Source: Sphaerisporangium krabiense
GTDB lineage: Bacteria > Actinomycetota > Actinomycetes > Streptosporangiales > Streptosporangiaceae
Direction of reading: 5' to 3'
Length of the DNA stretch: 64,000 nucleotides
Assembly: GCF_014200435.1 (NCBI RefSeq)
Contig: NZ_JACHBR010000001.1
Span: 2,108,001-2,172,000, forward strand
Part shown: one piece after another, positions 1 through 64,000 of the stretch
How the letters are laid out: the number at the start of each line of letters is the position of its first letter
How positions within the stretch are numbered: the stretch's first letter is position 1
Made by a program: the position numbers and the translations under genes
The notes under the pieces: generated by a model
Seen by the model: the letters and a program-made list of their open reading frames with translations, nothing else
The model's database searches: none
What the model was told of the DNA's origin: nothing

Positions 1-516
1 GGCCGTGGAGCCGCACGAGTTGTTGCCGATCATCCCGCCGATCGTGCAGTGGTCGTGCGTGGCGGGCCTCGGGCCGAACTCCAGCCCGTACCGGCCGAGC
101 CGCGCGTTGAGCGTGTCCAGGACGATGCCGGGCTCGACCAGGCAGGTCCTGTTATCGGGGTCGACGTCCAGCAGCCGGTGGCAGTGCTTGGACCAGTCCA
201 GCACGACCGCGGTGTTGGCGCACTCCCCCGCCAGGCTGGTCCCTCCGCCGCGGGACAGCAGCGGGGCCCCGTGCGCCCGGCAGACCGTCACCGCCGCGAC
301 GGCCGCCTCGACGGTGCGGGGGCACACCACCCCGAGGGGGATCTGCCGGTAGTTGGACGCGTCGGTGGAGTAGGCGCCGCGCATGGTGGCGTCGAACCGC
401 ACCTCGCCGTGTACGGCGGCCTCCAGGTCGCGCCGCAGCGCCGCCACGTCGACCGGGGCCGCGGGCGCGGGACGGCGTCCGGTCAGGCCCGGAGCGCGCT
501 CGGTGACGGCGCTCAT
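1..516 (-). CDS. FAD-binding (glycolate oxidase/D-lactate dehydrogenase-like) oxidoreductase, C-terminus cut by window edge
   Basis: Only the first 172 codons are inside the window. They show the start of an FAD-binding type 4 (PCMH) domain: the motif SRGGGTSLAGE near residues 88-98 is the FAD pyrophosphate loop of GlcD/Dld-type flavoenzymes, and GGMIGNNSCGS at the end fits the next FAD-contacting segment. Family members oxidise 2-hydroxy acids such as D-lactate or glycolate; many actinobacterial ones carry a C-terminal Fe-S domain, which cannot be judged here. The ATG overlaps the stop of the upstream TPP enzyme as ATGA, so the two are probably translated together. A pyruvate-handling enzyme next to a 2-hydroxy-acid dehydrogenase suggests a shared role in pyruvate/lactate oxidation (inference). 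Confidence 0.85.
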   Translation of the reverse strand, partial: MSAVTERAPGLTGRRPAPAAPVDVAALRRDLEAAVHGEVRFDATMRGAYSTDASNYRQIPLGVVCPRTVEAAVAAVTVCRAHGAPLLSRGGGTSLAGECANTAVVLDWSKHCHRLLDVDPDNRTCLVEPGIVLDTLNARLGRYGLEFGPRPATHDHCTIGGMIGNNSCGSTA

Positions 517-2279
517 GACCGCAGCTCGCTGATCTTGTCGCGGGCGACCGTGGCGAGGATGGCGGCCTTGTGCGGCTGGCCGCGCAGGAACGCCTCGGTG
601 AAGGCCTTGGCCTGCTCGTACTTGACCTTGCCCGGCATCGGCGGCTCGTTCGGGTTCACGTCGCAGTCCACCAGCGCGGGCCCCGGGTGGGCGAACGCCC
701 GCCGGATCGCGTCCGGCAGGTCCCCCGGCTCCTTCACCTTGGCGCCGAACGCGCCGCACCCGCGCGCCCAGGACGAGAAGTCGGCCTCCGGCTGCCGGTG
801 GCGCACGGCGTACTCGGGATAGCCGAGGATGATCTGCTCCCAGAGGATCTGCCCGTAGGAGTTGTTGTTGTTGATCACGACCTTGATGGGCAGCTCGTGC
901 CGCACGGCGGTCAGGAAGTCGGCCATCAGCATCGCGAACCCGCCGTCTCCCACGAACGCGATGACCTGCCGGCCGGGGAAGGCGTGCTGGACGGCGATCG
1001 CGTACGGCAGCCCCGGCGCCATGGTGGCGAGGTTGCCCGACAGGTAGAACTCCCGGCCGCCGCGTATCGTCCAGTGCCGCGCCGCCCAGGTGGCGATGGT
1101 CCCGGAGTCGCAGGTGAGAACGGCGTCGTCGCCGGCGGCCTCGTCGACGCACGAGATGAGGTACTGCGGGGCGATCGGGTCGCGGGACGGGTTCTGCAGC
1201 GCCTTCATGTCCGCCCGCCAGGCGTCCATCTTGCGCTGGTACTTGGTCAGGAACGACCGGTCGGAGGCGGGTTCCAGCATGGGCAGGAGCTGCTGGAGCG
1301 CCAGTTTGGCGTCCGCCGCGACCGGCGCCTCGGTCGGCCGCCTCATGCCGACCAGGCTGGGCTCGTCGTCGATCTGCACCACCCGCGCCTGGCCGTCGGG
1401 CGGCAGGTACTTCCCGTACGGGAACGAGGTGCCGACCATGAGCAGGGTGTCGCACTCCTCCATCAGCTCCTCGCTGGGCGCGGTGCCCAGCAGGCCGAGG
1501 CCGCCCGTGGTCAGCGGGTGGTCGTCCGGCACCACGAGCTTGCCGGGGAGGGTCTTCACGATGGGGCTGGCCAGCCGCTCCGCCACCGCCAGCACCTCCC
1601 CGCGCGCGTGCCGGGCGCCGACGCCGACGAGCATCGCGACGCGCTCGCCCGCCCTCAGCACCTCCGCCGCCCGCGCCAGGTCCTCCTCGGCGGGCCGCAG
1701 CGGCGGCCGCGAGAAGGTGGGCAGGCTGTCCGGCGGGCTGCCGGGGCCGACGTGCCGGTAGGGGTCCTCGGTCACGGCCGCGACCTGGACGTCGTTGGGG
1801 AAGGTCAGGTGGGACACCGTGCGCCGCGACAGCGCGGTCCGCACGGCGAGGTCGACCACCCCGGGAAGCTGCCGCGGGTTGGTGATCATCAGGTTGTAGC
1901 CCGCGACGTCCTGGTAGAGCCGGTCGAGGTGGACCTCCTGCTGGTAGTACGTGCCGAGGACCGACGTCTCCTGCATCCCGGTCAGCGCCAGGACGGGCAC
2001 GTGGTCGAGCTTGGCGTCGTACAGGCCGTTGAGCAGGTGGATGGCGCCGGGTCCCGAGGTGGCGGCGCACACGCCGAGCCTGCCGGTCGCCTTGGCGTAG
2101 CCGGTCGCCATGAAGGCGGCCGCCTCCTCGTGGTGCACGAGGACGAAGCGGAGTTTCTCGCGTTGGCGGCGGAAACCCTCCATCAGGCCGTTGATGCCGT
2201 CGCCGGGGAGACCGAAGATCGTGTCGACTCCCCACTCCACCAGGCGCCTGGCCAGGCTCTCTCCGACGATTTCCTTCAC
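513..2279 (-). CDS. Thiamine pyrophosphate-dependent enzyme, pyruvate oxidase/dehydrogenase (quinone)-like
   Basis: This 588-residue protein has the usual length and three-domain order of the POX/acetolactate synthase family. The N-terminal PYR domain begins VKEIVGESLARRL and carries the catalytic glutamate in HHEEAAAF (about residue 51); a central domain follows; the C-terminal PP domain has the TPP/Mg motif GDGGFAM (about 444) with NNNN about 27 residues later. Its closest role by family is pyruvate oxidation (PoxB-like), though other 2-oxo acids are possible. I chose the GTG start because GGAGG lies 6 bases upstream and it overlaps the stop of the small upstream gene (GTGA); the frame stays open 105 codons further upstream but that stretch looks non-coding. 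It is the middle gene of a three-gene leftward operon. Confidence 0.9.
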   Translation of the reverse strand: MKEIVGESLARRLVEWGVDTIFGLPGDGINGLMEGFRRQREKLRFVLVHHEEAAAFMATGYAKATGRLGVCAATSGPGAIHLLNGLYDAKLDHVPVLALTGMQETSVLGTYYQQEVHLDRLYQDVAGYNLMITNPRQLPGVVDLAVRTALSRRTVSHLTFPNDVQVAAVTEDPYRHVGPGSPPDSLPTFSRPPLRPAEEDLARAAEVLRAGERVAMLVGVGARHARGEVLAVAERLASPIVKTLPGKLVVPDDHPLTTGGLGLLGTAPSEELMEECDTLLMVGTSFPYGKYLPPDGQARVVQIDDEPSLVGMRRPTEAPVAADAKLALQQLLPMLEPASDRSFLTKYQRKMDAWRADMKALQNPSRDPIAPQYLISCVDEAAGDDAVLTCDSGTIATWAARHWTIRGGREFYLSGNLATMAPGLPYAIAVQHAFPGRQVIAFVGDGGFAMLMADFLTAVRHELPIKVVINNNNSYGQILWEQIILGYPEYAVRHRQPEADFSSWARGCGAFGAKVKEPGDLPDAIRRAFAHPGPALVDCDVNPNEPPMPGKVKYEQAKAFTEAFLRGQPHKAAILATVARDKISELRS

Positions 2280-2536
2280 GCTCGGCCTCCTGAGATCCGT
2301 TCCCCGGCCCGCTCGGCCGGGCCGGGGCGGCGGGCCGCCGCCCGGTGCGCGCGACGCCGGCCGAGCACGTAGGCCAGCGCGATCCCGGCGCCGAGGACGG
2401 AGGTCCTCGGCGAGACGAGGGACGACCTGAGGCGCCGCAGCCCGCCCTTGGGGTCGGCGACGGCGCCCGTGACACCGCCGATCGCCGACACCAGGGCGTC
2501 GTCGGCGTTCTTCAGCCAGGTGTGCTGATCGATCAT
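2276..2536 (-). CDS. Small hypothetical protein with one hydrophobic segment
   Basis: An 86-residue protein not recognised by name. It begins MIDQHTWLKNADDALVSAIGG and has one moderately hydrophobic stretch around residues 45-60 (TSVLGAGIALAYVLGRRRA) followed by a basic, Arg/Ala/Pro-rich tail. Support for it being real: a GGAG ribosome site 7 bases before ATG, and a GTGA stop/start overlap with the downstream TPP enzyme, which implies translational coupling. It may be a small membrane-associated stress protein; no function can be assigned. Confidence 0.55.
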   Translation of the reverse strand: MIDQHTWLKNADDALVSAIGGVTGAVADPKGGLRRLRSSLVSPRTSVLGAGIALAYVLGRRRAHRAAARRPGPAERAGERISGGRA

Positions 2537-3030
2537 GATGGACTCCGGCCTGGCGCGTCCCCGCCGGTCGGCCGCCGGGCGGAGGAACGCGCACCCGATC
2601 CGCGATCTCTTGTCCTGTCCGCTGTCGTGCTTCGCGGTGTCCAGCGACCCATTCGGGCCGTTCCCGCGCCCGATCGCCGCAAACGGCGGTCGTGTTCGCG
2701 ATTACCTCATCGGGCCCCGGCCCGCACGTGAGCGTGTCCCGCCCGCGCGCCCGGACAGCCGCACCGGCCCGCGCGTTGACGTCCTCTTGACGCTCGCCGT
2801 CCGCCGGACGATCGCGTGCGTCGGCTGGGCGGCGGCGGGGCGGGTCTCGTGTGCGCGCACGCCTGCCTGATACCTTGCCGACAGGTGTGCCGGGAAGTCT
2901 GGTCGGCGGTCGTTGCCCCCTGCCGATATGAGGAACGTGTCTTGCGCGCCCGCGATCCCCTCGCCGACTCTCCCCTGATGGCCCACGACCGACCGCGGCC
3001 GATCCCGCGGACCTCCCCCGCGCTCGCGGC
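2537..3030. other. Divergent intergenic region with a conserved leader element
   Basis: This 494-bp gap separates the leftward TPP operon from the rightward SLC13-type permease and must hold both promoters. Open frames across it lack ribosome sites and family features. The only strong signal is the 24-nt element at 2884-2907, repeated almost exactly upstream of nhaA. The segment CCTGATACCTTGCCGACAGG just before it can pair CCTG with CAGG, so the leader may fold. Confidence 0.5.
2884..2907 (+). promoter_or_regulatory. Leader element, copy 1 (shared with nhaA leader)
   Basis: The core GCCGGGAAGTCTGGTCGGC (2889-2907) is identical to 57152-57170 upstream of nhaA. Including the preceding GGTGT the match is 23 of 24 bases. 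The ends GCCG and CGGC can pair to close a loop. It lies about 124 bases before the permease start on the same strand. I cannot match it to a named Rfam family from memory; a riboswitch-like or protein-binding leader is the best guess. Confidence 0.5.
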
Positions 3031-4311
3031 GTGAGCGTCCTCGCCTGGGCGAGCGTGGCGGTGTTCCTGGCCGCCTACGCGCTGATCGCCACCGAGAGGA
3101 TCCACCGGCTCGCCGCCGCGCTGGGCGGCGCGGGGGTCATGCTGGCCCTGCGCGCCACCGACGCCACGGCGGCGTTCTTCTCCCCGCACGCCGGCATCGA
3201 CTGGAACGTCATCTTCCTGCTGCTCGGCATGATGGTCATCGTCGGGGTCCTCCGGCGGACCGGCGTGTTCGAGTACCTGGCCATCTGGGCCGCCAAGCGC
3301 GCCCGCGGGCGGCCGTTCCGGCTGCTGGCGCTGCTCGTGCTCATCACCGCCGCGGCCTCGGCGCTGCTGGACAACGTCACCACCGTCCTGCTGGTCGCGC
3401 CCGTGACGTTCGTGGTGTGCGAACGCCTGGCCGTCCCCCCGGCGCCCTTCCTGATCGCCGAGGTCATGGCGTCCAACATCGGCGGCACGGCCACGCTGAT
3501 CGGCGACCCGCCCAACATCATCATCGCCGGAAGGGGCGGCCTGAGTTTCAACGACTTCCTGGCGCACGTGGCGCCGATGGTCGTCGTGCTCCTGGCGGTG
3601 TTCGTCGTCCTGTGCCGGCTGATGTTCGGGCGCGCGCTCCGCCACGATCCCGCGCGGGCCGCGGCCGTCATGGCGCTGGACGAACGGGCGGCCATCGCCG
3701 ACCCGCGGCTCCTGCGGCGGTCGCTGTCCGTGCTGGCGGTGGTGCTGGTGGCCTTCGTGCTGCACCCGGTGCTGCACTACGAGCCGTCGGTGGTCGCGCT
3801 GCTGGGGGCGGGGGTGCTGGTCGCGGTGACCGAGGTGCGCGCCGAGCAGGCCGTCGCCGAGGTGGAGTGGCCGACGCTGGTGTTCTTCGCCGCCCTGTTC
3901 GTCATGGTCGGGGCCCTGGTCGAGACCGGGGTGATCGGCACGCTGTCCACGGCGGCGGCGTCGGCCACCGCCGGACGGCCGGAGGTCGCCACGATCGGCC
4001 TGCTCGGCGTGTCGGCCGCGCTGTCGGCCATCGTGGACAACATCCCCTACGTGGCCACGATGAGCCCCATCGTGGACCACCTGGTCCAGGCGGGCGGGCA
4101 TCGGTCGTTGTGGTGGGCGCTGGCCTTCGGCGCGGACCTCGGCGGCAACGCGACCGCCGTGGGCGCGGCGGCCAACGTGGTGGTGCTCGGCATCGCCGCG
4201 CGCAACGGGACCCCGATCGGCTTCTGGCACTTCACCAGATACGGCCTGATCGTCACGACGGTCACCGTCGCCCTGGTCGTCCCGTACCTGTGGCTGCGCT
4301 ACCTGCTCTGA
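3031..4311 (+). CDS. SLC13/ArsB/NhaD-type (ion transporter superfamily) permease
   Basis: A 426-residue membrane protein with about ten to twelve hydrophobic segments. It shows the two-fold internal repeat of the IT superfamily: SNIGGTATLIGDPPN (about residues 148-162) in the first half, GADLGGNATAVGAAAN in the second, with matching LDNVTTVLL and VDNIPYVAT re-entrant motifs. Such proteins move anions (arsenite, citrate, sulfate) or exchange Na+ for H+ (NhaD). The substrate cannot be read from sequence, but the leader element shared with nhaA favours a Na+/H+ or pH-linked role (inference). The start is a GTG without a clear ribosome site, so the true start may differ by some codons. Confidence 0.85.
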   Translation: MSVLAWASVAVFLAAYALIATERIHRLAAALGGAGVMLALRATDATAAFFSPHAGIDWNVIFLLLGMMVIVGVLRRTGVFEYLAIWAAKRARGRPFRLLALLVLITAAASALLDNVTTVLLVAPVTFVVCERLAVPPAPFLIAEVMASNIGGTATLIGDPPNIIIAGRGGLSFNDFLAHVAPMVVVLLAVFVVLCRLMFGRALRHDPARAAAVMALDERAAIADPRLLRRSLSVLAVVLVAFVLHPVLHYEPSVVALLGAGVLVAVTEVRAEQAVAEVEWPTLVFFAALFVMVGALVETGVIGTLSTAAASATAGRPEVATIGLLGVSAALSAIVDNIPYVATMSPIVDHLVQAGGHRSLWWALAFGADLGGNATAVGAAANVVVLGIAARNGTPIGFWHFTRYGLIVTTVTVALVVPYLWLRYLL

Positions 4312-4397
4312 ACGCGACCCGCGACGCCGGCCGCTCCGGATTCGGCCCGGCGTAAAGGTGGTGCGACGGTGCGCCCGTCGGCGTAACGTCGGCAGGC

Positions 4398-4913
4398 GTG
4401 AGTCTTCCGCGAGTACGTCCTCCGTTGGTGGCCGACGAGCGCACGCAGCTCCTCGGCTGGCTCGACATGCAGCGCGCGATCCTCCAGTGGAAGTGCGAGG
4501 GGCTGTCGGAGGAGGACGCGCACCGTCCCCTCCTGCCGGACAGCCCTCTCATGACGGTGGCGGGGATCGTCTCGCACGCCCGCTGGACCGAGCACGGCTG
4601 GTTCGAGGTGCTGTTCCTGGGCCGTTCCGCCGACGACAACCCCCAGTTCGACCAGAACGTGGAGGACGCCGACATGCGGGCCGAGGGCGTGCCGCTCGCG
4701 CGGCTGCTCGACGAGTACGAGCGCCAGTGCGCGGTCTCCAACGAGATCGTGGCCGCCCATTCCCTGGACGAGGTGGGCAGGCACCCCGACTACCGCTCGG
4801 CCGCCGCGTCCCTGCGCTGGATGGTCATCCACATGGTCGAGGAGACCGCCCGGCACGCCGGCCACCTGGACGTGATCACCGAGTTGCTGGACGGCCGGAA
4901 GGGCTACTACTGA
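4398..4913 (+). CDS. DinB-like/DUF664 family protein
   Basis: A 171-residue protein of the DinB-like four-helix bundle superfamily, DUF664 branch. The putative metal-binding histidines are visible: SHARWTEHGWFE near residues 55-66 and ETARHAGHLDVI near 151-162, the latter being the hallmark of the family. Related actinobacterial proteins include mycothiol-dependent transferases and maleylpyruvate isomerases, so thiol transfer or isomerisation is possible, but the exact reaction is unknown. It starts with GTG, stands alone, and converges on the leftward binding protein across a strong hairpin. Confidence 0.85.
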   Translation: MSLPRVRPPLVADERTQLLGWLDMQRAILQWKCEGLSEEDAHRPLLPDSPLMTVAGIVSHARWTEHGWFEVLFLGRSADDNPQFDQNVEDADMRAEGVPLARLLDEYERQCAVSNEIVAAHSLDEVGRHPDYRSAAASLRWMVIHMVEETARHAGHLDVITELLDGRKGYY

Positions 4914-4919
4914 CCGGGC

Positions 4920-4949
4920 GACGCCGGCGGGCCAGGCCCGCACGGCGTC
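4920..4949. terminator. Bidirectional hairpin terminator
   Basis: GACGCCG-g-CGGGCC pairs with GGCCCG-ca-CGGCGTC across a one-base loop, a near-perfect stem sitting between two convergent stop codons (4913 and 4962). No T-run follows, as is usual in actinomycetes. Confidence 0.7.
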
Positions 4950-4961
4950 CCGGGGCCGTGG

Positions 4962-6101
4962 CTACTGGTGCACCGTCATCTCGGTGGCGAGGCGGCTGTA
5001 CTTGGACGCGGCGTCGCCGACGTCGTTGATCGTCTCGCCCTGGAGCAGCTCCGCCGGGGTCATCTGCAGCGGAAGGTTCTTGTCGATCAGGTCCGGGTCG
5101 TTCCTGGCGACCAGGTCCATGGCCGCCTTGTTGGGCACCTTGCTGAGGATGTTCTCCGCCACCCAGCTGTGGACGGCCGGGTCCAGGATGTAGTTGATGA
5201 AGGCGTGCGCCGCCTCCTTCTTCTTGGACGACTTCATGATCACCATGGTGTTCGCCCAGAGGTCGCTGCCCTCCTTGGGCACCACGAACTTGATCTTGGG
5301 GTTCTGGGTCGGGCACCGGCCGTCGAACGACTCGACCATCGCGGCCTCGCCCTTCTCCAGCCGCTCGGCGAAGGTGGTGTCGTCGTAGGCCAGCAGCGAC
5401 TTCTTGGTCCTCAGCAGCACGTCCTTGGCCTGCGCGAGCTGCTTGTCGTCGGTGGTGTTGATGGAGTAGCCGAGCGCCTTGAGCGCGGGCAGGGCCAGCC
5501 ACCGCTCGGTGGTCATCATCGTCACCTTGCCCCGCAGCTCGGGCGCGGGGTTCAGCAGGTCGTTCCAGCTCGTGGGCGGGGTCTTCACCATGTCCGTGCG
5601 GTAGCACAGGCCCGTGGTGCCCCAGGTGTAGGGCACCGAGAACTTGTTGCCCTTGTCGAAGGAGAGCTGCGACGCCTCGGGGTAGAGGTTGGCGAGGTTC
5701 GGGATCAGCTCGGGGTGGATCGGCGCCAGCCAGCCCTGGTCGTTCATCGCCTGGGCGTACTGGCCGGAGACGAACGCCACGTCGACGTCGCTCGGCGTGC
5801 CGATCGTGTTGGTGACCCGGGCCACGGCCATCTCGTTGGTGTCGTGCAGCACGATCTTGACGTCGAAGCCGAGCCGGTCCTTCACCCGCTGCGGCAGGTC
5901 CTTGGGGCTGTAGTTCTCCCAGATCGTGATGTTGAGCGGCGTCTGCTTGGACAGGTCGGCGTTGAGGTCGAGCTGGTTGGCGGCCGCGCTCAACGCCACC
6001 CCCTCCGTGGCCGGGCCGCCGCCACAGGCCGCGAGGGCGAGTGTCGAACCGATGGCGGCCACCGCGGCCGGAAGACGACGGGTGTACCGGAATCGGGGCA
6101 C
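4962..6101 (-). CDS. Spermidine/putrescine-type (PotD-like) ABC substrate-binding lipoprotein
   Basis: This 379-residue protein has a lipoprotein signal (basic start, hydrophobic core, lipobox LAAC about residue 25 with GGG after it) and a body typical of bacterial extracellular binding protein family 1/PotD: NITIWENYSPKDLPQRV, then DVAFVSGQYAQAMNDQGWLAPI and a hinge-region SVPYTWGTTGLCYRTD. It should be anchored outside the membrane and capture a polyamine-like or other small substrate. I chose the GTG at 6101 because AAGGAG lies 8 bases before it; a GTG nine bases upstream overlaps that site. No permease or ATPase gene is adjacent, so it must share or use components encoded elsewhere. Confidence 0.85.
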   Translation of the reverse strand: MPRFRYTRRLPAAVAAIGSTLALAACGGGPATEGVALSAAANQLDLNADLSKQTPLNITIWENYSPKDLPQRVKDRLGFDVKIVLHDTNEMAVARVTNTIGTPSDVDVAFVSGQYAQAMNDQGWLAPIHPELIPNLANLYPEASQLSFDKGNKFSVPYTWGTTGLCYRTDMVKTPPTSWNDLLNPAPELRGKVTMMTTERWLALPALKALGYSINTTDDKQLAQAKDVLLRTKKSLLAYDDTTFAERLEKGEAAMVESFDGRCPTQNPKIKFVVPKEGSDLWANTMVIMKSSKKKEAAHAFINYILDPAVHSWVAENILSKVPNKAAMDLVARNDPDLIDKNLPLQMTPAELLQGETINDVGDAASKYSRLATEMTVHQ

Positions 6102-6494
6102 GGCCACCACTCCTTAGGTCCTGGAGGTGCTGTGGTTCGAGAAAGGCCGCTGTGCCTGACCCGCGCACGGCAAGGCGAGAGACAGGAGTGTTTCAGCCCA
6201 AACAATTACGGGCAAGCACTTCCGATCACGACACCGTAGCCTCAACGGCTCAACGGCATAACGGCTGATCATCATCGCCATATCCGGTCACCCGTCCTCC
6301 CCGGATCGCGGAACGTCGCCGTTCCCCCGAAGCGACCGCCGCGCCGGCCCGTCGCCGGTCCACATGCCGGAACAGACCATCATCAATTGCGCATATCAGG
6401 CAAAAATTGCGGCAAGGGACGTCCAAGGCCGCACGCGCGTGATCCGCGCACCGAGAGGGCTTGGCCGTCCGACGCGATACGCCCAGGAGGATGA
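6102..6494. other. Divergent intergenic region
   Basis: A 393-bp non-coding gap between the leftward binding protein and the rightward Bcr/CflA gene, expected to hold both promoters. It contains three tandem 8-bp units, CTCAACGG, CTCAACGG and CATAACGG, at 6241-6264, and a more AT-rich patch (6370-6415). Nothing else is recognisable. Confidence 0.4.
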
Positions 6495-7736
6495 ATGACG
6501 GCCATGCCGACGCGAGGCGCCGGGGAACGGCTCTGGATCGGGACGTTCCTCGTGCTCGGGTCGCTCACGGCGTTCGGCCCGCTGGCCATCGACCTGTACC
6601 TGCCGGCCATGCCCGACCTGGCGAGGGTGCTCGGCACCTCCGACTCGCTCGCCCAGCTCACGATCTCCACCTGCCTGGTCGGCCTCGCCGTGGGCCAGCT
6701 CGTCGCCGGGCCGCTCAGCGACCGCGTCGGCAGGCGGTGGCCCCTGCTGATCGGGGTCATCCTGTTCACGATCACCTCGGTGCTCTGCGCGCTGTCCACC
6801 TCGATCTGGGTCCTGCTGGTCCTGCGGCTCCTCCAGGGCCTGTGCGGGGCCGCGGGCGTGGTGATCGCCCGGGCCATCGTGCGGGACATGTTCGAGGGAC
6901 ACAGGACCGCCAAGGCGTTCTCACACCTCATGCTGATCACCGGTGTCGCCCCCATCGTGGCGCCCCTGCTCGGCGGGCAGATCCTGCGCTTCACCGACTG
7001 GCGGGGCCTGTTCGTGGGGCTGGGCGCGATCTCCGTGCTGATCCTCCTCGGCTGCGTCCTCGTGCTGCGCGAGACGCATCCCCCGCACCTGCGGCAGCGC
7101 GGCGGGGCGGCGGGCACCTTCCTGTCGCTGCGCGGGCTGCTCGCCGACCCGGTCTTCCGGGGCTACCTGATCATCGGCGGGCTGCAGAGCGCCTCGCTGT
7201 TCACCTACATCTCGATGAGCTCGTTCGTGCTGCGCCAGGAGTACGGCGTGAGCCCGCAGGGGTTCTCCCTCGTCTTCGCCGTCAACGCGGTCGGGCTCGT
7301 GCTCGGCAGCCAGGTGAACGGGGCGCTGGTCTCCCGGTTCGGGCCGGAGCGGCTGCTGACCGTCCAGCTCGTGATGATGTGCGTGGCCGCGGCCGGGGTC
7401 GTGGGCGCCGCCCTCGCCGATGCCGGCCTCGTCGTCCTGCTCGTCCCGCTGTGGATCGTCATGGTGGGCATGGGCGGCATGGGGGCCAACACGACGGCGC
7501 TCGCCCTGATCCCCTACGGGCACGCCGCGGGCTCGGCCTCCGCCCTCATCGGGACCAGCCAGTTCCTGGTGGGCGCGGCCGTCGCCCCGCTGGCGTCCCT
7601 GGTCGGCACCGACAGCCGCGTCATGGGCGCGACCATCGCGCTCGCCACCGTCCTGTCGCTCGTCGCCCTGTGGCGGGTCCACCACGCCCGCCGCACGACC
7701 CCCGCCCACTCCGAGCCGCTCACGACGACCACCTGA
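6495..7736 (+). CDS. Bcr/CflA family MFS drug-efflux transporter
   Basis: A 413-residue, 12-helix major facilitator. The N-terminal signature FGPLAIDLYLPAMPDLARVL is characteristic of the Bcr/CflA (bicyclomycin/chloramphenicol resistance) subfamily, and GPLSDRVGRRWPL (about residues 73-85) is the MFS motif A between helices 2 and 3. RARAIVRDMF-type motif C variants follow (VIARAIVRDMFEG). It sits in the inner membrane and should export small drugs by proton antiport. AGGAGG four bases before ATG supports the start. It is a single gene, convergent with the PucR regulator 17 bases away. Confidence 0.9.
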   Translation: MTAMPTRGAGERLWIGTFLVLGSLTAFGPLAIDLYLPAMPDLARVLGTSDSLAQLTISTCLVGLAVGQLVAGPLSDRVGRRWPLLIGVILFTITSVLCALSTSIWVLLVLRLLQGLCGAAGVVIARAIVRDMFEGHRTAKAFSHLMLITGVAPIVAPLLGGQILRFTDWRGLFVGLGAISVLILLGCVLVLRETHPPHLRQRGGAAGTFLSLRGLLADPVFRGYLIIGGLQSASLFTYISMSSFVLRQEYGVSPQGFSLVFAVNAVGLVLGSQVNGALVSRFGPERLLTVQLVMMCVAAAGVVGAALADAGLVVLLVPLWIVMVGMGGMGANTTALALIPYGHAAGSASALIGTSQFLVGAAVAPLASLVGTDSRVMGATIALATVLSLVALWRVHHARRTTPAHSEPLTTTT

Positions 7737-7753
7737 CCGTGCCGGCCGGCGGA

Positions 7754-9595
7754 TCAGTCGGCGGCCGGGCCCTGCACGGACGGGGGCTGGAGGGAGGCGG
7801 ACCTCAGGCGGTGCAGGCGGGTGGCGAGGATGATCTCGAAGCGGGCCTCCTCGTCGCCGAGGTCGCGGCCGATCAGCTCGGTGATCCGGTCCAGGCGGTA
7901 CCGCAGCGTGCTGACGTGGACGTGCAGCTTGACGGAGGTCTCCTGGTACTTGCCGCCGCACGACACGAACCGCTCGGCGGTCTCCAGGAGCTGGGTGCGG
8001 TGCTCGCGGTCGTACGCCAGCAGCCTCCCGATGATCTTGTCGATGAAGTCGTCGACGTCCTCGGCGGCCGACGCCGCCAGCAGGAAGCGGTACGCGCCGA
8101 AGTCGTCGAGGTGGACCACCCCGTACTGCCGGAGACGCTCGGCCAGCTCGACCGCCAGCCCGCACTCGCGCCAGGCCCGCGGATACTGCTCCAGCTCCAC
8201 GCACGGGCCCGCCCAGCCGACCGTGACGTCCCTGCCGAGCACCTGCTCGGCCCGGGCGCGCACCGCGTTGAGCCCGTGCGTCAGCCGCTGCCCGTCCGGA
8301 ACCGACTCGGCCGGGACCAGCACGGCCAGCCCGGCGCCGGCCCGGACCGTCAGCGCCCCCTGCCACTGGCCGATCACCGGCCGGAGCGACCGGATCAGCG
8401 ACTCCCACTCCGCCGCGGCCGGCGCCGGCCGCGCCCGCACGGCCACCAGGTGCATGGGCCGCCCGAGCGGCAGGCCCAGCGACGAGGCGCGCACGAGCAG
8501 GTCCTCGCGGCGGGTCCACTCGCCCGACAGCAGCGGGTCGATGACGCCCACCCCCAGGTCCTGCTCGGTCTGGTGGCGGATCAGGTCGCGCATGAGCACC
8601 GCCGTGACGGCGGAGCGGAGCTGGGACAACGGCGGGTGGGCCGGCTCGTACGCCGCGGCGGACGTCCGCAGGAACACGGCCGTGCCGAGGACGTTCACGC
8701 CGTCGAGCACCTGGGTGACGCGCAGCCACACGTCCCGCTCGCCGAGGGCGCCGATGCGCACGGGGCTCTGCGGCACGGCCTGCTCGTGCCGGTCCAGCGC
8801 GGCGGCCTCGACCGCGGCGCGGGCGACGTCACCGGCGACGGCGGCCCACGCGGCGGCGTCGTACGCCCCCGGGTCGGGGCTGACACCGCTGTAGACCACC
8901 CGCGCGTCGCCGTCCAGGATCGTCATCGACTCGCCGGTCATGGACTGGACGAGGTCGTACACGGCGGCCGAGCTCTGCCCCCTGATCAGCGCGTCGAGCA
9001 CCGACGCCTGCATGGCCTGGCCGCGCGCCATCGTGGTCACGGCCGCCTGGGCCGCCGCGGCCTGGCGCGCGTTGCGGGCCGCCAGGGACGCCAGCTCGGC
9101 CACCGTGCGCAGGAACGGCAGCTGGTGCGGGTCGTCGGTCAGGTTGCGGTCGCTCTGGACGCACAGCACCATGGGCCGCCCGTCGACGTCCCCCGTGCTG
9201 AGCGGCAGCACCACGCCGCACACGTAGCCCCGGTGCCGGGCGTCCGCCGCGTACGCGGGGTAGCGCCGCTGGTTCTGCGCGTCGGCGATCACGACGGGTT
9301 CGTCGCCGGTGACCGCGTCCAGGGCGGGGATGCCGTCCAGGGTCCAGCGGGTCTGCCGCCCGGCGGCGCTGTACTCCAGCTTGTCGCGCCGGGCGACGAC
9401 CTCGGCCTGGTTCGCGGCGACGTCCACGACGTCGATCCAGCAGATCTGCCACGGCGTCAGGTCGCAGACGGCGTCGACCACCGTCTGCAGCACGCTGTCG
9501 AGCTTGAGGTCGGAGTTGACGCTGGCCGCGACCCTGCGCAGGCTCTGCAACAGCTCCACCGCGTCGGCGCCGCCGGCCGTGGCCCTCGAAACCAC
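7754..9595 (-). CDS. PucR-family transcriptional regulator with N-terminal GAF domain
   Basis: This 613-residue regulator has a GAF sensor domain at the N-terminus (about residues 10-160, with VVDAVCDLTPWQICWIDVV), a long central linker domain, and the C-terminal PucR helix-turn-helix (YQETSVKLHVHVSTLRYRLDRITELIGRDL, quoted in two parts: the HVHVSTLRYRLDRI core is diagnostic). I start it at GTG 9595 because GGGGAGG lies five bases upstream; an upstream GTG at 9676 lacks a site. It is the last gene of the leftward operon of cupin, flavin reductase, LLM, aldehyde dehydrogenase and amidohydrolase genes, so it probably senses the substrate and controls that operon and the divergent ABC importer (inference). 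Confidence 0.9.
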   Translation of the reverse strand: MVSRATAGGADAVELLQSLRRVAASVNSDLKLDSVLQTVVDAVCDLTPWQICWIDVVDVAANQAEVVARRDKLEYSAAGRQTRWTLDGIPALDAVTGDEPVVIADAQNQRRYPAYAADARHRGYVCGVVLPLSTGDVDGRPMVLCVQSDRNLTDDPHQLPFLRTVAELASLAARNARQAAAAQAAVTTMARGQAMQASVLDALIRGQSSAAVYDLVQSMTGESMTILDGDARVVYSGVSPDPGAYDAAAWAAVAGDVARAAVEAAALDRHEQAVPQSPVRIGALGERDVWLRVTQVLDGVNVLGTAVFLRTSAAAYEPAHPPLSQLRSAVTAVLMRDLIRHQTEQDLGVGVIDPLLSGEWTRREDLLVRASSLGLPLGRPMHLVAVRARPAPAAAEWESLIRSLRPVIGQWQGALTVRAGAGLAVLVPAESVPDGQRLTHGLNAVRARAEQVLGRDVTVGWAGPCVELEQYPRAWRECGLAVELAERLRQYGVVHLDDFGAYRFLLAASAAEDVDDFIDKIIGRLLAYDREHRTQLLETAERFVSCGGKYQETSVKLHVHVSTLRYRLDRITELIGRDLGDEEARFEIILATRLHRLRSASLQPPSVQGPAAD

Positions 9596-9685
9596 CGCAT
9601 CCTCCCCGTGTCCCACAGACGCCGACCGGACCACGGCTCCCCCGGTCCGCCGGCGTCCTCGGCGAACTCTAACCAACGCGTCCGG

Positions 9686-11320
9686 TCACCCGTACCGCCG
9701 CGCGACCGCGCCGTTCACCGTGACCGCGTCCACGGCGATCGACGAGATCTCGCCGGGCGCGGCGTCGCGGGGGTCGGCGGCCAGCACGACGAGGTCGGCG
9801 CGCCTGCCCACCTCGATCGAGCCGCGGTCGGTGAGGCCCATCGCCGCGGCGGCGGACGAGGTGTGCATCTCCAGCGCCTCCATCACCGTGATCCGCTGGC
9901 CGGGGTTGACCTCCTCCCCCACGCACGACACGCGGGTGACCGCGCACTGCACGCCGAACAGGGGGTTGAACTGGAGGAGCTCGGAGCCGGCGCCGTCGGA
10001 GCTGGAGCAGACGCGCCACCCGCGGTCGATCAGGTCGCGGAAGCGGAACATGCCCGGGAACGCGTAGTCGCCCATGGAGCGGGGGATGAAGCTGCCCATC
10101 GTGTAGATGAACCCGGCCTGCGGGATCGGGACGGCCCCGGCGCGCCGCCAGTGGTCCAGCGTCGCGTCGTCGGTGAGCACGTTGCCCGCGTGCTCCAGGC
10201 GGACCGGCGGGCGCCCGTCCGCGTCCCCGCCCCGGGCGGTGAGCGCGGCCCGGCACAGTTCGCGCTGCGCGCGCTCGCCGTTGACGTGCGCGGTCACCTG
10301 GAGGTCCAGCTCGTCGGTCGTCCGGATCAGGTCCGCGAGGTCGCCGGCGGTGTAGGCCATGCGGCCGGACTGCGGCTCGCCGTCCCGCTCCTGCGCGTAC
10401 GGCCGCAGCACGGCGGCGCCCGCGGCCGAGAACCCGCCGTCCACGAAGATCTTGATGCCGCGGTACCGGAAGGCCGGGTTGGAGGGGTCGTCGAGCCGGC
10501 CGGCGCGGCGCGCGTCGAACAGCTCGCCCAGGGGCAGCGTGCCGGGCGCCCAGACGAAGGCGTCCACCGCCATCGGCAGCCGCGCCGTGCCCGCCAGCTC
10601 CGCCAGCAGCCGCGCGCCCGCCATGCTGGTGGTGATCTCACCGGCCGTCGTGACCCCGTACCGGGTCAGGTACCGCTCGGCGGTCTCCTCGACGGCCTGC
10701 GCCAGCTCGGCCTCGGTCAGGCTCGGGATCGGCAGGGCGTAGAACAGCTCGTGCAGCTCGCCGGTCGGCCGCCCGGCGGCGTCGCGGCCGATGTAGGCGT
10801 CGCCGGTCTCCGGCAGGGCGCCGACGTCGATGAGCTCCAGCCCGCGGCTGTTGACCACGGTGACGTGGGCGCCGAAGCGCACGGCCACGGGGAAGGCGGT
10901 GCTGACCCGGTCCAGGTCCTCGCGGGTGGGCAGGCGCTGCTCGGCGAACCGCCGCCCGGCGAACAGCCCGCCCTGGCCGACCAGCCACCCGCCGCGCTGC
11001 TCGCGCAGGTGGGCGTGCGCGCGGAGCTGTTCGATCAGCTCCTCGATGCTCCCGCAGGGCGGGGTGTGGCAGTCCACGGCGCCCCACATCGCGAGCGCGG
11101 CCATCTCGATGTGGACGTGCGGGTCGACGAAGCCGGGCAGCAGCGGCCGGTCGCCGACGTCGGTCACGGGGAGGCCGGCGGGCGGTGCGACGCCGGCCGG
11201 GAGGATCGCGGCGATCCGGCCGTCGCGGACCACGACGGATCCGTCGAGGACGGTGGCCGCGGCGTCCATCGTCATGATCCGCCGGGACGAGATGGTCATG
11301 CTGCCGGGTGCGATGCTCAC
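9686..11320 (-). CDS. YtcJ-type amidohydrolase (amidohydrolase family 3)
   Basis: A 544-residue metal-dependent hydrolase of the amidohydrolase superfamily. The first metal motif is FVDPHVHIEMAAL near residue 70; later VTAHVNGERA supplies a further metal-binding histidine, and RLEHAGNVL and SSSDGAGSELLQFNP (with the catalytic aspartate) are in the C-terminal half. The YtcJ branch includes an N-substituted formamide deformylase, which hydrolyses N-formyl amines. The GTG start overlaps the aldehyde dehydrogenase stop as GTGA, with AGGAG eight bases upstream. In this operon it could release formamide or a similar fragment from the ring-opened product of the LLM monooxygenase (inference). Confidence 0.9.
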   Translation of the reverse strand: MSIAPGSMTISSRRIMTMDAAATVLDGSVVVRDGRIAAILPAGVAPPAGLPVTDVGDRPLLPGFVDPHVHIEMAALAMWGAVDCHTPPCGSIEELIEQLRAHAHLREQRGGWLVGQGGLFAGRRFAEQRLPTREDLDRVSTAFPVAVRFGAHVTVVNSRGLELIDVGALPETGDAYIGRDAAGRPTGELHELFYALPIPSLTEAELAQAVEETAERYLTRYGVTTAGEITTSMAGARLLAELAGTARLPMAVDAFVWAPGTLPLGELFDARRAGRLDDPSNPAFRYRGIKIFVDGGFSAAGAAVLRPYAQERDGEPQSGRMAYTAGDLADLIRTTDELDLQVTAHVNGERAQRELCRAALTARGGDADGRPPVRLEHAGNVLTDDATLDHWRRAGAVPIPQAGFIYTMGSFIPRSMGDYAFPGMFRFRDLIDRGWRVCSSSDGAGSELLQFNPLFGVQCAVTRVSCVGEEVNPGQRITVMEALEMHTSSAAAAMGLTDRGSIEVGRRADLVVLAADPRDAAPGEISSIAVDAVTVNGAVARRYG

Positions 11321-12786
11321 TGTGCGGGCTCCTGTGGAGGTACGGGACGCAGGACCGTCCGGGTGTCGAGGAACTCGCGCAGCCCCTCGACGCCGTTCTC
11401 CCGGCCGTAGCCGGAGTGCTTGACGCCGCCGAACGCGGCCTTGGGGTGCGAGACGCCGCCCCGGTTGACGGCGACCATGCCCGCGTCGAGGCCAGCCGCC
11501 AGCAGGCCGGTCTCGGCGGCGTCGCCGAAGACGTAGGAGGCGAGCCCGTACTCGGTGGCGTTCGCCAGCTCCAGGGCCGCGCCGAGATCGTCGCCGGGGT
11601 AGGGGACCACCGGCAGCACGGGGCCGAAGAGCTCCTCGGCGCAGACGCCCGCGGCGGGGTCGGGCCCGAGCACGACGGTCGCGGCGACGGCCGCGCCGGG
11701 CGTGCCGGGCGCGACGCCCCCGGTGACGACGGCGCCGCCGTGCGGGCCCTCGGCCAGACGGCGCAGCCGGTCCGCGGACTCCCGGCCGATCACGGGCCCG
11801 AGGCGGGCCGACTCCTCCCACGGGTCGGTGACGGTGGTCGCCTCGGCGGCGGCGCGGAACAGCTCGTAGACGCCGGCCGCGGCGGACTCGGGCACCAGCA
11901 CGCGGTTGGGCGAGGTGCAGGCCTGGCCGTTGTTGAAGATCTTGGCCTGCCAGATCGTGCGGACGGCCTCCTCCAGGTCGGCGCTCGGGCAGATCACGGC
12001 GGGCGCGTTGCCGCCCAGCTCCAGGCCGACGCGCGGGAAGTGGGTGGTGCTGGCCGCGAGCACCTTCCGCCCCACCGCGGTCGAACCGGTGAACGAGATC
12101 TTGCGGAGCCGGGGGTCGCCGGTCAGCGCGGCGAGGATCTCGGCGGACCGGTGCGAGGGGACGACCGAGCCGACGCCCTCGGGCAGCCCGGCCGTCAGCA
12201 GCCCCTCCACCAGGGACATCGCGGTCAGCGGGGTGCGCTCGGAGGGCTTGAGCACGAAGGCGCACCCGGCGAGCAGCGCCGAGACCACCTTGCGGCTCGC
12301 CATCGCGAGCGGGAAGTTCCACGGCGTGATGAGCAGCGCGGGCCCGACCGGCGCGCGGAGCGTGGTGATCCGGGCGGACCGGTCGCCGTCCTCGTGCGCC
12401 TCGACGGCGGCGGGGGCGCACGCCAGCAGCTCGTCCACGACGGCGCCGGCGACCGCGACCTCCGCGCGGGCGTCGGTGATGGTCTTGCCGGTCTCCAGCA
12501 CGATCAGCCGGGCCAGCGCCTCCGCCTCCGCGGCCAGGAACGCCCGGTAGCCGCGCACGACGGCCGCCCGTTCGGCCAGGGGGGCGCGCGCCCAGGCGGG
12601 CTGCGCGGCGGCCGCGGCGTCCAGGGCGCGCAGCGCGTGCTCCGGGGAGGCGACCGCGACCGGCCAGGCGGCGGGACCCACCGGGCCGCGGTTCTCGGCG
12701 AGGTCGCCGCGATCGACGCCGACGATCCGCGAACCGATGATCAGCGTGCCGAGCAGGTGCGCGGGCAGGTCCGGGTGGGACGGCAT
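11317..12786 (-). CDS. NAD(P)+-dependent aldehyde dehydrogenase (succinate-semialdehyde dehydrogenase-like)
   Basis: A 489-residue ALDH superfamily protein of normal length. It has the cofactor-binding PWNFPLAMASRK, the Rossmann FTGSTAVGRKV, the catalytic general-base glutamate in LELGGNAPAVI and the nucleophilic cysteine in NNGQACTSPNRV (about residue 285). The wording of these motifs (PWNFP, FNNGQAC) fits the succinate-semialdehyde dehydrogenase group. Its ATG overlaps the upstream LLM stop by one base (TGATG) and its own stop overlaps the amidohydrolase start. In the operon it would oxidise the aldehyde left after ring opening and hydrolysis to a dicarboxylic acid for the TCA cycle (inference). 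Confidence 0.92.
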   Translation of the reverse strand: MPSHPDLPAHLLGTLIIGSRIVGVDRGDLAENRGPVGPAAWPVAVASPEHALRALDAAAAAQPAWARAPLAERAAVVRGYRAFLAAEAEALARLIVLETGKTITDARAEVAVAGAVVDELLACAPAAVEAHEDGDRSARITTLRAPVGPALLITPWNFPLAMASRKVVSALLAGCAFVLKPSERTPLTAMSLVEGLLTAGLPEGVGSVVPSHRSAEILAALTGDPRLRKISFTGSTAVGRKVLAASTTHFPRVGLELGGNAPAVICPSADLEEAVRTIWQAKIFNNGQACTSPNRVLVPESAAAGVYELFRAAAEATTVTDPWEESARLGPVIGRESADRLRRLAEGPHGGAVVTGGVAPGTPGAAVAATVVLGPDPAAGVCAEELFGPVLPVVPYPGDDLGAALELANATEYGLASYVFGDAAETGLLAAGLDAGMVAVNRGGVSHPKAAFGGVKHSGYGRENGVEGLREFLDTRTVLRPVPPQEPAQ

Positions 12787-13823
12787 CAGCGCGCCACGGC
12801 GGGTTCGCCGAGCGACGCGGCGATCTCGCCGAACAGCTCGATGGACCGCAGCGTGAGCTCCTGCGGAGCGCCGAACGTCAGGTTCAGGTTCAGCAGGTCC
12901 ACCCCGGCGTCGCGGTAGAAGCGCATCTTGTCGCGCACCTGGCCGGGGGTGCCGACCAGCAGGGTGGCGCGCAGCTCGTCCAGGGTCGGCTCGTCCGGGC
13001 CGGGGACCGGCCGGACGATCCCGCGCGCGTCGGCGTTCTGGGTGAAGTCGTGGAGCTGCCGGTGGATGCGCCAGCCTTCGAGGATCTCGCGGAGCCGGGG
13101 CTCCACCTCGGCCTCGTCCTCGACGACGAAGGCGTAGCGGGTCATGCCGAGCTGGGTGCGGCCGGCGAGCCCCGCCTTGGCCTGCCCGCGCTTGAACGCC
13201 TCGACGACCTTCGCCGCGTGGTCGTCGTCCCAGAGGAAGAGCGAGTTGAGGACGTTGTAGCCGCGGGCGGCGGCGTCCTCGACGGCCGCGGGCGCCTGGG
13301 AGCCCACCCAGATCGGCGGGTGCGGGAGCTGGCGGGGACGCGGCCAGACGTAGGCGCCCTCGAAGTTCACGTACTCGCCCGTGAAGGACGCGCCGGCGTC
13401 GCCGGTGAGCCAGAGGGCGCGGACCGCGTCGAGCGTCTCGATGAAGCGCGGCAGGCTGGTCCTGAAGTCGATGCCGAAGATGTCGAACTCGTACTTGTAG
13501 GCGCCGCGGGCCACGCCGAAGTCCAGCCGTCCGCCGGTCAGGTGGTCGGTCGCCGCGACCTCGGCGGCGAGCTGGAGCGGCGCGTGGTACGGCAGCACGA
13601 CGACCGCGGTGCCCACCCGGCACTCCACGTGCTGGGCGATGGCGGCGGCCTGGATCAGCGCCGAGGGGGCGGGCAGGAACTGCACCAGATGGTGCTCGGG
13701 CACCCATACGCGGGCGAACCCCGCGCGGTCCGCGGCGACCGCGCAGGCGAGCATCCGGTCGTAGACGCCTTCGTACTGGGCGTCGTCGTTCACCTGGTAG
13801 GAGAGGAAAAGTCCGAGGTCCAT
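12786..13823 (-). CDS. LLM-class flavin-dependent monooxygenase
   Basis: A 345-residue bacterial luciferase-like TIM-barrel protein. It begins MDLGLFLSYQVNDDAQYEGV, with RVWVPEHHLVQFLPAPSAL (about residues 40-58) and GGRLDFGVARGAYKYEF (about 105-121), both typical of the SsuD/luciferase family. Such oxygenases use reduced FMN supplied by a separate reductase, which is encoded just upstream. The pair would form a two-component monooxygenase in the cytoplasm. Its gene begins 93 bases after the reductase gene and overlaps the aldehyde dehydrogenase gene downstream. Substrate inferred from context: an N-heterocycle or amine brought in by the divergent importer. Confidence 0.9.
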   Translation of the reverse strand: MDLGLFLSYQVNDDAQYEGVYDRMLACAVAADRAGFARVWVPEHHLVQFLPAPSALIQAAAIAQHVECRVGTAVVVLPYHAPLQLAAEVAATDHLTGGRLDFGVARGAYKYEFDIFGIDFRTSLPRFIETLDAVRALWLTGDAGASFTGEYVNFEGAYVWPRPRQLPHPPIWVGSQAPAAVEDAAARGYNVLNSLFLWDDDHAAKVVEAFKRGQAKAGLAGRTQLGMTRYAFVVEDEAEVEPRLREILEGWRIHRQLHDFTQNADARGIVRPVPGPDEPTLDELRATLLVGTPGQVRDKMRFYRDAGVDLLNLNLTFGAPQELTLRSIELFGEIAASLGEPAVAR

Positions 13824-13911
13824 GCCGATCCGATCTCTAGTGTCTTTTCTGTGAGGCTCTGGGCGTCGATGGCGCGAAACCTCCGTACGGTCCGTCGTCC
13901 GCGGGTCGGAG

Positions 13912-13925
13912 GTGTCCTAGGACAC
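13912..13925. promoter_or_regulatory. 14-bp perfect palindrome over the reductase stop codon
   Basis: GTGTCCTAGGACAC is a perfect palindrome spanning the stop codon of the flavin reductase gene, in the 93-bp gap before the LLM gene. It could be an internal operator or part of an internal promoter. The TCCTAGGA core resembles the repeated TAGGAA elements in the divergent region at 15338-15644. Confidence 0.3.
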
Positions 13926-14891
13926 GGCGCGCTCGTAATCGCCGGCGTGGTCGGCGGTCCACGGTGACTCCCGCTCGATCTTGGCGATGCGGCCCGCGCC
14001 CAGGTTGAGGTAGATGCCGAAGCGGTCGCTCACCCGCTCGTCGAAGTACCGGCGCAGGATCACCTGCATCGAGGAGTGCGACAGCTCGGCCCACGGGATC
14101 TCGTCCTCCGCGAACAGGCGCAGGTCCCGGGTCTGCTCGGGCAGCACGCTCGGCCGGGCCCGGTAGACGTGGCAGGTCTCCGACTCGCTGAGGTCGATCG
14201 CCGAGTAGAGGAACTCCGGCTCGATGACCTGCCCCATCAGGGCGCGCGAGGTGTCGACGAGCGCGGCGGACATGGTGGGGCCCGCCTGGAGGGGGCCCAC
14301 GGGAAGGCGCCACGCGCCGGTCGCGGCGTCCCGGGACAGCAGGATCCTGGCGTCGTACTCGACGAGCCAGCCGACGAGGATCCGCCGGCCCGGCCGCCGC
14401 TCGCCCACGGGGGTGTCCACGCCCGCGGTCGTGAAGAACGACCCGTCGCAGTAGCCGAGCGGCGCGCTCTGCCCGAGCGCGCACTCCTCCACCGCGCCGA
14501 CCAGCATCACGTGGTCGCCGATGTCCACCCGGGTGTGGACGGAGCAGGCCAGCGTGGCGGCCGCCCCGGACATCAGGATCGCCCCCGGGTGGTCCTCCCG
14601 GGTCGCGAGGCCGGTGAACTTGTCGTCGAGCGGCGTCGCGAACCGGACGGCGAGATCGCGCTGGTGCTCGGCCAGGATGCTGACGCCGAACATCCCGCAT
14701 CCCGAGAAGGCGGAGAAGCTGCCCGCCCGCCGGTCGACGCACACCGAGATCAGCGGCGGGGTCAGCGAGACGGACGTGAACGAGTTCGCCGTCATGCCCC
14801 ACGGCCGCCCCGCGTCGTCGCGGGTCGTGACGACCGTGACGCCGGTGGGGAAGCGGCCCATGGTGCGCCGGAAGAGCAGGGGGTCGTTCAC
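13917..14891 (-). CDS. Flavin reductase with C-terminal Nudix-like extension
   Basis: A 324-residue protein in two parts. Residues 1 to about 165 are a flavin reductase-like (FMN-binding split-barrel) domain: FPTGVTVVTTRDDAGRPWGM, TANSFTSVSLTPPL and FGVSILAEHQ are the family's standard motifs. Residues about 170-324 are an extra domain; GWLVEYDARILLSRDAATG, GAWRLPVGPLQAG and the strand order suggest a Nudix-like fold, but the Nudix box (GX5EX7REUXEEXGU) is not there, so pyrophosphatase activity is unlikely. The first domain should supply reduced FMN to the adjacent LLM oxygenase; the second may be a sensor or partner-binding domain (inference). ATGA overlap with the cupin gene. Confidence 0.88.
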   Translation of the reverse strand: MNDPLLFRRTMGRFPTGVTVVTTRDDAGRPWGMTANSFTSVSLTPPLISVCVDRRAGSFSAFSGCGMFGVSILAEHQRDLAVRFATPLDDKFTGLATREDHPGAILMSGAAATLACSVHTRVDIGDHVMLVGAVEECALGQSAPLGYCDGSFFTTAGVDTPVGERRPGRRILVGWLVEYDARILLSRDAATGAWRLPVGPLQAGPTMSAALVDTSRALMGQVIEPEFLYSAIDLSESETCHVYRARPSVLPEQTRDLRLFAEDEIPWAELSHSSMQVILRRYFDERVSDRFGIYLNLGAGRIAKIERESPWTADHAGDYERAVS

Positions 14892-15337
14892 GAGTCGTCT
14901 CCTTCGGCCGGCGGCCAGTGCCGGTGCCCATCGGCCACGTCGGTGCCCGCGCCGAAGAGCACGGTCAGATGCGCCATCGGCGTGTCACGGCCGGCGCCGT
15001 GATAGTGCGGGAGGCCGGCCGGGACGACCACGACGTCCCCGGGGCCGACCACGACGTCCCGGCCCGGACGGCCGATGTGCCCGCTCCCCTCCGTGACGAT
15101 CAGGATCTGGTCGCCCTCGTGGGTGTGCAGCCGCGTCCGGGCGCCGGCGTCGAAGCGCACGAGCGCCGACCGGACCTGGCTCTCCCGCATCGCGGTGATG
15201 GACGCGGCGATCTCCGCGACGGGGCCGGAGCGGACCCGCCCGCCCTCGAAGATGTCACTGTCACTCGGGCGCAGGTCCGCGGTGTCGTGGCGGAAGACCA
15301 CCATGTCGCGGCCCACGTCGGCGGCCGAACCGGCCAT
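14888..15337 (-). CDS. Cupin-domain protein
   Basis: A 149-residue single-domain cupin. The metal-binding motif 1 is visible as LHTHEGDQILIVTEGSG (HxH...E) and motif 2 as PAGLPHYHGA. Such small cupins may be dioxygenases, isomerases or substrate-binding helpers. GGGAGG six bases before ATG 15337 decides the start over an upstream frame extension. It is the first gene of the leftward catabolic operon and overlaps the reductase gene by four bases. A role in processing or sensing the ring-opened product is possible; the reaction is unknown. Confidence 0.85.
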   Translation of the reverse strand: MAGSAADVGRDMVVFRHDTADLRPSDSDIFEGGRVRSGPVAEIAASITAMRESQVRSALVRFDAGARTRLHTHEGDQILIVTEGSGHIGRPGRDVVVGPGDVVVVPAGLPHYHGAGRDTPMAHLTVLFGAGTDVADGHRHWPPAEGDDS

Positions 15338-15644
15338 GCGCAGCCTCCCATGCGTGTCACCGCCCCCTGGCGGCGAGGTCTCCACGTTAGGAAGCAAGGA
15401 AAGCCACGGGCATCGTAGGAACCATATGGATCCCACGCCGTGCCGTCCGTCGTTATGCAGGGCAGGTCAAAGGTGATCAGTGCGGGTCCCGCCCGGAACG
15501 CCGCGCCCGCCGAGTGTTCCTGCGGATGCTAGGAACGGCGGGCCTATGTGTCCTGTATTACAGCGGGGTGCACGGCGCCGCGCCTCACCTAAACTCCCTG
15601 CCTAACGGAAAGCCGCGGCACGCAGGACGATGAGGCGGGAACGT
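15338..15644. other. Divergent control region of the putative N-heterocycle island
   Basis: About 300 bp between the leftward cupin operon and the rightward ABC importer. Candidate operators: an inverted repeat GTTCCT-N9-AGGAAC centred near 15525, and an imperfect palindrome GGAACCATATGGATCC at 15418-15433. Copies of TAGGAA also occur near 15388, 15416 and 15529. These are plausible sites for the PucR regulator at the end of the leftward operon. No gene is visible. Confidence 0.4.
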
Positions 15645-16424
15645 ATGGAGCACACGCGGGCGGTCATCACCCTCGAGGGGATCCGCAAGTCGTACGGGTC
15701 GTTCGTCGCCCTGAACGAGGTGTCCCTGTCGGTGGACGCGGGCGAGACGGTGTGCGTCATCGGGCCGAGCGGCTCGGGCAAGTCCACGCTGCTGCGGTGC
15801 TGCAACCTGCTCGAAATCCCCGACGCCGGCGCCGTGCGCGTCGGCGGGGTCGAATACTTCCCGCTCGCGGCGTCGGCGCGGGAACGCTCCACGTCGCTGC
15901 GGGGGCTGCGCACCCGCACGGCGATGGTGTTCCAGAGCTTCGAGCTCTTCCCCCATCTGTCCGCGCTCGACAACGTCGCGCTGGCCCCGGTCCAGGTCAA
16001 GGGCTCGGATCGGGCCGCGGCCGGCCGGGCGGCCCGGTCGCTGCTCGAACGCGTCGGCCTGCGCGACTTCACCGAGGCCCGCCCGTCCACCCTCTCCGGC
16101 GGCCAGGCGCAGCGCGTCTCGATCGCGCGGGCGCTGGCCATGGAGCCGGAGGTCCTGCTGTTCGACGAGCCGACGTCGGCGCTGGACCCGGAGATGGTCG
16201 GCGAGGTGCTGGAGATCATGCGCGAGCTGGCCACGTCCGGGGCGACCATGCTGGTCGTCACCCATGAGATGCGCTTCGCGCGCGAGGTGGCGACCCGGGT
16301 GGTCGTCATGGACCGCGGGGAGATCGTCGAGACCGGCACGCCGGACGAGATCTTCGAACGCCCGCGACACGAACGGACCCAGCGGTTCCTCCAGGCGCTG
16401 TCGCGCTCGGGCTACGCGGTCTGA
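15645..16424 (+). CDS. Polar amino acid-type ABC transporter ATP-binding protein
   Basis: A 259-residue ABC ATPase of the GlnQ/HisP type. Walker [10 protein letters not shown] is near residue 40, the Q-loop is [17 protein letters not shown], the signature is [15 protein letters not shown] and Walker B is [15 protein letters not shown] followed by the switch histidine in VVTHEMRFA. It energises import by the two permeases encoded downstream. An ATG 15 bases upstream (15630) is also in frame; I prefer 15645 because of the GAGGCGGGA stretch at proper distance. First gene of a four-gene importer operon divergent from the catabolic operon. Confidence 0.92.
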
Positions 16425-16476
16425 CGGCCGCCCCAGGAATTCGTACCGGAACCACACCATTGGAGTTGACTCATTC

Positions 16477-17352
16477 ATGCGTACGAGGCGTATGGCGATG
16501 GGCCGCGCGCGCCGGCTGGGCGCCGTGGTCGCGCTCGCCGGGCTGCTGGCGGCGACGGGCTGTGGCGGGTCGGACGAGGAGGCCGCCGCGGGCGACCTGC
16601 CGTTCAAAGTGATCAAGCCCGGCCATCTCACGGTCACCTACTCCGAGAGCTACCTGCCCAAGATCGCCTCAGGCGACGGCGGCAAGCTCGAAGGGTACGA
16701 AGGATTCCTGATCGGCAAGGTCGCCGAGAAGTACGGCCTGAAGCTGCAGCCGATGCCGACCGAGTTCGCCTCGCAGATCCTCTCCGTGCAGCAGGGCCGG
16801 GCCGACGTCGGCACCGGCATCTACTACACCGAGGAACGGGCCAAGCAGGTCTTCTACACCCGGCCCAACATCACCGACCGGCTGGGCGCGCTGACGCTCA
16901 AGAGCACGAAGTACGACAACGTGGACAGCCTCAAGGGCAAGCCGATCGCGTCCGTGAACGGGTTCTCCTACAACTCCTACCTCTTCGACTACTACGGGAA
17001 GGAGAACGTGAAGCTCTTCCCGTCCTACGCCGAGGCGTCCCAGGCGGTGCTGGGCGGCCAGGTCGTCGCGTTCATGGGCTCGACCGGAACCGCGCCCGGG
17101 ATCATCAGGTCGCATCCGGACCTGACCCTGCAGACGTTCGCCGACGGCGACTTCTCACTGCCGGAGAACGTCGCGAAGTCGGCCACCTACGAGTACGTCA
17201 ACTGCAAGAACCCCGGCCTCGCCGACGCCATCGACCAGGTGTACCAGGAGCTCGTGTCCTCCGGCGAGTGGCAGAAGCAGCTCGACCAGTGGCAGGTCGG
17301 CGGCGCCGAGTACACGCCTCCCGCCGAGCGGCCGACCCAGCACTGCGCCTGA
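16477..17352 (+). CDS. ABC transporter substrate-binding lipoprotein (SBP family 3)
   Basis: A 291-residue extracellular binding protein. The N-terminus has arginines, a hydrophobic core and a lipobox ending AATGCGG (cysteine about residue 28). The mature part starts with HLTVTYSESYLPKI and contains YEGFLIGKVAEKYGLKLQP and VQQGRADVGTGIYYTEER, the standard layout of family 3 (polar amino acid/opine) binding proteins. It should catch the imported compound outside the membrane. Its stop overlaps the first permease start (TGATG). The ligand pocket cannot be read, but the neighbours suggest a small nitrogen-containing acid or heterocycle. Confidence 0.9.
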   Translation: MRTRRMAMGRARRLGAVVALAGLLAATGCGGSDEEAAAGDLPFKVIKPGHLTVTYSESYLPKIASGDGGKLEGYEGFLIGKVAEKYGLKLQPMPTEFASQILSVQQGRADVGTGIYYTEERAKQVFYTRPNITDRLGALTLKSTKYDNVDSLKGKPIASVNGFSYNSYLFDYYGKENVKLFPSYAEASQAVLGGQVVAFMGSTGTAPGIIRSHPDLTLQTFADGDFSLPENVAKSATYEYVNCKNPGLADAIDQVYQELVSSGEWQKQLDQWQVGGAEYTPPAERPTQHCA

Positions 17353-18038
17353 TGGCTGACTGGTTCGGCTTCCTGCTCGAAGGTCTGTGGACGACCCTGC
17401 TGCTGGTCGTCCTGAGCACGGTGCTGACGTTCGCCCTGGCCGTGCCGCTCGCCGTGTGGCGGATCAGCCCGCGCCGGTCGGTGCGCGCGCTGTCAGGGAC
17501 GTTCGTCGAGATCTTCCGCAGCATCCCGCTCCCGGTGCTGCTGGCGGCGCTGTACTTCGGGTTCGGCCCCAAGCTCAAGGGGCTCGGCCTGGACGCGTTC
17601 GAGCTGGTGGTGATCGCCATCGTCCTCAACGAGTCCGCCTACATCGCGGAGGTCTTCAAGGGCCTGCTGCGGTCGGTCCCGATCGGGCAGTGGCAGGCGG
17701 CGGCCAGCCTCGGGATGCGGCGGTGGCAGGCGCTCCGCCTGGTGATCCTTCCCCGGCTCCGGCGCCCGGCCCTGCCGCACGCCGTCAACGGGTTCATCTA
17801 TATCGTCAAGGGCAGCGCATTGGCCTCCATCATCACGGTCCCCGAGCTGACGTTGCACGCGAACCAGCTCATGATCGAGACGTTCCGCCCGCTGGAGGTG
17901 TACGCCCTCGTCGGCGTCATCTACCTCGCCATCAACATCCCCGTGTCCTACCTCGGGCGGCTCGCCGAAGGCGGCCGGGCACGGCGCGGGAGCAGGCGGG
18001 CCGCGGCGGAACCGGTCGCGCCGGTGGTGGGTGGCTGA
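17352..18038 (+). CDS. Polar amino acid-type ABC transporter permease 1
   Basis: A 228-residue integral membrane protein of the HisM/GlnP family with about five hydrophobic segments. The EAA-type cytoplasmic loop that docks the ATPase is GQWQAAASLGMRRWQALRLVILP, near residues 117-139, preceded by FRSIPLPVLL and NESAYIAEVFKGLLRSV. It forms the pore with the next gene product. Start ATG overlaps the binding-protein stop; stop overlaps the second permease start. The basic C-terminal tail (RARRGSRRAA) is cytoplasmic by the positive-inside rule. Confidence 0.92.
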   Translation: MADWFGFLLEGLWTTLLLVVLSTVLTFALAVPLAVWRISPRRSVRALSGTFVEIFRSIPLPVLLAALYFGFGPKLKGLGLDAFELVVIAIVLNESAYIAEVFKGLLRSVPIGQWQAAASLGMRRWQALRLVILPRLRRPALPHAVNGFIYIVKGSALASIITVPELTLHANQLMIETFRPLEVYALVGVIYLAINIPVSYLGRLAEGGRARRGSRRAAAEPVAPVVGG

Positions 18039-18700
18039 TGGACCTCTACATCCGCCTCATCACCGAGGCGCTCCCCGTGACGGTCGGCGTGAGCGCGGTG
18101 GCCTGGCTGCTCGGCACGGTCCTCGGCACCGGGCTCGGGCTCGCGGGCCTGAGCCGGCGCCGCTGGCTGCGCGAGACGCAGTTCTTCGTCAGCACGCTCC
18201 TGCGCAGCCTGCCCGAGCTGCTGGCGATCTACCTGCTGTTCTACGGCATCACCGCGCACGGCGTCGAGCTGACGCCGTTCACCGCGACCGTCCTCGCCCT
18301 CGGCGTCACCCAGGCCGGTTTCTGGGCCGAGGCCGTCCGGGGCGGCGTGCAGGTCGTGGGCGTGCGCCAGTTCGAGGCCGCGTACTCGCTCGGCCTGACC
18401 ACGGGCCAGACGTACCGGAAGGTGATCTTCCCGCAGCTGGTCTCCGCGCTGACCTCGCCCGGCCTGAACATGTTCGTCGCGCTGACCAAGCTGACCGCGA
18501 TCGCCGCGGCGGTGGGCCTGCCCGAGCTGCTGCACACCGGCCGGTCGGTGATGGACCGCACCTACGACGTCCTGCCCGTGGTCGTCGCCCTGGCCGTCAC
18601 CTACCTGATGCTCACGATCCCGCTCACCTTCCTGGTCAAGGCGGCCGAGTCCCGCTGGCACAGGCGGACCACCCGCCAGAGCATGCCGCTGTTCTCCTGA
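18038..18700 (+). CDS. Polar amino acid-type ABC transporter permease 2
   Basis: A 220-residue HisQ/GlnP-type permease. It shows LLRSLPELLAIYLLFYG, the substrate-path motif QAGFWAEAVRGGVQVV and the ATPase-docking loop GVRQFEAAYSLGLTTGQTYRKVIFPQ (core EAAYSLGL). It should pair with the preceding permease to give a heterodimeric pore. The TGATG overlap with permease 1 indicates coupled translation. A GGCCGA/TCGGCC hairpin at 18707-18723 just after the stop may end the transcript. Confidence 0.92.
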   Translation: MDLYIRLITEALPVTVGVSAVAWLLGTVLGTGLGLAGLSRRRWLRETQFFVSTLLRSLPELLAIYLLFYGITAHGVELTPFTATVLALGVTQAGFWAEAVRGGVQVVGVRQFEAAYSLGLTTGQTYRKVIFPQLVSALTSPGLNMFVALTKLTAIAAAVGLPELLHTGRSVMDRTYDVLPVVVALAVTYLMLTIPLTFLVKAAESRWHRRTTRQSMPLFS

Positions 18701-18727
18701 GGACGGGGCCGAACGCCTCGGCCGAAA

Positions 18728-18741
18728 GGGGCCTACGTCCC
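18728..18741. promoter_or_regulatory. DosR/DevR-like box upstream of CBS genes
   Basis: GGGGCCTACGTCCC matches 11 of 14 positions of the mycobacterial-type DosR core GGGACTWWAGTCCC. It is about 64 bases before the ATG of the CBS-BON protein, a usual place for such a site. The downstream gene type (CBS-BON) is often in hypoxia/dormancy regulons of actinobacteria, which supports but does not prove the call. Confidence 0.35.
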
Positions 18742-18804
18742 TGTCCCGCGGGGGCCTCCGGGCGATGTGCTGGAAGAGGCCGTCCACCCGCGAGGGAGCC
18801 GAGC

Positions 18805-19512
18805 ATGCGGAAGAAAGTGCGGGACGTCATGACCGTCAAGGTCGCGTCCGTCAACGGGAGCACGCCGTTCAAGGATGTCGCCGAAATCCTGATCCACCAC
18901 GAGGTCAGCGCGGTCCCGGTCGTCGACGGCGAGGGGCACGTCCTCGGCATGATCTCCGAGGCGGACCTGCTCCGCAAGGAGGAGTTCAAGCGGCAGTACT
19001 ACACCGAGGGCTATCACCTGCCGCTCGGCGCGCGGTTGCGCGAGAGGCTCACGGGCCGCGGCCCGGGGGCCGAGGACCGGGCGCGCGGCGACACGGCGGC
19101 CGAGCTCATGACCAGCCCGGCCGTCACGATCAAGGACTACGCCTCGGTGGTCACCGCGGCCCGCCGGATGAGCGCGAACGGCGTCAAGCGCCTGCCGGTC
19201 GTGGACGACGAGGGGCGCCTGCGGGGCATCGTCAGCCGCCACGACCTGCTGGCGGTGTTCCTCAGGACCGACGAGGAGATCGCCGCGGAGATCGAGGACG
19301 ACGTCGTCGGCGCCCTGTGGCCGTACCGGCCCGAGGTGGAGGTGTCGGTGAAGGACGGCGTCGTGACCCTGACCGGGCACATGGCCACCGCCCGCGACGC
19401 GCGGCTGCTGACCCAGATGGCCGGGCGGGTCAACGGGGTGGTCGACGTGGTGGACGCGCTGCGCGGCGGCCCGGCCGACCGGCCGCACGCCCGGGGGACG
19501 GAGGCGTCATGA
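18805..19512 (+). CDS. CBS-pair plus BON domain stress protein
   Basis: A 235-residue cytoplasmic protein with two CBS motifs (residues about 7-60, VRDVMTVKVASVNG...VLGMISEADLL, and about 95-150, AAELMTSPAVTI...LRGIVSRHDLL) followed by a BON domain (about 170-222, VSVKDGVVTLTGHMATARDA). CBS pairs bind adenine nucleotides; BON domains bind membranes or ligands. Such proteins are common in dormancy and redox-stress regulons of actinomycetes. GAGGGAG precedes ATG 18805. The stop overlaps the next CBS gene (ATGA), so the two are co-translated, and a DosR-like box lies upstream. Confidence 0.9.
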   Translation: MRKKVRDVMTVKVASVNGSTPFKDVAEILIHHEVSAVPVVDGEGHVLGMISEADLLRKEEFKRQYYTEGYHLPLGARLRERLTGRGPGAEDRARGDTAAELMTSPAVTIKDYASVVTAARRMSANGVKRLPVVDDEGRLRGIVSRHDLLAVFLRTDEEIAAEIEDDVVGALWPYRPEVEVSVKDGVVTLTGHMATARDARLLTQMAGRVNGVVDVVDALRGGPADRPHARGTEAS

Positions 19513-20003
19513 ACCTCGACCGGCTGACGGCCGCCGACGTGATGAGCCGGGTCCTGGTCACCGTCGGGCCGGAGGAGTCGCCGCTGATCGCCTGGGAGAT
19601 CATGCGCAGGGGAGGCGTCCACCACCTGCCCGTGATCGACGACCGGCTGCGGCTGCACGGCGTGCTCACCCGCGAGCAGGTCGCCGCGCACTGGTCGGGA
19701 GGCCCCGCCGTGCAGTCCGCCGGCCAGGTGAGGGACCTGCTGGCCGGCCGGGCGTGCCCGCACGTGTCGCCCTCCACCACCGTGCCGGCGATCGCCGCCG
19801 CCATGGTGGACCACGGCGTCGACGTGCTGCCCGTGATCGGCCGATCGGAGACGCTGGAAGGGCTGGTCACGGCCACCGACGTGCTCCGCGCGGTCGCGGG
19901 GCGCCCCACCCCCTCCCCCGCGCACACCGACATCGCCACGGGCCTGTTCCGGCTGGAACCCGTCGTCCCGCCGCGCCGCGACGAGCCGCCGTCGGACACC
20001 TGA
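19509..20003 (+). CDS. CBS-pair protein
   Basis: A 164-residue protein consisting essentially of two CBS motifs: TAADVMSRVLVTVGPEE...LRLHGVLTREQVA and the second half VRDLLAGRACPHVSPST...LEGLVTATDVLRAV. It should bind an adenosine nucleotide as an energy or redox signal. It overlaps the upstream CBS-BON gene by four bases, so the pair probably work together. The Pro-rich C-terminus after residue 135 is disordered. No partner enzyme is fused or adjacent. Confidence 0.88.
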   Translation: MNLDRLTAADVMSRVLVTVGPEESPLIAWEIMRRGGVHHLPVIDDRLRLHGVLTREQVAAHWSGGPAVQSAGQVRDLLAGRACPHVSPSTTVPAIAAAMVDHGVDVLPVIGRSETLEGLVTATDVLRAVAGRPTPSPAHTDIATGLFRLEPVVPPRRDEPPSDT

Positions 20004-20059
20004 GGTGAACTGATTACCCGTCCGGCACCGACACAGGGTGGTGATCGTGTTACTTGTAG

Positions 20060-20069
20060 TGACTAGTCA
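20060..20069. promoter_or_regulatory. 10-bp palindrome at the start codon
   Basis: TGACTAGTCA is a perfect palindrome whose last base is the A of the ATG of the His-rich protein. No ribosome site is seen upstream, so the mRNA may be leaderless and the palindrome may act as an operator at the transcription start. Confidence 0.3.
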
Positions 20070-20452
20070 TGAATGCCGAGGGCCGGTCGCGCGGGGAGCC
20101 ACGCTGGGGGGCGTGGCTCTGCGTGCTGGTCGGCGTCATCACGGTCGCCCACCTGTGGACGCACGTCACCGCCCCGCACCAGCACGGCCTCCAGCTCGGC
20201 GCGCCGGTGGTGGACTCCTGCCCCGACAACCCGCCGCACGACCACCACGACGAGTCCGCCCACCCCGAGGTGTTCCTGCCGCCCGCCTGGGGCTGCGCGG
20301 TCCCGGCGCAGGCCCCGGCCGTCCTGGTCGTCCCCGCCGTCACCCCGGCCCCCGTCTCCGCCGCTCCACGGGAGCGGCCGGGCCGCGCCCCGCCGCGCTG
20401 TCACCGGGAGAGGGCCGCGCTGACGCACACGCTTGAGATCTGCCGTCGCTGA
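20069..20452 (+). CDS. Small membrane-anchored His-rich protein
   Basis: A 127-residue protein, not recognised. One hydrophobic segment near residues 14-30 ([18 protein letters not shown]) would serve as signal anchor. The following stretch is rich in histidine: HVTAPHQHG, then [13 protein letters not shown] around residues 55-67, a pattern often linked to Zn/Ni/Co/Cu binding. A second hydrophobic, Ala/Val/Pro-rich part follows, then a basic tail with the cysteine CHRERA. No Shine-Dalgarno is visible. It lies 101 bases before the PLP enzyme gene on the same strand and could be a metal-binding accessory of that locus (inference). Confidence 0.6.
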
Positions 20453-20553
20453 CGGCCGGCGAGCCGCTGTCCGGACCGGGCACCGGGCTCGCTCGCCGTG
20501 CCGATCATCCAGCGACGCCGGCGCCGACCGCGCCGGAGAGAGCGTGCGTCACC

Positions 20554-21609
20554 ATGTCGACCCTTTCACCTGATATCGCCTTCCCCGCCGTCGCCCATCT
20601 GGTGGGCAACACCCCCGTCCGCCGTATCTCCGAACCGTTCTCCCCCGCCGGCCGGGGCTTCTGGGCCAAGCTCGAAGGGGCCAACCCCGGCGGCGTCAAG
20701 GACCGCGCCGCCCGGCACATCATCGAGCGCGCGCGAGCCCGCGGCGACCTGGCCCCCGGCGCGACGATCGTCGAGTCCACGTCCGGCACGTTCGGGCTGG
20801 GCCTCGCGCTGGCCGCGATCACGCACGGCCACCCCCTCACCGTGGTCACCGACCCCGGCATGGAGGCGATCGTGGCACGCCTCCTGTCGGCGTACGGCGC
20901 CCGCGTGGACACCGTGACCACCCCGCACCCGGCCGGAGGCTGGCAGCGCGCCCGGCTGGACCGGGTGCGCGAGCTGCTCGCCGCCGACCCCGCCGCCTAC
21001 TGCCCCAGCCAGTACGACAACCCCGACAACGTCGACGCCTACGCCGGCCTGGCGGGCGAGCTGATCGACCAGATCGGCCGCGTCGACGTCCTGGTGTGCA
21101 GCGTGGGCACCGGCGGTCACTCGGCCGGCATCGCCAAGGTGCTCCGCGGCCGGTACCCGGACATGAGGCTGATCGGCGTCGACTCGATCGGCTCGGCCAT
21201 CTTCGGGCAGCCCGCCCGGCCACGGCTCATGCGCGGCCTGGGCAACAGCATCCACCCGCGCAACGTCGCCCACCGCTGGTTCGACGAGGTCCACTGGGTC
21301 GCCCCGCACGAGGCGGTGTGGGCCTGCCGCACGCTGGCCGCCACGCACTACACCACCGGAGGCTGGAGCGTCGGCGCCGTCACCGTCGTCGCCGCCTGGT
21401 GCGCCCGCACCCTGCCCGCCGGCGCCCGGATCGTCACGGTCTTCCCCGACGGGCCCGCCCGCTACTACACCACCGTCTTCGACGACGCCTACTGCGCGGC
21501 CCATGACCTGCTCGGCCGGCCTCCCGCCGAGGAGCCCGACGAGATCCGGCATCCCGGGCAGGCCGAGGTGACGCGCTGGACCCGCTGCTCCACGGTGGTG
21601 AGCCGCTGA
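20554..21609 (+). CDS. PLP-dependent cysteine synthase/2,3-diaminopropionate synthase-like enzyme
   Basis: A 351-residue fold-type II PLP enzyme. The PLP lysine is in [10 protein letters not shown] (K49), the phosphate/substrate loop is STSGTFG (75-81, where CysK has TSGNTG) and the glycine loop that holds PLP phosphate is GTGGHSAG (185-192). The changes in the substrate loop suggest a specialised synthase rather than housekeeping cysteine synthase; SbnA-like diaminopropionate synthases are an analogue. It acts in the cytoplasm by beta-replacement. Its stop overlaps the MFS exporter start (TGATG), so product and exporter are likely linked (inference). The ribosome site is weak. Confidence 0.85.
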
Positions 21610-22829
21610 TGTGGCGGCGCCTGGCCGCGTTCGACCGCGGCGTGCGGCTGCTCATGCTCAACCAGCTCACGATCAACATCGGCTTCTACATGCTCATGCC
21701 CTACCTCGCCGGTCACCTGTCGGCGGGGCTCGGCATGGCGGCCTGGGCGGTCGCGCTGGTGCTCGGGGTGCGCAACCTGTCCCAGCAGGGCCTGTTCCTG
21801 CTGGGCGGCACGCTGGCCGACCGGCTCGGGTACAAGCCCGTGATCGTCGGCGGCTGCCTGCTGCGCACCGCCGGGTTCGCGCTGCTCGGGCTGTCCGACT
21901 CGCTGCCGGCGCTGCTGGTGGCCTCGGTCGCCACCGGGTTCGCCGGCGCGCTGTTCAACCCCGCGGTGCGCGCCTACCTGGCGCACGACGCCGGGCCGCG
22001 CCGCGTGGAGGCGTTCGCGCTGTTCAACGTGTTCTACCAGGCGGGCATCCTGGCGGGGCCGCTGATCGGGCTGGCGCTGGTGGCGCTGGACTTCCGCCTG
22101 GTCTGCCTCGTGGCGGCCGCGCTGTTCGCCGTGCTCACCGTCGTGCAGATCCGCGCGCTGCCCCGCTGCGCCGTCCCGCCCGCCTCGACCGGCGCCGCCA
22201 CCGGCGTGCTGGCCGCGTGGCGGGGGATGCTGGGCGACCGGCCGTTCGTGCTGTTCTGCGCGGCGATGGCGGGCGCGTACGTGCTGTCCTTCCAGATCTA
22301 CCTGCTGCTGCCGCTGGCGGCGGGCGGCAGCGGGGCCGTGAGCCTGTTGTTCGTGCTGTCGGCGGCGGTCGCCATCGCGGGCCAGACGCGGATCACCGAC
22401 TGGGCGCGCCGCCGCTGGAGCAACTCCGCGGCGATCACCCGCGGGCTGCTGCTCATGGGGGCGGCGTTCCTGCCGCCCGCGCTGTGCGTCACGCTCTGGC
22501 CCCGCTCCACGGCGGCGCAGGTGGCCGCGGTCGTCGTCTGCACGGCCGTGCTGGCGCTCGGGACGACGCTGAGCTACCCGTTCGAGATGGACACCATCCT
22601 GACCCTGTCACGGGGCCGGATGGTGGCCACGCACTACGGCCTCTACAACACGGTCGCGGGCGTCGGCATCGCGGCGGGGAACCTGCTGGTCGGCCTGCTG
22701 ATCGACCTCCGGTCCCCGGCGCTTCCCTGGCTGGCCCTCGCGGCGCTCGGCGGGGCGTGCGCGCTGGCCGTTCATGTGCTGCGCGAGGACCCGCAGGGCG
22801 CGCGCGAACCGGTCCACCTCGTCCCGTGA
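21609..22829 (+). CDS. MFS exporter (MdtH-like)
   Basis: A 406-residue, 12-helix major facilitator. GGTLADRLGYKPVIVGG (about residues 63-79) is motif A; helix 5 carries GPLIGLAL. It belongs with multidrug/small-metabolite exporters of the MdtH type. Translational coupling to the PLP synthase suggests that it exports the product of that enzyme. Its last 222 bases overlap the 3-prime end of the convergent aminotransferase frame on the other strand; helices 11 and 12 and a short tail are within the overlap, so the MFS end looks genuine. Confidence 0.88.
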   Translation: MWRRLAAFDRGVRLLMLNQLTINIGFYMLMPYLAGHLSAGLGMAAWAVALVLGVRNLSQQGLFLLGGTLADRLGYKPVIVGGCLLRTAGFALLGLSDSLPALLVASVATGFAGALFNPAVRAYLAHDAGPRRVEAFALFNVFYQAGILAGPLIGLALVALDFRLVCLVAAALFAVLTVVQIRALPRCAVPPASTGAATGVLAAWRGMLGDRPFVLFCAAMAGAYVLSFQIYLLLPLAAGGSGAVSLLFVLSAAVAIAGQTRITDWARRRWSNSAAITRGLLLMGAAFLPPALCVTLWPRSTAAQVAAVVVCTAVLALGTTLSYPFEMDTILTLSRGRMVATHYGLYNTVAGVGIAAGNLLVGLLIDLRSPALPWLALAALGGACALAVHVLREDPQGAREPVHLVP

Positions 22830-24077
22830 GGTGAACAGGGCGGGCGTGACGCGGACGCAGGCGCCCCCGGCGGTCCCGCCGCGCTGGACGGTGAAGATCC
22901 GGTGCCGGTCGTACAGGTGCGCGACGATGGCCTGGTTGGCGGCGTCGGAGGTGTGCCCGGTGAGCCGGAACGCGGTGATCGCGCCGTACATGGCCGGGTC
23001 CTCGGGGGTGAGGATCTCCACGTTCGGCAGGTCCCGCACCTGGTGGACCCAGCGGTCCCGCAGGAACCGCAGCCGCGCCTGCTTGGCCGCCGCGCCGAGG
23101 GCGTCGTGGAAGTCCAGCGCGGCGGGCACGCCGAGCACGGCGGCCACGTCCAGGGTGCCGCTGTGCACGCGCGAGCGGATGTCGCCGGCGGGATACGTCT
23201 CGTCGGCGAAGGCGCGGTCGATGTCGGCCAGGCGATGGCCACGGATGTGGACGAACCCGGTGCCGAGCGGCGCGCCCATCCACTTGTGCAGCGAGAACCC
23301 GGCGAAGTCCGCCCCGAGGTCGGGGACGGCGAAGTCGAGCTGCCCCCAGGAGTGGGCGGCGTCCACGATCACGTCCACGCCCGACGCCCGCGCCGTCGCC
23401 GCCAGCTCGGCCACCGGCAGCACCAGGCCGGTGCGGTTGTTCATGTGGCTGAGCAGCAGGAGCCGCACGCGGGGGTTGTCGCGCAGCGCCCGGGCGTAGG
23501 CGTCCACGGCCCGGGTGCGGCTCACCGGCTCGGGGATCACGACGCGCACCACGTCGACGCCCCGGCGCTCGCGCAGCCAGTTCATCGCGAACTGCATGCC
23601 GGGGTAGTCGAGGTCGGCGTACATGACCGCGTCGCCGGGGCGCAGCCGCCGGTACCCGGCGATGAGCAGTTGCAGCGCCTCGGTGCCGCCCCGGGTCAGC
23701 GCGATCTCCTCCGGCGGGACCCCGGCCGCGGCGGCGACGCGCCGCCGCACCTGCTCGGCCCGGTCCTTGTAGGCGGTGCGCAGCAGGTGGCTGTTGCGCT
23801 CGTTCACCAGGTCGACGGCGCGGTGGTAGGCGTGCCGCACCGGCTCGGGCATGATCCCGTAGTAGCCGTTCTCCAGGTTCACGAAGTCCCGGGCCACCCG
23901 GTACCGGCGCGCCACGCCACGCCAGAAGCGCTCGTCTCCGGCCAGTCGCTCGGCGCTCACTCCCGGCGGAGCCTCCGGCGGCCCGGCCACGGCCCCCGCC
24001 CACGCCGGGGTCCTCCCCTGCGAGGCGAGCCCCAGCGAGAGGCCCAGCGTCCCCATGTGCCGCCTGGAGAGGCTCAT
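22608..24077 (-). CDS. Tat-exported class V aminotransferase (isopenicillin-N-epimerase-like)
   Basis: A 489-residue fold-type I PLP protein. The N-terminus MSLSRRHMGTLGLSLGLAS...AWA is a twin-arginine signal with an AxA cleavage site near residue 27. The PLP aspartate/histidine pair is VDAAHSWGQ (D239, H242) and the Schiff-base lysine is in FSLHKWMG (K265). The family includes cysteine desulfurases and epimerases; periplasmic members are rarer. The recognisable domain ends about residue 430 (VDRFARALRVLAQHMN); the last 55-60 residues (charged, Gln/Arg-rich) are antisense to the MFS gene and look like read-through. Such long convergent overlap is unusual, so a base error near the end is possible. 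Confidence 0.85.
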   Translation of the reverse strand: MSLSRRHMGTLGLSLGLASQGRTPAWAGAVAGPPEAPPGVSAERLAGDERFWRGVARRYRVARDFVNLENGYYGIMPEPVRHAYHRAVDLVNERNSHLLRTAYKDRAEQVRRRVAAAAGVPPEEIALTRGGTEALQLLIAGYRRLRPGDAVMYADLDYPGMQFAMNWLRERRGVDVVRVVIPEPVSRTRAVDAYARALRDNPRVRLLLLSHMNNRTGLVLPVAELAATARASGVDVIVDAAHSWGQLDFAVPDLGADFAGFSLHKWMGAPLGTGFVHIRGHRLADIDRAFADETYPAGDIRSRVHSGTLDVAAVLGVPAALDFHDALGAAAKQARLRFLRDRWVHQVRDLPNVEILTPEDPAMYGAITAFRLTGHTSDAANQAIVAHLYDRHRIFTVQRGGTAGGACVRVTPALFTSRDEVDRFARALRVLAQHMNGQRARPAERREGQPGKRRGPEVDQQADQQVPRRDADARDRVVEAVVRGHHPAP

Positions 24078-24226
24078 CGGTCGCCGCCGCGGGTGTCCGG
24101 AACGGTGAGCTGCGTGTTCGTCACATGATCACCATTACCTGCCGACGCGGCCGCTCAATCTTTTCCTGGCACGCGAGCCGGTTTCCTGGGGCGGTGGCAG
24201 TGAGGGCGGCCGCCTCTTGTCATAGA

Positions 24227-24241
24227 CTGAATGGGATTCAG
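24227..24241. promoter_or_regulatory. TetR operator site A (autoregulatory)
   Basis: CTGAATGGGATTCAG, arms CTGAAT/ATTCAG. It partly overlaps a good -10 element (TAGACT, 24223-24228) and lies 46 bases before the tetR ATG. Sister sites are at 27463, 27661 and 30081. Confidence 0.75.
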
Positions 24242-24286
24242 ACATGTGGGGTGTCAGTGGACGTGTTAGACGTGGTGGGGGATCGA

Positions 24287-25042
24287 ATGGCCAAGCCGGG
24301 CACGGCGCCGAGAAAGCAGGGGAGATCGTCCCGAGAGGGCGACGACACCGAGGCGGTCATCGATCTCGACGATCCGCGGTTGCAGACCGAGGCCGCGCGC
24401 GGCCTGGTCAAGGCGGCGCGCGAGTTGTTCGTCAAAAAGGGCTTCTCCGCGACGAGCGTGAGCGACATCACCGAGCGCGCGGGCATGAGCGTGGGTTCGC
24501 TGTATTACCACTACGGCAGCAAGACCAACATTTACGTGGCGATCTGGCTGCAGTACCAGCGCAGCCAGGAGGCCCGCGCCCGCGAGACCGTCATCGCGGT
24601 GCGCGCCGCGGGGGTCACCAACGGGCTGCGGCTGTTCCTGGCCGGGACCCGCGCCTACCTGCTGGGAGCCTGGGAGCACCGCGACGTGGTGCGGCTGGCC
24701 GCCGACGGCGACACCCCGCCCGGGTTCGGGCTGCGCACCCGGCGGATCAACCAGGAGTGGTTCCGGCAGAACTCCGCGCTGCTGCGCGACAGCGCCAACA
24801 CCGCCGGGCAGGACGATCCGCTGGCCATCCGGGCGATCGTCGCGATCGTCACCGACGCCATGGGCGGGATCTGCCGGGAAGTGGCCGCCTGCGCCACGCG
24901 TGAGGAGGCCGAGGAACTGGTCGCCCGCGCCATCGACGTCTTCGCCCGGCTGGCGAATTCCCCCATGGACCAGCAATTCCGGCCCGACGCCCGGCCGGCC
25001 ACGGCGTTCGGCGTCACCGTCCGCGACGACGGCGGCTGGTGA
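24287..25042 (+). CDS. TetR-family regulator of the acyl-CoA catabolic regulon (FadR-like)
   Basis: A 251-residue repressor. Residues about 35-85 form the TetR helix-turn-helix: KAARELFVKKGFSATSVSDI, then ERAGMSVGSLYYHYGSKTNIY. The C-terminal two-thirds is a ligand-binding domain, expected to hold an acyl-CoA or similar effector. ATG 24287 is preceded by GGGGGA; the frame is open upstream without a site. A palindrome that overlaps its own -10 box, and near copies before etfD, the acyl-CoA dehydrogenase pair and the Liv transporter operon, indicate that it represses the whole set and itself (inference). The site resembles the operator of Bacillus FadR (TGAATGA...TCATTCA). Confidence 0.88.
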   Translation: MAKPGTAPRKQGRSSREGDDTEAVIDLDDPRLQTEAARGLVKAARELFVKKGFSATSVSDITERAGMSVGSLYYHYGSKTNIYVAIWLQYQRSQEARARETVIAVRAAGVTNGLRLFLAGTRAYLLGAWEHRDVVRLAADGDTPPGFGLRTRRINQEWFRQNSALLRDSANTAGQDDPLAIRAIVAIVTDAMGGICREVAACATREEAEELVARAIDVFARLANSPMDQQFRPDARPATAFGVTVRDDGGW

Positions 25043-25046
25043 CGGC

Positions 25047-25080
25047 GAATCGGCCGCGCCGGAGCCGGCGCGGCCGATTC
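25047..25080. terminator. Hairpin terminator of tetR
   Basis: A perfect 16-bp inverted repeat, GAATCGGCCGCGCCGG and CCGGCGCGGCCGATTC with a 2-base loop, begins four bases after the tetR stop codon. It also faces the 3-prime end of the convergent etfD transcript. Confidence 0.85.
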
Positions 25081-25182
25081 ATCGGGAAATCTTTGATCGC
25101 CGAGTAAATGCCCCGAGTCAGGCGGCGGGCGGATCCTCGGATGAGGAAAGCCATCGGAAACCCGCCCGGACCCGGCCGGCGG

Positions 25183-25278
25183 CCGGAACGCCGTCCGGCC
25201 CCGGTGCGGTGATCCGAGGGCGGACGGCGCCCGGAACGCCGTCCGGACCCGGGCCGGTGATCCGGGGGCGGCTCACCG
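25183..25278. repeat. Two tandem 48-bp repeats
   Basis: Two head-to-tail copies with exact 48-bp spacing, each beginning CCGGAACGCCGTCCGG (25183 and 25231) and sharing GGTGATCCG and GGGCGG; the second copy runs into the end of etfD. The CCGGAACGCCGTCCGG start is itself partly self-complementary, so each copy may form a hairpin. Confidence 0.7.
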
Positions 25279-27420
25279 TCCCGCGGGGCCGCTCGCCACG
25301 GGTTCGCCCTTGACGGACTTGATGAGCAGCTGGGCGACGTCGACGACTTCCAGGGTTTCCTTGGCCTGGCCGGTGTTCTTCTTCTCGTTGATCGCGTCCC
25401 CCAGCATCACCAGGCAGAACGGGCACGCGGTGGACACGGTGTCGGGATCGGTGGTCAGCGCCTCATCCACCCGCTCGGTGTTGATCCGCTTACCGATCCG
25501 CTCCTCCATCCACATCCGCGCCCCACCCGCGCCACAACAGAACCCCCGCTCCTTACAGCGGTGCATCTCCTGGGTCCGCACCCCCGGCACCGTCGCCATG
25601 ATGTCGCGCGGCTGGGCGTACACCTTGTTGTGCCGCCCCAGGAAACACGGATCGTGATAAGTGATCTTCTCCTCGATCGGCGTCACCGGCGTCAGCTTGC
25701 CCGCCTCCACCAGGTGCGCCAGCAACTGCGTGTGGTGTACCACCTCGAAGTGACCGCCGAGCTGCGGGTACTCATTGGCCAGGGTGTTGAAGCAGTGCGG
25801 GCAGGTCGCCACGATCTTCCTCACCCCCGCCTCGTTCAACGTCTCGATGTTCTGCCGGGCCAGCATGTCGAACACGAACTCCATCCCAAGCCGGCGAGCC
25901 GGATCCCCGGTACACGCCTCCATCGGCCCCAGCACCGCGAACCTCACCCCCGCGATGTGCAGCAGCTCGGCCACGGCCTTGGTGGTCTTCCTGGCCCGGT
26001 CCTCCAGCGCCCCGGCGCAGCCCACCCAGAACAGGTACTCCACGTCCTCGGGCATCTTGTCGTCGACCATCGTGACCTCGATGGGGTCGACCTCGCGGGA
26101 GGCCAGCTCCTCGATCCACTCGGCGCGCTTGCCCTCCGGCAGGCCCCACGGATTGCCCTTGTTCTCCAGGTTCTTCAGCATCACCCCCGCCTCGGAGGGG
26201 AAGCTCGACTCGATCATGACCTGGTAGCGGCGCATGTCGATGATGTGATCGATGTGCTCGATGTCCACCGGGCACTGCTCCACACACGCCCCGCAGTTGG
26301 TACACGACCACAACACATCCGGATGGATCACACCCTCCTCGCCGACCAGCGGCTTCTCCAGCAGGGCGAGCACGTCCTGCGGATAGGAGTCCTTCTGCGC
26401 GTCGCCCGCCAGCAGGTACGGGGCCACCTGGAACGCGTGGTCGCGCTGGTCCAGGATCAGCATCTTCGGCGACAGCGGCTTGCCGGTGTTCCACGCCGGG
26501 CACTGCGACTGGCACCGGCCGCACTCCGTGCAGGTGTAGAAGTCGAGGAACCCCTTCCACGTGGTGTCCTCGATCTTGCCGCGCCCGAACACGTCCACCT
26601 CGGGGTCGGCTTCCTCGAAGTCGAGCACCTTGCCGTTGCTGCGCATCTCCGGCACCGCCCCCAGGCCGTCCGGACGGCGGGAGAACAGCACGTTCAGCGG
26701 CGCGGTGAAGATGTGCAGGTGCTTGGAGTTCACCACGATCACCAGGAACACCAGCATCACGCCGATGTGCAGGAGGAGGCCGATCTCCTCCAGGAGCGTG
26801 CTCGTGGGCAGGATCCTCGCGGTGAGCTCGGAGGCGAACGCGCCCGACCTGTAGGGGAAGTTCCCGGTGTTGATCGACGCGCCGCGGAACAGGAACAGCG
26901 TCCAGATCACGTTGAAGATCATGAAGAGCACGAGCCAGGCGCCGCCGAGATGTGAGCCGGAGAACCGGGAGCCACGGCCGAGTCTCTTGGGCGAGTTCTT
27001 GACGCGGATCGCGGCGAAGGCGACCAGTCCGGCGAGCGCGGCGACGGCGATGAAGTCCTGGAGGAACCCGAGCACCGGCCAGGTCCCGATGAGCGGGATG
27101 TGGAAGTCGGGCTCGCCGGTGATCGCCCCCTGGACGAGCGCGCCGTACGCCTCCAGGTAGACGGTGGCGAGGATGAAGAACGCCCACATCACGAAGAAGT
27201 GCGCGGTGCCGGACGGCGTCCACTTCAGCAGCTTCTTCTGGCCGAAGACCTCCACCACCTGGGCTTTGATCTCCGCCCCGACGTTCTCCCTGGCGTAGCG
27301 CAGGCGTTCGGGGGCGGGCTGGCCGCTGGTGGCGAGCCTGGAGAGGAACGCCACGCGGCGGCCCGCCAGGGCGAGCGCGACGCCGGTCGCGACGAGCCCG
27401 ATGATCGCAACCCAGAGCAC
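25273..27420 (-). CDS. etfD: ETF:menaquinone oxidoreductase-type Fe-S membrane protein (EtfD/FadF-like)
   Basis: A 715-residue protein. Residues 1-250 hold about five or six membrane helices (NarI-like cytochrome part). Then come two 4Fe-4S motifs, CTECGRCQSQCP (297-308) and CTNCGACVEQCP (373-384), and two CCG domains with FWVGCAG, ATCPHCFNTL and GFCCGAGGARMW typical of heterodisulfide reductase-like proteins. The mycobacterial homologue EtfD takes electrons from EtfBA and passes them to menaquinone during fatty acid oxidation. EtfB and EtfA are encoded at 43.0-44.8 kb in the same presumed regulon, which agrees. A TetR-type operator (27463) sits in its leader. Confidence 0.92.
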   Translation of the reverse strand: MLWVAIIGLVATGVALALAGRRVAFLSRLATSGQPAPERLRYARENVGAEIKAQVVEVFGQKKLLKWTPSGTAHFFVMWAFFILATVYLEAYGALVQGAITGEPDFHIPLIGTWPVLGFLQDFIAVAALAGLVAFAAIRVKNSPKRLGRGSRFSGSHLGGAWLVLFMIFNVIWTLFLFRGASINTGNFPYRSGAFASELTARILPTSTLLEEIGLLLHIGVMLVFLVIVVNSKHLHIFTAPLNVLFSRRPDGLGAVPEMRSNGKVLDFEEADPEVDVFGRGKIEDTTWKGFLDFYTCTECGRCQSQCPAWNTGKPLSPKMLILDQRDHAFQVAPYLLAGDAQKDSYPQDVLALLEKPLVGEEGVIHPDVLWSCTNCGACVEQCPVDIEHIDHIIDMRRYQVMIESSFPSEAGVMLKNLENKGNPWGLPEGKRAEWIEELASREVDPIEVTMVDDKMPEDVEYLFWVGCAGALEDRARKTTKAVAELLHIAGVRFAVLGPMEACTGDPARRLGMEFVFDMLARQNIETLNEAGVRKIVATCPHCFNTLANEYPQLGGHFEVVHHTQLLAHLVEAGKLTPVTPIEEKITYHDPCFLGRHNKVYAQPRDIMATVPGVRTQEMHRCKERGFCCGAGGARMWMEERIGKRINTERVDEALTTDPDTVSTACPFCLVMLGDAINEKKNTGQAKETLEVVDVAQLLIKSVKGEPVASGPAGR

Positions 27421-27462
27421 GGGTCCTCCTCAGCGAGGCGACATGGCTGGTGAAACCGCCAT

Positions 27463-27477
27463 CTGAATGTCATTCAT
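27463..27477. promoter_or_regulatory. TetR operator site B (etfD)
   Basis: CTGAATGTCATTCAT; the inner 13 bases TGAATG-T-CATTCA form a perfect palindrome. It lies 43 bases upstream of the etfD start codon. Confidence 0.75.
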
Positions 27478-27543
27478 CGCCGCATGGAATCCGCGCGGAG
27501 CGGGTACCGCGTCACGCTCGGGGCTTCCGATCGGCATTGAAGA

Positions 27544-27573
27544 AGCTAAACACGCTGCTGAAGGGGTGGTCAA
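27544..27573 (-). promoter_or_regulatory. Candidate etfD promoter
   Basis: On the minus strand TTGACC (27573-27568), 18 bases, then TTAGCT (27549-27544), a reasonable housekeeping-type promoter. It would start transcription about 60 bases before operator B. Confidence 0.4.
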
Positions 27574-27581
27574 CAGTCCCA

Positions 27582-27596
27582 CCGAACGGGATTCAA
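27582..27596. promoter_or_regulatory. Degenerate TetR operator half-match (site D)
   Basis: CCGAACGGGATTCAA matches site A (CTGAATGGGATTCAG) at 12 of 15 positions, and lies between the two divergent promoters. Weaker than the other sites; may be an auxiliary site or chance. Confidence 0.35.
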
Positions 27597-27625
27597 GTTG
27601 CGGGAATGTAACGCACATGTGTCCG

Positions 27626-27655
27626 TTGACGCCCTTCTCGGCACCGTGCTAGACA
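27626..27655 (+). promoter_or_regulatory. Candidate promoter of the acyl-CoA dehydrogenase operon
   Basis: TTGACG (27626-27631), 18 bases, TAGACA (27650-27655). The predicted start point (about 27662) falls inside operator C, so bound repressor would block initiation. Confidence 0.6.
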
Positions 27656-27660
27656 TTGCC

Positions 27661-27675
27661 CTGAATGACATTCAG
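27661..27675. promoter_or_regulatory. TetR operator site C (acyl-CoA dehydrogenase operon)
   Basis: CTGAATGACATTCAG, a perfect 15-bp palindrome with one central base, immediately downstream of a -10 element. It is the best member of the operator set. Confidence 0.85.
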
Positions 27676-27718
27676 TCATGTTCCGCCCCTGGTCGCAGGG
27701 GGCATGGGAGGTGCTGTA

Positions 27719-28768
27719 GTGCTCGCTCTACTCAGTGACGAGCAGCAAATGCTCAAAGACGTGGCCGCCCAGATCGCCGGCTCCGCCGGCCCGTCGAACC
27801 CCAGTGACCTGAACACCCTGGACCGCGCCGCGGCCTGGCGGTCGCTCGCGCAGGCCGGCCTGCTGGCGCTGCGGACCCGGGACGACGACGGGCGCCCGGT
27901 CGGTTCGGGCGTGGAGGTCGCCGTGGTGGCCGAGGGGCTGGGCGCGGGCCTGGTACCGGTGCCCTACCTCGGGTCGGCCGTGCTCGCCACGGAGCTGCTC
28001 GCCCTGGCCGGCGCGCACGACGAGGCCGAGGCCCTGTCCGAAGGGGACACGAGGACCACGGTGCTGCTCGACCGCGACCTGTCCGCCCTGGCCGTGCTGC
28101 CGGGCGACCAGACGGTGTACGCCTGGGACGCCGACGGCGCCGCGGACGCGCTGGCGCTGACCGCCGGACCCGACGGGCACCAGGTGGTGCGGGTATCGCT
28201 GGACACCGGGTTCGCCCCCGCGGCCGGCTCCGACCTCACCCGCACGCTGCTGCGCTCCGACGGCCCGATCGACGGGGCCCGGCTCACCCCGGTGGGCAGC
28301 CCCCTCTCCGCCGAGGCGCTGCTGCGCTGGGAGGCGCTCGCGCTGACGGTGATCAGCGCGGACATCGTCGGCGTCATGCGCGCCGCCGTGGCCAGGGCCG
28401 TCGCCTACACCAAGGAGCGCGTCCAGTACGGCGTGCTGATCGGCTCCTTCCAGGCGGTGCAGCACCTGTGCGCCGAGGCGTACGTGCAGGCGGAGGCGTC
28501 GGCGAGCGCGACCAACTACGCGGCCTGGGCCGTGGACGAGCTGGACGTGGCGGAGGCGCTGCTGGCGGCACGCACCGCGAAGACGCAGGCCGCCCTCGTG
28601 GCGCGCGAGGTGACCGAGACCGTCATGCAGGTGTTCGGCGGCATCGGCCAGACCTACGAGCACATCGCGCACGTCCACACGCGGCGTGCCCTGACCGACC
28701 GCCAGGTCCTCGGAGACGAGGGCGTCCAACTGGTGCGCATCGCCGACGTCCGGCTGACGGGAGAGTGA
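27719..28768 (+). CDS. Acyl-CoA dehydrogenase, short subunit (FadE28-type)
   Basis: A 349-residue acyl-CoA dehydrogenase family protein. Its C-terminal half has ERVQYGVLIGSFQAVQHLCAE and QVFGGIGQTYEHIAHVHTRRA, hallmarks of the flavin-binding helical domain, while the N-terminal and middle domains are divergent. Together with the next gene it forms a short-plus-long pair like mycobacterial heteromeric FadE28-FadE29 enzymes, in which two subunits share one FAD site. I chose GTG 27719 because GGGAGG is seven bases upstream; the frame is open to 27665 but would include the operator. Cytoplasmic; introduces the 2,3-double bond in an acyl-CoA. Confidence 0.9.
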   Translation: MLALLSDEQQMLKDVAAQIAGSAGPSNPSDLNTLDRAAAWRSLAQAGLLALRTRDDDGRPVGSGVEVAVVAEGLGAGLVPVPYLGSAVLATELLALAGAHDEAEALSEGDTRTTVLLDRDLSALAVLPGDQTVYAWDADGAADALALTAGPDGHQVVRVSLDTGFAPAAGSDLTRTLLRSDGPIDGARLTPVGSPLSAEALLRWEALALTVISADIVGVMRAAVARAVAYTKERVQYGVLIGSFQAVQHLCAEAYVQAEASASATNYAAWAVDELDVAEALLAARTAKTQAALVAREVTETVMQVFGGIGQTYEHIAHVHTRRALTDRQVLGDEGVQLVRIADVRLTGE

Positions 28769-28770
28769 CC

Positions 28771-29898
28771 ATGGACTACCGCGACACCCCCGAGGAGGCG
28801 GAGTTCCGCGCGACCCTGCGCGAGTGGCTGACCGCCACCATCCCCGCGGGCTGGGACAAGATCGAGGACGAGGAGGAGTCGGTCAGGCTCCGCAAGGACT
28901 GGCACCGCACCCTCTACCGCGCCGGGTACGTCGGGATGAGCTGGCCGGTGGAGTACGGCGGGCGCGGCCTGAGCCCGGTGTACGACGCGATACTCAACGA
29001 GGAGTCGGGCAACCTGGGCGCCCCTCCGCTGCCGTCCGTCGGCTACATCGGCCGTGCCATCTTCATGTACGCCTCCGAGGAGCAGAAGAGGCGGTTCCTG
29101 CCGCCGCTGCTGTCCGGCGAGGCGAGCTGGTGCCAGGGCTTCAGCGAGCCGGAGGCCGGGTCCGACCTCGCCTCGCTGCGCACGGCGGCGCGGCTCGACG
29201 GGGACCACTACGTGGTCAACGGGCAGAAGATGTGGACGAGCGGCGGCCAGTACGCCGACTGGTGCCTGCTGCTGGCCAGGACCGACCCCGACGTCCCCAA
29301 GCACAAGGGCATCTCGGCCTTCCTGGTCTCGATGACCGAGCCGGGGGTCACGGTACGGCCCATCGTGATCGCCAGCGGCGAGGCCGAGACCGCCGAGGTG
29401 TTCTGGGACGACGTGCGGATCCCGGTGGAGCAGCGGCTCGGCGCCCCCGGCGAGGGCTGGCGGATCGCGATGACCACGGTCGCCTACGAGCGGGGCCCGG
29501 CCGACATCGGGTTCATCGCCAACTACCGGCGCACGCTGCGCAAGGTCGAGGGTCTCGCGGCCGAGCGCGGCCTGCTGGAGAAGGAGGAGGTCCGCAAGGC
29601 CCTGGCCCGCGCGTACGTGCGGGGCGAGGTGCTGCGTCTCAACTGCATGGAACAGCTCTCGATGCGGGTCTCCGGGCGCGCCCCGGGGCCTGAGGGCTCG
29701 GTCGCGAAGCTGCTGTGGGCCGACGCCGAGCAGTCCCTGCAGCACCTGGCGATGGACATCCTCGGCGCCGACGAGATGACCGGCGTCGCCGCCGGCTGGC
29801 TCAGCTCCTACTTCACCTCCCGCCCCGTCAGCGTCTACGGCGGGTCGGCGCAGATCCAGAAGAACATCATCGCGCGCATGCTCGACATGCCGCGCTGA
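28771..29898 (+). CDS. Acyl-CoA dehydrogenase, long subunit (FadE29-type)
   Basis: A 375-residue acyl-CoA dehydrogenase. It shows WPVEYGGRGLSPVYDAILNEE, the substrate/FAD loop WCQGFSEPEAGSDLASLRT, then VNGQKMWTSGGQYADWC, and the terminal YGGSAQIQKNIIARMLDMPR typical of the family. It starts two bases after the preceding stop, so the two proteins are probably made in equal amounts and form an alpha2-beta2 enzyme. Electrons would pass to EtfBA and then EtfD, all in this regulon. Substrate: probably a branched or cyclic acyl-CoA rather than a straight fatty acid (inference from the igr-like gene set). Confidence 0.92.
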   Translation: MDYRDTPEEAEFRATLREWLTATIPAGWDKIEDEEESVRLRKDWHRTLYRAGYVGMSWPVEYGGRGLSPVYDAILNEESGNLGAPPLPSVGYIGRAIFMYASEEQKRRFLPPLLSGEASWCQGFSEPEAGSDLASLRTAARLDGDHYVVNGQKMWTSGGQYADWCLLLARTDPDVPKHKGISAFLVSMTEPGVTVRPIVIASGEAETAEVFWDDVRIPVEQRLGAPGEGWRIAMTTVAYERGPADIGFIANYRRTLRKVEGLAAERGLLEKEEVRKALARAYVRGEVLRLNCMEQLSMRVSGRAPGPEGSVAKLLWADAEQSLQHLAMDILGADEMTGVAAGWLSSYFTSRPVSVYGGSAQIQKNIIARMLDMPR

Positions 29899-30080
29899 TC
29901 CGCGGGACCCCGGCCGCGCCCGGCCCCTTCCCCCGGTCCGGGTGACGGCGCCCCGGCCCAGGGTGCCGGGCCCACTCCGTGATCTTCATGTGGTCGGCGG
30001 CGCGCACGCCGCGCCGTACGCGATCACCTTTCCCGACCATCCCCCAGGGCTCGCGCGGCCCGTCGCGCGCGCCCCTCCTC

Positions 30081-30095
30081 CTGAACACCATTCAG
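30081..30095. promoter_or_regulatory. TetR operator site E (Liv/CoA operon)
   Basis: CTGAACACCATTCAG, perfect five-base arms CTGAA/TTCAG and 13 of 15 matches to site C. It is 28 bases before the start of the binding-protein gene that heads the long operon. Confidence 0.7.
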
Positions 30096-30122
30096 TCGCA
30101 TCGCCCGGCCGAGGAGGCCGTC

Positions 30123-31364
30123 ATGAGATCACGCCACATCCGTCTTTCCGCGATATCGCTCAGCGCACTGCTCGCGTTCTCCGTGGCCGCGTGCGGCGGC
30201 GAGGGGAGCGACGGCGCGTCCGGTGACAGCGCCGACAAGCCCTTCGTCGTCTACTTCACCGGGGACTACTCCGGTGCGATCTCCACGAACAACGCGAGCC
30301 TGGACGCGGGCATCAAGATCGCGGCGGAGGAGCTGAACGCCGCCGGCGGCATCAACGGCCGCAAGGTCGTGGTCGAGACGGCCAACGACCAGAACGACCC
30401 GACCAAGGCGGTCAGCCTCCTCCAGCAGCGGCTCTCCTCGGGATCCAAGCCCGACCTGGTCTACCCGGGCGGCTCCAGCGCCGTCTCCCTCTCGCTGCTG
30501 CCGATCCTGAGCAGGCAGAAGATCCTCTCGATCGGCGGCACGGTCAGCACGCTGCTGAACGACCCGAAGAAGTTCCCCTACCACTTCGGGGTCTCCTCGC
30601 CCGGCAAGGACTACGCGCCCGCGCTGATCCGGACGGCGAAGGAGAAGGGCTACAAGAAGATCGGCATGCTCTACTCCAACGACGCCACCGGCCAGAGCTC
30701 GGCCGAGATCTACAAGGCGGCCGTCCAGGGCGCGGGCATGGAGTTCGTCGAGGCCCGCTACGAGGCCACGGCGCTGGACATGACCTCGCAGCTCAACCAG
30801 CTCCGCGCGCAGAACCCCGACGCGCTGGTGCTCAACGGGTACGGCACCGCGGCGCTGTACGTGATGCGCAGCCGGGCGCAGATCGGCTGGGACATCCCGT
30901 CCTTCTGCGACCAGCTCGCCTCGGGCTTCCCGTACATGAAGAACCTGAAGGCCGACCAGCTCAAGAACGTGTTCGTGGTCGTCTCCAGCGCGACGCTGGA
31001 GGACAGCGAGCGTCACCCGAACCTGGGCGCCTTCGTCGAGCAGATCAAGAAGAGCCCGGCGGCCGGCGGCATCGGCAACACCGGCTGGGGGCTCTACGCC
31101 ACCGGGCACGACGCCCTCGCCGTCGTCGCCTACGCCGCGCAGCAGGCCAAGACCACCGAGTCCGACAAGGTCAAGGCCACCCTGGAGAACCTGCCGCAGC
31201 CCTCGGGCGCGCCGCTCTGGTACGCCGCGGGACCCGCCGGGCAGTACGTGCAGTTCAAGTACTCGCCGGCGAACCACTTCCCGACCACGAGCGAGGAGAC
31301 CTTCCAGTACGTCCCGCCGGGCGTCTACAACGGCGAGGGCTTCTACGCGCCCGAGAAGGCGTGA
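30123..31364 (+). CDS. Branched-chain amino acid-type (LivJ-like) ABC substrate-binding lipoprotein
   Basis: A 413-residue periplasmic-binding-protein type 1 lipoprotein. The signal ends in a lipobox SVAACGGEG (cysteine about residue 24). The mature part has YFTGDYSGAISTNNASLDAGI, AAGGINGRKVVVETANDQNDP and AVSLLQQR, the standard LivJ layout. In catabolic clusters such proteins commonly bind aromatic or aliphatic carboxylates instead of amino acids. GAGGAGG precedes ATG. It heads a long same-strand run of genes to 45967 with gaps of at most 14 bases and many overlaps, so one operon is likely. Confidence 0.92.
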   Translation: MRSRHIRLSAISLSALLAFSVAACGGEGSDGASGDSADKPFVVYFTGDYSGAISTNNASLDAGIKIAAEELNAAGGINGRKVVVETANDQNDPTKAVSLLQQRLSSGSKPDLVYPGGSSAVSLSLLPILSRQKILSIGGTVSTLLNDPKKFPYHFGVSSPGKDYAPALIRTAKEKGYKKIGMLYSNDATGQSSAEIYKAAVQGAGMEFVEARYEATALDMTSQLNQLRAQNPDALVLNGYGTAALYVMRSRAQIGWDIPSFCDQLASGFPYMKNLKADQLKNVFVVVSSATLEDSERHPNLGAFVEQIKKSPAAGGIGNTGWGLYATGHDALAVVAYAAQQAKTTESDKVKATLENLPQPSGAPLWYAAGPAGQYVQFKYSPANHFPTTSEETFQYVPPGVYNGEGFYAPEKA

Positions 31365-31371
31365 GGTCGCG

Positions 31372-32238
31372 ATGACGACCGTATGGGCCGGACTGGCGAC
31401 GGGCGCCATCTACTCGCTGATCGCGATCGGGTACAACATCGTGCTCCTCGCCTCGGGGACGTTCAACTTCGCGCACGCCCAGCTGCTGATGGTCGGCACG
31501 TTCCTGGCCTACACCGGGGCGGTCACGCTGGGGCTCCCCGTGCTGCCGACCGTGCTGCTCGCCATGATCGGCGTGGCGGCCATCGCGCTCATCGAGGAGC
31601 GGATCGCCATCCGTCCGCTCCTCGGCCGCAGCGACAGCCACGGCACGCTGATCACCACGGTCGGCGCCGCCACCATCCTGGACGGGCTGGCCGCGGTCAT
31701 CTGGGGCAGGGAGCCGCTGACCGTGCCGTCGGTCCTGCCCGACCGGCCGCTCGACCTGCTCGGCGGGACCGTCCGGCCGGTGGACCTGGCGCTGATCGGC
31801 TTCACGCTCGTCGTCGGCGTGGGACTGCACCTGTGGTCCCGGCACACGCTCACCGGCCTCGCCTCCCTGGCCTCCGCGGAGGACAGGGACGCGGCCTCGG
31901 CGCGCGGCATCAACGTGCGGCTCCTCGGCGTGGGCGCCTTCGCCCTGGCCGGGGCGGTCGCCGGAGTGTTCGGCCTGCTGGTCGGGGCGCGCACGTACGC
32001 CGTCTTCGACCTCGGGCACGACCTGGCGCTGTTCGGGTTCGTGGCCATCGCGATCGGAGGGTCGGGCAGCCAGCTCGGCGGCCTGATCGGCGGTTTCGCC
32101 ACCGGGCTCGTGTACGCGTTCGCCGCCAGGTACATCGGCGCGGCCTACCCGCAGATCGTGGTGTTCGCGGCGTTCCTGCTGATCCTGTTCCTGCGACCGC
32201 GCGGCCTGTTCGGCGCCGCGCTCGAACGGCGGGTGTAG
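31372..32238 (+). CDS. LivH-type ABC permease
   Basis: A 288-residue permease with about eight hydrophobic segments. It contains LATGAIYSLIAIGYNIVLLASG near the N-terminus, ERIAIRPLLGRSDSHGTLITT, the conserved AIAIGGSGSQLGGLIGGF and the closing RPRGLFG. It would form half of the import channel with the permease half of the next, fused protein. It follows the binding-protein gene by seven bases. Confidence 0.92.
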   Translation: MTTVWAGLATGAIYSLIAIGYNIVLLASGTFNFAHAQLLMVGTFLAYTGAVTLGLPVLPTVLLAMIGVAAIALIEERIAIRPLLGRSDSHGTLITTVGAATILDGLAAVIWGREPLTVPSVLPDRPLDLLGGTVRPVDLALIGFTLVVGVGLHLWSRHTLTGLASLASAEDRDAASARGINVRLLGVGAFALAGAVAGVFGLLVGARTYAVFDLGHDLALFGFVAIAIGGSGSQLGGLIGGFATGLVYAFAARYIGAAYPQIVVFAAFLLILFLRPRGLFGAALERRV

Positions 32239-32241
32239 CCC

Positions 32242-34116
32242 ATGAACGCCCTCCTCCACCGGTACCGGCCGCTGGGCGTCGTGCTCCTGCTGGCCCTGCT
32301 GCTCATCGCCCCCACCGCGGGCCTGCTCAACGGCTACTGGTCGCGCACGGTGATGCTGATCGCGATCCTGAGCCTGCTGGTCAGCGGCCTGAACGTCGTC
32401 CTCGGCTACGCCGGCGAGCTGGCCATGGGACAGGTCGCGCTCTACGCCGTGGGCGCCTACGTCGCCGGCTACCTCGGCGTCGAGCTCGGCATGACGAACG
32501 TGCTGTTCTCGCTGCTGGGGGCCACCCTCGCCGCGGTCGTGGTCGGTCTCATCACCGGCATACCCGGGCTGCGCCTCGGCGGCTGGTCGCTGGCGATGGT
32601 GACGTTCTTCCTGGTCACGCTGGTGCCGAACCTGGTCGACGTCTTCTCCGGGTTCACCGGCGGCACGCTCGGCATGGCCACCGCCGTCCCCACCCTGTTC
32701 GGCATGGAGATCGTCGGCGACCGGCTCTACTGGCTGATCATCCTGGTCGTGGCCGCCTGGTTCACGGTCGCCCGCAACCTGCTGCTCTCGCGGCACGGCA
32801 ACATGTTCCTGGTCCTGCGGCAGAGCCCGATCCTGGCCTCGGTGCTCGGCGTCTCGGTGTACCGGCTGAAGCTGCTGGTGTACGTCGTCGGCGCGATCCC
32901 CGCGGCGCTGGCCGGCGCGCTGTTCTCGATGCTGGACGGGTTCATCGCCCCCGACACCTTCACCTTCGCGCTCGCGCTCAGCGTGCTCGCCGCGTCCGTC
33001 GTCGGCGGCGCGACCTCGGTGTACGGCGCGATCGCCGGCGCGGCGGTGATGCAGCTCGGGCAGCAGACCTTCACCCAGTTCCAGACCTGGCAGCTCGTCA
33101 TCTACGGCGCGTTCCTGCTGATCGCGGGCATCGCGTTCAACCGCGGGCTCGCCGGCCTCGCCCAGGACGGCCTGGCCGCCGTCCGCCGCAGGGGCTGGCT
33201 GCCGACCCCCGCCCCGGCCACCGTCGCCGCCGAACCGGCCGGCGAGGTCGAGACACGGCTCGAACCGCTGCACGGCGTGACGCTGCGCAGCGAGGGGCTC
33301 GGCAAGTCCTTCGGCGGCAACCGGGCGCTCGACGACGTCACCATCGAGGCCAGGCCCGGCGAGGTCACCGCGCTCATCGGCCCGAACGGCTCGGGCAAGA
33401 CCACCATGCTCAACCTCATCTGCGGCCTCTACAAGCCGTCCGCCGGGCGGCTGCTGCTGGGCGAGGAGGAGATCGGCGGCCACCCGACGTACCGCATCGC
33501 GCGGCACGGCGTGGCCCGCACCTTCCAGACCCCGCTGATCCCGGCGCACATGACGACGCTCGCGTTCGTCGCGACCGGCAGGTACGTGAGCCACCGCGTC
33601 GGCATCCTGCCCGCGATCCTGCGGCTCCCGGGCTTCCGCAAGGGGTACGCGACCGACGACGCGCGGGCCATGGCGCTGCTGCGGCTGGTCGGCATCGCCG
33701 ACGTCGCCCACCAGCAGGTCGACTCGCTGGCCCTCGGCACCCGGCGGCTGGTCGAGGTGGCCCGCTGCCTCGCCTCCGGCGCCCGCGTGTTCCTGTTCGA
33801 CGAGGTCGGCTCCGGCCTCGACGAGAGCGACCTCGAAGTGCTCGAACGGGCCATCGGGATGATCCGCGAGGCCGGCGGGACGGTGATCCTCGTCGAGCAC
33901 AACTTCCCGCTCGTGCTCAAGCTGTCCGACCGGATCCACGTGCTCAGCCAGGGGCGGCTGCTCGCCTCCGGCACCCCGGCGCAGATCCAGAACGACCGCA
34001 GGGTGCTCGCCGAGTACACCGGCGCGACCGACGGCGGGGACGCCCCCGACGCCTTCGACTCGGTGGCGGACCTCCAGGCCGCCGACGGGCCCGCCACGCC
34101 GAAGGGAGCCAAGTGA
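32242..34116 (+). CDS. LivM-LivG fusion: ABC permease joined to ATP-binding domain
   Basis: A 624-residue protein that joins two usually separate Liv components. Residues 1 to about 310 are a LivM permease (LSLLVSGLNVVLGYAGELAMGQ, then VYGAIAGAAVMQLGQQ); a linker follows; from about 345 a LivG-type ATPase begins. Walker A is GPNGSGKTT (about 378), Walker B is VFLFDEVGSGLD (about 515) and the switch is LVEHNFP. The signature is LALGTRRLVEVARCL, with alanine where LSxG is usual, and the D-loop reads GSGLDESD; both still look functional. The acidic tail after about 590 is probably disordered. Its stop overlaps the LivF start. Confidence 0.92.
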   Translation: MNALLHRYRPLGVVLLLALLLIAPTAGLLNGYWSRTVMLIAILSLLVSGLNVVLGYAGELAMGQVALYAVGAYVAGYLGVELGMTNVLFSLLGATLAAVVVGLITGIPGLRLGGWSLAMVTFFLVTLVPNLVDVFSGFTGGTLGMATAVPTLFGMEIVGDRLYWLIILVVAAWFTVARNLLLSRHGNMFLVLRQSPILASVLGVSVYRLKLLVYVVGAIPAALAGALFSMLDGFIAPDTFTFALALSVLAASVVGGATSVYGAIAGAAVMQLGQQTFTQFQTWQLVIYGAFLLIAGIAFNRGLAGLAQDGLAAVRRRGWLPTPAPATVAAEPAGEVETRLEPLHGVTLRSEGLGKSFGGNRALDDVTIEARPGEVTALIGPNGSGKTTMLNLICGLYKPSAGRLLLGEEEIGGHPTYRIARHGVARTFQTPLIPAHMTTLAFVATGRYVSHRVGILPAILRLPGFRKGYATDDARAMALLRLVGIADVAHQQVDSLALGTRRLVEVARCLASGARVFLFDEVGSGLDESDLEVLERAIGMIREAGGTVILVEHNFPLVLKLSDRIHVLSQGRLLASGTPAQIQNDRRVLAEYTGATDGGDAPDAFDSVADLQAADGPATPKGAK

Positions 34117-34865
34117 TGTTGTCCGTCGCCGGCGTCACCGGTGGATACGGTGACCTGCGGGTCCTGTGGGACGTGGACGTGGCCGTGCGGCCCGGCCGGA
34201 TCACCGTCGTGCTCGGGCGCAACGGAGCGGGGAAGACCTCGCTGCTGTCCGCCATCGCCGGGCTGCTGCCCACCGTGAGCCAGGGCCGCGTCGAGCTCGA
34301 CGGGCGGGACCTCAGCGGCGCCCCCGCCCACCGGCGGGTGCGGGCCGGTCTCGCCCTCGTGCAGGAGAACAAGCGGGTCTTCCGCGCCCGCAGCGTCGAG
34401 GAGAACCTGCTCCTCGGCGGATACAGCCTCGGCGGCCTCGGGCTGCGCGGAGGGGCGCGCGGGACGGCGCTGGAGAAGGCCTACGAACGTTTTCCCGTCC
34501 TGCGTCAGCGGCGGCGCGAACCGGCGGGCAGCCTGTCCGGCGGCCAGCAGCAGATGCTGGCCATCGGCCAGGCCCTGATGCCGGGACCGAAGCTGCTGAT
34601 GCTCGACGAACCCTCCGCGGGCCTCGCGCCCGCCATCGTCAACGAGGTCCTGGAGATGGTCGCGGCGCTGCGCGACGAGGGCCTGTCCATCCTGCTGGTC
34701 GAGCAGCGGATCGAGCACGCGCTGGCGATCGCCGACGACGTCGCGGTCATGGAGAACGGGCGCATCATCACCACCGGCCCGAAGTCCGCCTTCGACGACG
34801 GCGCGGTGATCCGCGAGGTCTACCTCGGCCGGTCGGGCGAACGCCTGACCACCGGCAACAATTGA
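34116..34865 (+). CDS. LivF-type ABC ATP-binding protein
   Basis: A 249-residue ABC ATPase. Walker A LGRNGAGKTSLL (about residue 32), signature GSLSGGQQQMLAIGQAL, Walker B LLMLDEPSAGLAP, and switch LVEQRIEHAL are all canonical, unlike the partner domain in the LivMG fusion. The transporter would therefore have one standard and one slightly degenerate nucleotide site. Start ATG overlaps the fusion gene stop (TGATG). Confidence 0.92.
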   Translation: MLSVAGVTGGYGDLRVLWDVDVAVRPGRITVVLGRNGAGKTSLLSAIAGLLPTVSQGRVELDGRDLSGAPAHRRVRAGLALVQENKRVFRARSVEENLLLGGYSLGGLGLRGGARGTALEKAYERFPVLRQRRREPAGSLSGGQQQMLAIGQALMPGPKLLMLDEPSAGLAPAIVNEVLEMVAALRDEGLSILLVEQRIEHALAIADDVAVMENGRIITTGPKSAFDDGAVIREVYLGRSGERLTTGNN

Positions 34866-34877
34866 GAGGAACGCACC

Positions 34878-35624
34878 ATGTTGCTGAAGGACAAGGTCGC
34901 CGTGGTCACCGGCGCCGCGCAGGGCATCGGCCGGTCGGTCGCCGAGCTGTACGCCCGCGAGGGCGCCCGGGTGGCGGTGGTCGACGTCAAGACGGACGAC
35001 GCGGAGAAGGTGGCCGCGGGCATCCGCGAGGCGGGCGGCCAGGCGATGGCCGTGACCTGCGACGTGTCGGACCGGGCCGCGGTGGACGAGGCGGCCGCGG
35101 CCGTGAAGGCGGCCTACGGGCCGATCGACGTCCTGGTGAACAACGCGGGCGTCACGCGCCCGGCGATGCTGCACAAGATGACCCAGGAGGAGTGGGACGT
35201 CGTCATGGGCGTCCACCTGCACGGCTCCTTCTACTGGCTGCAGGCCGTGGTACACGACATGATCGAGCGGCAGCGCGGGTGGATCATCTTCAGCTCCTCC
35301 TCGACCGCGCAGAACGGCTCGATCGGCCAGATCAACTACGCGGCCGCCAAGTCGGGGATGCTCGGCATGGTCCGCACGGCCGCCCGCGAGCTCGGCCGGT
35401 ACAACATCCTGGTCAACGCGGTCGCGCCCGCGGCGGCCACCGAGATGACGCTCAAGATCCGCACGGACCCGCGCTTCGCCGACGGCGTCAAGCGGCTGCC
35501 GCTGCGCCGCCACGCCGAGCCCGAGGAGATCGCGCCGACCTTCCTGTACCTGGCCTCCGACGCGGCCAGCTACGTCACCGGCCAGGTCATCTCGGTGGAC
35601 GGCGGCGGAATGATGGTGCGTTGA
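34878..35624 (+). CDS. Short-chain dehydrogenase/reductase (FabG-like)
   Basis: A 248-residue classical SDR. The nucleotide motif is TGAAQGIG (11-18), NNAG is at 88-91, and the catalytic set is Ser141, Tyr154 and Lys158 (SSSSTAQ..., INYAAAKSG). VDVKTD after the second strand, with an aspartate, favours NAD over NADP. In the pathway it may oxidise a 3-hydroxyacyl-CoA or another alcohol intermediate. GAGAGGAAC precedes ATG. Confidence 0.9.
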   Translation: MLLKDKVAVVTGAAQGIGRSVAELYAREGARVAVVDVKTDDAEKVAAGIREAGGQAMAVTCDVSDRAAVDEAAAAVKAAYGPIDVLVNNAGVTRPAMLHKMTQEEWDVVMGVHLHGSFYWLQAVVHDMIERQRGWIIFSSSSTAQNGSIGQINYAAAKSGMLGMVRTAARELGRYNILVNAVAPAAATEMTLKIRTDPRFADGVKRLPLRRHAEPEEIAPTFLYLASDAASYVTGQVISVDGGGMMVR

Positions 35625-36766
35625 CGGTGACGCCGAGTGGCCCGCTGAGCGGCGTGCGGATCGTCACGTTCGCGCCGCTCTACCAGGGGCCGTACGCGAC
35701 GACGCTGCTCGCCGACCTCGGCGCGGACGTGGTCACGGTCGAGCGGCCGGGCACCGGCGACGGCGCCCGCCTCCAGGGGGTCATGTTCGCCGCGCTCAAC
35801 CGGGGCAAGCGCTCGGTGGCCCTGAACCTCAAGGCCCCCGAGGACCAGGAGACCGCCCGCCGGCTCGCCGGCACGGCCGACGTCCTGGTCGAGGCGTTCC
35901 GCCCCGGCACCATGGAACGGTACGGCCTCGGGTACCCGCGCCTGAGCGCCGGCCATCCCGGCCTGGTCTACGTGTCGCTCTCCGGCTTCGGCCAGGACGG
36001 GCCGTACCGGGACCGGGCCGGGCACGACCTGATGTACCAGGCGGCGGCGGGCCTGCTCGACGGGCTGGTGGACCGGCCCGGAGCGGTCCATCCGCCGCCC
36101 GAGCTGGAGGCGGGCGCGATCGTCGGCGCCCTCTACGCGGCGCTCGGCGCGCTGGCCGGCCTGGTCGGCAGGGCCGCCACCGGCCGCGGCACCCACGTCG
36201 ACCTGTCCACCCACGAGGCCCTGCTGTCGGTGATGTCCCTGCGGCTGGAACCGGTGCTCAACGGCTCCGGCGCCCCGGCCCCCGAGCCCGGCCCCGAGCC
36301 CGGATACGGGCTCTACCGCTGCGCGGACCGGCGGCTGATCGCGCTCGGCATCGGCTTCGAGGACCATTTCTGGGCCCTGCTGTGCGAGGCGACCGGCCTC
36401 ACCGCGTACGCCGGGCTCACCCAGGCCGAGCGTGCGGCGCAGGGCGGCACGCTCGCCGGGCTGCTGTCCGAGGCGCTGTCCACCCGGACCTACGCCCACT
36501 GGCAGGAGCTCTTCGACCGGATCGGGGTGCCCGCCGGCCCGGTCCACCGGCTGCGCGAGATCCCCGACGACCCCCACGTGCGCGCCCGGCAGGCGATCCG
36601 CGCGCTGAACGGCGGCGACGGCCGCCGCTACGTGCGCCAGCCGCTGCGGTTCAGCGGATACGGCGCGCCCGACCCCGCCCCGGCCCCCGGCCTGGGCGAG
36701 CACACCGCTTCGCTCCTTCGCGAGCTGGACGCATCACCGCACCATCAGGAGGTACCCGAGCCATGA
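35621..36766 (+). CDS. CaiB/BaiF-family (class III) CoA transferase
   Basis: A 381-residue class III CoA transferase. The N-terminal GVRIVTFAPLYQGPYATTLLADLGADVV binds CoA, and the catalytic aspartate is expected in RAGHDLMYQAAAG (about residue 140). FSGYG and HTASLLREL close the protein as in the family. It would move CoA to the imported acid or between pathway intermediates. The start is uncertain: a TTG at 35621 overlaps the SDR stop (TTGA), and a GTG follows at 35627. Its own stop overlaps the next ATG. Confidence 0.88.
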   Translation: MTVTPSGPLSGVRIVTFAPLYQGPYATTLLADLGADVVTVERPGTGDGARLQGVMFAALNRGKRSVALNLKAPEDQETARRLAGTADVLVEAFRPGTMERYGLGYPRLSAGHPGLVYVSLSGFGQDGPYRDRAGHDLMYQAAAGLLDGLVDRPGAVHPPPELEAGAIVGALYAALGALAGLVGRAATGRGTHVDLSTHEALLSVMSLRLEPVLNGSGAPAPEPGPEPGYGLYRCADRRLIALGIGFEDHFWALLCEATGLTAYAGLTQAERAAQGGTLAGLLSEALSTRTYAHWQELFDRIGVPAGPVHRLREIPDDPHVRARQAIRALNGGDGRRYVRQPLRFSGYGAPDPAPAPGLGEHTASLLRELDASPHHQEVPEP

Positions 36767-38901
36767 CCGTGCCCCCGCCGCCGCCCCCGCCGTCCCCGGC
36801 GCCCCACGCCCGGCCCGCACTCGACCGCCTGCTCTCCCCCCGGTCGATCGCCATGGTCGGCGCGTCGAACAGCCTTACCCGCATCGGAGGCACCGTCTTC
36901 GGCAACCTCCTGCGCGCCTTCCCCGGCGAGGTCCACCCGGTACACCCCAAGGACGACGTGGTCCAGGGCCGGACGGCCTACCGGAGCGTGAGCGACCTGC
37001 CCGAGGGCGTCGACATGGCCGTGATCGCGGTGCCCGCCCGCGCCGTCGTGGACGTGGTCGCCGAGTGCGCCGCCCACGGCATCGGCGGCGCCACCGTCAT
37101 CACCTCGGGCTTCGCCGAGGCCGGGCCGGAGGGCCGCGCCCTCCAGGACCGGCTGACCGCGGTGGCCGAGGAGACCGGCATCCGCGTGATCGGCCCGAAC
37201 TGCATCGGGTACATGAACACGCACGGCGGCGTGATGGCCAACTTCATGATCACCCCGGATCAGCCGCTCCCCGAGTCCGGTCCCGTGGCGCTCGTCTCGC
37301 AGAGCGGCGGCTTCGGCTCCTACATCACCAGCAAGGCCGTGCTCGCCGGGCTGCGGCTCGGCTGGTTCGTCTCCACCGGCAACGAGGCCGACGTGAACGT
37401 GGCGCAGGTGCTGCGGCACCTGGTGGAGCGGCCCGAGGTCGGGGTGCTGCTGTCGTTCGTCGAGACGCTGCGCGACCCCGAGATCTTCATGGCGACCGCC
37501 CGCCGCGCCGCCGAGCTGGACAAGCCGCTGGTGCTGCTCAAGGCCGGCCGCTCGGACGAGGCCGCCCGCGCCGCGATGAGCCACACCGCCTCGATCGTGG
37601 GCTCGGCCCAGGTCTTCGACGCGGTCTGCCGCCAGTACGGCGTGTTCGTGGCCTCGACCATGGAGGAGCTGCTCGACCTCGGCACCATCTTCCAGGACGG
37701 CCGCCGCGCGGCCGGCGGCCGGGTGATCGTGATGACGTCCTCCGGCGGCGCGGGCGTGCTGCTCGCCGACGAGGGCGGGCAGGCGGGCCTGTCGGTGCCC
37801 GAGCTGCCCGCCGAGGAGCAGGCGGCGCTGGCCGCCGACATGCCGGTGCCGTTCTACGGCAGCACCTCCAACCCGGTGGACACCACCGCGCAGACCACCG
37901 CGATGCCCGACGCCTACCGCAAGGTGCTGAACAAGGTCGCGGCCAGCCCGTCCGGCGACATGGTCGCCGCCGTCACCTGGGCGGGCCCGGGCCCGGCCAA
38001 CGACGCGATCGTCGAGATGTACCGGAACACCGCCAAGCCGGTGGCGATCCTGTCCACCGCCTGGTCCGAGCAGTTCCAGCGGGCCGGGGTGCCGACCTTC
38101 ACCGACCCGCGCCGGGCGATGGCCTCGCTGGGCGCGCTCGCCCGCCTGTCGGCCCGCGGCCCGGTGCCGCCCGACCCGGACTCCTTCGCCGCCGACGGCG
38201 ACCGTGTGCGACGGGCGCGCGAGCTGATCGCGGCGGCGGGCGAGGAGACGACGCTGCTGGAGTCGACCGGCAAGAGCATCCTCGCCATGTACGGCGTGCC
38301 GGTGACCCGCGAGGAGCTGGTCGCCGACGTGGACGCGGCGGTCGAGGCGGCGGCGCGCATCGGCGGGCCCGTGGCGATCAAGGTGATGTCGTACCGGCTG
38401 CCGCACAAGTCCGACGCCGGGGCGATCCGGCTCGGCCTGCGCGGCCCGGACGCCGTGCGCGACGGCTACCGCGAGATGCTGGAGGAGGTCGCCCGCCGGG
38501 CCCCGGACGCCGAGGTCGAGGGCGTGCTCGTCCAGCAGATGGCGCCCGCCCGGCTCGAGCTGACCTGCGGCGTGCAGCGCGACCCGGTCTTCGGGCCCAT
38601 GGTCGCGGTCGGGCTCGGCGGGGTGCTGGTGGAGGTGCTGAGCGAGGCCGTGCTGCTCCGCCCGCCGTTCGACGTGGACGCGGCGGTGGCGGCGCTCGGC
38701 CGGCTGCTCGGCGGGCGCCTGGTCACCGGGCGGCGCGGGCTGTCGGAGGCGGAGCTCCAGGCCACCGCCCAGATCATGACCGGGCTCGGCGCGCTGGCGC
38801 TCGAACTCGACGAGGTCGCCGAGGTGGACGTCAACCCGCTGCGCGTCGCCGACGACGCGGTGCTGGCCGCGGACGCGCTGATCGTGGTGCGCCATGACTG
38901 A
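36763..38901 (+). CDS. NDP-forming acyl-CoA synthetase (CoA-binding plus ATP-grasp fusion)
   Basis: A 712-residue protein of the acetate-CoA ligase (ADP-forming)/PatZ-like type. Order: proline-rich start, CoA-binding Rossmann domain (about 22-145, SIAMVGASNSLTRIGGTVFGNLL), ligase-CoA domains with the phosphorylated histidine in AMSHTASIVGS (H274), then an ATP-grasp domain (about 490-712; GPVAIKVMSYRLPHKSDAG). It would activate the imported carboxylic acid through an acyl phosphate. Together with the CaiB protein this gives two possible activation routes. The gene overlaps its neighbours at both ends (4 and 8 bases). Confidence 0.9.
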   Translation: MTVPPPPPPPSPAPHARPALDRLLSPRSIAMVGASNSLTRIGGTVFGNLLRAFPGEVHPVHPKDDVVQGRTAYRSVSDLPEGVDMAVIAVPARAVVDVVAECAAHGIGGATVITSGFAEAGPEGRALQDRLTAVAEETGIRVIGPNCIGYMNTHGGVMANFMITPDQPLPESGPVALVSQSGGFGSYITSKAVLAGLRLGWFVSTGNEADVNVAQVLRHLVERPEVGVLLSFVETLRDPEIFMATARRAAELDKPLVLLKAGRSDEAARAAMSHTASIVGSAQVFDAVCRQYGVFVASTMEELLDLGTIFQDGRRAAGGRVIVMTSSGGAGVLLADEGGQAGLSVPELPAEEQAALAADMPVPFYGSTSNPVDTTAQTTAMPDAYRKVLNKVAASPSGDMVAAVTWAGPGPANDAIVEMYRNTAKPVAILSTAWSEQFQRAGVPTFTDPRRAMASLGALARLSARGPVPPDPDSFAADGDRVRRARELIAAAGEETTLLESTGKSILAMYGVPVTREELVADVDAAVEAAARIGGPVAIKVMSYRLPHKSDAGAIRLGLRGPDAVRDGYREMLEEVARRAPDAEVEGVLVQQMAPARLELTCGVQRDPVFGPMVAVGLGGVLVEVLSEAVLLRPPFDVDAAVAALGRLLGGRLVTGRRGLSEAELQATAQIMTGLGALALELDEVAEVDVNPLRVADDAVLAADALIVVRHD

Positions 38902-39340
38902 CCGTCGCCACCTGGTCGGGCACGCGTACACCCCGTACACGTTCCCGGTGGAGCACGGCAAGGTGCGCGAGTTCGCCCTCGCCGTCAAGGACGAGGACCC
39001 GGTCTACCACGACGTCGAGGCGGCGCGGGCCGCCGGATACCGGCACCTGCCGGTGCCGCCCACCTTCTCCGCCGTCACCTCGCACTGGGCGGTCCGGGAC
39101 GTGGACGTGCTCCGGCTGGACCTGCGCCGGGTCCTGGCGGGCGGCGCGGAGTGGGAGTACCTCGGCGACATCGTGGCCGGCGACGTGCTCACCGTGCGGT
39201 CGCGCATCGCCGACGTACAGGAGAAGACCGGCAGCCGCGGCCCGATGACCTTGATGATCACCGAGCACGAATTCGTCAACGAACGCGAGGAGACCGTGAT
39301 GCGGATGCGCAGCACGGTGATCGAAATGGGGGAGCAGTGA
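38894..39340 (+). CDS. MaoC-like dehydratase, N-terminal/FAS1-type domain
   Basis: A 148-residue single hot-dog protein of the FAS1-like/MaoC N-terminal type, like HadA/HadC or ChsH1. DEDPVYHDVEAARAAGYRHLPVPPTF corresponds to the hydratase segment (D...H pair partly kept). It likely pairs with the next MaoC protein to form a heteromeric enoyl-CoA hydratase. Overlaps the synthetase gene by eight bases and the next gene by four. Confidence 0.88.
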   Translation: MTDRRHLVGHAYTPYTFPVEHGKVREFALAVKDEDPVYHDVEAARAAGYRHLPVPPTFSAVTSHWAVRDVDVLRLDLRRVLAGGAEWEYLGDIVAGDVLTVRSRIADVQEKTGSRGPMTLMITEHEFVNEREETVMRMRSTVIEMGEQ

Positions 39341-39846
39341 CAGCACCCGACACAGAACCAGACACAGCACCGGACACAGCGCCGGACACAGTGCCGGACA
39401 CGGCGCCGGGGACGGTGGCACCGGAGCGGCGCGTCGGGCCGCTGACGCGCACCGACTTCGTCCGGTACGCCGGAGCCGGCGGCGACTTCAACCCCATCCA
39501 CCACGACGAGACCTTCGCCCGCTCCGCCGGGTACCCGTCGGTCTTCGGGCACGGGCTGCTCACCGCCGGCGTCCTCGCCGGGTACGCCGCCTCGTGGCTC
39601 GGCCGCCGCAACCTGCGCCGGTTCACGGTCCGGTACGTCGGCCAGGTGTGGCCGGGCGACACGCTCGTGCTCAGCGGCGAGGTGCTCCGCACCGGGACGG
39701 CCGAGGACGGCGGCACCGAGGTCGAGGCGAGCCTGGAGGTGCACACCGAGGCCGCGGGCCGCGAGCGCAGGCTGGTGCTCCGGGGCGGCGCGACCGCCGC
39801 CTACCCGGCCCCCGCGCTCGCCCTGGCGGAAGGAGACCGGCCATGA
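39337..39846 (+). CDS. MaoC-like (R)-specific enoyl-CoA hydratase
   Basis: A 169-residue hot-dog hydratase. After a repetitive N-terminal tail (PDTA-type repeats, residues about 4-25) the MaoC motif GGDFNPIHHDETFARSAGYPSVFGHG gives the catalytic Asp and His. With the preceding protein it parallels ChsH1-ChsH2 of the steroid side-chain pathway, which adds water to an unsaturated acyl-CoA before retro-aldol cleavage. GTG start overlaps the previous stop (GTGA). Confidence 0.9.
   Translation: MTAPDTEPDTAPDTAPDTVPDTAPGTVAPERRVGPLTRTDFVRYAGAGGDFNPIHHDETFARSAGYPSVFGHGLLTAGVLAGYAASWLGRRNLRRFTVRYVGQVWPGDTLVLSGEVLRTGTAEDGGTEVEASLEVHTEAAGRERRLVLRGGATAAYPAPALALAEGDRP
39349..39408 (+). repeat. Five 12-bp tandem repeats coding PDTx
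   Basis: Five in-phase 12-bp units such as GACACAGCACCG and GACACAGCGCCG encode D-T-x-P repeats in the N-terminal tail of the MaoC hydratase. Pure in-frame units could change in number by slippage without breaking the gene. Confidence 0.85.
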
Positions 39847-40286
39847 CCGCGCCCGGCAGCGAGGCGGCCGTGACCCCCCGCCACGAGGCGGCCGTGACCG
39901 GATCGGCGCCCCACCGGGAGTACCTGGACCGGCTCGCCGCCGGGAGCGTGCCGTTCCAGACGTGCGACGGATGCCTGACCGCCGTGTTCCCGCCCCGGGT
40001 GATCTGCCCGGCCTGCGGGGCCACCGAGCTGCGCTGGAGCGAGAGCTCCGGGCTCGGCACCGTCTACTCGACCAGCGTCATCGCGCCGCGGGACGCCGAC
40101 CCGTACCCGGTCGTGCTCGTCGACCTCGACGAGGGCTTCCGGATGATGAGCACCGTCGTGGAGACCCCCGCCGCCGACGTGCCGATCGGGATGCGCGTGC
40201 GCGCCCACGTCGAACAGGACGGCCCCTCCGGCCCCCGGGTCGTGTGCACGGCGGCGGAAGCCGCGGAAGGAGAGGATGCGTCATGA
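39843..40286 (+). CDS. DUF35 (Zn-ribbon/OB-fold) acyl-CoA-associated protein
   Basis: A 147-residue DUF35 protein. The zinc ribbon is CDGC...CPAC (about residues 40-62; QTCDGCLTAVFPPRVICPACG), followed by an OB fold (GTVYSTSVIAPRD, PYPVVLVDLDEGFRMM). DUF35 proteins bind thiolase-like enzymes; in ChsH2-Ltp2 the domain is needed for aldolase activity. Here it is next to a thiolase-like gene with a four-base overlap, so a complex is very likely. The N-terminal 25 residues are low-complexity. Confidence 0.92.
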   Translation: MTAPGSEAAVTPRHEAAVTGSAPHREYLDRLAAGSVPFQTCDGCLTAVFPPRVICPACGATELRWSESSGLGTVYSTSVIAPRDADPYPVVLVDLDEGFRMMSTVVETPAADVPIGMRVRAHVEQDGPSGPRVVCTAAEAAEGEDAS

Positions 40287-41449
40287 GCCCCCGCGATCTG
40301 CGAGGCGCCGCGGCGATCGTGGGGGTCGCCGAGTCCGACCTCGGAGAGGTGGGCCAGGACCGGTACGCCATCGAGCTGGCGGCGCAGGCCGCCGGCACCG
40401 CGCTCGCCGAGGCGGGCCTGACCACCCGGGACGTGGACGGGCTGTTCTGCGCCATCGCCGGGCGCGGCATGGCCCCGCTCGACGTCGGCGAGTACCTCGG
40501 CGTGCGCCCCCGCTACACCGACGGCACCATGGTCGGCGGCAGCTCGTTCGTCTCGCACCTGCACCACGCCGCGCTGGCCATCGCGGCCGGGGCGTGCGAC
40601 GTCGCCCTGATCGTCTACGGCAGCACGGCGCGCTCCGACAGCGGGCGCGGCCGGCTCGCCATGGGCCCGCCCGAGCTGCCCTCCTACGAGGCCGCCTACC
40701 GGCCGCGCCCGCCGATCACCGGGTACGCGCTCGCCACGGCACGGCACATGCACCAGTACGGCACCACCCGCGCCCAGCTCGCCGAGGTCGCGGTCGCGGC
40801 GCGGCAGTGGGCGCGGCTCAACCCCAAGGCGTTCGCCCGCGACCCGCTGACGGTCGAGGACGTCCTGGCCGCCCGCATGGTGTCCAGCCCGCTGTCCACC
40901 CTGGACTGCTGCCTGGTCACCGACGGCGGCGGGGCGGTCGTGGTGACCAGCGCGGCGCGCGCCGCGGACCTGCCGCGCCCGCCGGTGTACCTGCTCGGCG
41001 CGGGCGAGGCGCACTGGCACCGCGCGATCTCGCAGATGCCCGACCTGACCGTCACGGCCGCCACCGAGTCCTCGGCCCGCGCGTACGCGATGGCGGGCCT
41101 CGGGCCCGAGGACGTCGACATGGTGCAGCTCTACGACGCCTTCACCATCAACACCATCCTGTTCCTCGAGGATCTGGGGTTCTGCAAGAAGGGCGAGGGC
41201 GGCGACTTCGTCTCCGGCGGGCGCATCGCGCCGGGCGGGGAGCTGCCGGTCAACACCAACGGCGGCGGCCTGTCCTACTGCCACCCGGGCATGTACGGCA
41301 TCTTCCCCCTCATCGAGGCCACCCGGCAGATCCGCGGGGAGGCGGGCGAGCGGCAGCGGCCCGGCGTGTCGGTCGCGGTCGCGCACGGCAACGGCGGGCA
41401 GCTCTCCAGCCAGGTCACCGCGATCCTCGGCGGGCGGGACACCCTGTGA
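40283..41449 (+). CDS. Thiolase-fold lipid-transfer protein (Ltp2-like), probable acyl-CoA retro-aldolase
   Basis: A 388-residue thiolase-superfamily protein of the SCP-x/Ltp2 type. Where thiolases have the acyl-carrying cysteine it reads VGGSSFVSHLHHAALAIAAG, without cysteine, and the C-terminal second cysteine position is AVAHGNGG. DAFTINTILFLEDLGFCKKGEGG and NTNGGGLSYCHPGMYG are otherwise typical. Loss of both cysteines means it cannot run the normal Claisen thiolysis. With the DUF35 partner it more likely cleaves a 3-hydroxyacyl-CoA by retro-aldol reaction, as Ltp2-ChsH2 does (inference from family knowledge). ATGA and GTGA overlaps on both sides. Confidence 0.9.
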   Translation: MSPRDLRGAAAIVGVAESDLGEVGQDRYAIELAAQAAGTALAEAGLTTRDVDGLFCAIAGRGMAPLDVGEYLGVRPRYTDGTMVGGSSFVSHLHHAALAIAAGACDVALIVYGSTARSDSGRGRLAMGPPELPSYEAAYRPRPPITGYALATARHMHQYGTTRAQLAEVAVAARQWARLNPKAFARDPLTVEDVLAARMVSSPLSTLDCCLVTDGGGAVVVTSAARAADLPRPPVYLLGAGEAHWHRAISQMPDLTVTAATESSARAYAMAGLGPEDVDMVQLYDAFTINTILFLEDLGFCKKGEGGDFVSGGRIAPGGELPVNTNGGGLSYCHPGMYGIFPLIEATRQIRGEAGERQRPGVSVAVAHGNGGQLSSQVTAILGGRDTL

Positions 41450-42219
41450 GCACGGTGATCACCGAGCGGGACGGCCCCGTGCTGACCGTCACGCTGAACC
41501 GCCCGCACGTGCTCAACGCGCTGGACGCCGACACCCTGCTCGCGCTCGCGGACGCCTGGCACGAGGCGGCGGACCCGGAGGTCCGGGCCGTCGTCGTGAC
41601 CGGCAGCGGGAAGGGCTTCTGCGCCGGAGCCGACCTGCGCACGCCGCCCGACCCGTCCCGCAAGCCGGGCAGCTCCGGGCTGCGGCACACCTACCACCCG
41701 CACGTGCTGGCGATGGGCGCCCTGGAGAAGCCGGTGATCGCCGCGGTGAACGGCGCCGCCGCCGGGGCCGGGCTGTCCCTGGCCGCCGCCGCCGACGTGC
41801 GGATCGCCGCCGCCACCGCCAAGTTCGTGCCCGCCTTCGCCACGGTCGGGCTCGTGCCCGACGCCGGAGGCGCCTACTTCCTGCCCCGGCTGCTCGGCTA
41901 CGCCCGCGCGTTCGAGTGGCTGGCCACCGGCAGGGCCGTGGACGCCGAGGAGGCGCTGAGCTGGGGACTCGTCTCGCGCGTGGTCCCGCAGGAAGAACTG
42001 CTGCCCGCCGCGGCCGAGCTGGCCCACCGGATGGCCGCCATGCCCGGCGCGGCGGTCGGGCTGACCAAGGGGCTCCTCGACCACGGCCTCACCCACGGGC
42101 TCGCCGACCTGCTGGACGAGGAGGCGCGCGCGCAGGCCCGCGCCGTCGCCGACCCCGGACGCCGGCGCGCCCGGGCCGAGATGGTGAACCGGCTTTCCGC
42201 TACCAAGGAGGACAGATGA
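41446..42219 (+). CDS. Enoyl-CoA hydratase/isomerase 1
   Basis: A 257-residue crotonase-fold protein. VTLNRPHVLNALD and the first oxyanion loop GKGFCAGADLR are standard; the second loop is NGAAAGAGLSLAAAADVRIA. At the position of the second catalytic acid it has ATVGLVPDAGGAYFLPRLLG, with Asp rather than Glu, as in many isomerase-like members. It may hydrate or isomerise an enoyl-CoA late in the route. GTG start overlaps the Ltp2-like stop. Confidence 0.9.
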   Translation: MSTVITERDGPVLTVTLNRPHVLNALDADTLLALADAWHEAADPEVRAVVVTGSGKGFCAGADLRTPPDPSRKPGSSGLRHTYHPHVLAMGALEKPVIAAVNGAAAGAGLSLAAAADVRIAAATAKFVPAFATVGLVPDAGGAYFLPRLLGYARAFEWLATGRAVDAEEALSWGLVSRVVPQEELLPAAAELAHRMAAMPGAAVGLTKGLLDHGLTHGLADLLDEEARAQARAVADPGRRRARAEMVNRLSATKEDR

Positions 42220-43028
42220 GCGGCTACAAGACCTTGCTGGTGAGCGTGGAGGACGGGCTCGCCACGATCGCCCTGAACCGTCCGGAACGGCTGAACGCGA
42301 TCGGCGGCGGCCTGGAGCGCGAGCTCTCCGAGGCGCTCGCGGAGATCGGCGCGGACACGTCCGTGCGGGCCGTCCTGCTGCGCGGCGAGGGCCGGGCGTT
42401 CTGCGTCGGCGGGGACGTCAAGGAGATGGCCGTACGCGCCGAGGACTCAGAAGACACCGCGGGGCCGAGCGCGGGCCAGCAGGTCTACCAGCTCCTGCAC
42501 GGCCGCCACATCCTGGAGACCATCCTGTCGGTCCCGCAGCCGATCGTCGCCGCCGTCCACGGGTACGCGATGGGGCTCGGCGCGACGATCGCGCTGTTCT
42601 GCGACGTCGTGATCGCCGCCGAGGACGCCCAGTTCGCCGACACCCACGTGGCGGTCGGGCTGGTCGCCGGCGACGGGGGCGCCGTGGCGTGGCCGCTCGC
42701 GATGCCGCTCGGCGCGGCCCGCTACTACCTGATGACCGGCGACCGGGTGAACGGCGCGGAGGCGGCGCGGCTCGGCCTCGCCCTGCGCGCCGTGCCCGCC
42801 GACGGCCTGGTGGACGAGGCGACCGCCGTCGCGCGCAAGCTCGCCGCCTGCGCTCCCCTCGCCGTGCAGGGGACGAAGACGACGGTCAACAAGATCCTGC
42901 GGGAGCGGATGAACCTGCTGCTCGACCTGGGGCTGGTCCTGGAGGGCGGCACCTTCGTCAGCGACGACCACAAGGAGGCCGCCGCGGCGTTCGTCGAGAA
43001 GCGCGCCCCCGTCTTCCGGGGCCGGTGA
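42216..43028 (+). CDS. Enoyl-CoA hydratase/isomerase 2
   Basis: A 270-residue crotonase-fold protein. ALNRPERLNAIGG opens it; the oxyanion loop is RGEGRAFCVGGDVKEM; the second is HGYAMGLGATIALFCDVVIA, and THVAVGLVAGDGGAVAWPL aligns with the catalytic region. It lacks the glutamates of true hydratases, so isomerase or hydrolase-like chemistry is possible. AAGGAGG precedes ATG, which overlaps the previous stop. A 4-base gap separates it from etfB. Confidence 0.9.
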   Translation: MSGYKTLLVSVEDGLATIALNRPERLNAIGGGLERELSEALAEIGADTSVRAVLLRGEGRAFCVGGDVKEMAVRAEDSEDTAGPSAGQQVYQLLHGRHILETILSVPQPIVAAVHGYAMGLGATIALFCDVVIAAEDAQFADTHVAVGLVAGDGGAVAWPLAMPLGAARYYLMTGDRVNGAEAARLGLALRAVPADGLVDEATAVARKLAACAPLAVQGTKTTVNKILRERMNLLLDLGLVLEGGTFVSDDHKEAAAAFVEKRAPVFRGR

Positions 43029-43032
43029 CCGC

Positions 43033-43803
43033 ATGAAGATCGTGGTCTGCGTCAAGTACGTCCCCGACATGGCCTCCCAGCCGCGCTTCACCCCCGGCCA
43101 CCGGGTCGACCGCGCGGGCGGGCAGCTCTCCGAACTGGACGAGTACGCCGTCGAGCAGGCGCTGCGCGTCGTGGAGTCCGTGCCCGGCGCGCACGTCACC
43201 CACCTGACCGCCGGGCCGCCCGCCGCCGCGGAGGCCCTGCGCAAGGCGCTCGCGATGGGCGGCGACGCGGCGGTGCACGTCAGCGACGAGGCGATCGCCG
43301 GGTCCGACGGGCCCGCCACCGCGCTCGTCCTTGCGGCCGCGCTGCGCCGCCTCGCGCCCGACCTCGTCGTGTGCGCGATGGCCTCCACCGACGGCGGCAC
43401 CTCGCTGGTCCCGGCCATGCTCGCCGAGCACCTGGACATGCCGCAGCTCACCTTCGCGGGCGAGGTGAGCGTGGCCGACGGCGCCGTGCGGATCCGGCGC
43501 GACGCCGCGGGAGAGATCCGGCGGATGGAGGGCGCGCTGCCCGCCGTCGTGTCGGTGACCGACCGGATCGGCGACCCCCGGTACCCGTCCTTCAAGGGGA
43601 TCATGGCGGCGAAGAAGAAGTCCCTGGAGACCTGGACCCTCGCCGACCTCGGCGTGCCCGCCGACCAGGTCGGCGCCGCGGCCAGGACCGTGGTCGAGGA
43701 CATCACCGCGAGGCCCGCCCGCACCGCCGGGACCATCGTCAAGGACGAGGGCGAGGGAGGGCGCTCGCTCGCCGGCTTCCTGTCCACGCGCAAGTTCATC
43801 TGA
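43033..43803 (+). CDS. etfB: Electron transfer flavoprotein, beta subunit
   Basis: A 256-residue EtfB. MKIVVCVKYVPDMASQPRF, ELDEYAVEQALRV and the signature PAVVSVTDRIGDPRYPSFKGIMAAKKK near residues 175-201 are diagnostic. The protein binds AMP and, with EtfA, FAD; it accepts electrons from the acyl-CoA dehydrogenases. A dedicated Etf pair plus EtfD in one regulon gives a self-contained electron route to the menaquinone pool. Confidence 0.95.
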   Translation: MKIVVCVKYVPDMASQPRFTPGHRVDRAGGQLSELDEYAVEQALRVVESVPGAHVTHLTAGPPAAAEALRKALAMGGDAAVHVSDEAIAGSDGPATALVLAAALRRLAPDLVVCAMASTDGGTSLVPAMLAEHLDMPQLTFAGEVSVADGAVRIRRDAAGEIRRMEGALPAVVSVTDRIGDPRYPSFKGIMAAKKKSLETWTLADLGVPADQVGAAARTVVEDITARPARTAGTIVKDEGEGGRSLAGFLSTRKFI

Positions 43804-43816
43804 AGAAGGGACGGCA

Positions 43817-44776
43817 GTGTCAGAGATTCTCGTGCTCGTCGGGCACGTCGCGGGACAGGTCGGCAAACCGGGTCTGGAACTGCTCACGCTGGCCCGCGAG
43901 CTCGGCGACCCGGTCGCCGTCTGCGCGGGCACGGCCGACGAGGGCGTCGTCGCGACGCTCGGCCGCTACGGCGCCCGCCGGGTCCACGTCGTCGAGTCCG
44001 ATGAGCTGGAGGAGTATCCGGTGGCCTGGGTGCGCGCCCTGGCCGAGCTCGCCGCGGAGGTGTCGCCGGCGGCCGTGCTCGTCGAGTCCACCCCGGACGG
44101 CAAGGAGACCGCGGCGCGCCTGGCCGTCCGGCTCGGCGGCGGCGTGCTCACCGACGCCGTGGACGTCCGGCCGGGTCCGGACGGCCCCGTCGTCACCCAG
44201 TGGGCCTTCGCCGCCTCCTACACCGTGACGTCCCGGGTGGCGCGCGGCCTGCCGATCATCGCGGTCAAGCCGAACGCCGTCGCGCCCGCCGAGGCCCCGG
44301 TCACGCCGTCCGTCACCCGCAGCGCCCTCCCGCTCGACGAGGCCGACCGCCGCACCCGGATCGTGTCGCGCGCCGCCCGGGAGAGCACCGGCAGGCCGCA
44401 GCTCACCGAGGCGGACATCGTGGTCGCCGGCGGCCGCGGCATGGGAGGAGCCGAGCAGTTCGCGCTGATCGAACAGGTCGCGGACGCGCTCGGCGGCGCG
44501 GTCGGCGCCTCGCGCGCCGCGGTCGACTCGGGCTGGTACGCCCACTCCCACCAGGTCGGGCAGACGGGGGCCACGGTGTCGCCGCAGCTCTACCTCGCCG
44601 TCGGCATCTCGGGGGCGATCCAGCACCGCGCCGGGATGCAGACCAGCAAGACCATCGTCGCGGTGAACAAGGACCCCGAGGCGCCCATCTTCGAACTGGC
44701 CGACTACGGCGTGGTCGGCGATCTCTTCGAGGTGGTGCCACAACTCCTCGACGAGGTCGCCAGGCGGCGATCCTAG
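43817..44776 (+). CDS. etfA: Electron transfer flavoprotein, alpha subunit
   Basis: A 319-residue EtfA. The C-terminal FAD domain holds [49 protein letters not shown] (core [12 protein letters not shown]) and [20 protein letters not shown], the classic family motifs. GTG start, 13 bases after etfB, with GAAGGGACGG as ribosome site. It immediately abuts the next gene, whose GTG follows its TAG stop. Confidence 0.95.
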
Positions 44777-45967
44777 GTGGGCGGCTTCCGCGAGCTGCCC
44801 CGCGAGGTCAAGATCCTGACCGTCGTCGCGTTCACGGTGGCGGTCGGGTTCGGCATCCAGTCCCCGGCGATCCCCGTGTTCGCCGGGGAGTTCGGGGTCG
44901 GCAGCACGGCCATCGGGGCGGTGGTCTCGGCGTTCGCGTTCATGCGCCTGGCCACCGGCCTGCCCGGCGGGCGGCTGGTCAACCGCTTCGGCGAACGCCG
45001 GGTGCTGCTCACCGGCATGGCGATGCTCGCCGCGACCAGCATCCTCGCCGGGCTCTCCTGGAACTACCCGCTCCTGCTGATCTTCCGGGGCGCGTGCGGC
45101 GTCGGCTCGGCGCTGTACACCGTGTCGGCCATGAACATGCTGCTGCGGGTCACCCCGGCCTCGCACCGGGGAAGGGCCACCGGCTACTTCCAGGGCGGCT
45201 ACTACCTCGGCACGGTCACCGGCCCCGCCCTGGGCGGAGGGCTGCTCGGCGTGTCCCCCCGCCTGCCGTTCTTCGTGTACGGCGTGGCGGTGGCCGTCGC
45301 GGGCGCCATCGCGGCCGTCGCGCTGGCGCGGGCCGCGCTGGTCGCGCCCGCGGCGCCGCGTGCGGAAGCGGCCCCGCAGGGCGTCACGCTGGGGCAGGCG
45401 CTGCGGCAGCGGCCCTACCTGGCCGCGCTGAGCTCGAACTTCGCGCTCGGCTGGGCCGTGTTCGGCGTGCGGGTCTCGGTGCTGCCGCTGTACCTGCTGG
45501 TGGTGATCAAGGCCAGCCCGACCTGGATCGGCGCCGGTCTCGCCGTGGGAGCCGTCGTGCAGGCCGCGGCGCTGCCCCTCGCCGGGCGGATGGCCGACCT
45601 GTGGGGACGCCGGCCGTCCCTGCTGCTCGGCCAGGGGCTGATCCTGTGCTGCCTCGCCATGGTGACGGCGTGGCAGACGCTCCCGTCCTACCTCGCCGCG
45701 TTCGCGCTGATCGGGCTCGGCACCGCCTTCTGCACCACGGGCGGCGCGGCCACCGTGGGCGACGTCACCCAGGGACGCGGCGGCACCGTCGTGGCCGGGT
45801 ACCAGATGACCGCCGACCTCGGCATGACCGTCGGCCCGCTGGTGGCGGGCGCGCTGGCGGCCGCGTACTCCTACGAGGTGGCGTTCATGGGCACCGCGGC
45901 CGTCGTGCTCGTCGGCTGGCTCATGGCCCTCACCGTCCCCCCACGCCCCACCGAACGACCGGCGTGA
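44777..45967 (+). CDS. MFS transporter at the end of the acyl-CoA operon
   Basis: A 396-residue, 12-helix major facilitator. GGRLVNRFGERRVLLTG (about residues 55-71) and AGRMADLWGRRPSLLLG are motif A copies in the two halves. GYFQGGYYLGTVTGPALGG is in helix 5. The GTG directly follows the etfA stop codon, so it is read as part of the operon. It may import the growth substrate, or export a toxic intermediate; the sequence does not tell. Confidence 0.88.
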   Translation: MGGFRELPREVKILTVVAFTVAVGFGIQSPAIPVFAGEFGVGSTAIGAVVSAFAFMRLATGLPGGRLVNRFGERRVLLTGMAMLAATSILAGLSWNYPLLLIFRGACGVGSALYTVSAMNMLLRVTPASHRGRATGYFQGGYYLGTVTGPALGGGLLGVSPRLPFFVYGVAVAVAGAIAAVALARAALVAPAAPRAEAAPQGVTLGQALRQRPYLAALSSNFALGWAVFGVRVSVLPLYLLVVIKASPTWIGAGLAVGAVVQAAALPLAGRMADLWGRRPSLLLGQGLILCCLAMVTAWQTLPSYLAAFALIGLGTAFCTTGGAATVGDVTQGRGGTVVAGYQMTADLGMTVGPLVAGALAAAYSYEVAFMGTAAVVLVGWLMALTVPPRPTERPA

Positions 45968-45978
45968 CCCCTCCCGGC

Positions 45979-46017
45979 CCCGCCGGACGGCCACCTGTCC
46001 CCTGGCCGTCGGGCGGG
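45979..46017. terminator. Hairpin terminator of the long catabolic operon
   Basis: CCCGCCGGACGGCCA pairs with TGGCCGTCGGGCGGG with one mismatch across a 9-base loop. It starts 12 bases after the MFS stop and faces the convergent isochorismatase gene, so it may serve both. Confidence 0.8.
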
Positions 46018-46037
46018 AGGCCGGCCGGCGTGCCGGC

Positions 46038-46589
46038 TCAGGCGAAGGCGACGTCCGCGGTGTCGACGGTGCCTCCCTGGCGGCCGGGGGCGTTCTGGTA
46101 CTTCCAGTAGAGGTTGGTGTGCGCGATCACCTGGTCGGGGGGCGGCGCGCCGTACTTGGTCAGGTCCTCCGTGGTGTGCGCGTCGCCGACGAGCGTCACG
46201 TCGTACCCGCGGACCATGGCCCCGTGGATCGTCGCGCGGATACACGCGTCGGTCTGGGCCCCGGTGACGACGACCCGGCCCACGCCGCGCTCGGCGAGCA
46301 CGGCCTCCAGGTCGGTGCCCTCGAAGGAGTCGCCGTAGTTCTTGTGGACGACGGGCTCGGACTCGCCATGAGGCAGCTCGGGCACGTACCGCCAGGCGTC
46401 GCTGTCGCGCGGGAGACCCTCGTCGGAGTGCTGGACCCAGACCACGGGCACGTCCTCGGCGCGGGCCTTGTCGACGAGGGTCCTGATGTTCGCGATCACG
46501 CCGTCGCGGTCGTGGGCGTCGGCCACCACTCCGTTCTGGACGTCGATGACGAGCAGGGCGGCGTTCGGCCGGTCGGGCAGAGTGGTCAT
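46038..46589 (-). CDS. Isochorismatase-fold cysteine hydrolase
   Basis: A 183-residue cysteine hydrolase. The catalytic triad is complete: Asp16 in LLVIDVQNG, Lys83 in VHKNYGDSF and Cys116 in TGAQTDACIRAT. The family includes nicotinamidase, isochorismatase and carbamoyl hydrolases; the substrate cannot be told. ATG 46589 has AAGG six bases upstream. It is monocistronic, and its leader contains a perfect 12-bp duplication. Confidence 0.9.
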   Translation of the reverse strand: MTTLPDRPNAALLVIDVQNGVVADAHDRDGVIANIRTLVDKARAEDVPVVWVQHSDEGLPRDSDAWRYVPELPHGESEPVVHKNYGDSFEGTDLEAVLAERGVGRVVVTGAQTDACIRATIHGAMVRGYDVTLVGDAHTTEDLTKYGAPPPDQVIAHTNLYWKYQNAPGRQGGTVDTADVAFA

Positions 46590-46596
46590 GGCACCT

Positions 46597-46620
46597 TCTG
46601 TTCCTTCGTCTGTTCCTTCG
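46597..46620. repeat. 12-bp tandem duplication in the leader
   Basis: TCTGTTCCTTCG occurs twice head to tail just upstream of the isochorismatase-fold gene. Short and perhaps trivial, but exact. Confidence 0.7.
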
Positions 46621-46854
46621 TCGCGTTTCCTGCGGCCCCACACTAGGCGCCGCCACCGACAAAACGGCAGGCCAGCTCGCCCGGCGACCGCAGGGACGGC
46701 ACGGTGACCACCGGCGCGGGCGCCGTGTCCGCCCGGGGCGGGGCCGCATCTCTTTGACACCGGTTCGCACAGGACGGTGGTCTTCTGCCGCGAATGTGTT
46801 AGTCCGGAGGAGAAACGCGCTGAACGCAGTCGGACCCGCGGGCAGGTCGTCACC

Positions 46855-48069
46855 ATGATTCCGGAGGAGGACGTCGCCCGCCGCGCCCGGCGGAGATCCC
46901 TGACGGCCCTCCTGCTCGCCGAAGTGATCTCGGTCGCGGGCACCTACGTCACCCGGCTGGCGCTCCCGTGGTTCGTCCTGACCGCGACCGGGTCGACCAG
47001 CCAGATGGGCGCCGTCCTCGCGACCCAGATGGCGGCCATGGCGATCTTCGGCATTCCCGCGGGACCGCTCGCCGACCGGCTCACGCCCCGGCGCACCATG
47101 CAGATCGCCGACCTGACGCGCGGGGCTCTGATCCTGCTCGTGCCGGTCCTCCAGGCGGCGCACCTGCTGTCGTTCCCCGTCCTGCTCACCATCGTCTTCC
47201 TCGTGGGGTCGTTCTTCACGCCGTACCACGCGGCGCAGCGGGTCCTGCTGCCGGATCTCGTCCGGGACGACCAGCAGGCACTCTCCCAGGCGAACGCGCT
47301 GCTCATCGGCGCCACCCGGACCGCGTCCCTGCTCGGGCCCGCCGTCGCGGGCATGCTCGTCGCCACCTCCGGCGCCTCCAGCGCCTTGATCATCGACGCG
47401 GCCAGCTTCTTCGCGTCCTACCTCCTGATCACGTTCTTCCTCCGCGGGAAACAGCCGTCCTCCGCCGAGAGCGCGCCGCCGGCCGTCTTCTCCGGCCTCC
47501 TCCTGCTGGTGCGCGACCGTGTGCTGCGTCCGTGGACCATCGCGCAGTGCGTGTGCGAGATGGCCGTCCAGATCGTCCTGGCGGCGGTCCCGATCATGGC
47601 CTTCCTGCGGTACGGCGGCGACCCGCGCACGGCGGGGCTGCTCCTCATGCTGTTCGGCGCGGGCGCCGTCGCCGGCAATGTCCTCGTGCTGATCCTGCTG
47701 CCCCGCTGGACCACCTCTCGCCTGATCATCGCGGGCTGCGTTCTCGAACCCGCCATCCTCTGGGTGCTCGCGATCGACACCCACGCCGTCACCGTCGGCG
47801 TGGTGCTCCTGCTCGCCGGCTCGGCCCTCGGGCTCATCAACGGCCCGGGCACCGCGATGCAGACCCACCACACCCCGCCCGCCCTGCGCACCCAGGGCAT
47901 GTCCGCCTTCTCGACCCTCATCCTCGGGGCCGGCGCCCTGGGCCTGGCGCTGACGGCCCCGGCCCTCGAAACCCTCCCCCCCGAGACCGTCTTCTCCCTG
48001 GTCGCCATGCTCTACACGATCGGCTCCCTCTTCGCCATCGCCTCGACCGTGCGCTCGGACGGCGCGTGA
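46855..48069 (+). CDS. MFS transporter (enterobactin exporter/MFS_3-like)
   Basis: A 404-residue facilitator of the MFS_3 (EntS-like) group. Helix 1 begins SLTALLLAEVISVAGTYVTRLALPWF, motif A is AGPLADRLTPRRTMQIADLTRG, and helix 4/5 carries HAAQRVLLPDLV with LLGPAVAGML. Members export siderophores, macrolides or other metabolites. ATG 46855 is preceded by a weak GCAGG; the frame is open to 46777. A TTGACA (46754-46759) is a candidate -35. It is convergent with the histidine kinase, 19 bases apart. Confidence 0.88.
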   Translation: MIPEEDVARRARRRSLTALLLAEVISVAGTYVTRLALPWFVLTATGSTSQMGAVLATQMAAMAIFGIPAGPLADRLTPRRTMQIADLTRGALILLVPVLQAAHLLSFPVLLTIVFLVGSFFTPYHAAQRVLLPDLVRDDQQALSQANALLIGATRTASLLGPAVAGMLVATSGASSALIIDAASFFASYLLITFFLRGKQPSSAESAPPAVFSGLLLLVRDRVLRPWTIAQCVCEMAVQIVLAAVPIMAFLRYGGDPRTAGLLLMLFGAGAVAGNVLVLILLPRWTTSRLIIAGCVLEPAILWVLAIDTHAVTVGVVLLLAGSALGLINGPGTAMQTHHTPPALRTQGMSAFSTLILGAGALGLALTAPALETLPPETVFSLVAMLYTIGSLFAIASTVRSDGA

Positions 48070-48088
48070 GGCGCCGGGAGTCGCGCGG

Positions 48089-49486
48089 TCAGGAGCCGGC
48101 CCGGGCCGCGGGGGTCGAGTGGTCGGGGTGGCGGGGCAGGCGGAGGACGAAGCGGGCGCCGGTGGGGCTGTCCTTGATGCGGAGGGTGCCGCCGTGGGAC
48201 TCGGCGATCTGGCGGGCGATCGCCAGGCCCAGGCCGGTGCCGCCCGCGTCCTTGGCCCGGGCCTGGTCCAGCCGGGCGAACCGCTGGAAGACCAGCTCAC
48301 GCTTGTCCGGATCGATGCCGGGGCCGTCGTCGAGGACCTCCAGCACGGCGGCGCCGTGCGGGAAGCCCTCGCCGGAGGCGTCGCCGTGGGCCACCACGAC
48401 CGTGATCATGCTCTCGGCGTGCCGGTCGGCGTTGTCCAGGAGGTTGGTGAACAGCCGGCCCAGGCGGATCCGGTCGCCGAGCACCACCACGCCGGGTTCG
48501 AGGTGGCAGATGATCTTCTTGGTCGTCTGGTGGCGCATCCTGCACTCCTCCACCACCATCTCGACCAGGTCGACCGGGTCGCGCTCGGCCGGCACTCCGG
48601 ACTCCAGCCGGGCGATGGTCAGCAGGTCGCAGACGATCGACTCCAGTCGGTCCAGGCCCTCCAGGATCGCGCCGGCCAGCGCGGGGACGCTGGTCTGCCG
48701 GGGCGCCAGCATGGCGTCCTCCGCCTCGGCGCGCATGGCGGTGATGGGACTTCGCAGGTCGTGGGAGGCGGCGGAGGCGAACTGGCGCTGCTGCTCCATG
48801 GCGCCCTGGAGCCGGGTCAGCGTGTGGTTGATGCTGTCGGCCAGGTCGTGGATCTCGGTGTCGGACGGCGCGGGCACGCGGCGGCCGGGACAGGAGGCGT
48901 TGATCTCGTCCAGTTCCGTGCGGATCGCGTCCACCGGCCGCAGGGACCTGGTGACGATCCTGTTGCCGAGATAGGCGACGGCGAGGGTCAGCAGGACCAC
49001 CGAGGCCCCCACCAGGGCGGCCAGCCCCGGGTCGGTCCACAGGGGCGGTCGCGGCGAGGCGGTGTAGACGATCCAGTCGCCACCCGGCCGGTGCGCGGAC
49101 TGCGCCACGACGATGGAGCACCGGTCCCGCCCGGCGGCTCCTCCGCAGACGACCTGGGCCCGGGTGCCCTCGCCGTCGGGGGTGAACGTCGCCATCGGGG
49201 GCTTTCCTCGCAGGGCGGGGGTGGACGCCACGACCCGGCCGTGCTGATCGACGATCTGCACGTCGCGGAACGGCCGGACGGTGAGCACGGGATCCACCTG
49301 CCCGTGTTCCGCCTTGAGCGCCACGCGGCCCGCGGTCGCGCGGACCTCCTCGGTGAGCTTGGCGGTGGCGTAACGCTGGAGGGCGGCCATCAGCGCGACG
49401 GCCATCAGCGTGGAGAGGACGGCGGCCACCAGACCGGTGAACACGGTGATGCGGCGGGTGATCGAACGTCCGTGCCTGGCGTTCAT
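48089..49486 (-). CDS. Orphan two-component sensor histidine kinase
   Basis: A 465-residue membrane kinase. TM1 is about residues 15-35, an extracellular sensor region about 36-150 (with two cysteines that may pair), TM2 about 155-173, HAMP to about 230, then the HisKA H-box FASAASHDLRSPI (His242) and HATPase motifs LFTNLLDNADRH (N-box), EVLDDGPGIDP (G1) and GGTGLGLAIARQIAESHGG (G2). GGAGG occurs twice just before ATG. No response regulator gene is beside it, which is unusual for this kinase type; its partner must be elsewhere. Confidence 0.92.
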   Translation of the reverse strand: MNARHGRSITRRITVFTGLVAAVLSTLMAVALMAALQRYATAKLTEEVRATAGRVALKAEHGQVDPVLTVRPFRDVQIVDQHGRVVASTPALRGKPPMATFTPDGEGTRAQVVCGGAAGRDRCSIVVAQSAHRPGGDWIVYTASPRPPLWTDPGLAALVGASVVLLTLAVAYLGNRIVTRSLRPVDAIRTELDEINASCPGRRVPAPSDTEIHDLADSINHTLTRLQGAMEQQRQFASAASHDLRSPITAMRAEAEDAMLAPRQTSVPALAGAILEGLDRLESIVCDLLTIARLESGVPAERDPVDLVEMVVEECRMRHQTTKKIICHLEPGVVVLGDRIRLGRLFTNLLDNADRHAESMITVVVAHGDASGEGFPHGAAVLEVLDDGPGIDPDKRELVFQRFARLDQARAKDAGGTGLGLAIARQIAESHGGTLRIKDSPTGARFVLRLPRHPDHSTPAARAGS

Positions 49487-49727
49487 CCTCCCCTCCCCCG
49501 CCGAATGGACCGCACCGGCCCTGGGCCTGTGGACGAGACGTCGTCCGCGGGTGCCGAGACGGGAACCAGCAGTGATCATCCGCCCACGCGTCCCACGCAT
49601 CGACGTACATACCCGCTGGTCAGAGGCACTACCAAGGCAAAGTCGGGAGGCGCGCGGCTCCCGGGACACGGTCTTCGCCGGCCCCGGGTGTGCCGACTCC
49701 CGGGGCGGCCGCGCACCCCGGTCACCC

Positions 49728-49754
49728 ATTCGAACTATTCGAACTATTCGGACA
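49728..49754. repeat. Three 9-bp tandem repeats, possible operator
   Basis: ATTCGAACT, ATTCGAACT, ATTCGGACA in direct tandem just upstream of candidate -10 elements. The TTCGAA core is palindromic, so this may be a multi-site operator for the downstream secreted protein. Confidence 0.5.
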
Positions 49755-49880
49755 TATCCGGCTATAACTAGCGAATGACATAATGAGAGGCTAAATAGCG
49801 ACCAAGAGGCAGTTGTCGTCGTTTGCCGGGCATCGCCCTGGAAAGACCCTAGATGGGCAGGCTCTGGACGAGTCACCCGC

Positions 49881-49909
49881 GCATTTATCTCGATACAAGC
49901 GATAAATGC
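49881..49909 (+). promoter_or_regulatory. Leader hairpin before the Gly/His/Trp-rich gene
   Basis: GCATTTATC and GATAAATGC form perfect 9-bp arms around an 11-base loop. It lies 37 bases upstream of the ATG in an AT-rich leader; an RNA switch or repressor site is possible. Confidence 0.4.
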
Positions 49910-49945
49910 CTTCATAGGGGGACCCGACATCAAGGGGGATACGCA

Positions 49946-50308
49946 ATGCCCGGCATCAAGAAATTCGCCGCAACGCTCGCCGTCACGGTCGCGCTCACCG
50001 GTGGCGCGGTGGGGCTGAGCGCCGCGACGTCCACCGGCGCCACCGCCTCCGCCGCCGTCACGACCGGCGGCGACTGGGAGGGCGGCGGACACGGCAAGTG
50101 GGGCGGCTGGGGCGGCGGCGGCCATGGCAAGTGGGGCGGCCACGGCGGACACGGCCACGGCAAGTGGAGCGGCTGGGACGGCGGCGGCGGCAACTGGGGC
50201 GGCGGCCACGGCAAGTGGGGCGGCCACGGCGGCGGCAACTGGAGCGGCTGGGACGGCGGGTTCGACTTCGGCTTCCCCATCTGGGAGCTCACCGACTTCT
50301 GGTGGTGA
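49946..50308 (+). CDS. Secreted Gly/His/Trp-rich repeat protein
   Basis: A 120-residue protein, not recognised. Residues 1 to about 37 are a Sec signal (MPGIKKFAATLAVTVALTGG, cleavage likely after SAA or ASA). The mature part is made almost only of Gly, His, Lys and Trp in units such as GGGHGKWGGWGG, GGHGKWGGHGG and GNWSGWDGG, ending in an aromatic tail GFPIWELTDFWW. No cysteines. Such composition may bind metals through His or wall polymers through Trp (inference). AAGGGGG is a strong ribosome site. It is monocistronic with a strong terminator behind it and a long AT-rich leader, suggesting high, regulated expression. Confidence 0.8.
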   Translation: MPGIKKFAATLAVTVALTGGAVGLSAATSTGATASAAVTTGGDWEGGGHGKWGGWGGGGHGKWGGHGGHGHGKWSGWDGGGGNWGGGHGKWGGHGGGNWSGWDGGFDFGFPIWELTDFWW

Positions 50309-50337
50309 CCCTGCCCCACCCGCAGGGCTCATGATCA

Positions 50338-50373
50338 CGAAGGTCCTGGAGCGGCCACGCTCCAGGACCTTCG
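50338..50373 (+). terminator. Strong hairpin terminator
   Basis: CGAAGGTCCTGGAGCG and CGCTCCAGGACCTTCG are perfect 16-bp arms around the loop GCCA, 30 bases after the Gly-rich protein stop. Confidence 0.85.
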
Positions 50374-50510
50374 CCTTCATCCAGACGACCCGAATTTCGA
50401 ATAATGGACGGACCGAAAACAATCCGCCATGTTGGGCGGCCACCGATCCCCCGCATCCTCCCGCGGGGATATCCGCGCGAACGGCCCGGCCTCTCGGCCC
50501 GGCGTCCCGT

Positions 50511-51251
50511 TCAGGCGGCGGTGCGGGCACGGGCGCGGCGCTTGGCCGCGTCGCCGCGCCCCAGCCACCACTCGACCACCAGCAGGGGCACGGTCCACCC
50601 CAGCCAGCCGCCGAGCCCGGCCACGGTCCGGGTCAGTTCCTGCTGGTCGCCGCCGAACAGGGTGTCCAGCGACGGGCTGAGCGTCAGGGTGAGGATCACG
50701 CCCCAGATCCGGTTGGTGATGATGGAGAAGGTCAGCGCGAAGGCGCGCAGCATCCACCGCCGGTGTTCGACGAAGCGGCGCCGCCTGGCCATGCGGTAGC
50801 CGGCGGCGGTGCAGCCGAGCCACAGCAGCGCGAGCATCACGTTGCTGACCGCCAGCACCGGGCCGAACGGCGTGAGCGCGCCGATGACGATGCCGGACAG
50901 GCCGGCGGGGAGCACGCCGGCGAAGACGTAGGCGCGGCCGGTCCACCGGTGCGCGGCGGGGTGGCGCCGCCGGAACCACGGCCACACCTGCAGGAAGCAG
51001 GTGATCATGGCCACGCTCGCGAACAGCACGTGCGCGACGAGCAGCGGGTAGTGGGCGGCGAAGTCCTCCACCGGCACCCGGGACCGCGCGGGGTCGCCGG
51101 TCAGGTACGGGGGCAGCGAGAAGGCCAGGAACAGCACGGTGACGAACCCGAGCGGCGCGACCCAGGGCCGCCGCCACCAGGGGATTCGCGCGGAGGGTCG
51201 GAGTAACGGGTCCGGGACGTGCTCTCGGGGTGCCCGCGTGGAGATGGCCAT
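50511..51251 (-). CDS. DUF2306 membrane protein
   Basis: A 246-residue protein with about six or seven membrane helices. It matches the DUF2306 pattern: HYPLLVAHVLFASVAMITCFLQVWPWFRRRHPAAHRWTGR in the first half (core RRHPAAHRWTGRAYVF) and RRRFVEHRRWMLRAFALTFSIITNR in the second, with several membrane-proximal histidines that recall haem-binding membrane proteins. Function unknown. GGAG lies six bases before ATG 51251. It diverges from a TetR gene across a four-unit operator array and is likely the regulator's target. Confidence 0.85.
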   Translation of the reverse strand: MAISTRAPREHVPDPLLRPSARIPWWRRPWVAPLGFVTVLFLAFSLPPYLTGDPARSRVPVEDFAAHYPLLVAHVLFASVAMITCFLQVWPWFRRRHPAAHRWTGRAYVFAGVLPAGLSGIVIGALTPFGPVLAVSNVMLALLWLGCTAAGYRMARRRRFVEHRRWMLRAFALTFSIITNRIWGVILTLTLSPSLDTLFGGDQQELTRTVAGLGGWLGWTVPLLVVEWWLGRGDAAKRRARARTAA

Positions 51252-51273
51252 GGACGGCTCCGTTCGCCTGGAT

Positions 51274-51342
51274 GCGTATGACGTACGCTGAGCGTAGACC
51301 ATACGCACCGCGTAGGGAATACGCCGTGCGTATGAGATACGC
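51274..51342. promoter_or_regulatory. Four-unit 18-bp operator array GCGTA-N5-TACGC
   Basis: Four 15-bp palindromes GCGTA-N5-TACGC begin at 51274, 51292, 51310 and 51328, exactly 18 bp apart with 3-bp spacers. The inner bases differ (TGACG, GACCA, GGGAA, TGAGA), so only the arms are conserved. The array fills most of the 105-bp gap between the divergent DUF2306 and TetR starts and should bind several TetR dimers side by side. Confidence 0.9.
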
Positions 51343-51356
51343 GCCGACTTGCTACC

Positions 51357-52106
51357 ATGGCGGCGATGAACGAGAAGTCCCGCGACGATCTGCCGCGCCC
51401 GCTGGAGGTCCTCTGGAAGGGCCGGGAACGCCGCCCACGCGGCCCGGCGCAGGCGCTCAGCCTGCCGCGCATCGTCGCCGCGGCCATCGCGCTCGCCGAC
51501 GAGGAGGGCCTGCCCGCGCTGTCCATGGCCCGGCTCGCCCAGCGTCTCGGCTGCGCCCCCATGTCGCTGTACCGGCACGTCGCCGGCAAGGACGAGCTCC
51601 AGCTCCTGATGATCGACGGGGCCACGGCCCCCGCGCCGCGCATCGAGCCGGGGCCGGGCGGCTGGCGGGCCGGTCTCGCGCGGTGGGCGGTGGAGATGCG
51701 CGGGGTCTACCACCGGCACCCCTGGATCCTCCAGATCACCGGCGGCCCGCCCCTGGACCCGGGCCAGCTCGCCTGGGTGGACGCCGGGCTGCGCACGCTG
51801 AGGGCCACGCCGCTGCCGCCGGCCGAGAAGCTGTCGGCGATCATGCTGCTGACGTACTACACGCGTGGCCACGCGCAGATCTCGGCGCGACCGCCCGTGG
51901 AGCCCGCCGAGGCCCTCGCCGAGGAGGCGGGCTACGAGACGCTGCTCAGGCGCCTGGTGGACGCCGAGCGGTTCCCCGACCTGGCGGAGGCCCTCGCGGA
52001 GGGCGCCTTCGCCCCCGACCCGGACGCCGCTCCCGAGGCGGACTTCCTGGCCGGGCTCGACCGCATCCTCGACGGCCTCGAGACCCTGGTCGGCCGCCGC
52101 GGATAG
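51357..52106 (+). CDS. TetR-family regulator (TetR_C_1 type)
   Basis: A 249-residue regulator. The helix-turn-helix is LSLPRIVAAAIALADEEGLPALSMARLAQRLGCAPMSLYRHVAGKDEL (core LAQRLGCAPMSLYRHV, residues about 57-72), followed by a TetR class C-terminal ligand domain (MRGVYHRHPWILQITGGPP, LTYYTRGHA). The set resembles tetracycline-repressor-type regulators that bind drug-like ligands. ATG 51357 or 51366 can be the start; neither has a clear ribosome site, so a leaderless mRNA is possible. It should bind the array just upstream and control itself and the DUF2306 gene. Confidence 0.88.
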   Translation: MAAMNEKSRDDLPRPLEVLWKGRERRPRGPAQALSLPRIVAAAIALADEEGLPALSMARLAQRLGCAPMSLYRHVAGKDELQLLMIDGATAPAPRIEPGPGGWRAGLARWAVEMRGVYHRHPWILQITGGPPLDPGQLAWVDAGLRTLRATPLPPAEKLSAIMLLTYYTRGHAQISARPPVEPAEALAEEAGYETLLRRLVDAERFPDLAEALAEGAFAPDPDAAPEADFLAGLDRILDGLETLVGRRG

Positions 52107-52190
52107 GGACCGGACTTCAACGGACACCGACCACAAAACCTCTTAATAAACTCATTTACTACCTCTGGTTGCGAAAACTCCCGCCATTTC

Positions 52191-52219
52191 TTGACATGTC
52201 GTGTGGATGATCTTTTAAT
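52191..52219 (+). promoter_or_regulatory. Candidate promoter of ferredoxin-P450 operon
   Basis: TTGACA (52191-52196), 17 bases, TTTAAT (52214-52219), close to the housekeeping consensus, in a markedly AT-rich stretch. It would give a leader of about 160 bases before the ferredoxin gene. Confidence 0.6.
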
Positions 52220-52385
52220 CTGGGGTATGGGGCGTATCTCGGTGGCCACCGCCGCCGAGTCGAATCGGCGGATCATCGGTCCGCCGCTCACCGTCGGCCT
52301 CCTCCCGCGGCCGGGCGAATTCTGATCGTCGAGGCACTGCTCGCCGCCCGCCGCGAGGAAATGACGACACAGAGGGAGCGCCGGA

Positions 52386-52586
52386 ATGAGAGTGAAGATC
52401 GACCCCCGACGGTGCCAGGGCCACGGTCGCTGCTACGACCTCGCGCCCGGCCTGTTCGGTGAGGACGACGAGGGGTACGGGAAGGTCCTCGGGGACGGCG
52501 CCGTGCCGCCCGGTGAGGAAGAGGCGGCGCGCCGCGCGGTGTCCAACTGCCCGGAGCGGGCGATCGAGACCGACCGGGAGTCCTGA
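52386..52586 (+). CDS. P450-associated ferredoxin (CxxHxxC type)
   Basis: A 66-residue single-cluster ferredoxin. The cluster motif is CQGHGRC near residues 10-16 with the last ligand in NCPERAI near 54; histidine replaces the usual second cysteine (CxxHxxCx(n)CP). This variant is known among actinobacterial ferredoxins encoded beside P450 genes. It delivers single electrons to the P450 encoded one base after its stop. No ferredoxin reductase gene is present. Confidence 0.93.
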   Translation: MRVKIDPRRCQGHGRCYDLAPGLFGEDDEGYGKVLGDGAVPPGEEEAARRAVSNCPERAIETDRES

Positions 52587-52587
52587 C

Positions 52588-53859
52588 ATGGCCGTCGACG
52601 ACCGCTTCACACAGCATTTCCGGGAGAAGCCGAGCGACCGTCTCGTGGGCGTCCGCAACCAGGTCGTCACCGGCCCGGTGTCGGACTGGGCCACCGACTT
52701 CTCCCACACCGAGCCCGAGTGGGCGGCCGACCCGTACCCCATCCAGGACGACCTGCGGCGGCGCTGCCCGATCGCGCACACCGACCGGTTCGGAGGCGGC
52801 TGGCTCCCGACCCGCTACGACGACGTCACGGCCATCGCCTACGACACCGACCGCTTCTCGTCGCGGGCGGTCATCATGGGCAACTACCGGCCGCCCCAGG
52901 AGCTGGCGCCGATCGGCGGCGCGCCGCCGATCTCCTCCGACCCGCCCTTCCACCACGACGCCCGCAAGCTGCTGCTCCCGGCCTTCACCAAGAGCGCGGT
53001 CGCCAAGCGGGAGGAGGCGACCCGCGCGTACTGCCACGCGCTCGTCGACGCGCTGGAGGGCCAGGAGGTCGTGGACGCGGCCCGCGACTACGCCCAGCAC
53101 ATCCCGGTCCGCGTCATCGCCGACATGCTGGGCTTCCCGCCCGAGGACGGGCCGCGGTTCCGCGAGTTCGTGGAGAACACGCTCGAAGGGGCCAACCTGC
53201 CGCCGGAGGAGCGGATACGGCGGCTGGACGCGCTGTTCGACTACCTGTACGACCAGATCGGCGACCACGTCGACAACCCCCGCGACGATCTGACGACGTA
53301 CCTCTTGACCGCGGAGCTCCACGGCGCGAAGCTGCAGCCGTCCCACGTGGCCGGCACGATGTCGCTCCTGCTGATCGCGGGCATCGACACCACGTGGAGC
53401 GCGATCGGGGCGTCGCTGTGGCACCTGGCCAGGACGCCGGAGCACCGCGAGCGGCTGGTGGCCGAGCCCGGCCTGCTCCCGACCGCGATGGAGGAGCTGC
53501 TCAGGGTCTACGCGCCGGTGACGATGGCGCGGCTGGTCAGGGACGACATGCGCTGGGGCGGCGTCGACATGAAGGCCGAGGACTGGATCCTGCTGTCGTT
53601 CCCGGCGGCCAACCGCGACCCGGCGCAGTTCGACCGGGCGGACGAGGTGGTCCTGGACCGTGAGGTCAACCGGCACGTCGCGTTCGGCCTCGGCATCCAC
53701 CGCTGCCTGGGGTCCCACCTGGCCCGCATGGAGCTGCGGATCGCCCTGGAGGTCTGGCTGGAGCGCGTCCCCGTCTTCCACCTCGCCGACCCCTCGGCCG
53801 TGACCTGGGCCGCGGGCCAGGTCCGCGGGCCGCGCGCCCTCCCGCTCCGCATCGGCTGA
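52588..53859 (+). CDS. Cytochrome P450
   Basis: A 423-residue soluble bacterial P450. The I-helix oxygen motif is AGIDTT (264-269), the K-helix ExxR is in AMEELLRVYAPV, and the haem loop is FGLGIHRCLG with the cysteine ligand at about residue 373. It should hydroxylate a small lipophilic compound; substrate unknown. HIPVRVIADMLG and RDDMRWGGVDMKAEDWI are similar in style to CYP enzymes of terpenoid or aromatic metabolism, but I cannot assign a CYP family. Partner ferredoxin is directly upstream. Confidence 0.94.
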   Translation: MAVDDRFTQHFREKPSDRLVGVRNQVVTGPVSDWATDFSHTEPEWAADPYPIQDDLRRRCPIAHTDRFGGGWLPTRYDDVTAIAYDTDRFSSRAVIMGNYRPPQELAPIGGAPPISSDPPFHHDARKLLLPAFTKSAVAKREEATRAYCHALVDALEGQEVVDAARDYAQHIPVRVIADMLGFPPEDGPRFREFVENTLEGANLPPEERIRRLDALFDYLYDQIGDHVDNPRDDLTTYLLTAELHGAKLQPSHVAGTMSLLLIAGIDTTWSAIGASLWHLARTPEHRERLVAEPGLLPTAMEELLRVYAPVTMARLVRDDMRWGGVDMKAEDWILLSFPAANRDPAQFDRADEVVLDREVNRHVAFGLGIHRCLGSHLARMELRIALEVWLERVPVFHLADPSAVTWAAGQVRGPRALPLRIG

Positions 53860-53885
53860 CATCTGCCGAAAGTCCACGGAAAGCG

Positions 53886-53915
53886 GTGGGCCGCCCTCGG
53901 GAAAGGGCGGCCCAC
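53886..53915. terminator. Bidirectional hairpin terminator
   Basis: GTGGGCCGCCCT and AGGGCGGCCCAC, perfect 12-bp arms around a 6-base loop, between the convergent P450 and metalloprotease genes. Confidence 0.85.
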
Positions 53916-53921
53916 GGTGGG

Positions 53922-55739
53922 TCAGACCGGGTTGAGGTACCAGATCTCGTTGCCGGCGACGACGCCCTTGGCGGGGTCGGTGTTACCGGTGATCGTCTGC
54001 TGGTCGAGCGTGGTGCTGCTCGCCGGCGAGTCGAGCACCTTGCCACTGAGGCGGTTGACCAGGTAGAAGGTCCCGTCCGCGACGCGGCGGAGCGTCCATT
54101 GCTGGTTGGTCGCGGTGCCGCAGGTCGCCTGCCTGATCTGGACGCCGTCGGTGCTGCTCGCCGTCACCAGGTCCAGGCACTTGGAGCTGTTGACGTTCAC
54201 GAGCTTCCAGTACGAGCCGGTGGCCTGGAGCTGCCAGCGCTGGCTGGTGGCCCCGGACGGCGCGTTGTGCGTGATCAGCGTGCCGGACGCCGTCGAGCCG
54301 CCCACGGGCTCGGCGTTGTCGCGGGTGCCGAGGCCCTGCAGGTAGTAGACGCTGTTGTTGACCGGCGCGATGCCGGTGACCTGGTTGAACACCCACTGCT
54401 GGTTGGTCGCGCCGGTGTAGACCTCCTGCGTGACGGGGGCGGGGTAGGCCGAGCCCGCCGTCAGCGCGAGGCCGGACAGCCAGTCGAAGATCGCGTAGGT
54501 GTTGGTGCCGGTCGGCAGGTAGGCGAAGCGCATGCCGTCCTGGCCGTTGCAGATGTACTGCAGGAGGGTCGTGCCGGGCGTGGTGCCGCTGTAGGAGCTG
54601 TCGGCGCACAGGCGGCTGCCCACGTTGATGAACTGCAGCCCGGTCGTGTAGCCCATCAGCCACTTCTGGCTGGGGGTGTCGACGCGCGTGCGCTGGCTCA
54701 GCTCCGTCAGCGCCCCGGTGGAGGCGCCGATGGGTTCGAGGGCCCCTCCGGTTGCCACGTTCGTGATGACGTAGGTATTACCGGTCTTGGGGTGCGGGTC
54801 GCTGTCGGCGGTGGCGCCCTGGATCAGGTACGCGCTGTTGGCGACGTTCCAGTGGGTGGCGAGGTAGCTGCCCGCGGTGGGGGCGGCGTTGTAGTAGTCG
54901 TCCCGGTTGCAGTCGGGGATGCGGTAGTCGTTCCACTGCAGGCAGGACCACGTGGGCGTGCCCCCGTAGCACATCAGGTCCCACTGGTCGAGGCAGTGCC
55001 AGCTCCCGTCGGAGTGGGCGGCGCTGAGCTGCACGGCGCCGAAGGTGTGCCCGAGCTCGTGGGCGATCGCGTTGGCGCCGAAGCAGCCGGGGATGGCGTC
55101 CACGCGGGCGTAGGCGAGGCCGTTGTTCAGGTTGGTGGACCCGGTCGTGGTGTCGTCGCCCTTGATCTCGCCCATGCCGCAGATGACCGTGGCCTCGGTG
55201 AGCAGCAGGTAGTGCCGGTCGGTGCTGGTGTAGCCGAGGGCCGCGACGGCGCTCTTGCCGGAGTCGAAGTCGACGAGCGAGCCCGCCGGCACGACCACGT
55301 TGCGCACGACGGCGGCGCAGCCCCCGGACACGGCCGTGGTGACGTAGCGGACGTGCCTGCTGCGGCCCGAGGTGGCGGCGGCGTCGTTGAAGGCGTCGTC
55401 GGCGTTGGCGAGCCACGCGCGGATCATGGGGAGGAGCTGGGTGTAGCGGTCGGGCATGGACGGCTCCCGCACGTACAGGACCTCGACGCGCTTTCCGCTG
55501 GTGCCGTCGCCGTCGCAGGCGACGAGCTGCGGGCCGACCTGGGCGGCCTTGGCCTGACTCGGCGCCAGGGCGGCCGGTCCCACCCGCTGGCCGATCTTCG
55601 CGCCCGGGAAGACGTCGGAGGCGACGCGGGTCGGGCCGTCGTCCCGGGGAGCGGCCAAGGCCGCCGAGGGTAAGGCGATCAGGCCGGTCGCCAGGAGGAT
55701 CCATGCCAGGACGAGGGACAGCTTTCGCCGGGGTTGCAT
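53922..55739 (-). CDS. Secreted zinc metalloprotease with ricin B-type lectin repeats
   Basis: A 605-residue exported protein. Signal peptide about residues 1-31 (SLVLAWILLATGLIALPSAALA). The catalytic part carries NAIAHELGHTFGAVQLSAAH (about residues 214-233): HExxH with a third histidine later than in standard HExxHxxGxxH metzincins, followed by a Met-turn-like DQWDLMCYGG. From about 315 to the end are beta-trefoil lectin repeats with QxW motifs (SQKWLMG, NQQWVFN, SQRWQLQ, NQQWTLR). It probably cuts extracellular protein or peptide while bound to carbohydrate. GGGAG nine bases before ATG 55739 sets the start. Confidence 0.9.
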   Translation of the reverse strand: MQPRRKLSLVLAWILLATGLIALPSAALAAPRDDGPTRVASDVFPGAKIGQRVGPAALAPSQAKAAQVGPQLVACDGDGTSGKRVEVLYVREPSMPDRYTQLLPMIRAWLANADDAFNDAAATSGRSRHVRYVTTAVSGGCAAVVRNVVVPAGSLVDFDSGKSAVAALGYTSTDRHYLLLTEATVICGMGEIKGDDTTTGSTNLNNGLAYARVDAIPGCFGANAIAHELGHTFGAVQLSAAHSDGSWHCLDQWDLMCYGGTPTWSCLQWNDYRIPDCNRDDYYNAAPTAGSYLATHWNVANSAYLIQGATADSDPHPKTGNTYVITNVATGGALEPIGASTGALTELSQRTRVDTPSQKWLMGYTTGLQFINVGSRLCADSSYSGTTPGTTLLQYICNGQDGMRFAYLPTGTNTYAIFDWLSGLALTAGSAYPAPVTQEVYTGATNQQWVFNQVTGIAPVNNSVYYLQGLGTRDNAEPVGGSTASGTLITHNAPSGATSQRWQLQATGSYWKLVNVNSSKCLDLVTASSTDGVQIRQATCGTATNQQWTLRRVADGTFYLVNRLSGKVLDSPASSTTLDQQTITGNTDPAKGVVAGNEIWYLNPV

Positions 55740-56106
55740 TCTGATGAACTCCCATCGGCAGGGATACGCCCTCAATGGGGCGATTCATCGGCAATGATCA
55801 CACTCGGCGGGATAAATGCAAGGCGCTTGTAATATTTATCACAAGCCATTGACTCGATGGATGTCGCCGCGTATTGGCGTGTTTGTCAACACGTGGGGTA
55901 ACGCTTCTTTCCGCTTCGGCCACGCGCTGAAGTCAGGGAACGCGGCAGGTGACGGCGAGACGAAGGCCGGACGACGGCCGGACGACGCCGGGTCCGAGCG
56001 GTGGCAGTCCTGACACCGATGAAAGGCGGACCGCCATGATTAACGGCCATGACAAAGCCAGGCCATTCTCACGGTAAAGCGTAATATCCGGGGTTCCCGG
56101 GAACGG
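55740..56106. other. Intergenic region with inverted repeats
   Basis: A 367-bp gap upstream of the metalloprotease and downstream of the glycosyltransferase. Inverted repeats: GCTTGT-N10-ACAAGC (55825-55846) and CGTGTT-TGTC-AACACG (55878-55893), both in the probable metalloprotease promoter zone. A 65-codon frame at 55816-56013 has no ribosome site and is not supported. Confidence 0.45.
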
Positions 56107-57063
56107 TCAGCTCACGTAGCGGCGGGCGGCCGAACGGGACTGCGGTCCCTCCAGGGCGGAGAAACGCAGCTCGACGTGCGGCGGCAGCGAGCGCCGTTCC
56201 GCCAGCACCCACGGAAGCCCCCGCAGCGCGTCCCAGAACGCCAGCGCCGACACGCGGTCGCGCGGCACCGTGCGCATCAGGTGCGAGGTCCGCCGCAGCG
56301 CGGGACGCAGGGGCCTGCGCAGCCAGGTGAACCACAGCGTGTTGCGCAGCCCCACCCGCCGGCGGGCGTGCCCGTCCCGGACCGCGGCCTGGTGGTGGAC
56401 GGTGAGATCCTCCAGGTAGCACAGCTCCCAGCCCGCCGTGGCGAGGTCGGCGGCCAGCAGTTCCTCTTCTCCGCCGAGCCACAGCCGCGCGTCGAAGCCG
56501 CCGCACCCGAGGAACGCGTCGCGGCGCAGCACGGACGCCCCGGCCAGGAAGCTGCCGAGCGCGGGTCCCGGCAGCCAGGCGGGCCCGGCCACGGGCGAGC
56601 CGCGCAGCTCGGCCACGATCGGGTCCTCGCGGCCGCCCGGCTCCACGAGGATCCGCGCGGTGAGGACGGCCAGGGCCGGGAAGCGGTCGAGCACGTCGGC
56701 GGCCCGGCTCAGACAGCCGGGGTCCCACCAGGTGTCGTCGTCGCAGAAGGCGACGTAGGGGGTGGCGAGCCTGCGGACGCCGACGTTACGCCCGACCGCG
56801 CCCAGGTTCTCGCCGAGCGCGACCAGTTCGACCTCCGGGTACGCCGCCGCGACCGCGGGGGCCGTGCCGTCGCGCGAGCCGTTGTCGACCAGGACGACCT
56901 GCGGGCGCTCGGGCAGGGCGCGCAGCCTCGCCAGCGTGGCGAGGGCCTCCCGCCTGCGGTTCCACGTGATGACGACGACGCCGACGCGCCGCTCGCGGGA
57001 CGCGCGCGGCCCCTTGGTCGTCCGCTCGGCGCCCCGGGCGGTGGCGCCTGAGATCGGCCCCAT
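56107..57063 (-). CDS. Family 2 glycosyltransferase
   Basis: A 318-residue GT-A fold transferase. [16 protein letters not shown] opens the nucleotide-sugar domain, [14 protein letters not shown] (about residue 55) and the DxD-type [12 protein letters not shown] (about 104-115) follow; [20 protein letters not shown] holds the acceptor-side ED motif. It has no membrane helix at the end. It probably adds sugars to a wall or exopolymer. ATG 57063 has no clear ribosome site; a GTG at 57102 is an alternative. Confidence 0.88.
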
Positions 57064-57146
57064 ACCCACGGGGTGCCCGGTATATCCCTGTGGAACTCGC
57101 ACCCGGCCCGCCAGATCGCGGTATGGCTTCCTTTAAGGTAGAGAGC

Positions 57147-57170
57147 GGTGCGCCGGGAAGTCTGGTCGGC
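57147..57170 (+). promoter_or_regulatory. Leader element, copy 2 (nhaA leader)
   Basis: GCCGGGAAGTCTGGTCGGC at 57152-57170 is identical to 2889-2907. With the preceding GGTGC the two copies share 23 of 24 bases. It ends 33 bases before the chosen nhaA start, so it is part of the mRNA leader if that start is right. Confidence 0.5.
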
Positions 57171-57203
57171 AATGTCCGATCCAATGGCGACCCTGGAGCG
57201 TTC

Positions 57204-58508
57204 GTGGGCACCTCACAGACGAAGGCGTACCGCCTGCTGAGCCGAGGCTCGAAAGGCGAGGCCGGCCGTATCGCCGCCGTCCTGCGCGAGGAGACCGTCG
57301 GGGGCGCCCTGCTGCTGGTCGCCGCGGTGGCGGGGCTGGTCTGGGCCAACAGCCCCTGGTCCGACGCCTACCACGCCGTGCGCGCCTTCGAGTTCGGGCC
57401 CGCCACCCTGCACCTGCGCCTGAACACGGCGGCCTGGGCGGCGGACGGCCTGCTGGCGATCTTCTTCTTCGTCGCCGGGCTGGAGCTCAAGCGGGAGTTC
57501 ATCGCCGGCGACCTGCGCCGGCCGCGCCAGGCGGCGGTGCCGGTCGCGGCCGCCCTCGGCGGTGTGATCGTTCCGGCCGTGATCTACCTGTCCCTCACCA
57601 TGGGCACGTCGACGGCCAAGGGGTGGGCCATCCCCACGGCCACCGACATCGCCTTCGCCCTGGCCGTGCTGGCGGTCGCGGGACGGCACCTGCCCTCGGC
57701 GCTGCGGGCCTTCCTGCTCGCGCTCGCCGTCGTGGACGACCTGGTCGCCATCGTGATCATCGCCGTCTTCTACACCACCCACCTGACGGCGCCGGCGCTG
57801 CTCGCCGCGCTGCTCCCCCTGGCGGCGTTCGCCGTGCTGGTACGGCGCGGGGTGCGCGCGTGGTGGCTGCTGATCCCGCTCGCGGTGGCCACCTGGGCGC
57901 TGGTCCACGCCTCGGGCGTGCACGCCACCGTCGCCGGGGTGCTGCTGGCCTTCGCGGTGCCCGTCCGGCGCGCCGGCGCGCCCGCCTCCGGCTCCCCGAC
58001 CGGCGGCGTGACCGACCTCGCCGGCCACTTCGAGCACCGTTTCCGGCCCGTCTCCGCCTCCGTGGCCGTCCCGGTGTTCGCGTTCCTGTCCGCCGGGGTG
58101 ACGCTCGGCGGCCTGGACGGCGTCGCCACCGCGCTCGGCGACCCCGTGGCGATCGGCGTGGCCGCCGGGCTGGTGATCGGCAAGCCCGTGGGGGTCATGG
58201 CGGCCACCTGGCTGGTGGCCCGCTTCACCCGGGCAGAGCTCGACGCGGGACTGGCCTGGATCGACGTGCTCGGCCTGTCCGTCCTGGCCGGGATGGGCTT
58301 CACCGTGTCGCTGCTCATCGGCGAGCTGGCGTTCGGGGCCGGCACCGCGGCGGGCCGGCACGTCACGATCGCGGTGCTCGCCGGTTCGCTCACCGCGGCC
58401 GTGCTCGCCTCCGTGATCCTGCGCCTGCGCGGCCGGGCCTACCGCCGCGTCCGGCAGGCCGAGGAGGCCGAGGAGGCGGAGGAGGCGGAACCCGGCCCGG
58501 CCGGATGA
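57204..58508 (+). CDS. nhaA: NhaA-type Na+/H+ antiporter
   Basis: A 434-residue antiporter with about 12 hydrophobic segments. [40 protein letters not shown] and the two ion-binding aspartates in [15 protein letters not shown] are diagnostic, as is GKPVGV in the second half. It expels Na+ using the proton gradient and protects against salt and alkali. I chose GTG 57204 because GGAG lies five bases before it and because the frame upstream would run through the conserved leader element. The tail [10 protein letters not shown] is built from 9-bp repeats. Confidence 0.92.
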
Positions 58509-58634
58509 CCGCGCCCGCCCGCGTACACGGCCGGCCTCGCCCACGGAAAACAACGGAAAACATCGGCGTGACCCGCGCCTTCGCCCGCCGCGGGCGGGAA
58601 GGCTCCCGAGCGTGACCAGGACCGGAGGCGGGCC

Positions 58635-59558
58635 ATGCGGGAGACGAGCACCACGCCGCGGACGGACCCCGCGGCGCTGAAGGAGCGCCTGGGCCGCGTG
58701 GGGGTGTGGCTCGCCCGGCCGTGCTTCGACTCCGCGGCCACGAGCCGGGCCGCGGCGGTCACGATCGAGGAGCTCGGATACCGGGCCCTGTGGTTCGGCG
58801 AGCTGCTGGGCGGCAAGGAGGCGCTGGTCAACGCGTCGATCCTGCTGTCGGCGACCGACGACCTCATGGTCGCCACGGGCATCGCCAACATCTGGGCGCG
58901 GGACGCGACCGCCGTGGCGGCGGGGGCGAACGCGCTCGCCGAGGCGTGGGAGGGACGCTTCGTGCTCGGCCTCGGCGTGAGCCACGCCCCGCTGGTGCGT
59001 CCCCGGGGGCACGCGTACGGCAGGCCGGTCGCGACCATGCGGGCCTACCTGGACGCCATGGACCAGGCCCCCTACCGGGCCCCGCTGCCCGAACCGCCCG
59101 CCCGGGTGCTCGCGGCCCTGCGGACCAGGATGCTGCGCCTGGCGGCCGAGCGCGCCCAGGGCGCGCACACCTACTTCGTCACCCCGGAGCACACCATGCG
59201 GGCGCGGGAGATCCTCGGCCCGGACCCGCTGCTGGCCCCCGAGCAGGCGTTCGTCCTGGAGACCGGCCCCGACCGGGCCCGCGCCGCCGCGCGCGCGTAC
59301 ATGTCCTTCTACCTGGAGCTGCCGAACTACCTCAACAGCCTGCGCGAGCTCGGCTGGTCGGACGCCGACTTCGAGGGCGGCGGCAGCGACGCGCTGGTGG
59401 ACGCGATCGTGCCGTGGGGTGATCCGGACACCGTGGCCGAACGGGTGCGCGCCCACCACGAGGCAGGAGCCGACCACGTCTGCGTCCAGCCGCTGGCGGA
59501 CACGACGGACGCCTGCGTCGAGCAGCTCCGGCGGCTCGCCCCCGCCGTCCTCGGCTGA
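58635..59558 (+). CDS. LLM-class F420-dependent oxidoreductase (TIGR03620-like)
   Basis: A 307-residue luciferase-fold protein. It begins after a short tail with GRVGVWLARPCFDSAATSRAA, then ELGYRALWFGE, LMVATGIANIWARD and GRFVLGLGVSHAPLV, the layout of the actinobacterial group of putative F420-dependent reductases. Unlike the LLM protein at 12.8 kb there is no flavin reductase beside it, which agrees with F420 use (inference). It stands alone and converges on the DUF2267 gene. Confidence 0.85.
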   Translation: MRETSTTPRTDPAALKERLGRVGVWLARPCFDSAATSRAAAVTIEELGYRALWFGELLGGKEALVNASILLSATDDLMVATGIANIWARDATAVAAGANALAEAWEGRFVLGLGVSHAPLVRPRGHAYGRPVATMRAYLDAMDQAPYRAPLPEPPARVLAALRTRMLRLAAERAQGAHTYFVTPEHTMRAREILGPDPLLAPEQAFVLETGPDRARAAARAYMSFYLELPNYLNSLRELGWSDADFEGGGSDALVDAIVPWGDPDTVAERVRAHHEAGADHVCVQPLADTTDACVEQLRRLAPAVLG

Positions 59559-59579
59559 CGCGGGCCGCCGCGAGGCCGG

Positions 59580-60008
59580 CTAGGGGAGCACGTCGGCCAG
59601 GTCCCTCGGCATGCCGGCCTTGACGTCCTGCCACTCGCCGTCGGCGACGTAGGCGCGCAGGGCGGTCAGGACCGTCGCGACGAGCCGCTCGGTGCCGCCC
59701 TTGACCTCGTACGGGAACTCCTTGCGCACGCGGGCCAGGAACTTCTCCCTGTCCATCTTGGCGGGGACCGCGCTCGGGTCCCAGCCCTCGTAGTAGAGGC
59801 CGCGGACCAGCATCGGGAGCTGGGCGCCGAGCTGCGCCGCCTCCTCGACGGTCAGCCGGTCGCGCAACGTGTGCAGGACGGCCCGGGCGGCGGCGTAGGA
59901 CTGGTTGCGCCGCTCCTTGGGCCAGCCGTAGGCCTGCTCGATCTGCTTGAGCAGGTGGTTGGTCTTGTCGACGGTGGTGTTGAACGATGAGTATCCCGTG
60001 TCCGCCAT
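59580..60008 (-). CDS. DUF2267 protein
   Basis: A 142-residue protein of the DUF2267 family: YAAARAVLHTLRDRLTVEEAAQLGAQLPMLVRGLYYEGWDP is the core (PMLVRGLYYEGW is the recognisable part). Function unknown; such proteins accompany CBS, universal stress and Hsp20 genes in dormancy regulons. It is the last of four leftward stress-type genes and follows the PRTase-esterase fusion by 60 bases. Confidence 0.9.
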   Translation of the reverse strand: MADTGYSSFNTTVDKTNHLLKQIEQAYGWPKERRNQSYAAARAVLHTLRDRLTVEEAAQLGAQLPMLVRGLYYEGWDPSAVPAKMDREKFLARVRKEFPYEVKGGTERLVATVLTALRAYVADGEWQDVKAGMPRDLADVLP

Positions 60009-60068
60009 CGGTTCTGCTCCGTCCCTGCGGTTTCGCCCGTTCCCGTGGCCCGCCGTGCCTGCGGCGCG

Positions 60069-62072
60069 TCAGACGGTGAACGGATAGGTCTCCGGAACCT
60101 CGCCCTCTTCCCACCGGGCCGTGCGCTCGAGGGGTTCGACGGCCCGCGTCTCGTCGATGTGGATCACGGCGTCGAACTGCTCGGACACCCGGCAGCGGAA
60201 GTAGTGGCTCTGCCGCTCGGTGCGCGGCCGGTAGATCACGCCGATCGCCCGTTCCAGGCGGGCCTTGCGCAGCGCCCGCGCGGCCTCCGGCGCGACGGCG
60301 AACGAGACCAGGAACTCCTTGCCCCCGACCTCGTGGTGCAGTTCCTCGATCGACTCGGGGAGCCCCGGGCGCACCCGCTTGCGCTCGGCGGGCCCGCCCC
60401 AGTCGTCGGCCGCCGTCACCGTGCCCGTGTAGGTGGTGAAGCCGATCAGACGGCACTCCCCGGCGAACCGCTCGCGCGCGAGCTGCCCGAGGGTGAACTC
60501 GCCGCGCGTGCCCGCCTCGGTGACCCGCGCGTCTCCCACGTGCGAGTTGTGCGCCCACACCACGATCTTCGCGGGGCCGCCCCTGCGGCCCAGGTGGCCG
60601 GCCAGCGCCTCCAGCGTCTCGGCCATGTGCCGGTCGCGCAGATTCCACGACGACACCGAGCCCCGGACCATGGTGCGGTAGTACTCCTCTGCCGCCGCGA
60701 CCACCCGCGCGTTGCGCTGGGTGTAGAACAGCTCGTCCTCGGCCGGCGGGCCGTCGCGCCGCGCGTACTCCAGGGCGTGGCGCCGCAGGTCGACGAGCTG
60801 CTCGACCACCTCGCGCTCGCAGCCGTCCCCGGCTCCGAACCCGGCCGCGAAGCCGTAGGCCCGGCCCTCGTCGCCGTCCTGGTGGTCGAAGCAGCCGTAG
60901 CGCTCGCGGGCCCGCGCCGCGGCGGCCGGGTCCACCCGCTCCAGGTAGGCGACGACCTCGTGCATGGACCGGCGGAGGCTGTAGAGGTCGAGCCCGTAGA
61001 AGCCGGCGCGCTCCTCCTCGGGGAGGCCGTCGTTGTGCCCGCGCAGCCATCCGACGAAGTCGAGCATGACCGCGTTGCGCCACATCCACGCGGGGAAGCG
61101 TTCGAAGCCGCGCAGCGCCTCCTCGGCGTCGGCGTCCTCGCCCCGTCCCTGGACGTACCGGTTCACCCGGTAGGCGTCGGGCCAGTCGGCCTCGGCGGCC
61201 ACGGCGCGAAACCCCCTCTCCTCGATGAGGCGGCGGGTCATCCGGGCGCGCGCCGCGTAGAACTCGTGGGTGCCGTGGGAGGCCTCGCCGATGAGCACGA
61301 CGCGCGCGTCCCCCACGAGCGTGAACAGGGCGTCGTCGGCCGGGACGCCGTCCTCGGCGGTCAGCGCCTCGGCGCGGACGGCGGCGACGTCGCTCATGGC
61401 CGGCGGGCCGTACGGCCCGGTGCGGGTTCTGGACGCCGCGCGCAGCAGGTCGCGGACCTCCTCGCCGGTCGTCTGGGTGAAGTCCCAGAAGGACCGGCCG
61501 ACGGAGAGGAACGGCGACGGCGTGGTGGCGCAGACCACCTCGTCGACGAGGTACTCCAGGTCCTCGCACGTGGACTCGGGCGCGGCGGGCACGGCGACGA
61601 CGATGGCGGCGGGCTCGAACCCGCGCAGGGCGTGGATCGCCGCCCGCATGCTCGCGCCGGTGGCGAGCCCGTCGTCCACCAGCACGATCGTCTTGCCGGT
61701 GAGCTCGGGCGGCTGCCGTCCCTCGCGGTAGGCGCGCTCGCGCCTGAGCAGTTCACGCGCCTCGCGCCGGGCCGCCGCGCGCATCGTCTCCGCCGGGATG
61801 TCGAGCGCGCCGGCGACGTCCTCGTTCACGACGACGGCCCCGCCACCGGCGATCGCGCCCATCGCCAGCTCCTCACGGCCGGGCACGCCGAGCTTGCGCA
61901 CGAGGAAGACGTCGAGCGGGGCGTCCAGGGACATGGCGATCTCGTACGCCACCGGCACCCCGCCGCGCGGGAGCCCCAGGACGACGACGCCGGGGTGGTC
62001 CCGATACCCGTCCAGGAGACCCGCGAGAACCCGCCCCGCGTCGCGCCGGTTCTGGAACAGACGGTTCGACAT
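60069..62072 (-). CDS. Phosphoribosyltransferase-erythromycin esterase fusion
   Basis: A 667-residue two-domain protein. Residues 1 to about 215 are a type I phosphoribosyltransferase ([18 protein letters not shown] loop [13 protein letters not shown] at about 130-142). From about 225 an erythromycin esterase-like domain begins, with [21 protein letters not shown] supplying the catalytic Glu/His region and [14 protein letters not shown] following. The fusion recurs in actinobacterial stress islands; its reaction is not established and macrolide resistance should not be assumed. It starts 12 bases after the DUF1931 stop. Confidence 0.92.
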
Positions 62073-62084
62073 GGCGGCGGCCTC

Positions 62085-62534
62085 CTAGAGCAGGAGCTCG
62101 AAGACGGAGATGACGCGGTCCCATTCCTCGGTGGTGGGGTTCTTCCGGCCGGGGTCGAGGATCTTGAAGGTGCGGGCCAGGGCGAGCGAGAGCCCGCCGA
62201 CCACCTCCGGCAGCCGCTCCACCAGCTCCGTGCCGAGGCTGCCGTCCAGCGGCGGGAACGCGGCGAGCCGCTCCAGGACGGGCGTCAGCGCGATGTCGTG
62301 GTCCAGTTCCCTGAACCGGTGGATGCTCTCCTGGAGGCCCTTGGTGACGGGCAGGTCCCACGGCTCCACGACGTCGCGGCCGTTGGCCTTGGCGTGGGCC
62401 TCCGCGATCACCAGCAGGTCGTAGAGCTTGCCGTTGACGAAGTCGGTGTAGCGTCGCAGGTCCGCCTTGTCCACGTCCAGACCCGCCGCCGCGCGAAAGA
62501 ACCGCTCGAATCGCGGCACCGCTGTGAGTACCAT
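62085..62534 (-). CDS. DUF1931 double histone-fold-like protein
   Basis: A 149-residue DUF1931 protein. AVPRFERFFRAAAGLDVDKADLRRYTDFVNGKLYDLLVIAEAHAKANGRDVVEPWDLPVTKGL (key parts FERFFRAAAGLDVDK and VVEPWDLPVTKGL) is the first histone-like fold; the second half repeats the pattern. A thermophile relative has a tandem histone-fold structure. DNA binding in this protein is not proven. It may act in nucleoid protection during dormancy (inference). Confidence 0.9.
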   Translation of the reverse strand: MVLTAVPRFERFFRAAAGLDVDKADLRRYTDFVNGKLYDLLVIAEAHAKANGRDVVEPWDLPVTKGLQESIHRFRELDHDIALTPVLERLAAFPPLDGSLGTELVERLPEVVGGLSLALARTFKILDPGRKNPTTEEWDRVISVFELLL

Positions 62535-62578
62535 GCGAGTCCCTTCCGGCGTGGTTTCCCGAGCCTAAAAAGCACCCC

Positions 62579-62598
62579 ATATCCATCAAATCGGATAT
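62579..62598. promoter_or_regulatory. Inverted repeat upstream of DUF1931 gene
   Basis: ATATCC-N8-GGATAT, perfect 6-bp arms in an AT-rich patch between the GH15 gene and the DUF1931 start. Candidate operator or promoter part for the downstream stress genes. Confidence 0.35.
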
Positions 62599-62648
62599 AG
62601 CTCACCAAAACCGACACTACGCCCCTCTTCGCGGCACGGGGAAGGTGG

Positions 62649-64000
62649 TCAGAGCCTTCCGGGGAAGTCCCCCGCGCGCGCCGCGGGCTCGCCGCGCTCG
62701 GCGCGGATGAGGTGGATCACCGCGTTGATCAGCGACAGGTGCGCGAACGCCTGGGGGAAGTTGCCCAGGTGCCGCCCGGTGAGCGGGTCGATCTCCTCGG
62801 CGTAGAGGCCGAGGGGGCTCGCGAAGGACACGAGCTTCTCGCAGAGGCGGCGGGCCCGGCACAGCTCCCCGATCTCGGTCAACGCGGACACCAGCCAGAA
62901 CGAGCAGATCGTGAAGGTGCCCTCCTCGCCGGACATGCCGTCGTCGGTGTGCTTGGCGGAGTAGCGCAGCACGAGGTCGTCCACGGTCAGCTCGCCGGCG
63001 ATGGCCAGCACGGTGTCCCTGACCCGCGCGTCCTGCGGGGGCAGGAAGCCGACCAGGGGGATGAGCAGGAGGGACGCGTCCAGCGCGTCGGTGTCGTAGT
63101 GCTGGGTGAACACGCCGCGCGCGCTGACCGCGCGGGAGCACACCTCGGCGTGGATCTCGTCGGCGACCGCCTGCCAGCGCGCGGCCAGCTCGAACTCCTC
63201 GCGCGTGCGCGCCAGGCGGGCGCCCCGGTCCAGCGCCACCCAGCACATGACCTTGGAGGAGGTGAAGTGCTTGGGTTCGCCGCGCACCTCCCAGATGCCC
63301 CGGTCGGGTTCCCGCCAGTGCTCGATGGCCGACTCGACCAGGCGCTTCAGGATGGGCCACATGCGCTGGTCCAGGCGGTCGCGGGACCGGGTGTGGATGT
63401 AGAACGACTCCAGCACCGTCCCCCACACGTCGTTCTGGCGGTGCCGGTAGGCGGCGTTGCCCACGCGCACCGGCCGCGCGCCGTCGTAGCCGTGGAGGTG
63501 GTCGAGCACCCGTTCCTCCAGGTCGCGCTCGCCGTCCACGCCGTACACGACCTGCAGGTCCCGGTCGCGCTCGGCGACGTCGGCGGTGAACCAGAAGAAG
63601 TCGTCGGCCTCCCAGTCGAGGCCGAGCGTGTAGAGGCCCCAGAGCGCGAAGGTGGAGTCGCGGATCCAGCTGTAGCGGTAGTCCCAGTTCCGCTCGCCGC
63701 CCGGCGTCTCCGGGAGCGAGGTGGTGGGGGCGGCGACCAGGGCGCCGCTCGGGGCGAAGGTCAGGCCCTTGAGGGTCAGCGCGCTGCGCTCCAGGCACCC
63801 GCGCCAGGGGTGGTCGGGGAAGCGGCCGCGGGCGAGCCAGTGCTGCCAGTGGTGCGCGGTCCACACCAGGCGCCGGTACGCCTCGTCGAAGGTGTACGGC
63901 GGCTCGTGCTCGGTCCACGACAGCGCGCAGAACCGTGTCTGCCCCTGCTTCAGCAAAGTACGGGCCACGGCCCGCCCCTTCTCGAACCCCAGCCGCATGT
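62649..64000 (-). CDS. Glycoside hydrolase family 15 protein (trehalase/glucoamylase-like), N-terminus cut by window edge
   Basis: The visible part (449-450 codons, open to the right edge) is the catalytic (alpha/alpha)6 barrel of a GH15 enzyme. GERNWDYRYSWIRDSTFALWGLYTLGL carries the typical WDYR and RD motifs; the second acid is in HTDDGMSGEEGTF (SGEEGTF). Usual members have about 600 residues, so roughly the first 150-200, the beta-sandwich domain, lie outside. Actinobacterial members include trehalases. An ATG at 63998 is unlikely to be the true start for this reason. Confidence 0.85.
   Translation of the reverse strand, partial: MRLGFEKGRAVARTLLKQGQTRFCALSWTEHEPPYTFDEAYRRLVWTAHHWQHWLARGRFPDHPWRGCLERSALTLKGLTFAPSGALVAAPTTSLPETPGGERNWDYRYSWIRDSTFALWGLYTLGLDWEADDFFWFTADVAERDRDLQVVYGVDGERDLEERVLDHLHGYDGARPVRVGNAAYRHRQNDVWGTVLESFYIHTRSRDRLDQRMWPILKRLVESAIEHWREPDRGIWEVRGEPKHFTSSKVMCWVALDRGARLARTREEFELAARWQAVADEIHAEVCSRAVSARGVFTQHYDTDALDASLLLIPLVGFLPPQDARVRDTVLAIAGELTVDDLVLRYSAKHTDDGMSGEEGTFTICSFWLVSALTEIGELCRARRLCEKLVSFASPLGLYAEEIDPLTGRHLGNFPQAFAHLSLINAVIHLIRAERGEPAARAGDFPGRL

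Follow-up and report, generated by a model that had tools for sequence, protein, structure and literature searches.

A probable TetR regulon of four conserved operators in a catabolic gene cluster of Sphaerisporangium krabiense

The window analyzed here, a 64,000-nucleotide stretch of the Sphaerisporangium krabiense genome, contains a gene for a TetR-family regulator beside a large set of catabolic genes, which raises the question of whether this one protein controls them all. A sequence-only reading had proposed control through four near-identical palindromes, and all four are indeed found, at positions 24227, 27463, 27661, and 30081. They are 15 bp long and are located at the units tetR, etfD, acd1-acd2, and a Liv/CoA operon. 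Operator A (24227–24241; CTGAATGGGATTCAG) lies at the tetR promoter, operator B (27463–27477; CTGAATGTCATTCAT) 5' of etfD, and operator C (27661–27675; CTGAATGACATTCAG) at the predicted transcription start of acd1. Operator D (30081–30095; CTGAACACCATTCAG) starts 42 bp upstream of the start of the substrate-binding protein gene.

The palindromes are rare. With up to three mismatches, only A–D are matched in the window, as the earlier reading had held, and shuffled sequences gave a mean of 0.69 matches, reaching at least four in 1 of 100 cases. The same reading had named many random copies in the genome as an outcome that would speak against it, and this outcome was not seen: in the 8.53-Mb genome, CTGAATGNCATTCAG is matched with at most one mismatch at 4 places, 3 of them inside the window. 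The count rises to 15 with up to two mismatches (4 inside the window) and to 109 with up to three, compared with 45 for a reversed control. TGAATNNNATTCA occurs at five genomic places, three of them in the window, and its control at none. A matrix was built from 33 sites of eight relatives, the window and the sister genome G285 being held out. A–D received the four highest scores in the window (30.3, 27.8, 25.8, and 23.5 bits), and the maximum in 40 random sequences of 64 kb was 14.2 bits. A weaker additional site suggested at 27582 did not hold up as a fifth operator. It ranks fifth in the window with a score of 9.5, which is at chance level, as random windows yield 0.6 and 0.3 matches at thresholds of 8 and 10, and the alignment shows no conservation there. 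Beyond A–D, there are 11 genomic places with up to two mismatches, 7 inside called genes and 4 intergenic.

An orthologous cluster was found in 10 of 341 genomes of the family, including that of the window. In all ten clusters, every one of the four positions carries a site, with at most two mismatches in 36 of the 40 cases and three in the other 4; operators A, B, and C of genome G331 have three mismatches each. The left half of operator D reads CTGAACA in seven clusters. The search for these sites relied in part on the consensus of the window itself, although gene order fixed their positions. In five clusters, tetR and acd1 are on separate contigs, the break falling within or at etfD, and their linkage is inferred there. 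An operator also stands beside all seven close TetR genes retrieved by gene order, that of the window included. Among 23 distant TetR loci (43–48% identity), taken with about 1.5 kb of flank on either side, no site was found with up to two mismatches and one with three. Four outgroup genomes have clusters that are 53–56% related by acd1, with tetR genes 51–55% related, and carry related palindromes, CTGAACNNGGTTCAG, behind an acd1 −10 box read by eye. The tetR tree has weak support and is partly at odds with that of the structural genes.

The tetR gene (24287–25042, forward strand; start set by orthologue alignment) encodes 251 residues with an N-terminal TetR_N helix-turn-helix (HTH) domain (PF00440, E = 1.6e-16, 60.3 bits for a cut-off of 24). 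A predicted palindromic operator is present at its own promoter, namely site A and its counterparts in the ten clusters. It is very improbable that the operators belong to another regulator of which the adjacent tetR is simply one target. Possession of its own site is what would be expected of a target, and a further intergenic match (G000:C1:1035286, CTGAATGGGATTCAA) lies 210 bp upstream of an IclR-type regulator gene; its presence at the same locus in G285 says little, since the whole locus is 96% identical there. However, tetR and its own site are found in all ten cluster genomes (on a separate contig in five), a related tetR accompanies the related palindromes in the four outgroup clusters, and an odd-spaced 15-bp palindrome fits a TetR dimer.

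The position of the operators was compared with that of promoter-like boxes recognized in the sequence and in the alignments. A −10-like box of tetR, TAGACT (24223–24228, forward strand), is present in all ten aligned upstream rows, from nine genomes, and overlaps operator A by 2 bp. The putative acd1 promoter, TTGACG-N18-TAGACA (27626–27655, forward strand), is largely conserved across eight aligned clusters; its boxes occupy 27626–27631 and 27650–27655, and five bases separate the second from operator C. This geometry agrees with the repression suggested earlier: with A overlapping a −10 box and C placed just behind one, binding of TetR would block RNA polymerase. Operator D lies in the leader, directly ahead of the ribosome site. 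Operator B does not coincide with the best candidate for an etfD promoter but lies downstream of it. This probable promoter, TTGACC-N17-TTTAGC (27545–27573, reverse strand; N16 in G003), has both boxes in the eight clusters where etfD adjoins B, or is inferred to, and in neither of the other two. Operator B would thus be about 60–75 bp inside the predicted etfD transcript, and there may work either as a roadblock or jointly with C.

A further element, GTTGCGGGAATGTAACG (27597–27613, forward strand), is found upstream of the acd1 −35 box. The element and its 29-bp offset to that box are kept in all ten clusters and in none of the four outgroup intergenic regions; it is possibly the site of a second regulator. 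GlnR was considered as the owner of this GTTRCG element and set aside, as GC replaces the AC of its consensus in nine of the ten clusters. The element makes activation by something likely, and TetR itself could be imagined as an activator of these units rather than their repressor. This is the least probable of the readings considered, given that A and C are placed at −10 boxes, where a bound protein blocks the polymerase.

The spacing between B and C is 198–201 bp in nine of the ten clusters and 188 bp in the tenth; at 10.5 bp per turn, none of these spacings deviates by more than 0.14 turn from a whole number. Operator B is also kept in two clusters without an adjoining etfD. The constant spacing, found there as well, hints at a paired function, perhaps looping. 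It is conceivable, if doubtful, that B and C function as a pair, with TetR dimers looping the DNA across the promoter or promoters between them. The B-side intervals of G195 and G331 have the same length at a shuffled-level identity of 0.293 (shuffled mean 0.27, 95% point 0.33), whereas the distance from acd2 to D varies from 48 to 183 bp. On the other hand, the spacings of relatives are not independent; with 10.4 or 10.6 bp per turn, the phasing is just as tight but no longer falls on whole turns; and the outgroup palindromes, where measured, are 142 bp apart, which is not a whole number of turns. The length may also be kept partly by plain inheritance, because the G159 and G195 intervals have an identity of 0.339, slightly above the shuffled 95% point of 0.331, and those of G159 and G087 give a good gap-free alignment, with an identity of 0.57. 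Slightly less probable still is a fuller version, in which helically phased B and C (19 turns apart, 18 in one lineage) form a loop over the acd promoter and, where adjoining, the etfD promoter. One loop would then shut off the dehydrogenases jointly with the quinone-linked acceptor of their electrons, and B would be kept without etfD because the loop needs it.

The etfD gene adjoining operator B (25273–27420, reverse strand) encodes a 715-residue membrane iron-sulfur ETF:quinone oxidoreductase with CCG and Fer4 domains. Its product matches PDB 9ojn, "Iron-sulfur-binding reductase", with an E-value of 1.5e-260 in two stretches, the best covering residues 356–706. It looks like the EtfD kind of Mycobacterium tuberculosis (Rv0338c), which is reported to be a membrane iron-sulfur protein that partners EtfBA in serving acyl-CoA dehydrogenases (PMC8593149). 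The difference is that one of three etfD copies here adjoins an operator of one catabolic cluster. No site with up to three mismatches was found in 20-kb stretches around the other two copies (L082 and L083). In the four outgroups, the single etfD copy is away from the cluster, and only G195 of the ten clusters is without etfD in the stretch seen. In G331, the final 33–39 residues of an etfD are present at a contig end beside the second tetR of this genome, the two genes converging as usual, so that etfD is not absent there; the two other etfD pieces of G331 (C40 and C24) show no site with up to three mismatches in the fetched stretches. This etfD end undercuts the idea, drawn from trees, that etfD was captured once, and late, next to an operator B that was already in place. 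The etfD tree left the origin of the cluster copy unsettled, the two G159 copies being nearly identical.

The remaining genes of the proposed regulon are all on the forward strand. The acyl-CoA dehydrogenase subunits are encoded by acd1 (27719–28768; IpdE2/PimD-like, PF00441, under the curated cut-offs) and acd2 (28771–29898; best PDB match 4x28, then 6wy8). They are followed by a Liv-type substrate-binding protein (30123–31364; PF13458), the start of which was set by alignment; the gene caller had taken an upstream start at 29979, which places site D inside the gene. Within 31372–34865 are encoded a Liv permease (31372–32238), a fused permease-ATPase (32242–34116), and an ATPase (34116–34865). 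Further along are an SDR oxidoreductase and a family III CoA-transferase (34878–36766), an ATP-grasp NDP-forming acyl-CoA synthetase (36763–38901), two MaoC-like hydratase subunits and a DUF35/ChsH2-OB protein (38894–40286), an Ltp2-like thiolase-fold protein (40283–41449), two enoyl-CoA hydratase family proteins (41446–43028), etfB and etfA (43033–44776), and finally an MFS transporter (44777–45967). Gaps are at most about 50 bp, and if 30123–45967 is one operon, the regulon counts 20 genes, in line with the earlier figure of about 20 from uptake to quinone reduction. The Ltp2-like protein has no cysteine at the usual nucleophile position in alignments read by eye and neighbors the DUF35 gene; it is probably a retro-aldolase. 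The gene content is that of one coherent pathway, and judged from the sequences it resembles side-chain β-oxidation ending in a retro-aldol step.

Does the regulator belong to a known type? Bacillus FadR is a TetR-family protein with β-oxidation and ETF targets and the operator half-site TGAATG, and KstR2 is a TetR repressor that controls an acyl-CoA pathway in actinobacteria. A resemblance to the Bacillus FadR operator had been noted earlier; it appears to extend to the half-site only, the half-site spacing being apparently different. A FadR-type fatty-acid regulon with a long-chain acyl-CoA as ligand is improbable. The apparently shared half-site would suit it, as would acyl-CoA dehydrogenases, ETF, and EtfD among the targets, and one of the HTH-level sequence matches, 8sv6, carries the name "Fatty acid metabolism regulator protein" (titled DarR in the fold search). 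Against it, the regulator resembles solved TetR proteins only partially: the 58 PDB sequence matches have their best stretches within residues 30–140 of 251, mostly the HTH, none being full-length, and no NCBIfam curated cut-off was reached. The match to KstR2 (PDB 4w1u) is likewise confined to the HTH, and its operator is different. An AlphaFold2 model of fair quality, all-helical with a pLDDT of 80.1, was obtained with a 31-sequence alignment (A2) that took in 17 distant loci, namely those among the 23 whose match contains no stop, and three of the four outgroup TetR genes; from seven orthologues alone the model was poor (pLDDT 57). The fold search gave 120 PDB matches with E ≤ 0.001 and no ligand clue. 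The best was PfmR (PDB 3vpr), only 25% identical, and no FadR-titled entry was among the 50 fold matches listed. Moreover, neither an AMP-dependent ligase nor a 3-hydroxyacyl-CoA dehydrogenase family is among the Pfam results of the operon, where a Liv-type importer is present together with Ltp2/DUF35-like proteins. The tests made thus do not support a FadR orthologue.

Comparable systems exist. FadR of Sulfolobus acidocaldarius is reported to be a TetR-family repressor with only four genomic binding sites, released by acyl-CoA, that acts on one contiguous β-oxidation cluster of 30 kb and 23 ORFs (PMC6449355). The family, the four sites, and the single large β-oxidation cluster recur here, where release by acyl-CoA is a proposal. 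The archaeal system differs by its 16-bp motif and its lipase and fatty-acid genes (PMC6449355), whereas the window has the Liv importer, the Ltp2/DUF35-like proteins, and EtfD. The operator of Thermus thermophilus FadR is a 15-bp pseudopalindrome, TTRNACYNRGTNYAA (PMC5597230), of the same length as here but with different letters.

Because the same 15-bp site is found at the same four places in relatives, one protein probably switches the whole pathway, and the assignment of the four rare sites to one TetR-type regulator, which would bind them, is upheld. With high confidence, the system is proposed to be an autoregulated TetR repressor acting through four operators on about 20 genes for uptake, CoA activation, β-oxidation, ETF, and EtfD, and released by a CoA-thioester. 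A TetR dimer would bind each operator and shut off tetR itself, etfD, acd1-acd2, and the 16-gene uptake, CoA, and β-oxidation operon that ends with etfBA and the transporter. A pathway intermediate would release it, most likely the acyl-CoA formed by the synthetase or the CoA-transferase; this ligand is a guess from the gene content. The regulon is a well-supported case of an already familiar type of control. The B–C pair, if functional, would be a case of looping in a family usually described as blocking the polymerase directly. One of the very many uncharacterized TetR proteins of actinomycetes receives a testable assignment, a specific EtfD copy is linked to one catabolic pathway, and a set of operators and promoters is ready for finding the inducing acid.

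The four 15-bp palindromes proposed as operators in the sequence-only reading were found at 24227 (site A, before tetR, 24287..25042, + strand), 27463 (B, on the side of etfD, 25273..27420, - strand), 27661 (C, before the acyl-CoA dehydrogenase genes acd1-acd2) and 30081 (D, before the Liv/CoA operon, which starts with the binding-protein gene 30123..31364, + strand). They are the sole matches with up to three mismatches in the 64 kb. Four such matches were reached in 1 of 100 shuffles (mean 0.69). The whole 8.53-Mb genome contains 4 places with at most one mismatch (3 inside the window), 15 with at most two (4 inside), and 109 with at most three versus 45 with a reversed control, so that no abundance of random copies, the outcome named as refuting by that reading, was seen. 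TGAATNNNATTCA occurs five times in the genome, three of them inside the window. Outside it, the intergenic CTGAATGGGATTCAA at G000:C1:1035286-1035300 (L061:3287, a stretch fetched from the same genome) is a possible fifth site. It follows an enoyl-CoA hydratase gene, with an IclR-type regulator gene starting 210 bp further on, and is also present at the same locus in the sister genome G285 (L142), where the surrounding stretch is 96% identical.

A search of the order (200 genomes, including that of the window) returned TetR orthologues with 75–85% identity in 6 of the 199 others; the named species of the genome collection that hold one are Microtetraspora malaysiensis, M. fusca, Microbispora amethystogenes, Acrocarpospora corrugata, A. 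pleiomorpha, Streptosporangium saharense and Thermocatellispora tengchongensis (two copies). Family-wide, acd1 has matches in 25 of 341 genomes, with identities of 73–100% in 10 (including the window's), 53–56% in 4 and 43–51% in 11. In all ten close clusters, a site precedes each of tetR, acd1 and the binding-protein gene, and another lies at position B. These 40 sites carry no mismatch in 11 cases, one in 11, two in 14 and three in 4 (D of A. pleiomorpha; A, B and C of T. tengchongensis). The tetR and acd1 genes share a contig in five clusters (window, G285, G087, S. saharense, T. tengchongensis); in the other five, contigs end in or at etfD, separating them. The 23 more distant TetR loci fetched (43–48% identity) contain no site with up to two mismatches and one with three.

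Eight relatives (G087 and the seven named species) supplied the 33 sites of a matrix from which the window and its sister were left out; part of the orthologous sites had been found via the window consensus, though at positions set by gene order. Sites A–D are the top four of the window by this matrix (30.3, 27.8, 25.8 and 23.5 bits). The highest score in 40 random 64-kb sequences was 14.2 bits; such a sequence held on average 0.6 matches at a threshold of 8 bits and 0.3 at one of 10 bits. The weaker further match proposed at 27582 ranks fifth with 9.5 bits, a chance-level score, and shows no conservation in the alignment of relatives; it was not retained.

Site A overlaps the tetR -10-like box TAGACT, kept in all ten aligned tetR rows. 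The acd1 box TAGACA, with TTGACG 18 bp upstream, is followed after 5 bases by site C; these boxes are mostly conserved across eight aligned rows, with TTTAAT in A. corrugata. Site D starts 41–49 bp before the start codon in 10/10 clusters. Its left half is CTGAACA in seven and position 6 is C in nine, letters that may give weaker affinity. The eight clusters in which etfD adjoins B, or is inferred to, share a block TTGACC-N17-TTTAGC (N16 in Microbispora amethystogenes) directed to etfD; the remaining two lack it. Reckoned from the inferred start, site B would fall about 60–75 bp inside the etfD transcript. An imperfect inverted repeat, GTTGCGGGAATGTAACG (27597–27613), lies upstream of the acd1 -35 box at a constant 29-bp offset in all ten clusters and was not found in four outgroup intergenic regions. 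A second regulator probably binds there.

The distance between B and C is 198 bp in the window and G285, 199 in M. fusca and Microbispora amethystogenes, 200 in G087, M. malaysiensis and A. corrugata, 201 in S. saharense and T. tengchongensis, and 188 in A. pleiomorpha. With 10.5 bp per turn, every cluster deviates from a whole number of turns by at most 0.14 turn; with 10.4 or 10.6 bp, the phases are just as tight but off centre. The B-side intervals of S. saharense and T. tengchongensis are equally long with an identity of 0.293, no better than shuffled (mean 0.27, 95% point 0.33). M. malaysiensis aligns well with G087 (0.57), and with S. saharense reaches 0.339, slightly over the shuffled 95% point of 0.331. 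The distance from acd2 to D ranges from 48 to 183 bp. This hints at a constraint on the B–C distance in the close clusters, such as looping.

A tree from 11 concatenated proteins (3755 columns; G285 and the outgroup genome G321 half filled) unites in a single clade the eight clusters in which etfD lies between tetR and B (support 96/99, and 85 in a four-gene tree); S. saharense and T. tengchongensis branch earlier. Grouping S. saharense with both Acrocarpospora species was rejected (p-AU 0.0006); grouping it with T. tengchongensis was not (p-AU 0.12). Whole or partial, etfD adjoins tetR or B in the window, G285, G087, M. malaysiensis, both Acrocarpospora species and Microbispora amethystogenes; in M. 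fusca its last bases are visible at a contig end. Searching at E <= 1e-50 gave no etfD match in M. fusca and Microbispora amethystogenes, which we attribute to broken repeats. S. saharense retains site B, in a stretch without etfD, and so does T. tengchongensis, where a tetR copy rather than etfD lies next to it. The latter cluster (L122, L079, L076) is flanked by two tetR copies, each with its own palindrome. Acquisition of etfD after the T. tengchongensis split was considered and withdrawn, since this genome has the last part of an etfD gene next to the second of its tetR copies, at a contig edge. Three copies of etfD with about 90% identity occur in the window's genome (25273–27420, G000:C1:2786125-2788278 and G000:C1:5993554-5995668); 20-kb stretches around the latter two contain no site with up to three mismatches, and the operator was found near the window copy only. 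As the two copies of M. malaysiensis are nearly identical, homogenisation of etfD copies, or their merging during assembly, may have occurred.

In the four outgroup genomes (G289, G317, G321, G315), acd1-acd2-tetR diverge from the transporter/CoA operon. Palindromes lie behind the -10 boxes, read by eye, on the acd1 side (CTGAACNNGGTTCAG) and on the transporter side (GTGAAYGTGRTTCAG), 142 bp apart (L117, L119, L120, L121). A related regulator therefore keeps related putative operators at like positions. The fetched stretches contain no etfD; a single etfD-like gene (75–77%) is present elsewhere in each of these genomes.

Systems of this kind are already known. FadR of S. acidocaldarius is reported to be a TetR repressor that has four sites in the genome, over a 30-kb cluster of 23 ORFs, and is released by acyl-CoA (PMC6449355), and the window regulon would work in the same way. 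EtfD of M. tuberculosis is described as the partner of EtfBA (PMC8593149). No paper was found for the operator strings tried, nor a description of this regulon, which appears undescribed within the literature searched.

A class V aminotransferase-like gene (22608–24077; best curated-model scores SufS and PvdN, all below cut-off) is the neighbour of tetR in the window and in G285; it was absent from that place in the other stretches shown. In G087, a second acd, Liv, CoA-transferase and SDR set, with 26–39% identity to the window's genes, lies about 4.5 kb past the MFS gene (L052; G087:C7, flipped 6378-17185).

The operon encodes a Liv-type importer, an SDR, a family III CoA-transferase, an NDP-forming acyl-CoA synthetase, two MaoC-like subunits, a DUF35/OB protein, a thiolase-fold protein (40283–41449), two hydratase-family proteins, ETF and an MFS transporter. 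Among the matches listed, no equivalog cut-off was reached; the thiolase-fold protein passed the subfamily model PRK06158 and the SDR PRK12826.1-2. The closest PDB matches are 4x28 and 6wy8 for acd2, 4u4e, then 9myr and 6ok1, for the thiolase-fold protein, and 6htj, 9myr and 6ok1 for the DUF35 protein. In alignments read by eye, the thiolase-fold protein has no cysteine at the usual nucleophile position, and with the adjoining DUF35 protein it resembles the Ltp2 retro-aldolases. From established knowledge of the matched families, the encoded pathway looks like side-chain beta-oxidation, probably including a retro-aldol step.
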